In this document: piece by piece, positions 1 to 31,154 of the stretch | Layout of the letters: each line of letters begins with the position of its first letter | Position numbering within the stretch: position 1 is the stretch's first letter | DNA from: a virus | IMG/VR virus record: IMGVR_UViG_3300036841_000213 | Coordinates: 1-31,154 of that record | Reading direction: 5' to 3' (one strand) | DNA length: 31,154 nucleotides | The notes under the pieces: generated by a model | The model's database searches: none | Seen by the model: only the letters and a program-made list of their open reading frames with translations | What the model was told of the DNA's origin: nothing | Translations under genes and position numbers: made by a program

Positions 1-100
1 CTCCCTAGTGCACGCTCGGAAAATTGCAAACATCCCCCAGGCCTCCACCGCATATAAATAACGCGTGCGAGCGCGGGTAATTTCTGTAGTTTATTCTGCT

Positions 101-433
101 TTATTTCTTTCGATTTGTTTCGCGCGAATGGCAGGATTTGCACAATGCTTCGAGGTTTTCTTCTTCGAAGCGCAATTCCGGATACTCCCGCAGCTCCCGC
201 CTATGGTGAATCTCCGTCGCCGGCGTGACCCGTCCGTCCGACTGGCAGCGGACGCACAGCGGATGTCGCGTGAGGTACACGCGACGGAACTTCACCCAGT
301 CGTAGTCGTAGCCGGCTTCATGTCGCGACGGCCGCCGATGAACGAGAGCCGCATGCTTTCGGCAGTAGCCGTCGCATTCCGCTTCCGCGGAGCAATACGG
401 CCGCAAGCATGGCACGAACACCCGGATGGACAT
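101..433 (-). CDS. HNH endonuclease, copy A
   Basis: Predicted 110-residue HNH nuclease. Two CxxC pairs (CVRC near residue 60, CKSC near residue 99) can bind a structural zinc. Between them is the catalytic EIHH segment with a downstream asparagine (EENLEALC) and histidine (CHSRETN), the usual order of HNH motifs. An extra Cys/His-rich N-terminus (CLRPYC...GYCRKH) is present. Small HNH proteins beside the terminase genes of HK97-like phages assist DNA packaging. Here the gene lies immediately upstream of the small terminase if the replicon is circular, so a packaging role is likely. It is close to the copy at 28329-28667. Start is the ATG at 433, whose spacing to a conserved TATACT box at 448-453 is short. 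The Shine-Dalgarno (GGCGGGG) is weak. Confidence 0.85.
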   Translation of the reverse strand: MSIRVFVPCLRPYCSAEAECDGYCRKHAALVHRRPSRHEAGYDYDWVKFRRVYLTRHPLCVRCQSDGRVTPATEIHHRRELREYPELRFEEENLEALCKSCHSRETNRKK

Positions 434-720
434 CAGCCCCGCCCAGGAGTATACTGCCGACTACCCCGAGTCCCCTCATGACGCGCGCCGATCAGCTCCG
501 CTTTCCGCATCGCTGATCCAGCCGCCCCACTTCCCGCGAACTACAATTTTGGCGAGCACCCCACCCCTATCACACGTGCGCGACAGTAGATCAGCAATAG
601 AGAATAGCTGAATATTCACTATGAACACTGGTAAGAACTAGATACTGTATCTCATCGCGCGCGCGCAAACACATCCGCCGCCGCGACCAGTGCAGGCAAA
701 CCCGTTATAAAATTCCGCTC
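434..720. promoter_or_regulatory. Divergent intergenic region, copy A
   Basis: This region lies between HNH(-) and the coiled-coil/zinc gene(+). On the minus strand, TATACT (448-453) is a likely -10 box for HNH. The block at about 590-654 is nearly identical to copy B while flanking bases differ, which marks it as functional. It contains the palindrome GAATATTC (610-617) and the perfect 13-bp inverted repeat AGATACTGTATCT (640-652), both conserved. They are likely operator sites for an unidentified regulator. The remainder shows no ORF I can support. Confidence 0.5.
683..713 (+). promoter_or_regulatory. Promoter of leaderless gene, copy A
   Basis: TATAAAAT at 706-713 ends 7 bases before the ATG at 721. 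A poor -35 (GCGACC, 683-688) sits 17 bases upstream. Transcription would start at or beside the A of ATG, and no Shine-Dalgarno is present. Copy B has TCTAAAAT at exactly the same distance from its ATG. Confidence 0.6.
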
Positions 721-1092
721 ATGGCGAACCGTCGGCTACCACCGCGTTCGATGCACCGGCTTAGAAACCGCATCGAATATCGGCAACGGGAATGCGCAGC
801 ACTGACCGAACAGCTCAAAGACAAACAGCTCAATGAAAACCAGAGACGCTATCGCCGCCAGAAGAAAGCCCGTTTCGAACGAGAGATTAGCGAATTGCAG
901 CACGCGCTGAAAACGAGAACCGCAGAGCCGCTCGAGCAGGAGGAAGCCGAGGAAAGCAGCAAACAACTACCGCTGCAAAATTCTCCGCTGGTGTTCACTT
1001 GTCCGAGCTGCGGCATGCGTCACGAGTACTATCCGAGCTGCATGCGTCAAGAGTCAATCTCAAAACCAGACTTCGACGACTTCGCCAAATGA
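721..1092 (+). CDS. Small coiled-coil / zinc-ribbon protein, copy A
   Basis: A 123-residue protein of no family I recognise. Residues about 8-65 are highly charged and predicted helical/coiled coil (RNRIEYRQRE, LNENQRR, RRQKKARFE, EISELQHAL). A Glu-rich linker follows, then a C-terminal CPSC...C segment that could be half of a zinc ribbon. The homologue at 28967-29335 shares NRIEYRQR, the LNENQR block and the CP(S/Q)CG motif but diverges elsewhere, so these are the constrained parts. Expression looks leaderless. Its last 33 bases overlap the convergent gene at 1060-1353. A nucleic-acid-binding or regulatory role is plausible but not shown. Confidence 0.7.
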   Translation: MANRRLPPRSMHRLRNRIEYRQRECAALTEQLKDKQLNENQRRYRRQKKARFEREISELQHALKTRTAEPLEQEEAEESSKQLPLQNSPLVFTCPSCGMRHEYYPSCMRQESISKPDFDDFAK

Positions 1093-1353
1093 TGCCGGCA
1101 GCGCCTTCACCAGGCGCGCCGCTTCGAATCCAGCAATCATGAGCGCATCGGCCGGCATGTAGCGCCGCGCCGCCTCGAGCGAATCCGTATACACCACTCC
1201 TGCGCGCAGATTCGGCCGGAATTGATCGCCGAGTTTGACGACGGCATACGGCATCGGAGTCCGGCCGCGCACAATCACCCAGCCCTCTACCGCATCGCTG
1301 CTTTCTGCTGCGCTCTCGGGCTTCGTGCGTAACCGAAGTCGCATCTGCCGCAT
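1060..1353 (-). CDS. 97-residue cassette protein, copy A
   Basis: Unknown function. I chose the ATG at 1353, not the upstream ATG of the same frame at 1428, because it gives 97 residues, exactly the length of the copy-B homologue started at its ATG at 29596, and because it sits 4 bases after the stop of the upstream ORF. The conserved core is P-MPY-V near residue 34 followed by RPNLR-G-VYTDSLEAARRY-PADAL and GFEAARLVKALPAS-GEV-EVWF, suggesting a compact alpha/beta fold. No metal-binding or catalytic motif is obvious. It is the third gene in the minus-strand run recombinase, zinc-ribbon ORF, this gene. The 3' end overlaps the plus-strand gene by 33 bp. Confidence 0.7.
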   Translation of the reverse strand: MRQMRLRLRTKPESAAESSDAVEGWVIVRGRTPMPYAVVKLGDQFRPNLRAGVVYTDSLEAARRYMPADALMIAGFEAARLVKALPASFGEVVEVWF

Positions 1354-1357
1354 GCTG

Positions 1358-1645
1358 CTAATTCTCTTTCGGTTTCGGATCGACAAGCAACACACGTCGG
1401 CAAACGACACGTCGGCTCGCATGTTCATTCGCCGTTACGATGCGATCGCAACAGGCCTTCGAGTAATCCGAGCGAACGAGCGTCGATTGTCGGCACTTCG
1501 CGCAATACACTCGGCAAATTTCTTCATGCGAAGGAACACGCATTTCGACAAGATCATCCTGCCGAATCACGAAAAATGCAAGGGTGCAGCGGTTACAGGA
1601 CTCCGCGCAACGGATCCATCCGGCAGGCCTGCCGCGGCCGCACAT
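1358..1645 (-). CDS. Zinc-ribbon ORF downstream of recombinase, copy A (start unresolved)
   Basis: The conserved part begins inside the recombinase 3' end and reads CxxxCxxC, then FF-IRQDDLV-M, then ICRVYCAKC and KACCD. That is two Cys pairs fitting a zinc ribbon. Codon changes between the copies are often synonymous (CGC/CGT, TGC/TGT), so translation of the Cys-rich start is likely. The coordinates use an ATG at 1645 that copy B lacks. No ATG, GTG or TTG common to both copies precedes the first Cys pair, so initiation may be non-AUG or the ORF may be reached by frameshift from the recombinase. It stops 4 bases before the next gene. Confidence 0.55.
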   Translation of the reverse strand: MCGRGRPAGWIRCAESCNRCTLAFFVIRQDDLVEMRVPSHEEICRVYCAKCRQSTLVRSDYSKACCDRIVTANEHASRRVVCRRVLLVDPKPKEN

Positions 1646-2621
1646 AGTCGAGCACCATCTGCAAGTTCCGATGACCAGTACGCTGCATAATCGCCAGCTC
1701 AGAAGCACCCGCCTCGACCGCGGTTGTCACCATACCCGCCCGTAGCGAATGCGAGCCATAACCGCTCGCATCCTCCCCGATGGCTTCCAGCGTTTTTTTC
1801 ACGATGTCGTTGATGCGTTGCCGGCGAATGCTGCGTTTCTCGATTCGCCCGCTGCGATTCATGCGCAAAAAAATCGGCCCCGGTTCATCGCCGCGCATCC
1901 GCAACCAGGCCTGTAGCAATCCGAGCGGACACGTTTCCGGTAATGCACCCCGCGGAATGCGCACTTCACGCCCGTAGCCTTGCTGATCGGTCTTCGAACG
2001 CGCCTGCCATAGCACCAGCACATCGCCTTCAAACGTCACTTGCGTAGTCTCCAGCGCTGCCAGTTCACTCGCCCGCCAGCCGGCCGCAAAACCCAATACC
2101 AGTAAAGCCCGATTGCGCGCGTCAATCGGCCGCTGCGTCGCCAGCTTCGAACTCATCGCGCGCAACAAATCGACCGTTAAGGCTTTCCGTGCGCGCCTCT
2201 CCTCGGTCCATTGCCGACGTGCGCAGCGTAGCAACTCGGCGGCCGGCTCAACAATCTGCGCCTGCCCCGCTGAGCGATGACGATCGGCAATCGCATTCAG
2301 AAAAATTCCGACTGTGGCGAAACGATAGCCACGCTGTTCGAGACACCACACCGTGAACAGTTCGATCATCTCCGACAAGGCCGGATAAGCAGGACAGTTT
2401 GCCTGCTTACACCAGGATTCGAACTTGCGCCAGGCGTAATCGTAGGCCCGATGTGTATTCGCCGCCTTTCGGGTTTGCTGCCAGCGGCTGCGCGTCAAAG
2501 CGAGAGTTTCCAGGGAAATCGACATGAGAACTTGCGGCGCAAAAACACTCAGTTTTCGGCCTAAAACACTCAAATCGGCAAATCCGGGAAAAACTTGAGC
2601 CTTGATATTGCTGTTTCGCAC
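1593..2621 (-). CDS. Tyrosine recombinase/integrase, copy A
   Basis: Phage/Xer-type tyrosine recombinase, 342 residues as read. The N-terminal SAM-like core-binding domain lies at about residues 40-130. The catalytic domain has all expected residues: Arg in AAGWRASELAAL, Lys in the beta-hairpin (WQARSKTDQQG), HSLRAG (H-x-x-R), GHRNLQ (His) and Tyr in MVLDYVR. It should cut and join DNA through a 3'-phosphotyrosine to resolve dimers, integrate, or invert. The true start may be the Met at residue 33 (base 2525), because the first 32 residues differ between copies far more than the rest. Its target site is not proven; candidates lie in 2622-2881. Confidence 0.9.
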   Translation of the reverse strand: MRNSNIKAQVFPGFADLSVLGRKLSVFAPQVLMSISLETLALTRSRWQQTRKAANTHRAYDYAWRKFESWCKQANCPAYPALSEMIELFTVWCLEQRGYRFATVGIFLNAIADRHRSAGQAQIVEPAAELLRCARRQWTEERRARKALTVDLLRAMSSKLATQRPIDARNRALLVLGFAAGWRASELAALETTQVTFEGDVLVLWQARSKTDQQGYGREVRIPRGALPETCPLGLLQAWLRMRGDEPGPIFLRMNRSGRIEKRSIRRQRINDIVKKTLEAIGEDASGYGSHSLRAGMVTTAVEAGASELAIMQRTGHRNLQMVLDYVRPRQACRMDPLRGVL

Positions 2622-2998
2622 AGAAACGCGCTAGGTTGCGTCGAAAAAAGCGGATAGGAGTGGCATACCAGACAGGGCAAATTGATCGAACCTGGCTCGT
2701 TTCTGAAACATTTACGCCCTATCCTGTTTTGGCCTGGGAGGAGGGATTCAGAAATTTTGGCGTCATAATTCCGGTTATGACCGTTATCTTACGCTTCTGA
2801 ACCCTGGAAGCCTTCGCATTTTGGCCCTAAACTAGCTACTGGCGACAGAGCGCCGGAAAAGAAGCCCATCACCTGCAAGTGTTCGCTTCCTGACCGAAAC
2901 TCAGCCGCTTTGAACATCACCAGCCCGAAATGCCGTTTACGCGAAAGCTTCGCGCTTTCGATTATCCGGCATTTTGGGCTTCCCGACAAGGAGCCAAA
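2622..2998. promoter_or_regulatory. Recombinase-rep divergent intergenic region
   Basis: No gene is seen. The region contains GTTTCTGAAAC, a perfect palindrome near 2700, and the 20-bp inverted repeat GTCATAATTCCGGTTATGAC (2762-2781; 7-bp arms, 6-bp centre). It also has a hairpin with stems CGAAAGC (2942-2948) and GCTTTCG (2954-2960) just upstream of the rep Shine-Dalgarno. Bases 2755-2881 recur exactly at 31028-31154. The inverted repeats could be recombinase core sites or operators for rep, and the hairpin could limit rep translation. No convincing -35/-10 pair for rep was found. Confidence 0.5.
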
Positions 2999-3976
2999 AT
3001 GCAATCGGCCCAAGAAATTCTGGCCCACCTCAACGACATCCGCAACCGGCTGTCCGTCGAAAGCGAGACAACGGAATACGCCTACATGAGCCGCGAACTG
3101 GTGCAATGCACGTTGCCTCACACCGACCCCGGCAATGAGCCTGTCTGGAAACGGCAGAACGGCAACCTCACCCTGAGCCTGCTGCCCGGCCGCGACGAAT
3201 TCACCGGCAAATCGCTGGGATATCCATACGGCGCACTGCCCCGCTATTTGCTGTTTTGGATCGTCACGGAAGCCGTACAGACCAAAAGCCCGCATTTGAT
3301 TCTAGGCAGCAGCCTCAGCGACTTCATGCGGGAACTAGGACTCAATCCCAGTAACGGCGGCCCACGCAGCGACGCCTGGCGCCTGAAAGAGCAAACGAGG
3401 CGCCTGTTCGAGTGCGAAATCAAGCTGATTCATACCGGCGTAACAAACGGCATTGGTTTTAGAAGCCGTCAGGGTATGAAGATCGTCAAAGGCGATTACA
3501 CCTGCTGGAGCAAAAAAAGCCCAGGTCAAGCCGCTCTTCTCGAGAATTCAATCGTCTTGACGGAAGACTTTTTTCGCGCCGCTCGCAAATCAGCCGTACC
3601 CTACCAGCTCGAAGCTCTGCGCCAATTGGGCCAGCAACGGCATTCACCGTTGCTGCTAGACCTCTACACGCTCTCCGGCTTTAAGACTTTTCATGCAGCA
3701 CGTCTGCAGCGCGAGCAAATGATCCCCTGGTCCGGATTACTCGCTCAGCTCGGAGCCAATTACCATCCCGGCCGGATGGATAACTTCCAGGCAAAGATCA
3801 AAAGCGCCATGCAAAAAGTAGCCGCCGTTTTCGCGGCCGACCAGCTGCAAGTGGAATACCGGCGGCCCGATCATCGCGATGGCCACGAGATCGAAGGCGG
3901 CATCGTGTTCCTGCCCGTGCCACTCAGGGAAAAACTTTCCACAGCGATTTTGGAAAAACCAGGCCCCGACCGCTGA
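2999..3976 (+). CDS. Plasmid-type replication initiator (RepA-like)
   Basis: A 325-residue initiator. The segment LPRYLLFWIVTEA, followed by SLSDFMRELGL and RSDAWRLKEQTRRLFECEI at about residues 82-140, resembles the RepA_C family of plasmid initiators (winged-helix DNA binding). I start it at the ATG at 2999 because AAGGAG lies 5 bases upstream. An in-frame ATG at 2930 has no such signal. The role would be binding the iterons at 3968-4053, melting the origin and loading host helicase. The stop codon lies inside the first iteron (GACCGCTGA), so the gene and origin are physically fused. Its presence with a full virion gene set is the main evidence for a phage-plasmid. Confidence 0.85.
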   Translation: MQSAQEILAHLNDIRNRLSVESETTEYAYMSRELVQCTLPHTDPGNEPVWKRQNGNLTLSLLPGRDEFTGKSLGYPYGALPRYLLFWIVTEAVQTKSPHLILGSSLSDFMRELGLNPSNGGPRSDAWRLKEQTRRLFECEIKLIHTGVTNGIGFRSRQGMKIVKGDYTCWSKKSPGQAALLENSIVLTEDFFRAARKSAVPYQLEALRQLGQQRHSPLLLDLYTLSGFKTFHAARLQREQMIPWSGLLAQLGANYHPGRMDNFQAKIKSAMQKVAAVFAADQLQVEYRRPDHRDGHEIEGGIVFLPVPLREKLSTAILEKPGPDR

Positions 3977-4053
3977 AACGGTAGGGTGAAGACCGCTGAA
4001 ACGGTAGGGTGATTTTATTGGGGTTTTTCGCATTCGACCGCTGAAACGGTAGG
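3968..4053 (+). repeat. Three iterons of the replication origin
   Basis: GACCGCTGAAACGGTAGG occurs at 3968-3985, 3991-4008 and 4036-4053. The first two continue identically with GTGA and are 23 bp apart. The third is 45 bp further, about two periods, so all lie on the same helical face. Each contains the inverted repeat ACCG-CTGAAA-CGGT. This is the standard form of a Rep-binding iteron array. Confidence 0.9.
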
Positions 4054-4412
4054 ATTGTATCTCTATTGGTCCTGAAGTTTTCTGTCCTGAAGTTATACCT
4101 GAAGTACAGGATTAGTGACTAGAACTACAGTACGGACAACTAGAGAAGGAACTGTGGAAAACACTTTGTAAGTCGTTGATAATTAGGCATTAACCCTAAA
4201 AATGCCTGTGAAAAAAAGTGTTGAAAACTTTTGGCAAAGAAACACCGAAGAATGCGGAGCGCAGCCTTCGGCCGCGGCTACCAAAGGTAAGCTCGCTCAC
4301 GCGAGCGTCACACCAGACAGATTGAAAAAAACCTTCCTGTTGAAGTTTGAATCCTGCTATTCTGCAAGCTGTCTCAAGCTAGCTCAAGCTGTCTCATGAG
4401 ACGAGATACCTT
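4054..4412 (+). other. Probable origin of replication (DnaA-like box and AT-rich part)
   Basis: After the iterons come three direct repeats of CCTGAAGT (4071, 4086, 4098) that could be extra Rep or host-factor sites. TGTGGAAAA at 4153-4161 resembles the reverse complement of a DnaA box (TTATCCACA-like), and an AT-rich stretch lies at 4170-4215. Further on are a GCTCGC-TCAC-GCGAGC hairpin near 4290-4306 and the start of the GTCTCA repeat cluster (4366 on). I support no gene here; a 65-codon ORF at 4202-4399 looks fortuitous. Confidence 0.65.
4366..4402. promoter_or_regulatory. Operator cluster upstream of the HTH regulator
   Basis: AAGCTGTCTCA occurs at 4366-4376 and 4386-4396, exactly 20 bp apart. 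The second copy runs into the perfect palindrome GTCTCATGAGAC (4391-4402), which ends 10 bases before the ATG of the regulator. Binding here would block its own translation initiation region or promoter. Confidence 0.7.
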
Positions 4413-4859
4413 ATGGCGATACGAGAATGGTTGACCGAAGAAGAAGCTCAGAAAACGCTGAAGAAATCGCGCGCCACCCTGCGCCGATTCGCAAGCAGCG
4501 GAACCATTGAAACGAAACTGGAGCGCTTAAGCGGCCGCAAGCAAAAGCAAACATTGTTTCGCGCCGGCGACGTGGAACGGTTAGCGCAGGAACCCGAAGC
4601 AGCCACTACCACCGCCCTGAGCGTGCGTAAGAAACCGCTATCCATCCTGCCGGCTCTCCCGGCGCCAGGTGCAATCAAACTTTTCCTGACGCTCAGCGAA
4701 GCAGCCGCCTACAGCGGTTTACACAAATCGCTCTTGATTCGTCTAGTCGAACAGGGCGAGCTGCATCGCGTACCCGGAACGCGCTATTGGCTGATCGCCC
4801 GGAGCGCGCTCGATGCCTTCGCCGAAAGCTTCCGCAGGCTGTCTCAACCCGTCTCATGA
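4413..4859 (+). CDS. Tandem helix-turn-helix (excisionase/MerR-like) DNA-binding protein
   Basis: A 148-residue protein with two helix-turn-helix units. The N-terminal one covers residues about 5-60 (WLTEEEAQKTLKKSRATLRR, ending with FRAGDVERLA). The C-terminal one covers about 90-145 (LTLSEAAAYSGLHKSLLIRL, then VPGTRYWLIARSALDAF), typical of the excisionase/HTH_17 fold. Palindromes built on GTCTCATGAGA lie directly before the gene (4391-4402), across its end (4851-4862) and beyond it (4973-4996), so I infer it binds these and represses itself. Its place beside the origin makes three roles possible: copy control, partition (centromere binding), or control of the early operon. No ParA-type ATPase is present. 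Confidence 0.75.
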   Translation: MAIREWLTEEEAQKTLKKSRATLRRFASSGTIETKLERLSGRKQKQTLFRAGDVERLAQEPEAATTTALSVRKKPLSILPALPAPGAIKLFLTLSEAAAYSGLHKSLLIRLVEQGELHRVPGTRYWLIARSALDAFAESFRRLSQPVS

Positions 4860-4996
4860 GATATCTCAGGGCTTTTGACACGACTTCGCAAATTGCCCGG
4901 AAAATCCAGTTACATCGAACTTGGCCATGACCGGCGTATATCGAAAAGGGACTGTACTCGATATGTTATGGTGTCTCATGAGATATCTCATGAGAC
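4837..4996. promoter_or_regulatory. Downstream GTCTCATGAGA palindrome cluster
   Basis: Half-site GGCTGTCTCA lies at 4837-4846 and palindrome GTCTCATGAGAT at 4851-4862, overlapping the regulator's 3' end. A perfect 24-bp palindrome at 4973-4996 is formed by two GTCTCATGAGA units joined through ATAT. A further inverted half-site follows at about 4999-5005. The arrangement fits a cooperative operator or a centromere-like site. The rest of 4868-5037 shows no gene. Confidence 0.7.
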
Positions 4997-5037
4997 AGTG
5001 AGACATCTTGAGTCATAGGAAGCTCGGCGCGCATCTC

Positions 5038-5065
5038 TTCAAAGCCAGAATCTTTACTTTAGAAT
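5038..5065 (+). promoter_or_regulatory. Candidate early promoter
   Basis: TTCAAA (5038-5043), a 16-bp spacer and TAGAAT (5060-5065) give four and five matches to the sigma70 consensus. It lies about 40 bp downstream of the 24-bp palindrome and upstream of the hydrophobic peptide and small-gene run. Predicted start is near 5072, leaving a leader of about 90 bases. Confidence 0.45.
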
Positions 5066-5111
5066 AGCGCGAGTCGTGGAAGCTCCCCTCACAGGGCTTC
5101 AATAACACGAA

Positions 5112-5136
5112 AGCCCGCTTGAGTGAGAAGCGGGCT
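5112..5136. terminator. Strong hairpin in the leader (attenuator or weak terminator)
   Basis: AGCCCGCTT (5112-5120) pairs perfectly with AAGCGGGCT (5128-5136) around a 7-base loop. Only CGTTT follows on the plus strand, and TTTCGTGTT on the minus strand. It is therefore a weak bidirectional terminator at best, and may be an attenuator or RNA-stability element for the 26-residue ORF beginning 27 bases later. Confidence 0.5.
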
Positions 5137-5162
5137 CGTTTGAAGCTAGAAAGGAGACCCTT

Positions 5163-5243
5163 ATGGATCTCTTAGCGCTTATCGTTCTCCTGATCCTACT
5201 CAGGAAACGAGCGGCCCGGTTCAAAGTTGACATCCAACTCTAG
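5163..5243 (+). CDS. 26-residue hydrophobic peptide (toxin-like or membrane micro-protein)
   Basis: This ORF reads MDLLALIVLLILLRKR and then RFKVDIQL. It is one transmembrane segment (residues 2-13) followed by a positive cluster (RKRAAR), the layout of type I toxin peptides and phage micro-proteins. The start is unusually well supported: AAGGAG sits 8 bases before the ATG. The long leader and hairpin at 5112-5136 resemble translationally controlled type I toxin messages, but I could not identify an antisense RNA. It could act in plasmid maintenance, membrane depolarisation or lysis control. No function is demonstrated. Confidence 0.6.
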   Translation: MDLLALIVLLILLRKRAARFKVDIQL

Positions 5244-5303
5244 ACCGGATCGAAACGGCTGGCGGTTCGCGCCGCTGGCCGTTCGATGCTATTGTAACGC
5301 AAA

Positions 5304-5492
5304 ATGCCCGCCGAGAATTCCCCGCCAGCGCCTCCCTTCGTCTGCCCCCTGTGCGGCTGGAAAAGCTACAATCCGAACGATGCCGAACAGCAGTATTGCG
5401 GCCATTGCCACCGATTCATCGCGGCCGAGCTGGAGCGCTTACGCTTGCTCGAAGCATGGCGCGAACGCTATGCAAAGAAGCAGGAGAATTGA
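5304..5492 (+). CDS. 62-residue zinc-ribbon protein
   Basis: First of five small genes with similar starts. CPLC at about residue 15 and CGHC at about 32 form a compact zinc ribbon. A charged helix follows (LERLRLLEAWRERYAKKQ). There is no Shine-Dalgarno. TATTGT preceded by TG (5290-5295) lies 8 bases before the ATG, so this message may be leaderless or nearly so. The stop is followed by GAA and the next ATG. Small zinc ribbons of this type are common in phage early regions and often act on host polymerase or nucleases, but no specific role can be assigned. Confidence 0.75.
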   Translation: MPAENSPPAPPFVCPLCGWKSYNPNDAEQQYCGHCHRFIAAELERLRLLEAWRERYAKKQEN

Positions 5493-5495
5493 GAA

Positions 5496-5744
5496 ATGCC
5501 CCCCGAAGGAATAAACCGTAATATCCGAGTCGAAATCACGGACGCATTCGTGTTTCACTGCTTTCGTTTGGTTCTGACTACACACTCCGGACACGACATC
5601 GAAATCATGCTGCATGCGCGAAGCTTGGTTGATTTGATCCACCAATCTTCTATTGCACTATGCGAGTGGCAGGCGCAAACATCGGCAGATTTATTGCGGA
5701 AACTTGGGCATCCTGAATTGATCGCATCGTCCGAGAAAGATTGA
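5496..5744 (+). CDS. Small early protein (82 aa), MPPE start
   Basis: Unrecognised protein. It has predicted beta strands at residues 8-32 (IRVEITDAFVFHCFRLVLTT) followed by two helices (MLHARSLVDLIHQSSIALCEW, ADLLRKLGHPELI). AGGAG lies 9 bases before the ATG. The junction TGA-GAA-ATG with the previous gene implies termination-reinitiation. The nucleotides around the start are nearly identical to those of the three following genes, although the proteins differ. It belongs to a co-translated small-gene run. Confidence 0.7.
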   Translation: MPPEGINRNIRVEITDAFVFHCFRLVLTTHSGHDIEIMLHARSLVDLIHQSSIALCEWQAQTSADLLRKLGHPELIASSEKD

Positions 5745-5747
5745 GAA

Positions 5748-6008
5748 ATGCCCCCGAAGGGAAGGATGATCTACAACATTCCGTTGACACTGGACGAATG
5801 CGCAATCATCATCGCGTGCCTGCGAAAATCGGAGGCACCTACGGAAAGCGAAGTCGAATGGGCCCTTCACTACCTGAAGGACCAAATCGGAATGGAAACG
5901 GAATCGCCCAGTAACGTTACTAGAAGGCTATTTCTTGTGAACCCGTCCCGCCTGCCACGGCCTTGGACATTACCACCCAAGCCACCGCCAGCGCCTCCAA
6001 AGAAGTAG
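5748..6008 (+). CDS. Small early protein (86 aa) with proline-rich tail
   Basis: Unknown function. IYNIPLTLDECAIIIACL (residues 8-25) has the strand-then-helix pattern IxxxLTxxEWxxIxxxL seen in many small phage proteins and again in the gene at 6320-6511. A helix near residues 35-50 (EVEWALHYLKDQIG) follows, and then a Pro-rich C-terminus (LPPKPPPAPPKK). The ATG follows the preceding stop as TGA-GAA-ATG. The C-run after ATG is one base shorter than in 5496 and 6320, giving MPPK in place of MPPE. Confidence 0.65.
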   Translation: MPPKGRMIYNIPLTLDECAIIIACLRKSEAPTESEVEWALHYLKDQIGMETESPSNVTRRLFLVNPSRLPRPWTLPPKPPPAPPKK

Positions 6009-6040
6009 CTATAGGCTGCTTTAAGCGGAGAAACTAAGAA

Positions 6041-6316
6041 ATGCCCCCGACTCGAACCACACGCCTGAAACCGGATTACTGCCCTGCGTGTTTCCATCGA
6101 CTCGATAGCGCGACTGGTGCATTTGAAGATGTCGCCCCGCAAGCAGGAGATTTCACCGTCTGTATTCAATGCGGAACGATACTCGAATTTAGCGAAACCC
6201 TGCAGCTAAAGCGACTCAGTAAGCATGCAAAGCAGAGAATCGCCGAAACGCCGAAACTCGCTACCGAACTCGCGCGAGTCGTCGAAGGCGTTCAACTCCT
6301 CAAGCGGAGAAACTGA
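6041..6316 (+). CDS. Small zinc-ribbon protein (91 aa), MPPT start
   Basis: YCPAC at about residue 16 and CIQC at about residue 42 form a clear zinc ribbon with a long loop. A basic helical C-terminus follows (LKRLSKHAKQRIAE, ending LLKRRN). GGAG lies 10 bases upstream of the ATG. It sits 32 bases after the preceding gene, and that gap reads in frame as a remnant ending FKRRN-stop, nearly the same as this gene's own C-terminus. This suggests a paralogous gene was deleted here. DNA or RNA binding is plausible. Confidence 0.7.
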   Translation: MPPTRTTRLKPDYCPACFHRLDSATGAFEDVAPQAGDFTVCIQCGTILEFSETLQLKRLSKHAKQRIAETPKLATELARVVEGVQLLKRRN

Positions 6317-6319
6317 GAA

Positions 6320-6511
6320 ATGCCCCCCGAGAACGATAGGCTCATCACCGTTACACTACCGCATAAGGAATGGCTTCGCATTGTCCGGCATCTCGATAAA
6401 GAGTCCATGGTGAATTATCAATTAGAGAAGTATTTGTCGCATCTTGAGCGCATGCGACAAACGAGAGACAAACTCGTAGATCAACTCCCGCCCGCAAGAA
6501 ATCCCCGCTGA
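6320..6511 (+). CDS. Small early protein (63 aa), MPPE start
   Basis: Unknown function. LITVTLPHKEWLRIVRHL (residues 8-25) is the same strand-helix pattern as in the protein at 5748. A charged helix follows (YQLEKYLSHLERMRQTRDKLVDQL). The start is coupled to the previous stop (TGA-GAA-ATG), with GGAG 10 bases upstream inside the previous gene. It is the last gene of the plus-strand run. Confidence 0.65.
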   Translation: MPPENDRLITVTLPHKEWLRIVRHLDKESMVNYQLEKYLSHLERMRQTRDKLVDQLPPARNPR

Positions 6512-6571
6512 AGGTCCGATACCGGGCATTATGTTAACTCCGCTCCGCCTGTTTTCAGCCACTTAGCAGCA

Positions 6572-6590
6572 CCCGTTTTTTTCCAACGGG
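6572..6590. terminator. Hairpin between convergent operons
   Basis: CCCGTT (6572-6577) pairs with AACGGG (6585-6590) around a T-rich loop, between the plus-strand run ending at 6511 and the minus-strand gene ending at 6604. The T-run lies in the loop, not after the stem, so classical intrinsic termination is uncertain. The position argues for a bidirectional terminator. Confidence 0.4.
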
Positions 6591-6603
6591 CAACCCACAA
6601 CAT

Positions 6604-6864
6604 CTAGCGCTTTGTTCCGTCAAGTTCGCTCGTTCTTCCCCTCGTCAGACTAGGACACAGCATCTGCTCCCAAGCGCGCTCGCGCCGCAGCAGTCCCTCA
6701 TCCAGCAACAGCCGCACGACCGCACTCCGTGTCAGGCGCATCGTTTCCGCCAGCACGTCTAACCGGTCCACCAGCATGGCGTCCAAACGCAGCGTCAGAC
6801 GCTCCCGCGTCCAATACCTCACGGCACAAACCTCCGCTCTTTCAGTCCGCAGCATCGCCGGCAT
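6604..6864 (-). CDS. Ribbon-helix-helix (CopG-like) DNA-binding protein
   Basis: Eighty-six residues from the ATG at 6864, chosen because GAGGAG lies 7 bases upstream. Residues about 20-60 (RERLTLRLDAMLVDRLDVLA, then ETMRLTRSAVVRLLLDEGL) are a standard ribbon-helix-helix: a strand for the DNA major groove and two helices for dimerisation. It is the last gene of the long minus-strand operon and overlaps the end of the upstream gene. No TA-type partner toxin is evident. It may regulate the early region toward which it converges, or the late promoter. Confidence 0.8.
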   Translation of the reverse strand: MPAMLRTERAEVCAVRYWTRERLTLRLDAMLVDRLDVLAETMRLTRSAVVRLLLDEGLLRRERAWEQMLCPSLTRGRTSELDGTKR

Positions 6865-7168
6865 TCCTATGCTCCTCACATAAAGGAATCTCGAAGTTCG
6901 AACCCGCCCAGTGGCGCATCTGCTCGATAAATTCGCGCGTCTCAGGATCATCTTCCGGCAACCAGTTCGCGTCCTCATCGTTCCTCGCTCGAAAGCAATG
7001 GAGATAAACAGCCGGCCCTTTGCAGCGCATGCAATGTTGAAACAGGGGCGGAATCGGTAGCCCATACTCCTCGATGTCTTTGAGCCGGTACATCCGGCTA
7101 CCCGCTTCGGCAACAATCCAATTGGTTTGCTTGCGTGGCATTTTCTTGCGTGGCATTTTCTTCTCCAT
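6842..7168 (-). CDS. Small Cys/His protein (108 aa)
   Basis: Read from the ATG at 7168 (MEKK). An internal ATG at 7156 has a better Shine-Dalgarno (GGAG, 6 bases). After a basic N-terminus with a tandem KMPRK repeat come MYRLKDIEEYGLP, CMRC, CF and LCEEH, whose Cys and His residues could bind zinc. An acidic helix (PEDDPETREFIEQMRHW) lies before the last Cys. Function is unknown. The frame stays open upstream to an ATG at 7312 (AAGGA 8 bases before), but another frame there looks more protein-like. The gene overlaps the RHH gene. Confidence 0.6.
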   Translation of the reverse strand: MEKKMPRKKMPRKQTNWIVAEAGSRMYRLKDIEEYGLPIPPLFQHCMRCKGPAVYLHCFRARNDEDANWLPEDDPETREFIEQMRHWAGSNFEIPLCEEHRNAGDAAD

Positions 7169-7352
7169 TATTGTTACCGCCTTTCTCGCGCAACTGCCGC
7201 CGCGTTGCCGGATAGCGTTCGACGACCAGGCGCGCCGCTTCTTTCGGCGTATAACCGGCTGCACGCAGCCAGGCCGCATAGAAGACGCGCGATAGTTCGC
7301 CGTCCCTTTCATTCCGCCGATCCTTCCGCGTGCGCCAGATGATACAGAAATT
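7098..7352 (-). other. Protein-like frame without a normal start (possible frameshift extension)
   Basis: This frame is open from just after a TGA (7355-7353) to a TAG (7100-7098). It reads ERDGELSRVFYAAWLRAAGY, TPKEAARLVVERYPATRR and QLREKGG, with the residue composition and helix pattern of a real helical protein. There is no ATG, GTG or TTG. It lies +1 to the gene ending at 7309, and joining the two at GAA-TGA-AAG would give a smooth fusion of about 140 residues. Either a programmed +1 shift, an indel in the assembly, or non-AUG initiation would explain it. Confidence 0.4.
7131..7160. repeat. Two tandem 15-bp units
   Basis: TTGCGTGGCATTTTC is repeated twice exactly (7131-7145, 7146-7160). 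On the minus strand each unit contains an ATG and, in that frame, encodes KMPRK. The repeat therefore duplicates the start region of the Cys/His protein and could create alternative starts. In the overlapping frame it reads ENATQENATQ. Confidence 0.85.
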
Positions 7353-7524
7353 TCATCAGATGCGCGCCCAGTTCTGGCGCCTCACGCAATAACATGAGCA
7401 GCACAGCCACCGCCTCACGCTCTTCATGCGTGCGCGGAAACCATTTCGCGGTTTCGAAGGCGTTCCGATTCAAGGGAGGCCGAATCGGCCCTTCGCCGGG
7501 TCGTTTTCGCGATGCGAATTTCAT
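7309..7524 (-). CDS. Small helical protein (71 aa)
   Basis: Unknown function. The ATG at 7524 is preceded by AAGGGG. The basic N-terminus (MKFASRKRPGEGP) is followed by two predicted helices (THEEREAVAVLLMLLREAPE, LGAHLMKFLYHLAHAE). It follows the 74-residue gene after 8 bases and is part of the late operon tail. A +1 frameshift at its stop would extend it (see 7098-7352). Confidence 0.55.
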   Translation of the reverse strand: MKFASRKRPGEGPIRPPLNRNAFETAKWFPRTHEEREAVAVLLMLLREAPELGAHLMKFLYHLAHAEGSAE

Positions 7525-7532
7525 TCCCCTTG

Positions 7533-7757
7533 TCAGACTCCCGGCAGCCGTTGCTGCAACGCGGCCGGCTCCAACTCCGCCAGCTTCTTCGCAATCCACA
7601 CGACCAGTTCCCGTTCGCGTTCCGTCAGCTTCCACGGTTCGCCTTTCAACATCAGCATCAGCACGCCACCATTGGCACAGCGGTAACGGCACAACAGATG
7701 CCAGCGGAAACTCCAGAATCCGATCGGTACCACCGCCAGGCAATCGCGCCGCGTCAT
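7533..7757 (-). CDS. Small protein coupled to prim-pol (74 aa)
   Basis: The start overlaps the prim-pol stop as ATGA, so it is almost certainly translated by coupling. The N-terminus has two Cys (CRYRC) and a hydrophobic stretch (GGVLMLML). The C-terminal half is a charged helix (LTERERELVVWIAKKLAELE). It is not recognised. An accessory of the replication protein is possible from position alone. Confidence 0.6.
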   Translation of the reverse strand: MTRRDCLAVVPIGFWSFRWHLLCRYRCANGGVLMLMLKGEPWKLTERERELVVWIAKKLAELEPAALQQRLPGV

Positions 7758-9943
7758 TGCACGAAACCCCGCTCTTTCATCGCTTCCAGCGCTTCACGAT
7801 TGATCCAGACCGGCCGGCCGTCGTCATCTTTTCCCGCCTGAAATCCCGCCTTCACCAGCAAATAAGTCGCGCGCCGCTGCAGTTCGCGCGTCTGCAAGTG
7901 CAGCGGCACGCCGCACATCTCGAAAAATTTCGCAATCGACAATTCCGGATTCTGGCGCGAATAATAGACCAGTTTTTCCGACCAGGGATCGGCTACCAGC
8001 CGCGCCTGCTGCTCCCGCTCGAACAACTTCGCCCGATCGGCTTTCGGCCACCAGCCGGCGCCGCGCCGGTAAAGCACCAGCGCCTCTGCCCAGATCTGCC
8101 AGACGTCGCGCCGCAGCCCGGCCACGTCCACCGCACCCACGGCCACCGGCCAGACCAGGCGCAGGCCTTCCCCGTACAGATAGTTGCGTTCTTCCTCGAC
8201 CGTGCCCAGAAACACGCACTGCCGCGGATAGATCATTTTTCCCCAGCGGCTATGCGCCGGCCGGTACTGATCATGCGTGCGCGTCAGGAACTGCCGCGCA
8301 TGTTCGTACTGCAACTGCCGGCCGATATCGGCCAGCACCACCAGCCAGACACCGCGTAATTGCTCCGCCGAAGCCTGCCATTCGAACCGCGACGGAAGCT
8401 GCGCCAGCAAATAGGATGCATCGCCGGCCAGCGCTTCACAAGCAGCCAGCACCTCCGACGGCCGGCCGCCCTCCAATACCAGAATGCTTTCGCCGCCACA
8501 GCCCGGCTGGAAGATGCGCGCGACCGCCAGCACAAACCACGCCACCGCGCACTCATCCCAGTAGAGCGCCTGGTCTTCCGCATAGCGATGTTCGGCCCGC
8601 GGCTGCGCGCCGAAATAGCGCAGGAAAAAATTCTCCGTCAGCCGGTTTCGTCCGTCCCAGGTTTCAGCCAGAATGCGTTCGCGCAGCGCGTGCACCGCCT
8701 GCGAACGTGCCACCAGCTCCACTGCGGCACGCGCCACGCCTTCCGAAAGCGTCGGCGTTAGTTGCCGCTGCAGCCACGCCAGAATGGAGAAGAAACGCTG
8801 CTCCTCGAGTTCGCCCGCGGCGATACCGGCCGGCAGGCCTTCCGCGAGCAGGATCTTTTCACGGAAGGCATCATAGCGCAGCTTTCCCGCCCAGGCCGGA
8901 TGCTCGCGCAGCGCATGCGCCGCATTCGCTACATTCGGATGCGGCCGGCGATTGCGATTGAATGTTAAGCCATTGCGCCAACTCTCCGCTTCCGGCGCCG
9001 GCTCCTCGAGGGAAGCCGGAGAGAAGCTGCGGCGTTCCAAAACGAGTACGGCCGGCGATTCGATGCGGCCCCAGTAGGAACACATTGCACAGTAGTCCTC
9101 GCCGAAATCGCTGCGCACGCGCGCACACGTCACCGGCCCGGCATCCGCTAACGCATGCTGGATTTTTTTCTCGGTTTCAGCCGGCCGGTATCCCCGATAC
9201 GGCCGGCTGAAGGCGTGCGCATCCTCACGGCCATTCTCGGTACGCGCCACAATCGAAAGCATCGCGTACCATTCCGGCTCCGGCAGACTGGCTGCGTCAT
9301 CGCGCGTATGCCGCAGCCAGGCGCAACCGTCCAGGATCGCCGGCAGCTTCGGCGCCGGCTGTTCTTTCGACTCGCCGGCCGGTTCGCGAGCCGGAACTTT
9401 TCGCGCTGCCTCGAGCCACGCCTGCGGCAGTTCCGCGATTGCCTGAAACCAGCCCTGCAGCCCGTCCCAGGTATACTCGAGGCCGCTCTCCGGATGAACC
9501 GAAGGCGGAGCCAGCACGTAAGCACCCGTGCCGCGCAGATCGACATGCGCTGCCAAACGTCCGCGTGCCGCGAAATCCCCCGGCACGCGAAAATAGAGAT
9601 GCGTGCCACCCGTACCCGTCGAAACGGTTCGGGTTTCCGGCAGCTTCCCGTACTTCTGCTCGAGCGCAAAAAATTCTTCGCGGCCCGGTTTCCCGTTGCG
9701 CACGTCGATATCAATGACCAGCAGGCCGGCGCCGGCCGCCAGACCGATATTCGCCTGCGCCGCGCGCTGCCACCAGACGCGGAGCTGAACCTCATCGGTT
9801 GTCGCATCGAGTACGCCGCGGCCGCCTTCCCGCTTCGGTATCAGCGGCAGCTTCGAGCGCACGCCCAGCGGCAGCACACGAAAACCCGCTTTCGCATAGG
9901 CCAGCGCAGCCCGCAACAAACGATCCGTACCCGCTTCCGCCAT
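7754..9943 (-). CDS. Prim-pol / VapE-like replication protein with degenerate ATPase
   Basis: A 729-residue two-part protein. Residues about 8-180 form a bifunctional primase-polymerase: the DID metal site in VIDIDVRNG, GGTHLYF, and VDLRGTGAYVLAPPSVHP are the three standard motifs. A Cys segment near residue 270 (CARVRS...CAMC) fits a primase zinc site. Residues about 330-690 follow the VapE/VirE phage helicase family closely (WDGRNRL, FQPGCGG, QLRGVWLVVLADI, FLTRTHDQYRP, YPRQCVFLGT, WPVAVG). Its Walker A position reads LEGGRPSEVLA, without the GKS/T, and the second acidic and Arg-finger motifs are also altered. I infer an active primase with a non-hydrolysing helicase-like domain. It is unusual in lying downstream of tail genes. 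Confidence 0.85.
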   Translation of the reverse strand: MAEAGTDRLLRAALAYAKAGFRVLPLGVRSKLPLIPKREGGRGVLDATTDEVQLRVWWQRAAQANIGLAAGAGLLVIDIDVRNGKPGREEFFALEQKYGKLPETRTVSTGTGGTHLYFRVPGDFAARGRLAAHVDLRGTGAYVLAPPSVHPESGLEYTWDGLQGWFQAIAELPQAWLEAARKVPAREPAGESKEQPAPKLPAILDGCAWLRHTRDDAASLPEPEWYAMLSIVARTENGREDAHAFSRPYRGYRPAETEKKIQHALADAGPVTCARVRSDFGEDYCAMCSYWGRIESPAVLVLERRSFSPASLEEPAPEAESWRNGLTFNRNRRPHPNVANAAHALREHPAWAGKLRYDAFREKILLAEGLPAGIAAGELEEQRFFSILAWLQRQLTPTLSEGVARAAVELVARSQAVHALRERILAETWDGRNRLTENFFLRYFGAQPRAEHRYAEDQALYWDECAVAWFVLAVARIFQPGCGGESILVLEGGRPSEVLAACEALAGDASYLLAQLPSRFEWQASAEQLRGVWLVVLADIGRQLQYEHARQFLTRTHDQYRPAHSRWGKMIYPRQCVFLGTVEEERNYLYGEGLRLVWPVAVGAVDVAGLRRDVWQIWAEALVLYRRGAGWWPKADRAKLFEREQQARLVADPWSEKLVYYSRQNPELSIAKFFEMCGVPLHLQTRELQRRATYLLVKAGFQAGKDDDGRPVWINREALEAMKERGFVQ

Positions 9944-9946
9944 TGG

Positions 9947-10381
9947 CTACCCCGCTTCCGGCGCCGCTTCCGGCGCCGTTCCAGCAGCGCCTTCGATGCC
10001 TTGCCACCGTACTTTCGATTTCGGATGCCGGCGCGCCCATTCGCGCAACTGGCGCGCCACTTCGTCTTCTATTTCTTCCTGCCGGCATCCGTTATAGTCG
10101 AAAGCCTGCCACGGCATCAGCTGCTCCTCAAAGAACCCGCGTACTTCCACCGCCAGCGGGATGAGCGCCTGTTTCGTCGTCAATTGCGCTGCTTTTTCAC
10201 TGCAGCCCGCTGCTACGTCCCAGATCGCAAACCAGCGAGTACTGCCAAGTGCAACCCGTTCGATGCGCACGGCAACCGGCAGCCGGAACGTCAACCCCAG
10301 CACATTCCCGACGGCCGGCCGCGGCTGCCGGAACAAAGCCCGGATATAGCGGATATTTGCCGGCACGCCTAACCGCGGCAT
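9947..10381 (-). CDS. Hypothetical protein (144 aa) upstream of prim-pol
   Basis: No family recognised. The N-terminal half is rich in strands (VLGLTFRLPVAVRIERVALG, TRWFAIWDVAAG). A helical acidic/basic segment (EEIEDEVARQLREWARRHPK) and an Ala/Pro/Glu tail follow. It starts inside the end of the preceding gene (overlap 13 bp) and stops 3 bases before the prim-pol ATG, so it is tightly coupled to both. Position at the border of tail and replication genes gives no clear role. Confidence 0.6.
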   Translation of the reverse strand: MPRLGVPANIRYIRALFRQPRPAVGNVLGLTFRLPVAVRIERVALGSTRWFAIWDVAAGCSEKAAQLTTKQALIPLAVEVRGFFEEQLMPWQAFDYNGCRQEEIEDEVARQLREWARRHPKSKVRWQGIEGAAGTAPEAAPEAG

Positions 10382-10578
10382 TCGTCTCCTGCCTTCTCGC
10401 GCCGCTCCCGGCGCCAGGCCTCGAGTACCATCTGCAGGCGCCGCTCGAGCGCGTACCAGTCGTGGTCACGCGCCATCGCCGGCTCCGCAATGCTCGCTGC
10501 GCTCAGTGCGGTAAACAGCGACACCAGTTCTGCGAGAGAAAATTCCAGCGCAATCAGCTTTTCATCCGCACTGCTCAT
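10369..10578 (-). CDS. Small helical protein (69 aa)
   Basis: Unrecognised and nearly all helical (LIALEFSLAELVSLFTALSA, then WYALERRLQMVLEAWRRERR). It starts as ATGA over the stop of the tail hub gene and overlaps the following gene. It resembles the many short phage proteins with a LxxxEWxxL-type helix pair. No transmembrane segment is strong enough to call a holin. Confidence 0.6.
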   Translation of the reverse strand: MSSADEKLIALEFSLAELVSLFTALSAASIAEPAMARDHDWYALERRLQMVLEAWRRERREKAGDECRG

Positions 10579-11867
10579 AAGCCCGTCGTACCGGCCGCAG
10601 CCGTTGCGTTGACCTCCGCTGCAATCTGCGCCATTGCATCCGCCAGTGTCGGATTGTAGTCGCCGACGGTCAGGCGCACTTCCGTAGTCGCGGCCCGATC
10701 CGGCAATTGCTTCAACACTACCCGCTGCACGGCCATTTCCTTTGCCTGCCAGCCATAGCGCGCCGCCGTCAGGCGCACGATGCCGCCTGGCTGCGCGCCC
10801 ACCGTCCAGCAGATAATTTCGCCGCGTTCGTTCGGCGTGGAAGCCCGCGCCAGATCCGTCTGCGCGAACGTCAGCGCGGTATCCGCATGCGTCACGCGCA
10901 AATCGTAATCAACCCACTGCAGCAGGCCGTACTTGTTAATGGAGGCCTGGTCGTAGACATGCGCCGTCACACCATCGCCGATGAAGGTCACATCATTGGC
11001 CGGCGCGTAGAAATCTTCGCTATAGGCTTCCACCCGAAAGGACGGTTTGCCGGCCACGTCACCCAATTCCAGAATCGGAATCGAAGGGTTTTCCCCATAC
11101 GTCAGTACGCCGTTGACATCGATAAACCAAACCCGGCCGGTTGCCTTCGCGATTGCATCGAGTATCTGCGTCACGGTCTGGTATTGAAAATTCAGCGCGA
11201 GTACGGCCGTGCGCGTGATTGTGCCGGTTTGCAAAATGGAAGGCGTGAGGCCGGTACCCGTCAGAACGTCGCGAATAATTTGATCGTCATACCAGCCGAG
11301 CGCGGTATAGTCTTTCGTCCATTGCCGGCCATCGGTGAACAGCTTGTAATCGCGGCAGCTATAGGACACTTCCACCGTGCCATCGAGCGCGCCCGCATCG
11401 GCCATCGAGCGCGCCGCCACGAAGCCGGCAAACAAGGTCGAAGGGTTCGCCGGCGCGAGCGTCATCGTCGGCAGCGACCAGGCCGCGAACGTCGGCGCAC
11501 CCAGGTACACCGCATCGACGCCGATCGTAAAGACGGTATCGGCCGGCGAGAAGCCACACTCGAACCAGATTTCGATAACACGTGTCGAATCGAAGGCCGC
11601 ACTGCGCATCGGCAGTCGATCCGGCCCCAGGTTATAGACAATGCGGTACGGATTCGGTAGCGCGTCCTGATCACCGGAGATTTGCGAACCATACCAGCTC
11701 GCGCCGTTTTGATCGACCAGCCGGCCGCGGAAAAACCAGGCGCCGCCTGGCCCGCCCTTCGGCCATTCGACCGCTAGGGATAAATAGCAATCGTGAAAGT
11801 CAGCCGGCGCAAAATGCGCCAGGCGAACATGCCCGGCGCCGGATTTGCGATTAACTTGAAACAGCAT
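10575..11867 (-). CDS. Tail tip / baseplate hub-like protein
   Basis: A 430-residue structural protein. The middle part (residues about 160-280) has the pattern of phage tail hub proteins: VEVSYSCRDYKLFTDGRQWT, then YDDQIIRDVLTGTGL, FQYQTVTQILDAIAKATGRVWFID and GVLTYGE. The N-terminal 150 residues look like a beta-rich domain and the C-terminus (VNATAAAGTTGL) is flexible. It should sit at the tail tip near the tape measure. It starts 3 bases after the previous stop and is the last clear virion gene of the operon. Confidence 0.65.
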   Translation of the reverse strand: MLFQVNRKSGAGHVRLAHFAPADFHDCYLSLAVEWPKGGPGGAWFFRGRLVDQNGASWYGSQISGDQDALPNPYRIVYNLGPDRLPMRSAAFDSTRVIEIWFECGFSPADTVFTIGVDAVYLGAPTFAAWSLPTMTLAPANPSTLFAGFVAARSMADAGALDGTVEVSYSCRDYKLFTDGRQWTKDYTALGWYDDQIIRDVLTGTGLTPSILQTGTITRTAVLALNFQYQTVTQILDAIAKATGRVWFIDVNGVLTYGENPSIPILELGDVAGKPSFRVEAYSEDFYAPANDVTFIGDGVTAHVYDQASINKYGLLQWVDYDLRVTHADTALTFAQTDLARASTPNERGEIICWTVGAQPGGIVRLTAARYGWQAKEMAVQRVVLKQLPDRAATTEVRLTVGDYNPTLADAMAQIAAEVNATAAAGTTGL

Positions 11868-11870
11868 CGA

Positions 11871-12422
11871 CTAACTCACCCGGTAACTCAGCGAAATCAT
11901 GCCTTGATTGACGCCGGCTTTGAACAAAGCACTAGCCGGCATCGCAAACACCAATCGCTTATTCACGTTGTCCAGCCAGCATGTCGTAGGAATCCAGCCT
12001 GCGCCAGGCGAAACCACCGATGCGGCTGCCACCTGCGGCGCCGCTAGGTTCGCCGAAGGAACCGGCAGCGTGAGGTACAAATACGTGTCGAGCGTGCCGC
12101 CCAGCGTCAGCGTGAAATTCAACTGCAGCAAGCATTCCGCGCCGCGTCGCAGATACTGCGCCAAAAAAACCGTCAGCGCCGAAATCGTCATCGCGCCGGA
12201 TGCCGTAATCGCCGGCGTGTACGTCTGCCAGTCGCTCCCGAATTTCACCTTTTCGGGAGATGTGAACGTCACCGCGCCAGCGACGGCCAGGACGCCCAGA
12301 TTCGTGAGTGCATAGCCGCCTGCATCCACGTCGCCACCCCACGTCTGCAGGTTTTCGAGCAGCGCGTTATATTGATTCGCCGTCGAAGCTTCGCCTGCTT
12401 GTACCGGCGCCGGCCAACTCAT
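11871..12422 (-). CDS. Short tail fibre-like protein with duplicated anchor domain
   Basis: A 183-residue protein from the ATG at 12422, which overlaps the upstream stop as ATGA and has AAGGGA before it. Its first about 42 residues (MSWPAPVQAG, QYNALLENLQTWGGDVDAGG, YALTN) match the start of the 457-residue protein at 12419-13792, so both probably attach to the same tail site. The rest (DWQTYTPAITASGAMTIS...LSYRVS) is beta-rich and resembles phage fibre tip domains. A second receptor-binding or decoration protein is likely. Confidence 0.65.
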   Translation of the reverse strand: MSWPAPVQAGEASTANQYNALLENLQTWGGDVDAGGYALTNLGVLAVAGAVTFTSPEKVKFGSDWQTYTPAITASGAMTISALTVFLAQYLRRGAECLLQLNFTLTLGGTLDTYLYLTLPVPSANLAAPQVAAASVVSPGAGWIPTTCWLDNVNKRLVFAMPASALFKAGVNQGMISLSYRVS

Positions 12423-13792
12423 CGCGGTTCCCTTTCCGACATCCAGGGAATGACGGTTTCCCAAATCTCGGAATCGGATTTCTTACCGAACACGTGCAGG
12501 CCATCGCCCGCTGCCAGGAAATTCACCGCGCCCACCGGAATAGCAGGCTCCGGCGGTTCATCGCCCTCATACGCGATGCGTTGCTCAGTCTTCGCCGCCC
12601 GCATATGCTCGCGCACCTCATCGAGCGAAGCACCAGAACCGTGCGGCACCCACGCCAAACCACTCACGTTGCCGGAAGCATAGATGTTGCCTTGCGTGCG
12701 CGTCGTACCGGAAGCCGGATAAAACGCCGGATCAACGCCGAATCGCCCATCATTAATAATCTGAAAGTAATTCGCGCCGGTTCCGCTCTTGTTAAGAACA
12801 ATATCGAAGTTCGCCGTCACCCGCCCGCCAGCCGTCACCGTCCCGGCAAATGTGGAATCACCCGCAAAGCTATTGGCACCGCCCATAAGAAGTTGTGTAA
12901 TCGAGCCGAAAAGCGCAAGTTTACGCACGCCCCCATCGTTGATCCCTACCAAATTGAGCCCCGGTCCATAGGTGCCCGCACCGATAACGCCATCATCGGG
13001 ATTGCCCGAAGCCTGTAAGCCGAAGCGTACTGGTGTAGCAAAATCAATGCGCGGGGCAGCATAAGCCGCTATCGAATCGCACTTAATCCCAAGCGCCAGC
13101 GAAACCGGTTGATTATCAAAATAGATCGGACCATTCGCGCGCACGTAAACCTGTGCACCCACCGCCGCATTCGGCGAGCTAACCAGAAGTTGTAAATTGG
13201 AACCCGCCGAACTTTGCGCAGCAACAGTCAGTGCCCGAAACTCCCCGGCAACCACCCCATTGGCGGAAGCTACCAGCCCTCGTACCTGCAAGTCACGATC
13301 CGCGCCGTTTGAATCCGACACTTGCAACACACCCGCCGCATTGCGCTGTATGCCCACGTCGATCATGTCCGAAGGTAAGTTGTTACCGGCAGCAAAACCA
13401 ATCACCCCGAGCGCCGGAAGTTTGATTGGTGAACGCGCATTCGCACCCGCCGTGGCAAACGCAATCAATCCTTGCCCCGCCGTGACGTCCGCCAGCGTCA
13501 GCCACGCGCTTGCACCAGGGGAAGCCGTCCACGCAAAACGATGTCCGCCAGTCGCCGTGTTCTCAATCGCCAAACTTGTGCCGCCGCTATTCGCCGAAGT
13601 CACAAGCAGTGGTGTTCCCTGCGCCGCGGCGCCGTCTGCCGTGAACACTTGCGTATCCACACTAGCCACGTTTCGCAGCGAATAATTGCCCGCATCCACG
13701 TCGCCGCCCCAGGTCTTCAATGCCGCCACCAGTGCGTTATATTGCGCAGCCGTCGCGGTTTGTCCCGGTACGACTGTATTAGGCCAGGCCAT
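12419..13792 (-). CDS. Tail fibre / receptor-binding protein
   Basis: A 457-residue protein whose N-terminal module (MAWPNTVVPG, QYNALVAALKTWGGDVDAGN, YSLRNV) is shared with the next gene. Gly/Ala/Ser/Asn-rich repetitive beta sequence over residues 45-390 suggests a trimeric fibre shaft. A C-terminal segment (GASLDEVREHMRAAKTEQRI and after) could be an intramolecular chaperone or attachment tail, though no peptidase motif is clear. GGAG lies 9 bases before the ATG. It overlaps the upstream 76-residue gene by 14 bp. Confidence 0.7.
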   Translation of the reverse strand: MAWPNTVVPGQTATAAQYNALVAALKTWGGDVDAGNYSLRNVASVDTQVFTADGAAAQGTPLLVTSANSGGTSLAIENTATGGHRFAWTASPGASAWLTLADVTAGQGLIAFATAGANARSPIKLPALGVIGFAAGNNLPSDMIDVGIQRNAAGVLQVSDSNGADRDLQVRGLVASANGVVAGEFRALTVAAQSSAGSNLQLLVSSPNAAVGAQVYVRANGPIYFDNQPVSLALGIKCDSIAAYAAPRIDFATPVRFGLQASGNPDDGVIGAGTYGPGLNLVGINDGGVRKLALFGSITQLLMGGANSFAGDSTFAGTVTAGGRVTANFDIVLNKSGTGANYFQIINDGRFGVDPAFYPASGTTRTQGNIYASGNVSGLAWVPHGSGASLDEVREHMRAAKTEQRIAYEGDEPPEPAIPVGAVNFLAAGDGLHVFGKKSDSEIWETVIPWMSEREPR

Positions 13793-14009
13793 TCTTTTCG
13801 ACTCCGAAAAGCTCGACTGGTGAAACTTCTGCCGCCGGCTCCGGCTGAATCAATAGCCGATCATCTTCCAAGTGAACGCGGCCGCGGAAGCCCTGCTGTT
13901 CGGCCAGAAACTGCAGCGCACCCTGCATCGCTCCCTGCGCCATCGCAACCACTTCCCGCTGCCGGCGAAACCAGGCCTGCTCCGCGGCCGTAAGTTCATA
14001 CGTTTTCAT
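13779..14009 (-). CDS. Small tail-region protein (76 aa)
   Basis: I take the ATG at 14009, which overlaps the upstream stop as ATGA, over the ATG at 14015. The helical N-terminus (LTAAEQAWFRRQREVVAMAQ, GAMQGALQFLAEQQG) is followed by a short strand region (GRVHLEDDRLLIQPE). Unknown; small proteins at this position in siphophages can be fibre chaperones. Confidence 0.6.
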   Translation of the reverse strand: MKTYELTAAEQAWFRRQREVVAMAQGAMQGALQFLAEQQGFRGRVHLEDDRLLIQPEPAAEVSPVELFGVEKNGLA

Positions 14010-14905
14010 GCCCATTGCGCATCCTTACTCGACGGGTATTGTTCATCCGCCCAAAGAAAGCCATCCCAAACCGTGCCCTTCGGACACCAGGCCCAGTGCG
14101 CGTTCTGAATGTTGGCGCCATCCTCCCAGGTGCTCTGGTCCCACTTCTTACAAGTCAGCGGCACGAAGGGAGCCAGGCTGCCAGCGTAGGAGTCCGGATC
14201 GAACGGAGGCAACTGAATACCGGCCGGATAGGTGCGGCCGCACAACCAGACCGAATCGAGCCGGATTGTCGCAAGCAGCGCACCCAGCGGCACATCGGCA
14301 GCATGCGAAAGACGGAACCCGAATTCAACCAGGTTCGCAGGCGTCGCCGGCTGCGCCTGCGTCGGCGCCAGCCGCAGGCCGGCCGCTGCCCAGGCATTCG
14401 CTTCCGGTAGCACCGTGCGCGCCGGCGCCTGCCATTCCAGGCCGGCTGCATCCTTCGCATACGGCAGCACGTAGAGCACCGGCTTCACTGCCGGCGCCGC
14501 GTAGACCACCTGCAGCCAGCCCCAGAATACGAAGCCATTGCCGTTCGTCGGCCAGGCGAACGAATGCACCAGCTCAAGCGCAGCCGCCTGCGTCGCCGGC
14601 GTCCAATCGGTTGCGGCACTGCCGATACCGTAAGCCGACTGCGTCGCATCGAGGCGCAGCGCGGAGCATTCCCCGCGCGCCTGCCAGTCGCGCAGGTCGG
14701 CCGGTTCCTCAAATCCCCACGTTGCCACTTCCGCCCGGCATTCGCGGCCGGTAATCTGCACCTTCGAAAGGTTCGTAATCCACGGCCCGCGGCCGTCTGA
14801 GTGAATCGAGAAATTCGCGGCAGACGAAAACTGCGCATCGAGCGTAACCGCGGCATCGTACCAGGATTCAAGGCGTGCACCGTTGATGAACACATCGAAT
14901 TTCAT
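14006..14905 (-). CDS. Distal tail protein candidate
   Basis: A 299-residue protein directly after the tape measure, the usual place of the distal tail (Dit) or minor tail protein. The N-terminus (MKFDVFINGARLESWYDAAV, TLDAQFSSAANFSIHSDGRG) resembles the early beta domain of tail-tip hubs. The middle (SAYGIGSAATDWTP, FVFWGWLQVVYA) looks like a jelly-roll. The start overlaps the tape measure stop as ATGA. No catalytic motif is seen. The assignment rests mainly on position and fold-like pattern. Confidence 0.55.
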   Translation of the reverse strand: MKFDVFINGARLESWYDAAVTLDAQFSSAANFSIHSDGRGPWITNLSKVQITGRECRAEVATWGFEEPADLRDWQARGECSALRLDATQSAYGIGSAATDWTPATQAAALELVHSFAWPTNGNGFVFWGWLQVVYAAPAVKPVLYVLPYAKDAAGLEWQAPARTVLPEANAWAAAGLRLAPTQAQPATPANLVEFGFRLSHAADVPLGALLATIRLDSVWLCGRTYPAGIQLPPFDPDSYAGSLAPFVPLTCKKWDQSTWEDGANIQNAHWAWCPKGTVWDGFLWADEQYPSSKDAQWA

Positions 14906-17775
14906 CGCACGACCCCGGCCACCTGCAGCGCATGCACGATATCCTGCGATACCTGCTCCGTCGATGGACCAACTTGCACGTTGAGCACAACATTCGGCCG
15001 CAGCGCGCCGGAAGTCAGCGCGGCCCGAATATCGCTCAGAACGGAAACAACCGGCGCAAAATCGACGGAACCGGACACGTCCACCGGCACGCCGTCGGCC
15101 GGCGCAAACTGTATGCGGCTGATAGCATCGGCCAGCGATTGCGTATTAAAAGCGCCGGCCAGCGCTGCCAGCTGCGCCGTAATCGCTGCAAAGCCGCTGC
15201 GCATGTTGTTAAAGCCGGCCGATAACTGGTTCCACAGTTCACTGCCCCAGTGCGTGATATCGGCGCGCAGCCCCACCACCTGATTGCGTGTATAAGCCTG
15301 AAATTCCGTGTACAGATCATGCACGGCCATGTACGTGAGGAACACGCCCTGCTGGATGTTTTCTTCGATCTTCTGCGTGCCCTTCGTCTGAAAGATGCCG
15401 ATAATACCTGTCACCGCGGAAATCGCGCCCGTCACCATGTTCATTGCGCCGCTGATGCCGCCGAGCGCACCGCCAAGCCCACCGCCGGCGCCCCCGGCCG
15501 CGTCGCTGCCCGCTTTAGCAGCCGTCCCGGCGCCGCCGCCCAAGCCGCCGAACAGATCGCCGACACCTTTGAAGGCCTTCGTGACTTCGCCCAGCGCTGC
15601 CGTCAGCCCGTTTCCGCCGAGCAGCGACTGAATGAACTTCCCGACGGCTGCCACGCCCTGCTGCACGAAAATCTGCGTAAACATCTTGCCGATATCGACC
15701 AGCAGCGATTTCGTGATTTCCCCGAAGCTCTTATCCCCACTCCAGAGCGCATCCGTAATATCCGATGCCGTCTGCCGCACCAGTTTCGTGATATTGCGCT
15801 GTGCATCCTTCCACATGGATTCCTGCTTGTCTAACTGCTCACTGGTTTTATGCGTAGTGTCCGTCAAAGTCTGCTGCTGCTCTGCAGCCGATTGTTTGAC
15901 CTGTACGGCTAAATCGGCCAGCGCCTTCTGCTGGTCACGCGACAAGTTAAACCAGTCTTTCGAAATCGTCTGCGTGATGGAATCCCAGGCCGCCTGATTG
16001 ATGCGCTTGATTTCTTCGCTTGACGTGCCGGCGAGCGATACCTGCTGCTTCCAGCCTTCGCGCACGTTATAGAGCATGTCATTGATTTGCTGGTCGCTCG
16101 CGTACTTAATCGATTGCATCGCACCAATGACTTTTTCTGCGCCGGCCATCTGATCCTTCGCCAGCGCCTGCGTCGCAGCATCGGCTTCCTTGTACGTCGG
16201 CGTCAGGCCGCTGATTTGCTCGTTCAGCTTTTTCGCGAGTTCGATCTGCGCCTGCCAGGCGCGAATCGAATCCATAGAAAATTTGCGATGCGCTTCGGCC
16301 ACCGCCTCAACCGCACTCCCGACACCCTGCAGGGCATCGCCGGTTTTGTGTAACTGATCGTTTAGATTTTTCTGATTAACAACCCAGGTAACAACCCCCT
16401 GCATCGCGGATTCATTGCGCTTCGTCAGCTCCGAAATGCGATCGCCGATGCCCTTCAAGGGACTGTTGACGTCCGTGTTGATGGAATGCCCCAGTTCCTG
16501 GAAATCCTTCGTCAGGCCATCGCGCAGCGTGCCCAGGTCTTCGCCGATCACATCGAAGGCAAATTTAAGCCACTCCGGCATCTTCAATGCCAGTTTGTTC
16601 CAGAGTCCGCCGATAGCCGCCAGCTCCCGCTGCGTATTCTGCAGCATGCTTTCGTTGTACTTGTTAGCCTGTTCGGCCAGCTTTTCAAAAATGGCCTGAA
16701 TGACCGCAGCCGCATAGGCCACGTAATGGATCACATTGTCAAGCGATGTCCGCCAGGCCTGCGCCCAGAAATCGCTAGCTTTGGCATTCGTATCGAGCGA
16801 GGTATTGACCAAGCCCAGCGCTTTGCCGATCCCTTCGAAAGCGCCGCTGACGAATTGCCGGATTTGACTGAAGCCGGTACTGAGCGTATCGAATAATTTC
16901 TGCGCCAGGTTCTGAATGACGCCGCTTTTAATGAACCAGTCGCCGAACGCAGAAACCCATTTCAAGGCCTCCGTCACCCAGCCCGATACTTTCTGGATCG
17001 CCGGCCCGAACAGCGTTGTGAAGGCCTGCGCCAGCGCTTCCACGCCTTTACCTGCCGCTTCGGAAAAGACCGTTTTGACTCCGCCCAGCGTGGCATTCAA
17101 ACCTTTTAAGGCCTCCGAACTGGAAAGCGCTTTGATGCCGGTATCGAGCAGCCAGCCGCCGACCTTTTCCGCGATCTGCAGCGCCGTCATGCCGGTTGCT
17201 GCCCCGGCCGCAATCGTCGCCACACTGCCTAAACTCGGTATCAGTTTCGACGCCGCGCCGCCCAGCGACGAGAGGAAACTACCGGCCGTACTCGACTGCT
17301 TGCCGGTATTCTCTAACGCCGTACCCGTCGCCTGCGCCGCCTGCGCCACCTGCACGGTTTTCGCGGCTGCCTCGCTGGCGGCCGTTGTGGATGCCTTGAA
17401 GGCATCCGTCACCTTCGTGGTAGCCGCAGCCGCATTCGTTTCCGCGGTTGCCGTCGCGGCCGCCGATTCAGCTACTTTTTTCGTCGATTCCGCAGCCGAT
17501 GCCGCGGCCGTCGCCGTCTGCACGAATTGCGCATTCGATGCATTCAGCGCCGTATTGAGCGCTGCCATGGATTGCGTCGTTTCGGCGTTCGCCAGGCCAG
17601 AGGTTTTCACCGACACCGAGAGCGCATCGAAGGATTTCGATGCGTTCGCAGCCGAAGCCTGAATGGAACCGACTGCCGCATCCGTTACTTTCTGCGCCTC
17701 CGCAATGGAACGGTTATAGGCATCCGTCACCGCATGGAGAACAACACTGACGGTTCGATTCAGGCCTTCAGGCAC
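14902..17775 (-). CDS. Tape measure protein
   Basis: A 957-residue protein. Residues 1-180 are Ala/Thr/Ser-rich coiled coil, then hydrophobic Gly/Ala segments occur near 180-230 and 340-370. A long charged helical part (about 380-690) and a Gly-rich hydrophobic stretch (about 740-800) follow, with a C-terminus ending in LNVQVGPSTEQVSQDIVHAL. This is the standard make-up of siphovirus tape measures, which set tail length and pass into the host during DNA entry. By the usual 1.5 angstrom per residue the tail would be about 140 nm. It overlaps the chaperone extension upstream and Dit candidate downstream. Confidence 0.93.
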   Translation of the reverse strand: MPEGLNRTVSVVLHAVTDAYNRSIAEAQKVTDAAVGSIQASAANASKSFDALSVSVKTSGLANAETTQSMAALNTALNASNAQFVQTATAAASAAESTKKVAESAAATATAETNAAAATTKVTDAFKASTTAASEAAAKTVQVAQAAQATGTALENTGKQSSTAGSFLSSLGGAASKLIPSLGSVATIAAGAATGMTALQIAEKVGGWLLDTGIKALSSSEALKGLNATLGGVKTVFSEAAGKGVEALAQAFTTLFGPAIQKVSGWVTEALKWVSAFGDWFIKSGVIQNLAQKLFDTLSTGFSQIRQFVSGAFEGIGKALGLVNTSLDTNAKASDFWAQAWRTSLDNVIHYVAYAAAVIQAIFEKLAEQANKYNESMLQNTQRELAAIGGLWNKLALKMPEWLKFAFDVIGEDLGTLRDGLTKDFQELGHSINTDVNSPLKGIGDRISELTKRNESAMQGVVTWVVNQKNLNDQLHKTGDALQGVGSAVEAVAEAHRKFSMDSIRAWQAQIELAKKLNEQISGLTPTYKEADAATQALAKDQMAGAEKVIGAMQSIKYASDQQINDMLYNVREGWKQQVSLAGTSSEEIKRINQAAWDSITQTISKDWFNLSRDQQKALADLAVQVKQSAAEQQQTLTDTTHKTSEQLDKQESMWKDAQRNITKLVRQTASDITDALWSGDKSFGEITKSLLVDIGKMFTQIFVQQGVAAVGKFIQSLLGGNGLTAALGEVTKAFKGVGDLFGGLGGGAGTAAKAGSDAAGGAGGGLGGALGGISGAMNMVTGAISAVTGIIGIFQTKGTQKIEENIQQGVFLTYMAVHDLYTEFQAYTRNQVVGLRADITHWGSELWNQLSAGFNNMRSGFAAITAQLAALAGAFNTQSLADAISRIQFAPADGVPVDVSGSVDFAPVVSVLSDIRAALTSGALRPNVVLNVQVGPSTEQVSQDIVHALQVAGVVR

Positions 17776-18166
17776 GGCGTTTAGCTCCCGGCAGGCTCAG
17801 AAAATACGCCTCCAATTGCCGGCCGCTAGGCATCTGCGGCGCACGCGGCCGCGCCGGCGCCGGCGTTTCCTCCGGCTTCGTCAGCAGGAAAGATTCAATG
17901 GATACCTCCGGCGCATCCTTCGCGCGGTTTGCCTGATAGGTCAGATAGAGTAACTGCGCAATCATAAGCTCCCAGTGCCGGTTCCCTTCCTTCCACTGCT
18001 CGATGAGCGCATCCAGTTCCGGCCGCGTCAGCTCCCAGAATTCCCACTCAGAGAGCCGGAGCCGGATACGCGCGAAAGCCCGGAGCCGCTCCCACTCGGA
18101 AACGAGGGAACCGCCAGGCCGTTGATTGCCTGCGCCGGCTCCGCGGCCGGCTCCGCGGAAGGGTTT
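17768..18166 (-). CDS. Tail assembly chaperone GT extension (made by -1 frameshift)
   Basis: This frame has no start of its own in its conserved part. From the slip at 18160-18166 it runs through a Gly/Ala/Arg linker into SEWEFWELTRPELDALIEQW, KEGNRHWELMIAQLLYLTYQ and ends at 17768. The FWELTRPELD pattern is typical of the T part of siphovirus G/GT chaperone pairs that bind the tape measure. Without the shift only the last 65 residues could start (ATG at 17965), which would split the domain. The fusion gives about 88 G residues plus this extension. Confidence 0.8.
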   Translation of the reverse strand, partial: KPFRGAGRGAGAGNQRPGGSLVSEWERLRAFARIRLRLSEWEFWELTRPELDALIEQWKEGNRHWELMIAQLLYLTYQANRAKDAPEVSIESFLLTKPEETPAPARPRAPQMPSGRQLEAYFLSLPGAKRRA

Positions 18167-18429
18167 GCCGTGCCCATCGCCTCCGCGATGCAGGCGTTGT
18201 AATATGACAGGTTCTGCATTTCGATCAGCGGCCGCAGGATTTCGAGCGTGAGATCGGCGTGTTCGTGGCGCAGCCCCAGAAACATCGCTACCGCAATGGA
18301 ATCGACATCACGCTGTGGAAGCTGCTGCAGCTCCAGCACATCCGCCAGCGTGTAGTACAGGTAGCGCGGCACTTCGTCGCCTAGCACGATTTCGACCCGC
18401 TGCAGGATTTTTCGTTTTCGCTCCGGCAT
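18028..18429 (-). CDS. Tail assembly chaperone G
   Basis: A 133-residue protein between tail tube and tape measure genes. It starts with a basic helix, then VEIVLGDEVPRYLYYTLADV, LELQQLPQ and HADLTLEILRPLIEMQNLSY, a helical fold like other phage G chaperones. The last 45 residues, after the slip site, are low complexity (SAEPAAEPAQ, SGSGSGLSRVSGSGS), as expected for a tail read only when ribosomes do not shift. One base separates it from the tube gene stop. Confidence 0.8.
   Translation of the reverse strand: MPERKRKILQRVEIVLGDEVPRYLYYTLADVLELQQLPQRDVDSIAVAMFLGLRHEHADLTLEILRPLIEMQNLSYYNACIAEAMGTANPSAEPAAEPAQAINGLAVPSFPSGSGSGLSRVSGSGSLSGNSGS
18134..18166 (-). promoter_or_regulatory. Programmed -1 frameshift signal
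   Basis: In the G frame the message reads GCA AAC CCT, so A-AAC-CCT is an exact XXXYYYZ heptamer (18166 to 18160). Eight bases later stems GCCGGC (18151-18146) and GCCGGC (18139-18134) can pair around a 6-base loop. Slipping back one base gives AAA CCC and enters the T frame without a stop. Heptamer, spacing and hairpin are all in the expected arrangement. Confidence 0.75.
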
Positions 18430-18430
18430 C

Positions 18431-19204
18431 TCAGGCCACCCGCCCGAGCGTCGATTCGTCGCCCAATGGCCGGCGCGTGCGCAGCGTATCCGGCGCGCCT
18501 TCGCGCTCTACCGTCACATCGCCGTACTGCCGAAGCGTGCAATTCAGCTTCATCGCGCCCGTGCCGGTAAAGGCCAGCGGCAGCGCCGTAACGAATGCCG
18601 CAAAGGTAACCACCAGCGTTTCGCCGGCTGCGTATTCCGTTTCGATCTTGAACGGCCGCACTTCGTGCGTTTTCGAGAGATGAATTAGGCCGGTCAGTTC
18701 GTTATGCGTGGGATCATCCGGCCAGTAATTCACCACCAGCGCAATATCCCCCGGCGTCGATAAGCCCGGAATCTGCAGCACGACCTTCGAGGCATTTGCC
18801 AGGTTATTCACGTCCAGCATAGAAATCGCCGGCGATGGAATCGTCAGGCTTTCCACGTTCGATATCTCCTGCCAGGTCGGCTCCGAACTGGCATCGTTAC
18901 AGGTTCCTAGGTAGACGTGCGACGGAACCGGCACGAAGCCGGCCGGCGTTACGTTCGGATCGGCCGCGATCTGCGAACAAATCGAAGCCTTCGTTACGGA
19001 AATGGAAGCGCCGGCCGTATGCGCCGCGGCCGTCGTGCCCTGCTGCCCGCGTATGATCTGGTAGGTATCGCCGGAGCCTCCGGTTACCTTCACCTTTTCG
19101 GTTTCAATCTGGAGCATGTCGCCGGTTGCTACGGCGTCGTGCCCGGTATTCAGTTCTAATGTGGTGTCAGTCGCCGAAATATCGGCCGCCAACGTCGTAG
19201 GCAT
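18431..19204 (-). CDS. Major tail tube protein
   Basis: A 257-residue protein. Residues about 1-75 form an N-terminal beta module with the pattern TTLELNTGHDAVATGDMLQI, ETEKVKVTGG and IIRGQQGTTAAAHTAGA, often found fused to phage structural proteins and possibly exposed on the tail. The rest (PTWQEISNVESLTIPS, GDIALVVNYWPDDPTHNELT, GETLVVTFAAFVT) matches the tail tube fold that polymerises as hexameric rings. GGGAG lies upstream of the ATG. Its place between terminator and chaperones is standard. Confidence 0.85.
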   Translation of the reverse strand: MPTTLAADISATDTTLELNTGHDAVATGDMLQIETEKVKVTGGSGDTYQIIRGQQGTTAAAHTAGASISVTKASICSQIAADPNVTPAGFVPVPSHVYLGTCNDASSEPTWQEISNVESLTIPSPAISMLDVNNLANASKVVLQIPGLSTPGDIALVVNYWPDDPTHNELTGLIHLSKTHEVRPFKIETEYAAGETLVVTFAAFVTALPLAFTGTGAMKLNCTLRQYGDVTVEREGAPDTLRTRRPLGDESTLGRVA

Positions 19205-19223
19205 CTAATCGTTCTCCCTTCGT

Positions 19224-19625
19224 TCACAAAAATAAAATCTGCACGTTCACGGTTGCCGCGCGTACCGTACCCTCCGCGCGTGTAAACTGCACCCGATTGA
19301 CGAACGTCTGCATGCGCCGTTTACCGATGTATAAGCACTGATCTTCAAACAGGTAGTTCAGAACGGTTGCGATTTCGCGCACCTGCTGAAAGCCTTTCTC
19401 GGGATCGGCATCGTTTGAATACGCCCGCAGCACCTGTTCGGCCCACAGCTGCCTGGATTGATCGATAGCCCGGTCAGACGTCGCCGAAAAAGCATCGAAT
19501 AACACGTAAGGGTACGGCGTCGCCTCCGGCACATAATCCCAGATGCCGGAAACCAGCAGCAGCAATTCTTCCGACTGTTTCAGCCGGTCATAGAGCACCT
19601 GCTGCAATGCCAGAAAATCAATCAT
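19224..19625 (-). CDS. Tail terminator / completion protein (DUF3168-like)
   Basis: A 133-residue protein. LQQVLYDRLKQSEEL, the VPEATPYPYVLFD turn, SRQLWAEQVLRAYSND and the FVNRVQFTRAEGTVRAATVNVQIL ending match the DUF3168 tail-completion family. Such proteins form the ring that ends tail polymerisation and joins head. An ATG at 19625 overlaps the upstream stop by one base (TGATG). A GTG one codon earlier is possible. Confidence 0.85.
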   Translation of the reverse strand: MIDFLALQQVLYDRLKQSEELLLLVSGIWDYVPEATPYPYVLFDAFSATSDRAIDQSRQLWAEQVLRAYSNDADPEKGFQQVREIATVLNYLFEDQCLYIGKRRMQTFVNRVQFTRAEGTVRAATVNVQILFL

Positions 19626-19951
19626 CACGGCCCGCCGGCTCCGATCTGCTGCGCCAGGCGCACATCGAACAGCTGCAGCTCACGCGCCAGCGCCGCCTGC
19701 AGAAATGCATTCGGCTTCACGTAGCGCGTGCCGAAAATCACATAAGTGGCATACGGCACAGCAGCCGTTATCGCGAATTCATTTTCCGACGGCCGCTGCG
19801 CGTAGATATTGGTTCGCAGCCGGCCAGTTCGCAGCGGCGCCGCGGCCGCGGCTGCCCGTGCCGCCTCCGTCGCAGCTTCGTCCAGCTCGCGCGCCACCAG
19901 CACCGGCAGGTCGCGCAATTCGACAAAAAGGCTATCGAGTGCAGCATTCAT
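19625..19951 (-). CDS. HK97 gp10-like head-tail protein
   Basis: One hundred and eight residues from the ATG at 19951, which overlaps the upstream stop as ATGA with GGAAGGG ahead of it. AAPLRTGRLRTNI, the strand ENEFAITAAVPYATYVIFGT and the PNAFLQAAL helix are hallmarks of the gp10 tail-completion family. It probably works at the neck next to the head-tail adaptor. Confidence 0.9.
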   Translation of the reverse strand: MNAALDSLFVELRDLPVLVARELDEAATEAARAAAAAAPLRTGRLRTNIYAQRPSENEFAITAAVPYATYVIFGTRYVKPNAFLQAALARELQLFDVRLAQQIGAGGP

Positions 19952-20277
19952 TCGATGCCCTTCCCTTCCCACGCCGTCAGTACCTGCTCGCGGTTGCGTT
20001 CATCACGGTTGTAAATCGCCGTGACATTGAGTATCCGGCCGCGGTAGAGCAGGCGCATGGTTGCATCGATATCGCTTCGATGCCGCAGCGTCACCAGCCA
20101 CCAGATACGCGATTCCATCTGCTCCGCCTGCGCAATTTCCAGGCCGGATTTCTGCTCGAACTTCGCCCAGGCCCAGGTCACATGTTGCCAGTCGAGCGCT
20201 ACCGCGTCGCCGGTTGCGCCGGCTACCGGCAGCGGCCGCTGCACTTCGACAAAGGAACGGAGTTCGCCGGCCCGCAT
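19948..20277 (-). CDS. Head-tail joining (head closure) protein
   Basis: A 109-residue protein with the pattern of the phage head-tail joining family (SPP1 gp16-like). It starts MRAGELRSFVEVQRP, has WAKFEQKSGLEIAQAEQMES, and ends with LYRGRILNVTAIYNRDERNREQVLTA. It would close the portal channel after packaging and bind the tail terminator. It is six bases after the connector gene and overlaps the gp10-like gene. Confidence 0.9.
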   Translation of the reverse strand: MRAGELRSFVEVQRPLPVAGATGDAVALDWQHVTWAWAKFEQKSGLEIAQAEQMESRIWWLVTLRHRSDIDATMRLLYRGRILNVTAIYNRDERNREQVLTAWEGKGIE

Positions 20278-20283
20278 AATTCC

Positions 20284-20934
20284 TCAGGAAAACTCGAACT
20301 GCCGGTCAGACAGCAGCGAATCGATAAACGGAACGGTCTGTATGTTCGCATCCGTTGCTTCCTCGCGGTTTTCATAGAGCGCGCCGATACGTAACAGCAG
20401 CCAGGACTGCACATCCGCCGGCACATCTTCCGGCAGCTCGCCGTAACCGGCCCGGTAGCGCACCCGCAGCAAATCTTCCGTCAGCGCTTCGAAATCGGCA
20501 TCCCCGCAGCCGCAGGCGCAACCGCCACCGCAGCAGGTACCGAAGATGCCGGCGTTAAACACGATGCGGCCCGGCGTCGTATACAGCCCCTCACTGGTTT
20601 GCTCGATGCGGTAATCCGTACCGGCAACCAGTGTCTGATCGCCGTAAGTAATCAGTTCGACGCTGAGTAGATTCGTCCACGGCAGCTCAAGTACGCAGCA
20701 GCCGCAGCGCGTGCGCAGCTCCTGCGGATAGCAGGCCGTTTCATACTTCGTGTCGATCAGCGCCAGGCGCAATATTTTCGTTGCCGTGCGCACCGCCGAC
20801 TGCGCCAGCGTCTGCATGACGTAGGCTTCCTCTGACGTTTCCAGCGCGCCCAGCTCCTCTAGACGCAGATGCCGCTGCACCTGCTCCCAGCTAACCGGCA
20901 GCGTCGCCGGAGGTTCGATCAGCGTCGTTTTCAT
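20284..20934 (-). CDS. Head-tail connector (gp6-like) with Cys-rich insertion
   Basis: A 216-residue protein from the ATG at 20934 (GGAG upstream, overlaps the preceding micro-ORF stop as ATGA). The helical start (VSWEQVQRHLRLEELGALET, SEEAYVMQTLAQSAVRTATK) and VRYRAGYGELPEDVPADVQSWLLLRIGALYENRE fit the HK97 gp6 adaptor family, which forms a ring under the portal. Within the beta domain are TRCGCC and GTCCGGGCACGCGDADF, eight Cys where the family normally has a short Gly-Pro loop. The Cys cluster may bind metal or form disulfides. Confidence 0.85.
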   Translation of the reverse strand: MKTTLIEPPATLPVSWEQVQRHLRLEELGALETSEEAYVMQTLAQSAVRTATKILRLALIDTKYETACYPQELRTRCGCCVLELPWTNLLSVELITYGDQTLVAGTDYRIEQTSEGLYTTPGRIVFNAGIFGTCCGGGCACGCGDADFEALTEDLLRVRYRAGYGELPEDVPADVQSWLLLRIGALYENREEATDANIQTVPFIDSLLSDRQFEFS

Positions 20935-21023
20935 AGCCGCTCCGCTCCCGTTCGGCAGGCCTTTCCGGTTGCTGCGCAGGAATAGACTGCGTGAAAAGGC
21001 CTGCCGTTCGAGAGTTCGCACAT
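20931..21023 (-). CDS. 30-residue Cys micro-ORF coupled to the connector
   Basis: ATG at 21023 with GAGGAAAG upstream; the stop TGA overlaps the connector ATG as ATGA. It encodes MCELSNGRPFHAVYSC and then a Lys/Arg/Cys tail with three Cys in all. Coupling at both sides favours translation, possibly just to deliver ribosomes to the connector gene. Coding status is uncertain. Confidence 0.4.
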   Translation of the reverse strand: MCELSNGRPFHAVYSCAATGKACRTGAERL

Positions 21024-21028
21024 AAGGC

Positions 21029-21127
21029 TTAGCTTTCCTCTTCGTCGCCGTCTGGCTTCGGCCGGCGTTCGGGATCCGGCTCCGGCTTCGGCTCCGGTTT
21101 CGGTTGCGGTTTCGGTTGCGTACCCAT
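21029..21127 (-). CDS. 32-residue Pro-Lys/Pro-Glu micro-protein
   Basis: ATG at 21127 lies 5 bases after the capsid stop, preceded by a strong GGGAGGT. The product is alternating Pro with Lys, Gln and Glu (QPKPQPKPEPKPEPDPE) and an acidic tail (DGDEEES), an extended TonB-like linker. It lies between capsid and connector, where head decoration genes are often found. It could be a flexible capsid-associated peptide. No homology is claimed. Confidence 0.6.
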   Translation of the reverse strand: MGTQPKPQPKPEPKPEPDPERRPKPDGDEEES

Positions 21128-21132
21128 TGCGT

Positions 21133-22722
21133 TTACCTCCCTTCCCGGCGTCGCTGCGCCGCTGCTTCCTCTGCCCGTTCGTTCGAGCGTCGCGCCGCCG
21201 ATACCGTCGGATGTTCGCCGGCTGCTGCGCTGCTGCTACCTTCCACCTGCGCCTGCTGCCGATCCTGCGCGTTCTCGAATCGGCCGCGCTGCGTATCACG
21301 GCCCGTAACGCCATCGCCACCGAGCAGCACATAGGGAGATCGCTCCGTACCGGATTTGGTCGTAATCGGCGCCTTAAACCAGGGAGTGCCGCCAACGCGA
21401 ATCACAAACCGGAAACAGGTAATGTCGTAATCGAACCAGAGATGAATCGAAATATCCTGCCGCAGGCCTCCGACTTTGGTTGCCGTCAGATACGCTTTCA
21501 AATCGACCAGCGCCACGTCGCCGGTTTCGCCTAACGGCGCCGCGGCATCCGTCACGACAATCGGCCGGCCCATCAGCGTGCCATACGGCGCCGCCGACAA
21601 GCCGCCCGGAGGCAGATAGGCCGGAAACCCGCTAACCGGGTTTCCACCCGCTCCCACGATCGGGAAGTACAGCGAAAGCAGCGCTGCCTGCGCATCCTGA
21701 CTCATGATCCAAACCGCCGAACGCGACGCCGAATAGAACGCCGTCCACATCTGCACGATGTTCTGGACGGTAACCGTTTTCGCCGGCTGTGTGCCCGGCC
21801 GCGGCACAATCACGGCCGCAGGCGATGTGTAGATACCCTGCGGTTCGCCGTTCCCGGTACCATTCAGAATCGCATCGGAAATCTTGTAATCCATCTTTTC
21901 CGGCGCCTTCCGGCGCAGCAGCGCCGCCAGCGCCGGCGCATCCTCGAGCAGTTCATCCGATACCGGCACCAGCACATAGAGCTTATTCAGCGCCACCGTC
22001 ACTTGATCGAGCGCCAGTTTCGAATTCTTTTTCAACGCGCATTCTTTATCCCAATACGCCTGAATGCCGCCAATCGTGTCCCAAGGCGTCGAACTGTCAA
22101 TCGGAACCACCACGCGATTGCTGGACGTTGTGATATTGTCCGTCAGCGGCAGCAGCGAATCCTCCGCCATGATGAGACTTTGAATGTCTGCCCGGTAATC
22201 GGGAGGCACCGCATAGCCGCCATCTGCATTGACGCCTTCCGTCATCACGTTGTCAGGCGGCCCGGCCGAATTGAGCAACCGCGGATCGGTAGGCCGGCCA
22301 TGAATGCCGGCGTTGCGTACCGCCTGCGCGAATTCGCCGAAATCGCGAAAGCCGAACGTACCCGCGGCCCGGTTTTCGACCTGCACCCGATGCCCGCTGC
22401 GCTGCTGCGCTTGCTGCTGCGACTGCGGCGCCGGCCGCGGCTGCAGACCGGCTCCATTACCGTTTCCGTTTACGTGTACGACCTGGACGCCGGCCGTATG
22501 CGCCGGCCCGGCGAGATGTTGGTTCATCACCTCGAGCTGCTCACGCCGCGCAACATCGGCCAGCACACGGGTCTGTTCTTGCATGGTATTGTCGAATTCC
22601 TGCACCTCGGCATCCGTCAGGTCGCGTCCTTCCTGATCCGCCATCGCCATGATTGCGGTAGCTCTCGCGCCCAAATCTGCTGATCGCTGCCGCTGTTCCT
22701 GAAGTGTTACTACTGCTGCCAT
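21133..22722 (-). CDS. Major capsid protein (HK97 fold)
   Basis: A 529-residue protein. Residues about 1-70 are helical coiled coil, a built-in scaffold (delta) domain. A Gln/Asn-rich linker follows (about 85-115), then the fold proper with FGEFAQAVRNAG, GGYAVPPDYRADIQSLIMAE, VVVPIDSSTPWDTIGGIQAYW, KMDYKISDAILNGTGNGEPQG and FDYDITCFRFVIRVGGTPW, all typical of HK97 gp5. The last about 55 residues after the usual end are charged and low complexity (DRQQAQVEGSSSAAAGE...RRREGR), an unusual extension. It overlaps the protease gene by 13 bp. The protease should remove the delta domain. Confidence 0.93.
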   Translation of the reverse strand: MAAVVTLQEQRQRSADLGARATAIMAMADQEGRDLTDAEVQEFDNTMQEQTRVLADVARREQLEVMNQHLAGPAHTAGVQVVHVNGNGNGAGLQPRPAPQSQQQAQQRSGHRVQVENRAAGTFGFRDFGEFAQAVRNAGIHGRPTDPRLLNSAGPPDNVMTEGVNADGGYAVPPDYRADIQSLIMAEDSLLPLTDNITTSSNRVVVPIDSSTPWDTIGGIQAYWDKECALKKNSKLALDQVTVALNKLYVLVPVSDELLEDAPALAALLRRKAPEKMDYKISDAILNGTGNGEPQGIYTSPAAVIVPRPGTQPAKTVTVQNIVQMWTAFYSASRSAVWIMSQDAQAALLSLYFPIVGAGGNPVSGFPAYLPPGGLSAAPYGTLMGRPIVVTDAAAPLGETGDVALVDLKAYLTATKVGGLRQDISIHLWFDYDITCFRFVIRVGGTPWFKAPITTKSGTERSPYVLLGGDGVTGRDTQRGRFENAQDRQQAQVEGSSSAAAGEHPTVSAARRSNERAEEAAAQRRREGR

Positions 22723-23471
22723 AGAGAGTCATACCGCCCTTTATTGGATTTTTGGTACTGCTCGAACAATCTGCGATTCATAGCCGCAAGCCGCGCCCGG
22801 CGCGCATCCGCCTGCGGCCGTTTCACCGCCGACACCTTCACCCAGGCCGGCAGATTGCGAAACCGCATCGCGGCCGGATAGCAGGCAGCGATCGGTAAGG
22901 CTTCCTCGACCTGCTCGCCAAATCCTTCATCTACTGCTTCCTGCGCCGAAAACCAGGTTTCCTGATCCATCCACGCAGCCAAGCGATTGCGGCCGGCCGC
23001 GGAATGGCGCTGATACGCATTGATCAGGTTTTCTTTCGTCTGGTCCAGCAAATCGGCCAGCGTGCGCAGCTCTTCCGCTCCACCGAATGCAAAAGCCATG
23101 GGATTATGGATCATAAACGAGGCATTGCCGGCCAGAACCACACGCGACGCAGCCATAGCAATCACCGAGGCAATCGACCAGGCCATGCCATCGACATAAG
23201 CCGTCACAGGAACGGGCGAACGCAGTAACGCGTTATAGATCGCCAGGCCTTGAAACACATCGCCGCCCGGCGAATTGATGCGAACCACTACTTCATCAAT
23301 GCCACGCAGGCCTTCCAGCCGCTGCGCAATGGATTTCGGCGTTTCGCCGTTTTCATCAGAGAACAGGCCGGCGCCGTCGATCACGTCATACAGGTAAATC
23401 GTTTCGGTTCGCGCCGCGGCGCTAGCTCGAACCCGCGACGCGGTTGCGCGGGATAGAATGGTTTCCGTCAT
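22710..23471 (-). CDS. Head maturation protease (ClpP-like)
   Basis: Serine protease of the ClpP/SppA fold, 253 residues from the ATG at 23471; a GTG at 23504 would add 11. VVRINSPGGDVFQGLAIYNAL and YVDGMAWSIASVIAMAA place the catalytic Ser near residue 103, and FMIHNP supplies the His about 25 residues later. It would cut the capsid delta domain during prohead maturation. It overlaps the end of the portal gene by about 50 bp and the capsid start, so all three are translationally linked. Confidence 0.9.
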   Translation of the reverse strand: MTETILSRATASRVRASAAARTETIYLYDVIDGAGLFSDENGETPKSIAQRLEGLRGIDEVVVRINSPGGDVFQGLAIYNALLRSPVPVTAYVDGMAWSIASVIAMAASRVVLAGNASFMIHNPMAFAFGGAEELRTLADLLDQTKENLINAYQRHSAAGRNRLAAWMDQETWFSAQEAVDEGFGEQVEEALPIAACYPAAMRFRNLPAWVKVSAVKRPQADARRARLAAMNRRLFEQYQKSNKGRYDSLWQQ

Positions 23472-24993
23472 GTCCGTTCGTTCGTAGGGAATTGGATTTG
23501 ACACCAGCCGGCAGCAGCTCGAACTGCTGCCGGCCCATCTGTAACAACTGCAGGCGCCGATAGGCCTGCGTTCCTGCCTTCACATCATCGGTAGCCGGCG
23601 CCTCCGCCTGCTCCGGCGTAAACAAATCACTGCCGCCACCTGCGCCCGCGTTCGCATCCGGCGACTGCTCGCCACGCGTTACCAGCGCTTCCGTCTGCGC
23701 TTCGCGGTACGCTAAATCCGCTTCCGCCTGCTCCAACTTCACGCGCGCCAGCGGCTCGAATTCGTCTAAGGGTACGGTATTCAACTGCACGGTACGCAGC
23801 TCACCGTTCGTCACGTTGTCCAGTTCTTCCATCTGGCGCACATCGTTGATGGAAAGAAACCCATAGCGCAGGCCGATGCTATAGGCTTCGTAGCGCGTCT
23901 TCAGATCGCCCTTCAGAATCGGCGTCAGCGAATGCCGCGTGAAAAATTTCGACGTGCGAACGCTGCCTTCGAACAGCTTGTAATCCACTTCCTGCTGCAG
24001 CCGGATCGTCGCCGGCAGGAAGGTTTCGTTAAAGCAGTCAATTTCGAGCGCCTCGATGTTCGCATAACTCGCTTCTTCGAGAATGCCGATCTTATGCTGC
24101 GGCACACGAAACCAGCGGCAGATTTCCTGCGCCTGAAATTGCCGGCTTTCTAGGAACTGCGCATCGCGCAGCGGAAGCTGCAACTGGTTATACTTCATGC
24201 CGGATTCTAGAATCGGCACTTCCCCGGCATTGCGCCAGCCCATGTAGCGTTCGCGCCAGCTCCGTTTAATCGCGTCGCTATGTTCCTTATCCGGCAGTTT
24301 CCCCGGATACTCCATCCAGCCCGAGAGAAACGGCGCATTCTGAAAACCGACCGAACCGAAAACTTCCAGCTCTTTACCGAACGAAATCGTTTGCGACGCC
24401 TGCGCCACCGTACTCAATCCCAGCAGGCCATTCGTACCGATATTGCGCCAATGCAGCATGTTGTCGGCCGAAATCGTGCGATCCGCTTCGCCGACATTAC
24501 CCCGCACGTTGTACAGCAGATTCCCGCGCGCATCGCGCTCGACCTCCACCTGCTGCGACGGAATCAGCCAGAGCTGATACGGATAGCCGTCGTTGCCCCA
24601 GGTAATTTCAGCGTACGCATTGCCCCAGGCCAGCATCTGCATCACAACGGCTTCGCGAAAATTCATGGCCGGCATATCGTCGTTCGGCCGGCGATTCAGC
24701 AGGTACCAAACCCGCACATCCGAACGCTGCCGCGAGGCGCCATCCGGCAGCCGTTCGAAAACTTCCCATTCGAGCATCGCCAGCGTTTCGGCAATCACGC
24801 GCATGCAGGCGAACACTGCCGAATACGTCAGCGCCGTGTCTGGCGTTACCGGATAGGAACCGGGCACACGCCGCGGAGGCAGCCACCCACCGGCCGTTTG
24901 CCGTGGATCCGGCTGGTACTGATTCAGGAAGCGCACCGCACGCGCCAGCAGCGCCAGCACGGGATTTCGCGGCAGCGGCAGAGCATCCGTCAT
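23422..24993 (-). CDS. Portal protein (HK97 gp3-like)
   Basis: A 523-residue protein of the HK97 portal family. It has TYSAVFACMRVIAETLAMLE and WYLLNRRPNDDMPAMNFREA, the YPYQLWLIPSQQVEVERDAR strand and MLHWRNIGTNGLLGLSTVAQ. These are followed by RWFRVPQHKIGILEEASYAN and TRYEAYSIGLRYGFLSINDV. It forms the dodecameric channel at one capsid vertex for DNA entry, and binds terminase and the gp6-like ring. The last about 100 residues are a variable, acidic Ala-rich tail overlapping the protease gene. Confidence 0.95.
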   Translation of the reverse strand: MTDALPLPRNPVLALLARAVRFLNQYQPDPRQTAGGWLPPRRVPGSYPVTPDTALTYSAVFACMRVIAETLAMLEWEVFERLPDGASRQRSDVRVWYLLNRRPNDDMPAMNFREAVVMQMLAWGNAYAEITWGNDGYPYQLWLIPSQQVEVERDARGNLLYNVRGNVGEADRTISADNMLHWRNIGTNGLLGLSTVAQASQTISFGKELEVFGSVGFQNAPFLSGWMEYPGKLPDKEHSDAIKRSWRERYMGWRNAGEVPILESGMKYNQLQLPLRDAQFLESRQFQAQEICRWFRVPQHKIGILEEASYANIEALEIDCFNETFLPATIRLQQEVDYKLFEGSVRTSKFFTRHSLTPILKGDLKTRYEAYSIGLRYGFLSINDVRQMEELDNVTNGELRTVQLNTVPLDEFEPLARVKLEQAEADLAYREAQTEALVTRGEQSPDANAGAGGGSDLFTPEQAEAPATDDVKAGTQAYRRLQLLQMGRQQFELLPAGVKSNSLRTNGHDGNHSIPRNRVAGSS

Positions 24994-25012
24994 CGAGAAC
25001 CCCCGCAGCCGC

Positions 25013-25018
25013 TAAAAT
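25013..25018 (+). promoter_or_regulatory. -10 box of the antisense moron
   Basis: TAAAAT lies 6 bases before the ATG at 25025, as in the two cassette genes at 721 and 28967. No Shine-Dalgarno and no good -35 are seen, so the message may be leaderless. Confidence 0.45.
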
Positions 25019-25024
25019 CAGTGC

Positions 25025-25339
25025 ATGGCCGATGAACCCGCCAATGGCGATATTCCGTTCTCTGGCAATCCAACCGTCGATGCGGCACTGAAACGCATCC
25101 GAGCGAAATTCCGCGACCTGGAAGACGCCATGATCGTACAGGCCCATCTCGAAAAACGACTAGGCGAACAGGTGAAGCGCCAGACCGAATTGTGGGACAA
25201 CCACGATGCCTCATTAACGGCACATCAGCAGCGGATAAGCGACCATGACGCATGGATGAAACACTTCGAAGAAAAACTCGATGCGTTAACAAACATCCTG
25301 ATGCGCCGTCACGGCGGCCCCGAAGCCACAGAGCAGTAA
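25025..25339 (+). CDS. Antisense moron: coiled-coil protein (104 aa)
   Basis: This is a plus-strand gene inside the minus-strand head operon. After a short acidic N-terminus the protein is almost all charged helix (AALKRIRAKFRDLEDAMIVQ, LEKRLGEQVKRQTELWDNHD, KHFEEKLDALTNILMRRH), a likely coiled-coil dimer. It fills the gap between portal and the 82-residue gene exactly, ending 6 bases from that gene's stop. Such lone reversed genes (morons) are usually expressed from the prophage and give host-level effects such as superinfection exclusion. Function here is unknown. The opposite-strand ORF over this interval has a worse composition. Confidence 0.7.
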   Translation: MADEPANGDIPFSGNPTVDAALKRIRAKFRDLEDAMIVQAHLEKRLGEQVKRQTELWDNHDASLTAHQQRISDHDAWMKHFEEKLDALTNILMRRHGGPEATEQ

Positions 25340-25345
25340 GATTCA

Positions 25346-25594
25346 TCATTGCCCGAATGCTCCGTACTCGTCGCGCTGGCTTTCGTTCTGCGCTTCGCGT
25401 ACCGTCAAGCCGCCCAGCGCCATCAAATCCAGCCGCACAATCGCCGGCCCTTCCGGTTTCATTTGCAGCTCGAGCGAATGCACGCCGGTCAGCTCGTAAC
25501 CGTCCAGCAAAACACGCGTCCCGATCAGCCGCGTACCATTCGCTGCGAAGCCCTTCGGCACAATGATTTCGATATGCGGCCGGTTCGAGGTCAT
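25346..25594 (-). CDS. Small head-region protein (82 aa)
   Basis: It starts over the terminase stop as ATGA. Predicted beta-rich (HIEIIVPKGFAANGTRLIGT, VLLDGYELTGVHSLELQMKP, AIVRLDLMALGGLTV), similar in pattern to small proteins found between terminase and portal in other siphophages. No specific function assigned. Confidence 0.7.
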   Translation of the reverse strand: MTSNRPHIEIIVPKGFAANGTRLIGTRVLLDGYELTGVHSLELQMKPEGPAIVRLDLMALGGLTVREAQNESQRDEYGAFGQ

Positions 25595-27345
25595 AAGCCG
25601 GCCAGTTCATCGAAACTGCCTTCCCTTGCTTCCTCCGGCACACGAAACGGGAGCGTGCGAATTTCCGGCCGGCCGTCATAAGCAGACGGCGCCGCCAGAT
25701 ACGCTTTAATCACGCGATCAGCCGCCAGGAACATCGCCACGGCCGCATCAATCTTATTCGCCCGCGTCTGCTTGCGCGGAAAGTAGTTATCGTTCGCATC
25801 GCGCCGGCAGACCACGTTCGATACCATCCAGGCCACTGCCGGATTGCCGTCGTGCGCGATTTGCTCCGCGAGTAGCCAGGCCTCCGTTTCTTTCATCGCC
25901 GGCGAAAAAATCGCCGTCGCCTGCTTCGTATCTGCAACCGGCGTCTCAAACGATCGGCGATTCAAAATCGAGAGCAACGGAGGCAACTGCCAGGGATCAG
26001 CCGCCATCTCCCGCACATCGTAAACCCGGCCGATTGCTTCCAGTTCATCGGCCAGCGCTTCGAAATCCTGGATGTTACCCGCTACGACCGTGATGTAACC
26101 CTGCTTCGCCCAGGTTTCGAGCAGCGCATTCTCTTCCTGCGCGAGCGCCCGCTCCGGTATCCACAACCGGAACACAAGCCGATGCCGTTCGCAGCCCGCT
26201 TGCGGAGGAAACCAGAGACAGACCGCGATTAAATCGCTCTTCGTCGCCAGGTCTAAACCGACGTAACAGAATTCTCCCGGCTGCGGCTGCACGAAGCCTG
26301 CGGCAGCGCGCCGCCAATAGCTCAGATCGAGCCAGGCCGCAAACGCATTGACCCACTGATTGCCGCGCGTCGTCTGAAATGCCGCCAGCGATGCCGGCGA
26401 ATGCTTCGCCTTCTGCGCCAGCGCCTGAATGTCACTCAGATAAACCGATACGCCCAGGTTCGGATTCGCTTTCGGCCAGTTCGCCGGCTCTAATGCATCG
26501 TCGCCTTCATCCAGCGTGTAAATCGCACCACCGACGGTTTCATCCGCAATCGTGCCTTCCAGAATCTTCGTCAGGTAGCTGCGCACTTCAAAACACACGC
26601 CGTACTGGTTCGCGCCGGCCGTCGTAATCGCAAACAGCAGCGGCTGCAGACGCGAACCTGTCGCCGTTTCGAGAACGTCCCACAGCTCGCGCTTGCGATG
26701 CGCATGAAACTCATCGATGATCGCGCCATGAATATTCAATCCATCCAGGTGCTTCCCTTCGGCCGATAGCGGTTTGAAGCTCGACGCCGTGCACAACTGC
26801 GTAATGGCATTCGCCAGCACCCGCACGCCAAAGCGGCGCCGGAATCTCCAGTCGCGTTCTACCAACCGCTGCGCATCGGTAAACGAAATGCGTGCCTGCT
26901 CGCGCGTCGTCGCCGCACTCACAACCGTCGCGCCGGCTTCGTTATCGGCGCACAGCAGGTATAAGCCGATGCCGGCTACCAGGGTTGTTTTACCGTTCTT
27001 TCGTGCCACGTCCAGATACCAGAGCCGGAAGCGCCGCGCACCGGTATCACGGCTGCGCCAGCCAAAAACCGTTGTCACCTGAAACAACTGCCACGGCTCG
27101 AGCCGCATATGCAGACCGCGTGTCGCCCAAGTACCATGCACGTGACCGAATCCTTCGAGAAATTGACAGACACGTTCCGCCTGCTCCACATCGAACCGAT
27201 ACGGCCCGCTATCCGCCCAGCGCTTCAAATCCTCAAGCTGCCGCTGACAGGCCAGCCGAACCCAGCGGCAGGCCAGGATTTCGCCCGAGACGATCTGCTC
27301 TGCGTATGCGAGCGCCTGTTCGACATGGGGAAACGCGGAAGGCAT
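25591..27345 (-). CDS. terL: Terminase large subunit
   Basis: A 584-residue packaging motor. The ATPase part has the deviant Walker A ARKNGKTTLVAG at about residue 115 and Walker B GAIIDEFHAH at about 210, followed by the ITTAG coupling motif. The nuclease part has VGLDLATKSDL (first acidic residue) near residue 370 and ANKIDAAVAMF (last Asp) near 545. This is the HK97/phage_terminase_1 type, which makes cohesive ends. It follows the small subunit after about 80 bp. The nearest Shine-Dalgarno (AAAGG) is about 20 bases off, so the exact start is less sure. Confidence 0.95.
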   Translation of the reverse strand: MPSAFPHVEQALAYAEQIVSGEILACRWVRLACQRQLEDLKRWADSGPYRFDVEQAERVCQFLEGFGHVHGTWATRGLHMRLEPWQLFQVTTVFGWRSRDTGARRFRLWYLDVARKNGKTTLVAGIGLYLLCADNEAGATVVSAATTREQARISFTDAQRLVERDWRFRRRFGVRVLANAITQLCTASSFKPLSAEGKHLDGLNIHGAIIDEFHAHRKRELWDVLETATGSRLQPLLFAITTAGANQYGVCFEVRSYLTKILEGTIADETVGGAIYTLDEGDDALEPANWPKANPNLGVSVYLSDIQALAQKAKHSPASLAAFQTTRGNQWVNAFAAWLDLSYWRRAAAGFVQPQPGEFCYVGLDLATKSDLIAVCLWFPPQAGCERHRLVFRLWIPERALAQEENALLETWAKQGYITVVAGNIQDFEALADELEAIGRVYDVREMAADPWQLPPLLSILNRRSFETPVADTKQATAIFSPAMKETEAWLLAEQIAHDGNPAVAWMVSNVVCRRDANDNYFPRKQTRANKIDAAVAMFLAADRVIKAYLAAPSAYDGRPEIRTLPFRVPEEAREGSFDELAGL

Positions 27346-27422
27346 CTGGGGAAGGAAAAATACCTTTCAAAAAAATCTCAGACCAGGAGCACAGAGCAGC
27401 AAGCCGCAGATAGTAGGTGGTA

Positions 27423-27896
27423 TCAGGTATAGGTCATGCTGATCTGTGCCCAGTGGTCAGAGCCAGCCTCATCGGAAGCTCCGACATCAGCAAGCATGTT
27501 GATTCGTGTTCGCGAAGCCGGCGAGAACCCCAGTTCCTGAATGCATTGTCGGAGTATGACGGACTGGGAGTTCATCACATGCACGGCCGGATGAACCGTG
27601 CGAATGCCTTTGTATCCGCGCGACGTGTAACCGACCGCGTTGATTTCCTGCGCTGCTTTCGTATACAGATCAAGGGCAATCACGTACTGCACGAGAATCG
27701 CGGTATCCACGCCGCGCAGCAGATCGGCAGGACAGTTCGCGAGCGTATCACGCCAACTGACCCGTTGAAAGTCATTCATCCAGGCAGGTGGTTCAAGCGA
27801 TGGGAAACCGGCCGGCTCCGGTTCGTTCTCGACGGTTCGGCACGGCTGCAGGGTACCGTGCAAGCCTTTAATCAGCGTCGGAACCGGATTCGACAT
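27423..27896 (-). CDS. terS: Terminase small subunit (P27 family)
   Basis: A 157-residue protein. WRDTLANCPADLL, DTAILVQYVIALDLYTKAAQ, MNSQSVILRQCIQELGFSPA and SRTRI are the expected helices and closing motif of P27-type small terminases, which recognise the packaging site and control the large subunit. GGGAGG lies 8 bases before the ATG. First gene of the late operon. Confidence 0.9.
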   Translation of the reverse strand: MSNPVPTLIKGLHGTLQPCRTVENEPEPAGFPSLEPPAWMNDFQRVSWRDTLANCPADLLRGVDTAILVQYVIALDLYTKAAQEINAVGYTSRGYKGIRTVHPAVHVMNSQSVILRQCIQELGFSPASRTRINMLADVGASDEAGSDHWAQISMTYT

Positions 27897-27966
27897 GTGG
27901 CAATCCTCCCGCCCGGCAGCAACCTCGCAACCAAGATTTCACCGGCAAACTAACAGTTTTGTGAGA

Positions 27967-27996
27967 ACTATACTCCCGGCATTTTCCCGAAGTCAA
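27967..27996 (-). promoter_or_regulatory. Late operon promoter
   Basis: On the minus strand TTGACT (27996-27991), 18 bp, then TATAGT (27972-27967): five of six matches in each box. The predicted start near 27960 leaves a leader of about 65 bases before terS. No other promoter of this quality was seen in the structural genes, so it may serve the whole 21-kb operon. Confidence 0.75.
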
Positions 27997-28328
27997 GAGC
28001 GAATTACGAAAATTTGTCAGCCTTTGCTTCGCCTTCGCCGACGCTAGGGAATTGTACCGGCCGGAACCCCCGCCGCCCCCACTCATCGATTTAAAGCCCC
28101 CGCCTCCCCAACATTCCCATCTGGGCGTATCTATCCGTACCGCAACGATTTAGCAGGAGTGAGGTAGGACGAGAAAACAGAGTGTCCCCAAAGCCGATGC
28201 CTCACACTGCATGTGGGTTTCGCACGGCGGGAACCGCTCCCTAGTGCACGCTCGCTTTCTTTCGAACATCCCCCAGGCCTCCGAGGCTGCTTATAATAAC
28301 GCGCGCGAGCGCAGGTAATTCTCGGGAA
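27997..28328. other. Intergenic region upstream of the late promoter
   Basis: I see no gene. The region is GC-rich with short runs (CCCCGCC) and no strong palindrome. From 28231 it is homologous to the start of the window. A TTATAAT at 28290-28296 in the HNH 3' flank is conserved as TATAAAT in copy A (54-60) but its use is unclear. The packaging (cos) site, if any, should lie between here and terS; I cannot identify it. Confidence 0.4.
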
Positions 28329-28667
28329 TTATTTTGCGTATTTCTTTCGATTTGTTTCGCGCGAATGGCAGGATTTGCATAATGCTTCGAGGTTTTCCTC
28401 TTCAAAGCGCAGTTCCGGATAATCCCGCAACTCCCGCCGGTGGTGAATCTCCGTCGCCGCCGTGACCCTTTCGTCCGACAGGCAGCGCACACACAGCGGA
28501 TGCCGCGTGAGATAGACGCGACGGAACTTCACCCAGGTGTAATCGTAACCGGCTTCATGCCGCGAACGCTTCGGCAATTGCGCCGCATGCTGCCGGCAGT
28601 AGCCGTCGCGCTCCGCTTGCTGTGAGCAATACGGCCGCAGGCACGGCACGAAGACCCGGATGGACAT
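28329..28667 (-). CDS. HNH endonuclease, copy B
   Basis: A 112-residue homologue of 101-433 with the same CVRC, EIHH, EENLEALCKSCH motifs. I begin it at the ATG at 28667 because AGGAGGGG lies just upstream, while the frame's earlier ATG at 28715 has no support. It differs from copy A mainly near residues 15-35 and at a C-terminal YAK extension. Position about 430 bp upstream of terS is that of packaging-linked HNH proteins in HK97-like phages. Confidence 0.9.
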   Translation of the reverse strand: MSIRVFVPCLRPYCSQQAERDGYCRQHAAQLPKRSRHEAGYDYTWVKFRRVYLTRHPLCVRCLSDERVTAATEIHHRRELRDYPELRFEEENLEALCKSCHSRETNRKKYAK

Positions 28668-28966
28668 GAAGCCCCTCCTGGGAGTATACTGCCGAACTAC
28701 CCCCGAGTCTCTCATGCGGCCCGCCGTTCAGTCCCGCTTCTCTCTCCCGCTGAACTAGTCTGATCACTCCCCGCGAACTACAGTTTTGGCGAGCACCCAG
28801 CCCCTTTGACATGCGCGCGACAACAGATCAGCAATAGAGAATAACTGAATATTCACTATGAACACTGGTAAAAACTAGATACTGTATCTAAATCCGCGCG
28901 CGGCCGGACGTCCCGCGGCCGCTACACAGGTTTACGAGCCCGGTTTTTGAATCTAAAATACGGCAC
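28668..28966. promoter_or_regulatory. Divergent intergenic region, copy B
   Basis: TATACT on the minus strand (28688-28683) is the likely HNH -10 with a weak -35 (GAGACT) 17 bp upstream. The conserved block keeps GAATATTC (28847-28854) and AGATACTGTATCT (28877-28889). On the plus strand TTTACG (28931-28936), 17 bp, TAAAAT (28954-28959) and 7 bases lead straight to the ATG at 28967, so the plus-strand gene appears leaderless. Confidence 0.6.
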
Positions 28967-29335
28967 ATGGAAGCTCTGACGCCGCGCTACCTGCATTCGC
29001 TCGAAAACCGCATCGAATACCGTCAGCGCCTTTGTGCCGAACTGGAAGAACAACTGGCGAATCCACGCCTGAACGAAAACCAGCGACAACATCGCCGGCG
29101 CAAAAAACAGCGCTTGCAGGGCGAAATCGCACAATTGCAGACGCAACAGAGCCGCATCAAAAAAAAGCCGCACATGCCAATGGACCTCGCGGAACCAGAG
29201 CAGAGCCGGCCAGATCAGCCGCACCCCGGAAACAGAGAGCCAGGTCTCACATTGCGGCTGGAGTTTGTTTGTCCGCAGTGCGGACATCCGCACTTCTGCG
29301 AATTAAAACCAGACCTCGAGCACTTCGCCGAGTGA
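28967..29335 (+). CDS. Small coiled-coil / zinc-ribbon protein, copy B
   Basis: A 122-residue homologue of 721-1092. Conserved parts are LENRIEYRQR, LNENQRQHRRRKKQR and CPQCG near the C-terminus, here with further Cys and His (PHFCE). The linker (residues 65-95) is unrelated in sequence and Pro-rich. The promoter's -10 ends 7 bases from the ATG and there is no Shine-Dalgarno. It overlaps the convergent gene at 29303 by 33 bp, the same as in copy A. Function unknown; nucleic-acid binding is plausible. Confidence 0.7.
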   Translation: MEALTPRYLHSLENRIEYRQRLCAELEEQLANPRLNENQRQHRRRKKQRLQGEIAQLQTQQSRIKKKPHMPMDLAEPEQSRPDQPHPGNREPGLTLRLEFVCPQCGHPHFCELKPDLEHFAE

Positions 29336-29596
29336 TGCCGGCAGCGCCTTGACCAGGCGCGCCGCTTCGAATCCCGTCACCGCCAATGCATCCGCCGGCA
29401 GGTAGCGCCGCGCCGCTTCGAGCGAATCCGTGTACACAATTCCAACGCGCAGATTCGGCCGTCCGTCGTCAGCAAGCTGAATGACACCGTACGGCATGGG
29501 AGGGCAGCCGTGCACAATCGCCCACGCCTGCAGCGGTTCGCTGCTTCGTGCCGGCTTCTCATGCTTCGAGAACCGAAGCCGCAATTGCCGCGCCAT
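29303..29596 (-). CDS. 97-residue cassette protein, copy B
   Basis: Homologue of 1060-1353. I take the ATG at 29596 (AGGGTG 6 bases upstream) over a GTG at 29605, giving the same length as copy A. RPNLR-GIVYTDSLEAARRYLPADAL and GFEAARLVKALPASLGEVLEVWF are conserved while the N-terminal 30 residues are not. It overlaps the upstream zinc-ribbon ORF by 38 bp. Function unknown. Confidence 0.7.
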   Translation of the reverse strand: MARQLRLRFSKHEKPARSSEPLQAWAIVHGCPPMPYGVIQLADDGRPNLRVGIVYTDSLEAARRYLPADALAVTGFEAARLVKALPASLGEVLEVWF

Positions 29597-29921
29597 ACTG
29601 CTCACCCTGTTTCTTCTTTCGCTTCAAAAAACGGCCGCGGCGCATCGCCCGTTGCTCTGCTGCTTCTTGCTCGTGCATGAAGTAAGCCGCGATTTGATCA
29701 TTCAGCTCAACCACGGCATCGCAGCAAGCCTTCGAGCCATCAGTGCGAAGAAGTGCAAACTGTCGGCACTCCGCACAATAGACCCGACAAATCTCGTAAC
29801 GCGGCAAACCCTGCATCCCGACAAGATCATCCTGCCGAATCAAAAAAAATGCAAGACCACAACGGTTACAGAACTCCGCGCAACGGATCCATCCGGAAGG
29901 CCTGCCGCGACCGCACGTAAT
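29559..29921 (-). CDS. Zinc-ribbon ORF downstream of recombinase, copy B (start unresolved)
   Basis: Same Cys pattern as copy A: CAEFCNRC, FFLIRQDDLVGM, ICRVYCAEC, KACCD. The C-terminus is longer and basic (RRGRFLKRKKKQGEQYG). No ATG, GTG or TTG lies between the upstream recombinase frame and the first Cys pair; the coordinate uses an ATT codon only as a marker. A TTG in FF-L-IRQ could start a shorter form lacking the first Cys pair. Frameshifting from the recombinase would give a zinc-tailed recombinase. Confidence 0.5.
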   Translation of the reverse strand: MTCGRGRPSGWIRCAEFCNRCGLAFFLIRQDDLVGMQGLPRYEICRVYCAECRQFALLRTDGSKACCDAVVELNDQIAAYFMHEQEAAEQRAMRRGRFLKRKKKQGEQYGAAIAASVLEA

Positions 29922-30894
29922 CGAGCACCATCTGCAAATTGCGATGCCCAGTACGATGCATGATCGCCAGCTCCGACGCACCCAGCTCAGCCGCCGTCGT
30001 CACCATACCCGCCCGCAAGGAATGCGAACCATAACCGCTTGCATCCTCGCCAATAGTTTTGAGCGTTTCTTTCACGATGCCGTTGATACGTTGCCGGCGA
30101 ATGCTGCGTTTCTCGATTCGCCCGCTGCGATTCATGCGCAAAAAAATTGGCCCCGGTTCATCGCCGCGGATCCGCAGCCAGGCCTGCAACAATCCGAGCG
30201 GACACGTTTCCGGTACTGCACCCCGCGGAATGCGCACTTCACGCCCATAGCCTTGCTGATCAGTCTTCGAACGCGCCTGCCACAACACCAGCACATCGCC
30301 TTCGAACGCCACTTGCGTAGTCTCCAGCGCTGCTAGTTCACTCGCGCGCCAACCGGCCGCAAAACCCAATACCAGTAAAGCCCGATTACGCGTGTCAATC
30401 GGCCGCTGCGTTGCCAGCTTCGAACTCATGGCGCGCAACAAATCGACCGTTAACGCTTTCCGTGCGCGTCTCTCCTCGGTCCATTGCCGGCGTGCGCAAC
30501 GTAGCAACGCAGCGGCCGGCTCAACAATCTGCGCCTGCCCCGCGGAACGATGACGATCGGCGATCGCATGCAGAAAAATTCCGACCGTGGCGAAACGATA
30601 ACCGCGCTGTTCGAGACACCAGACCGTGAACAGTTCGACCATCTCCGGCAAGGCCGGATACGCAGAACAGTTCGCCTGCTGACACCAGGATTCAAACTTG
30701 CGCCAGGCGTAATCGTAGGCTCGATACGTGTTCACCGCCTTTCGGGTTTGCTGCCAGCGGCTGCGCGTCAAAGCGAGGCTCTCCAGAGAGATCAACATGA
30801 GAATTTGCGGCCCGAAAACGCCCCGTTTTCGGCCTGAAACACTCAGATCGGCACATCCGGACAAAACTTGAGCCCTGATATTGCTGTTTCGCAC
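29866..30894 (-). CDS. Tyrosine recombinase/integrase, copy B
   Basis: A 342-residue homologue of 1593-2621 with all catalytic residues (AAGWRASEL, RSKTDQQG, HSLRAG, GHRNLQ, LDYVRS). By eye about ten of the first 34 residues differ from copy A but only about two dozen of the other 308. This suggests translation really begins at the Met at residue 33 (base 30798). Both copies appear intact, so either could act. Confidence 0.9.
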   Translation of the reverse strand: MRNSNIRAQVLSGCADLSVSGRKRGVFGPQILMLISLESLALTRSRWQQTRKAVNTYRAYDYAWRKFESWCQQANCSAYPALPEMVELFTVWCLEQRGYRFATVGIFLHAIADRHRSAGQAQIVEPAAALLRCARRQWTEERRARKALTVDLLRAMSSKLATQRPIDTRNRALLVLGFAAGWRASELAALETTQVAFEGDVLVLWQARSKTDQQGYGREVRIPRGAVPETCPLGLLQAWLRIRGDEPGPIFLRMNRSGRIEKRSIRRQRINGIVKETLKTIGEDASGYGSHSLRAGMVTTAAELGASELAIMHRTGHRNLQMVLDYVRSRQAFRMDPLRGVL

Positions 30895-31154
30895 AGAAAC
30901 GCGCTAGGTTGCGTCGAAAAAAGCGGGGTGGCTACACTATACCGGACAGGGCAAATCGACTGAACCTGGCTCGTTTCTGAAACATTTACGCCCTATAACG
31001 TTTTGGCCGCGGAAGAGGATTCAGAGGTTTTGGCGTCATAATTCCGGTTATGACCGTTATCTTACGCTTCTGAACCCTGGAAGCCTTCGCATTTTGGCCC
31101 TAAACTAGCTACTGGCGACAGAGCGCCGGAAAAGAAGCCCATCACCTGCAAGTG
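30895..31154. promoter_or_regulatory. Recombinase upstream region, copy B, ending in 127-bp exact repeat
   Basis: It matches 2622-2881 with scattered differences up to 31027, then exactly to the end. The inverted repeat GTCATAATTCCGGTTATGAC recurs at 31035-31054. No gene is seen. Continuing the match, the next base would be 2882, leading into rep. Confidence 0.8.

Follow-up and report, generated by a model that had tools for sequence, protein, structure and literature searches.

The locus raises the question of how a T-like tail protein is produced from a reading frame that has no start codon of its own. We analysed a 31,154-base virus record at its full length (the window), which carries a temperate HK97-type gene set consisting of integrase, terminase large subunit, portal, ClpP-like protease, HK97-fold capsid and primase-helicase. 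The structural genes lie on the minus strand. A search for tRNA genes in the window returned none. In or near the structural module, the ORFs at 10575-11867, 12419-13792, 14006-14905 and 24990-25679 have no PHROG or Pfam match at E 0.001. The word AGGCCT occurs 25 times in the whole window, where a maximal-order model expects 8.1.

The chaperone pair is flanked by a major tail protein (MTP) gene matching phrog_158 upstream and a tape measure protein (TMP) gene matching phrog_24 downstream, giving the order MTP-G-T-TMP. The reading frames of the region are as follows:

18431-19204, minus strand: gene of the 257-aa major tail (tube) protein, immediately preceding G and matching phrog_158 (major tail protein, E 3e-13).
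18028-18429, minus strand: zero frame, a 133-aa G-like tail assembly chaperone that matches phrog_2115 ('tail protein', E 3.8e-5).
17771-18307, minus strand: open stretch in the -1 frame relative to G, containing FWELTRPELD.
18160 down to 17771, minus strand: putative T extension, followed by a stop codon at 17768-17770.
17771-18097, minus strand: T domain (EWERLRAFARIRLRLSEWEFWELTRPELD...), whose distant relatives match PF06223 or PF09550.
14902-17775, minus strand: gene of the 957-aa tape measure protein, matching phrog_24 (tail length tape measure protein, E 2.4e-6).

The GTG start of the tape measure gene overlaps the end of T. Similarity of the major tail protein to PF16460/PF16461 is below the Pfam cut-off. 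The -1 frame carries a conserved "EFWELT" domain. The initial annotation described the T domain (FWELTRPELD) as open in the -1 frame and lacking a start, and this holds: the frame is open from 18307 to 17771, and between the upstream stop and the EFW motif ATG, GTG and TTG are absent, with only ATA, CTG and ATC present.

The candidate site for entry into the T frame lies within the overlap of the two frames:

18160-18166, minus strand: slip heptamer A_AAC_CCT (GCA AAC CCT in G), the sole in-phase XXXYYYZ motif of the overlap.
18160-18163, minus strand: C_CCT tetramer, the slip-site portion shared by every relative in the two clades.

The first A of AAACCCT (18166-18160) is codon position 3 of G, and the G stop lies 136 nt past the heptamer start. 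Among the XXXYYYZ motifs of minus-strand positions 18460 to 17401, AAACCCT alone has the correct phase, and the overlap holds no other XXXYYYZ of any phase. The exact, correctly phased heptamer that had been proposed from the letters is therefore present. In nine genes of the window, in-phase XXXYYYZ motifs occupy 3 of 4291 codon positions, which corresponds to approximately 0.06 expected per 92-codon overlap. When synonymous codons were re-drawn for the same G residues, the probability of obtaining at least one in-phase heptamer was 0.275 for the window and 0.083 for the relative L016. One in-phase heptamer is by itself barely beyond chance and not compelling (P about 0.06-0.28), so the case rests on conservation in relatives.

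An IMG/VR search with G returned five close contigs (L002-L006), of which L004 and L005 are identical in this stretch, leaving four distinct sequences. A search with the tail tube protein returned six more distant contigs that represent two distinct sequences: L016-L019 and L022, which share the same G and T translations, and L020. Together with the window, this gives seven distinct sequences from two clades. The G proteins of the two clades are 39% identical, and the six more distant contigs share 53-55% identity with the window in the MTP and 35-36% in the GT fusion. Among cultured phages, no relatives matched G, MTP or GT and none matched the T domain of L016; scans of genome_contigs for relatives were likewise negative.

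Both frames are present in all five close contigs. AAACCCT is in phase in four of them (L002, L004, L005 and L006). In L003 (3264-3270), GAACCCT replaces AAACCCT and the spacer has ACG in place of GCG; the similar L006 retains AAACCCT. In all six more distant contigs, AAACCCT occupies the position that aligns with the window site and is followed by a T frame in -1. Counted by distinct sequence, C_CCT is in phase in 7/7 and A_AAC_CCT in 6/7, the remaining one being the G_AAC_CCT of L003. At the level of the Ala-Asn-Pro codons, AAC and CCT never vary, and six of the seven have GCA for Ala. GCA and CCT are minority codons, GCA accounting for 9-16% of Ala codons. From codon usage, the chance of encoding Ala-Asn-Pro as GCA AAC CCT is 0.007 in the window, 0.0026 in L017, 0.0068 in L014 and 0.0091 in L012. 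The -1-frame residues directly after the slip are common to both clades (GAG..., QRPG). The window and L016 use the same codon at 24 of 41 conserved residues, so synonymous sites are incompletely randomised and the slip site is not uniquely conserved.

Because the pair lies in an MTP-TMP neighbourhood, its -1 frame is startless and the slip site is kept in two clades, we read the locus as a lambda G/GT-type -1 programmed frameshift. On this sequence evidence it very probably encodes a G/GT tail assembly chaperone belonging to a temperate siphophage of the HK97/lambda type, with the shift at A_AAC_CCT. This is the best reading available, and agrees with the tail chaperone frameshift that the initial annotation had placed at AAACCCT.

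The strongest competing explanation also assumes a real frameshift, in which just the C_CCU tetramer is needed: a slip of the Pro tRNA from CCU onto CCC would be enough, with little help from the AAA-C half. C_CCT is indeed the sole in-phase slippery tetramer of the overlap that is common to all seven distinct sequences, including L003. In E. coli, C_CC.U is described as a weak but real -1 tetramer when combined with a strong stimulator (PMC4066793). The same account treats a strong stimulator as a requirement of tetramers, and the GCA codon that completes the heptamer is kept in six of the seven sequences despite its low usage. In addition, GAACCCT in L003 could be an assembly error, or slipping could still take place there through a G-U pair. 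We consider the tetramer-only explanation unlikely. If it were true, a class of site that ranks as poor under the E. coli rules would need compensation from host Asn/Pro tRNAs or from the GC-rich stem, and L003 would constitute a natural test of doing without the AAA half.

It is improbable that the shift occurs elsewhere in the shared open stretch with AAACCCT as a bystander. The codon-phase constraint switches near the T domain, with the best breakpoint at G offset 333 as opposed to 263 for the slip. Since this breakpoint marks the start of the T domain and does not pin the slip site, we dropped it as a locator of the shift. A GGGY tetramer is present in phase at -9 in the close relatives, which would provide another place to slip. 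However, L016 and L020 lack GGGY, and their sole in-phase tetramer beyond the heptamer's own is at -81.

Separate translation of T, from an unusual start or by re-initiation past the G stop, has a very small probability. Potential starts can be found: an ATC codon 99 nt past the heptamer start in the window and, in the T frame, GTG codons 33 nt before the heptamer in L016 and 108 nt after it in L020. Against this, L002, L003, L004 and L006 share with the window the absence of ATG, GTG and TTG between the upstream stop and the EFW motif, and the conserved -1-frame residues of the close sequences begin well upstream of the G stop. Overlapping frame pairs can also result from indels, but a sequencing or assembly indel, a decayed gene or transcriptional slippage is next to impossible here, as the layout recurs in 11 other contigs of two clades (which rules out an isolated error), the indels of the close contigs come in multiples of three and the longest homopolymer of the overlap is 4 G.

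A -1 slip at A_AAC_CCT could be aided by neighbouring sequences, and two candidates flank the heptamer:

18134-18151, minus strand: candidate stem-loop GCCGGC-CGCGGA-GCCGGC with a 6-nt loop, -11.4 kcal/mol alone, 8 nt past the heptamer.
18179-18186, minus strand: Shine-Dalgarno-like GCGGAGGC, a possible upstream stimulator with 12 nt between its end and the heptamer.

The spacer between the heptamer and the stem (TCCGCGGA, 18159-18152) is exactly 8 nt, so the position and spacing of the GCCGGC stem-loop were given correctly in the initial annotation. The GCCGGC stem is found at the same spacing in all five close sequences, the window included, the loop being 6 nt long in the window and 12 nt long in the other four. 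The stem never varies among them, and thus offers no covariation. The genome is GC-rich, and the window contains GCCGGC 120 times, compared with 28.8 in dinucleotide shuffles; a maximal-order Markov model, however, expects 118.8. GCCGGC-N3..15-GCCGGC pairs occur seven times in the window. The 50-nt segment that begins at the fifth base past the heptamer has a stable fold (-25.4 kcal/mol, z -1.3, within the lowest 1.8% of 600 local windows), but it is GC-rich. The corresponding z values against shuffles are about 0 in L003 and L006, -0.3 in L002, -4.1 in L004, -0.3 in L016 and -0.8 in L020. Among distant relatives with other slip sites, strong hairpins are seen in L036 (z -5.3) and L038 (z -2.7), but not in L034 (-0.4) or L037 (-1.2). 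A stimulator role for the candidate hairpin is plausible. The weight originally placed on it is weakly justified given the common word, the z of -1.3 and the lack of covariation, and we rejected the hairpin as main evidence since GCCGGC pairs are frequent in the window and the fold does not reach significance when compared with shuffles.

The Shine-Dalgarno-like sequence has a duplex energy of -9.5 kcal/mol, and 3.3% of random places are equally strong. It is as strong in L002 as in the window, weaker in L003, L004 and L006 and absent from L016 and L020. We rejected it as a general feature because only the window and L002 have it in strong form among the seven sequences.

The protein products were compared with profile and structure databases. 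phrog_2115 matches all 12 aligned G proteins. For the aligned T proteins, 4/11 match PF06223 (Minor tail protein T) and 5/11 match PF09550 (Phage_TAC_6) at E <= 0.01; the T of the window itself is sub-threshold, with 13.9 bits for PF06223 (cut-off 25.9) and 15.1 bits for PF09550 (cut-off 23.4). AlphaFold2 models of G and T were built from 11-row alignments. The G model is ordered at approximately residues 11-89, followed by low confidence and predicted disorder at 91-133. The slip codon would thus fall at the edge of the predicted G domain. The T model contains a helical domain (approximately residues 20-81) behind a low-confidence linker. The best BFVD match of the G model is a 'Tail assembly protein' (E 1.2e-4). 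A Foldseek search of the G model against the PDB gave nothing at E <= 0.001; in a second look at solved structures, the HK97 tail assembly chaperone 2ob9 was the top match, but a weak one (Z 4.6, rmsd 6.5, 88 aligned). PDB sequence-profile searches gave nothing useful for G and a single chain for T, sc-CC-8-58, the name of which suggests a designed protein.

Scans with the fusion and T alignments, together with a phage search, identified 11 more distant lineages: L034/L035, L036, L037, L038/L039, L042, L043, L047 and the annotated phages L048-L051. This count of layouts leaves out the contig duplicates L040, L044 and L045 and the hits H15 and H18; further viral scans yielded no additional lineage. 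Ten of the 11 combine a -1 T frame and an in-phase heptamer, the heptamers being CCCTTTA, GGGAAAA with AAAAAAC, AAAAAAG, CCCTTTG, CCCTTTA, AAAAAAC, CCCAAAC and three instances of GGGAAAC. None of the 11 uses A_AAC_CCN as the slip site. L043 (1529-2288) has a related chaperone pair whose T is offset from G by +1 (or -2) and which lacks an in-phase XXXYYYZ; this arrangement reflects either a different type of shift or an assembly error. Among the annotated phages, gp14 of Streptomyces phage Dubu is recorded as a two-piece tail assembly chaperone, and Rooney, Yara and the Syntrophomonadaceae phage carry separate annotations for the two genes.

The slip heptamer of lambda is G_GGA_AAG, and in this respect the window, with A_AAC_CCT, differs from it. 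The systems are alike in gene order, a short G, a -1-extended GT, a startless T and a slip heptamer near the 3' end of G (PMC5009743), and distant relatives of the window T match the Pfam Minor tail protein T. The lambda shift is described as a low-level event with a G:GT ratio of about 30:1, and G-T frameshifting as widely conserved (PMC5009743). HK97 is comparable in that its chaperone 2ob9 is the weak top structural match of the G model and in that the window carries HK97-type head genes; the Z score is only 4.6 and the PDB sequence profiles add no useful match for G. In an HK97-like cluster, 6-7% shifting is reported for two chaperone genes (PMC3711429). Streptomyces phage Dubu has the order MTP-G-GT-TMP (gp13/gp14) with GT as the two-piece join and a T distantly related through L038, but its in-phase heptamer is G_GGA_AAC. 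SPP1 gp17.5/gp17.5* is presented as a putative -1 frameshift chaperone pair and a functional analogue of lambda gpG/gpGT, with UUUUUUC as the slip site in place of A_AAC_CCT (PMC6316719).

All heptamers were tested in E. coli by Sharma et al. 2014 (PMC4066793). By that account, CCN codons in the A site are less shifty on average, heptamers with X and Z of like class do better, mixed purine/pyrimidine heptamers rank low and the sister motif A_AA.C_CC.A is below threshold. Judged by these general rankings, A_AAC_CCU is expected to be weak in E. coli. The initial remark that a C-rich heptamer is less usual for phage chaperones was fair, considering this low rank and the absence of A_AAC_CCN from the 11 distant lineages. 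A C-rich site nevertheless has precedent, as all four bases are reported at X, at Y and at Z among the SEA-PHAGES joined genes that carry such motifs (PRFect, PMC10885494). Our limited search for literature on AAACCCT or AAACCCU and frameshifting found nothing relevant, which does not show that the site is unreported. Incidental occurrences were AAACCCT within a PCR primer and AAACCC within an SPP1 terminator (PMC6316719).

For the frameshift at A_AAC_CCT, we infer both the slippage itself and the contacts of the G and T proteins. The majority of ribosomes would read G and terminate at 18028. On A_AAC_CCT, a minority would move back by a single base as the Asn tRNA pairs anew with AAA and the Pro tRNA with CCC; their onward translation in the -1 frame would complete a GT fusion of 220 residues. 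The hairpin and the Shine-Dalgarno-like sequence may stimulate this step. By analogy to lambda, G would coat the tape measure protein and T would recruit tail tube subunits.

The mechanism is already known, and only the exact slip letters are uncommon. The picture of tail assembly is unchanged by the finding. The known slip sites of tail chaperones gain a conserved heptamer that contains C, with L003 as a natural variant for asking how much of the heptamer is required. This is also of use for annotating GT in metagenomic phages of high GC content, in which ordinary gene callers overlook T.

Follow-up and report, generated by a model that had tools for sequence, protein, structure and literature searches.

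A 31-kb virus record as the probable genome of a circular phage-plasmid with two cassette alleles

The DNA analysed here, referred to as the window, is an entire IMG/VR-type virus record of 31,154 bases, and its two ends are therefore contig ends. We consider it very likely that the window derives from a probably cos-packaged phage-plasmid of the HK97 type that would replicate through iterons and RepA and that carries a Cre-like recombinase. The true molecule would in all likelihood be a circle of about 28.24 kb with one allele of a variable cassette (allele A) or about 28.27 kb with the other (allele B). We infer that this very molecule is circular; the packaged form is likely linear and bounded by cos at either end, and the circular form would be the intracellular one. 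On this reading the record should not be handled as a linear fragment of 31 kb in which genes are duplicated, but as a circular genome that is nearly complete, measures about 28.2-28.3 kb and comes with two alleles of the cassette.

Terminal repeat and proposed genome closure

The window is made up of two diverged arms, a backbone that is present once, and a short exact repeat:

1-2754, no strand: arm A, cassette allele A (HNH, small ORFs and Cre-like recombinase), from the probable cos end (MAFFT alignment of A and B; three-way identities)
2755-2881, no strand: 127-bp repeat, first copy, start of the shared backbone (127/127 to 31028-31154; 121/127 in the relative G001)
2882-28236, no strand: backbone present once (exact-repeat scan; synteny with the relatives G001, G003, G004 and G006)
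28237-31027, no strand: arm B, cassette allele B (MAFFT alignment; contiguous in G001 at 89%)
31028-31154, no strand: 127-bp repeat, second copy, at the contig end, read as an assembly seam (k = 127)

A preliminary description of this DNA had reported that the window ends in a 127-bp exact copy of an internal segment, with mismatches immediately before it. The exact-repeat scan confirmed this, since 2755-2881 and 31028-31154 are identical at 127/127 positions, the second copy ends on the last base of the window, and the base preceding the repeat is A in one copy and G in the other, with identity falling to about 80% further upstream. A chance origin of the match is excluded. The exact match forms the tail of a diverged direct duplication of 2.75-2.8 kb (1-2754 versus 28237-31027), inside which other exact blocks reach 59 bp.

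In a de Bruijn graph, neighbouring edges overlap by exactly k bases, and a contig that re-enters a used vertex therefore ends in a k-long copy. The JGI metaSPAdes command in a paper using JGI assemblies specifies -k 33,55,77,99,127 (PMC11256825), and the length of the repeat equals the largest k of that command, which was taken from the paper and not from this record. This agreement supports the earlier proposal that the contig stopped where its graph path rejoins itself. The 127-bp terminal repeat is most likely a de Bruijn assembly seam, which is an ordinary assembly effect. The window resembles known k-mer terminal-overlap artefacts, such as those of strain bubbles and circular contigs, in that the exact overlap at the contig end has the length of the largest k; it differs in that the overlap runs from an internal position to the end, because two alleles would have been threaded, and simple end-repeat detection misses it. 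Searching viral contigs, a set from which near-identical records may be absent, with a 30-base exact pattern from the repeat yielded no second contig through the seam. At the left end, arms A and B have just 18 bp in common at their starts, not 127, so this end is no simple graph fork. The short overlap counts against the fork reading there and can be accounted for only by a physical end or a coverage end at base 1.

Closure was assessed against G001 (IMGVR_UViG_3300036857_000487; 26,363 bp), a relative from another metagenome. It aligns to window 20188-31154 and then continues unbroken from window 2882 through rep to 18820. Relative to the window, G001 is thus circularly permuted, starting and ending within tail genes (window 18820 and 20188), and it is without the piece that matches window 18821-20187. 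Its single cassette gives the order terS-HNH-recombinase-rep, and the relative G004 likewise has one cassette, downstream of terS. The preliminary description had placed a single HNH gene directly upstream of terS and a single recombinase directly upstream of rep, which is how they are arranged in G001, and had proposed a circle of 28,273 bp joined from 31154 to 2882. The join is supported, G001 being contiguous there; the exact length applies only with allele B (31154-2881 = 28,273), and the alternative closure from 28236 to 1 through arm A gives 28,236 bp. None of the relatives was found as a closed circle.

The sample would contain both cassette alleles, and in assembly one would have been threaded on each side of the shared backbone. 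The contig path would then lead from the probable cos end through arm A, the shared backbone and arm B, and would stop after exactly one k-mer, at the point where it rejoins the backbone (k = 127). Both this assembly mechanism and the cleavage at cos are steps that we infer. More generally, circular contigs may be hidden when threaded strain alleles make the k-mer overlap run from an internal position to the end, and contig ends may mark cos sites.

The two cassettes and alternative readings

The following features of the cassettes were annotated:

101-433, minus strand: HNH endonuclease, allele A (PF01844)
1593-2621, minus strand: tyrosine recombinase, allele A, 342 aa (PF00589)
2762-2781, no strand: 20-bp inverted repeat GTCATAA-TTCCGG-TTATGAC, candidate lox/dif-like site, upstream of the recombinase and inside the 127-bp repeat
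28329-28715, minus strand: HNH endonuclease, allele B (PF01844)
29866-30894, minus strand: tyrosine recombinase, allele B, 342 aa (PF00589; best solved relative P1 Cre)

The arms align end to end in MAFFT with 2165 of 2805 columns identical (about 77% overall), and their recombinase genes are about 90-94% alike across most of their length. Both HNH genes and both recombinase genes are intact and look to be under purifying selection. The two recombinases are identical at 310/342 positions (dN 0.044, dS 0.29), and the three pairwise distances among those of A, B and G001 are roughly equal (dS 0.28-0.32). The alleles diverge most in the part of the cassette that separates HNH from the recombinase (626-1500 versus 28863-29780; 42-74%), and over most of this middle part, to about A position 1250, allele B and G001 are 93-98% alike. 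Given this similarity, the middle of the cassette reads as the site of a separate exchange.

The best PDB match of the recombinase is P1 Cre (E 2e-11), and NCBIfam models of Xer recombinases match it about equally well, below cut-off. The translations keep the R, K, HSLR, GHRN and DY motifs, in agreement with the Cre-type series R-K-H-R-H/W-Y. The enzyme probably resolves dimers at the candidate site just upstream of its own gene. The inverted repeat is identical in A, B and G001. It was rejected as proof of a lox site, because 0.33 such repeats are expected by count in the 308-bp intergenic region and it is unremarkable on that measure. The G004 contig also ends a few bases before it would reach the corresponding position. 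Methylobacterium plasmid pVL1_6 was considered as an equivalent element and set aside, as it has a related recombinase and tape measure but no annotated terminase or RepA_C.

Within the 127-bp repeat A and B show 0 differences and each differs from G001 at 6 positions, a pattern that appears to fit two alleles sharing one backbone better than a pair of unrelated genomes. The argument is weakened by contig selection and by the conserved island at 2755-3000, which is 95% identical to G001. The island also weakens the case for a sharp recombination boundary at 2755, since the segment is conserved against G001 too. The same observations bear on a chimera of two phage genomes, in which arm A and the left backbone would come from one and the right backbone and arm B from the other, making the closure from 31154 to 2882 inexact for both. 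The nearly equal distances among the three recombinases fit such a chimera, and with a conserved island a common k-mer need not imply a shared backbone; the 0 versus 6 differences speak against it, and in both cases the synteny of G001 points to the same closure. We regard a chimera as quite improbable. A single molecule that truly carries both cassettes, as a heterodimer or a tandem duplication of which the contig is a true part, would explain why all four HNH and recombinase genes are intact and seemingly under purifying selection, and exactly the observed order would result if a co-integrate formed at the candidate site upstream of the recombinase gene. Against this stand the match between repeat length and the assembler's k (PMC11256825), the contig end exactly after one k-mer, and the single cassettes of G001 and G004, which together make it a very improbable reading. 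An integrated prophage or a linear element, with the repeat as a biological terminal or attachment repeat, could be imagined from the tyrosine recombinase and the excisionase-type helix-turn-helix protein. However, one copy of the repeat is internal and not at the opposite end, flanking host DNA is absent, G001 is circularly permuted, RepA and iterons are present, and the 20-bp site, with one mismatch allowed, was found in none of 396 genomes of the candidate host's phylum (that of a Bryobacterales MAG). We give this explanation hardly any credence.

Two alleles on one circular backbone remain the preferred reading, and their origin might lie in reassortment, a suggestion that we hold to be unlikely. 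Two phage-plasmids in one cell would fuse at the recombinase core site, 2762-2781, into a site-specific co-integrate, and cutting at cos with cos-to-cos packaging of the heterodimer would swap the segment from cos to the core site, exchanging HNH and recombinase between phage-plasmids and leaving the backbone unmoved. If true, this would account for alleles that differ from cos (base 1) to 2754 and are identical from 2755.

Packaging genes and the candidate cos site

The structural and packaging genes and the candidate site are as follows:

14902-17775, minus strand: tape measure protein (phrog_24)
21133-22722, minus strand: major head protein, HK97 type (phrog_10)
22710-23504, minus strand: head maturation protease (phrog_94)
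23422-24993, minus strand: portal (phrog_12)
25591-27345, minus strand: terminase large subunit (phrog_9)
27423-27896, minus strand: terminase small subunit, P27 family (phrog_83, TIGR01558)
28231-28240, minus strand: probable cos core GGAGCGGTTC, read towards terS (contig-end alignment; similarity to the VarioGold cos)

By its predicted genes (terminases, portal, protease, head, connector and tail) the element is a siphovirus of the HK97 type. Downstream of the tail genes, a 72% direct repeat (12307-12385 and 13677-13755) lies between neighbouring minus-strand ORFs of 197 and 457 aa, possibly a duplicated tail-tip or fibre domain.

The HNH gene is adjacent to terS and terL in the window, and this synteny is kept in G001 and G004. 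Base 1 of the window and the contig end of G003, which comes from another metagenome and is about 77-79% identical to the window over the late genes, both fall inside GGAGCGGTTC, between HNH and terS. G003 ends with GGGAACCGC and the window starts with CTCCCTAG, the two meeting on one base, 28237. G001, G004 and arm B continue across the site, and GGGAACCGCTCCCTAGT is invariant in all crossing sequences. The cos of VarioGold has been mapped between HNH and terS, with a 10-nt 3' overhang CGATCGGTTC (PMC9658991). GGAGCGGTTC occupies the equivalent place and is identical to this overhang at 8/10 positions; on the opposite strand the window has CC after GGAGCGGTTC, and VarioGold has CCC after its overhang. 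In distant relatives by TerL, about 40 contigs start near terL; for 22 of them the start falls 400-1300 bp upstream of the gene, against about 9 under a uniform distribution. From the coincidence of two independent contig ends, the similarity to the VarioGold cos and the clustering of contig starts, we regard base 1 as probably an end at cos and not as arbitrary. The exact cut position is uncertain by several bases, and blunting of a 10-nt 3' overhang should stop both contigs a few bases earlier. An A/T-rich motif at contig starts of distant relatives (3/24 versus a background of 4.7%) was not used.

The window shares a P27-type terS with VarioGold, a Variovorax phage, and with HNH-terminase cos phages such as Marinobacter phage AS1, and its TerL is related to theirs at 42-45% (42% identity for VarioGold). 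In those phages HNH adjoins terS with cos between them; the window is arranged alike, and a cos there is probable. In contrast, VarioGold is a 39-kb chromosomal prophage without the rep module of the window, and the DNA beyond its cos differs.

Replication module, relatives and host

The region that follows the first copy of the repeat encodes a replication module and a putative regulator, with a primase-polymerase further on:

2930-3976, plus strand: RepA_C replication initiator, 348 aa (PF04796, E 2.4e-19, above cut-off; plasmid RepA homologues)
3968-4057, plus strand: three 22-bp iterons GACCGCTGAAACGGTAGGGTGA, probable plasmid origin (conserved in G001)
4413-4859, plus strand: helix-turn-helix/excisionase-type protein (PF12728, phrog_66)
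7754-9943, minus strand: primase-polymerase/helicase (PF09250, PF05272)

RepA_C and the three iterons, both kept in G001, agree with the plasmid-type origin noted in the preliminary description, and the element would replicate as a plasmid through them. Capsid, portal and terminase genes thus occur together with a plasmid initiator and an iteron origin, and an extrachromosomal circle is consistent with the permuted, single-cassette G001. No partition or stability genes were recognised among the ORFs scanned, several small ones being without a match. As in P1-like phage-plasmids, phage structural and packaging genes are combined with a RepA/iteron module, and a Cre-like tyrosine recombinase adjoins a candidate recombination site. 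P1 differs in its headful packaging, whereas the window is of the HK97 type, about 28 kb long and with a probable cos.

Plasmid and phage collections held no exact DNA match, and among 50,697 phage records only one RepA relative was found, at 28% identity. The best plasmid relatives of RepA are on plasmids of Granulicella tundricola (Acidobacteriota), at 42-44% identity; these plasmids are large (115-300 kb), and no close relative of the window phage was found there. A similar RepA (39-47%) occurs in 7 of the 396 genomes from the phylum to which the Bryobacterales MAG belongs. The Granulicella relatives and the phylum genomes make an Acidobacteriota host plausible. The genome scan with TerL gave one weak fragment only, in the Bryobacterales MAG, and nothing specific was found in the literature on phage-plasmids in Acidobacteria. 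Phage-plasmids as a kind are already known; this one is itself new, and its lineage, possibly of Acidobacteriota, has no close relative in the phage and plasmid collections searched. Around the helix-turn-helix gene, a palindromic motif GTCTCATGAGAT(ATCTCATGAGAC) is repeated at 4387-4403, 4850-4868 and 4973-4998, and these copies look like operators of the regulator.
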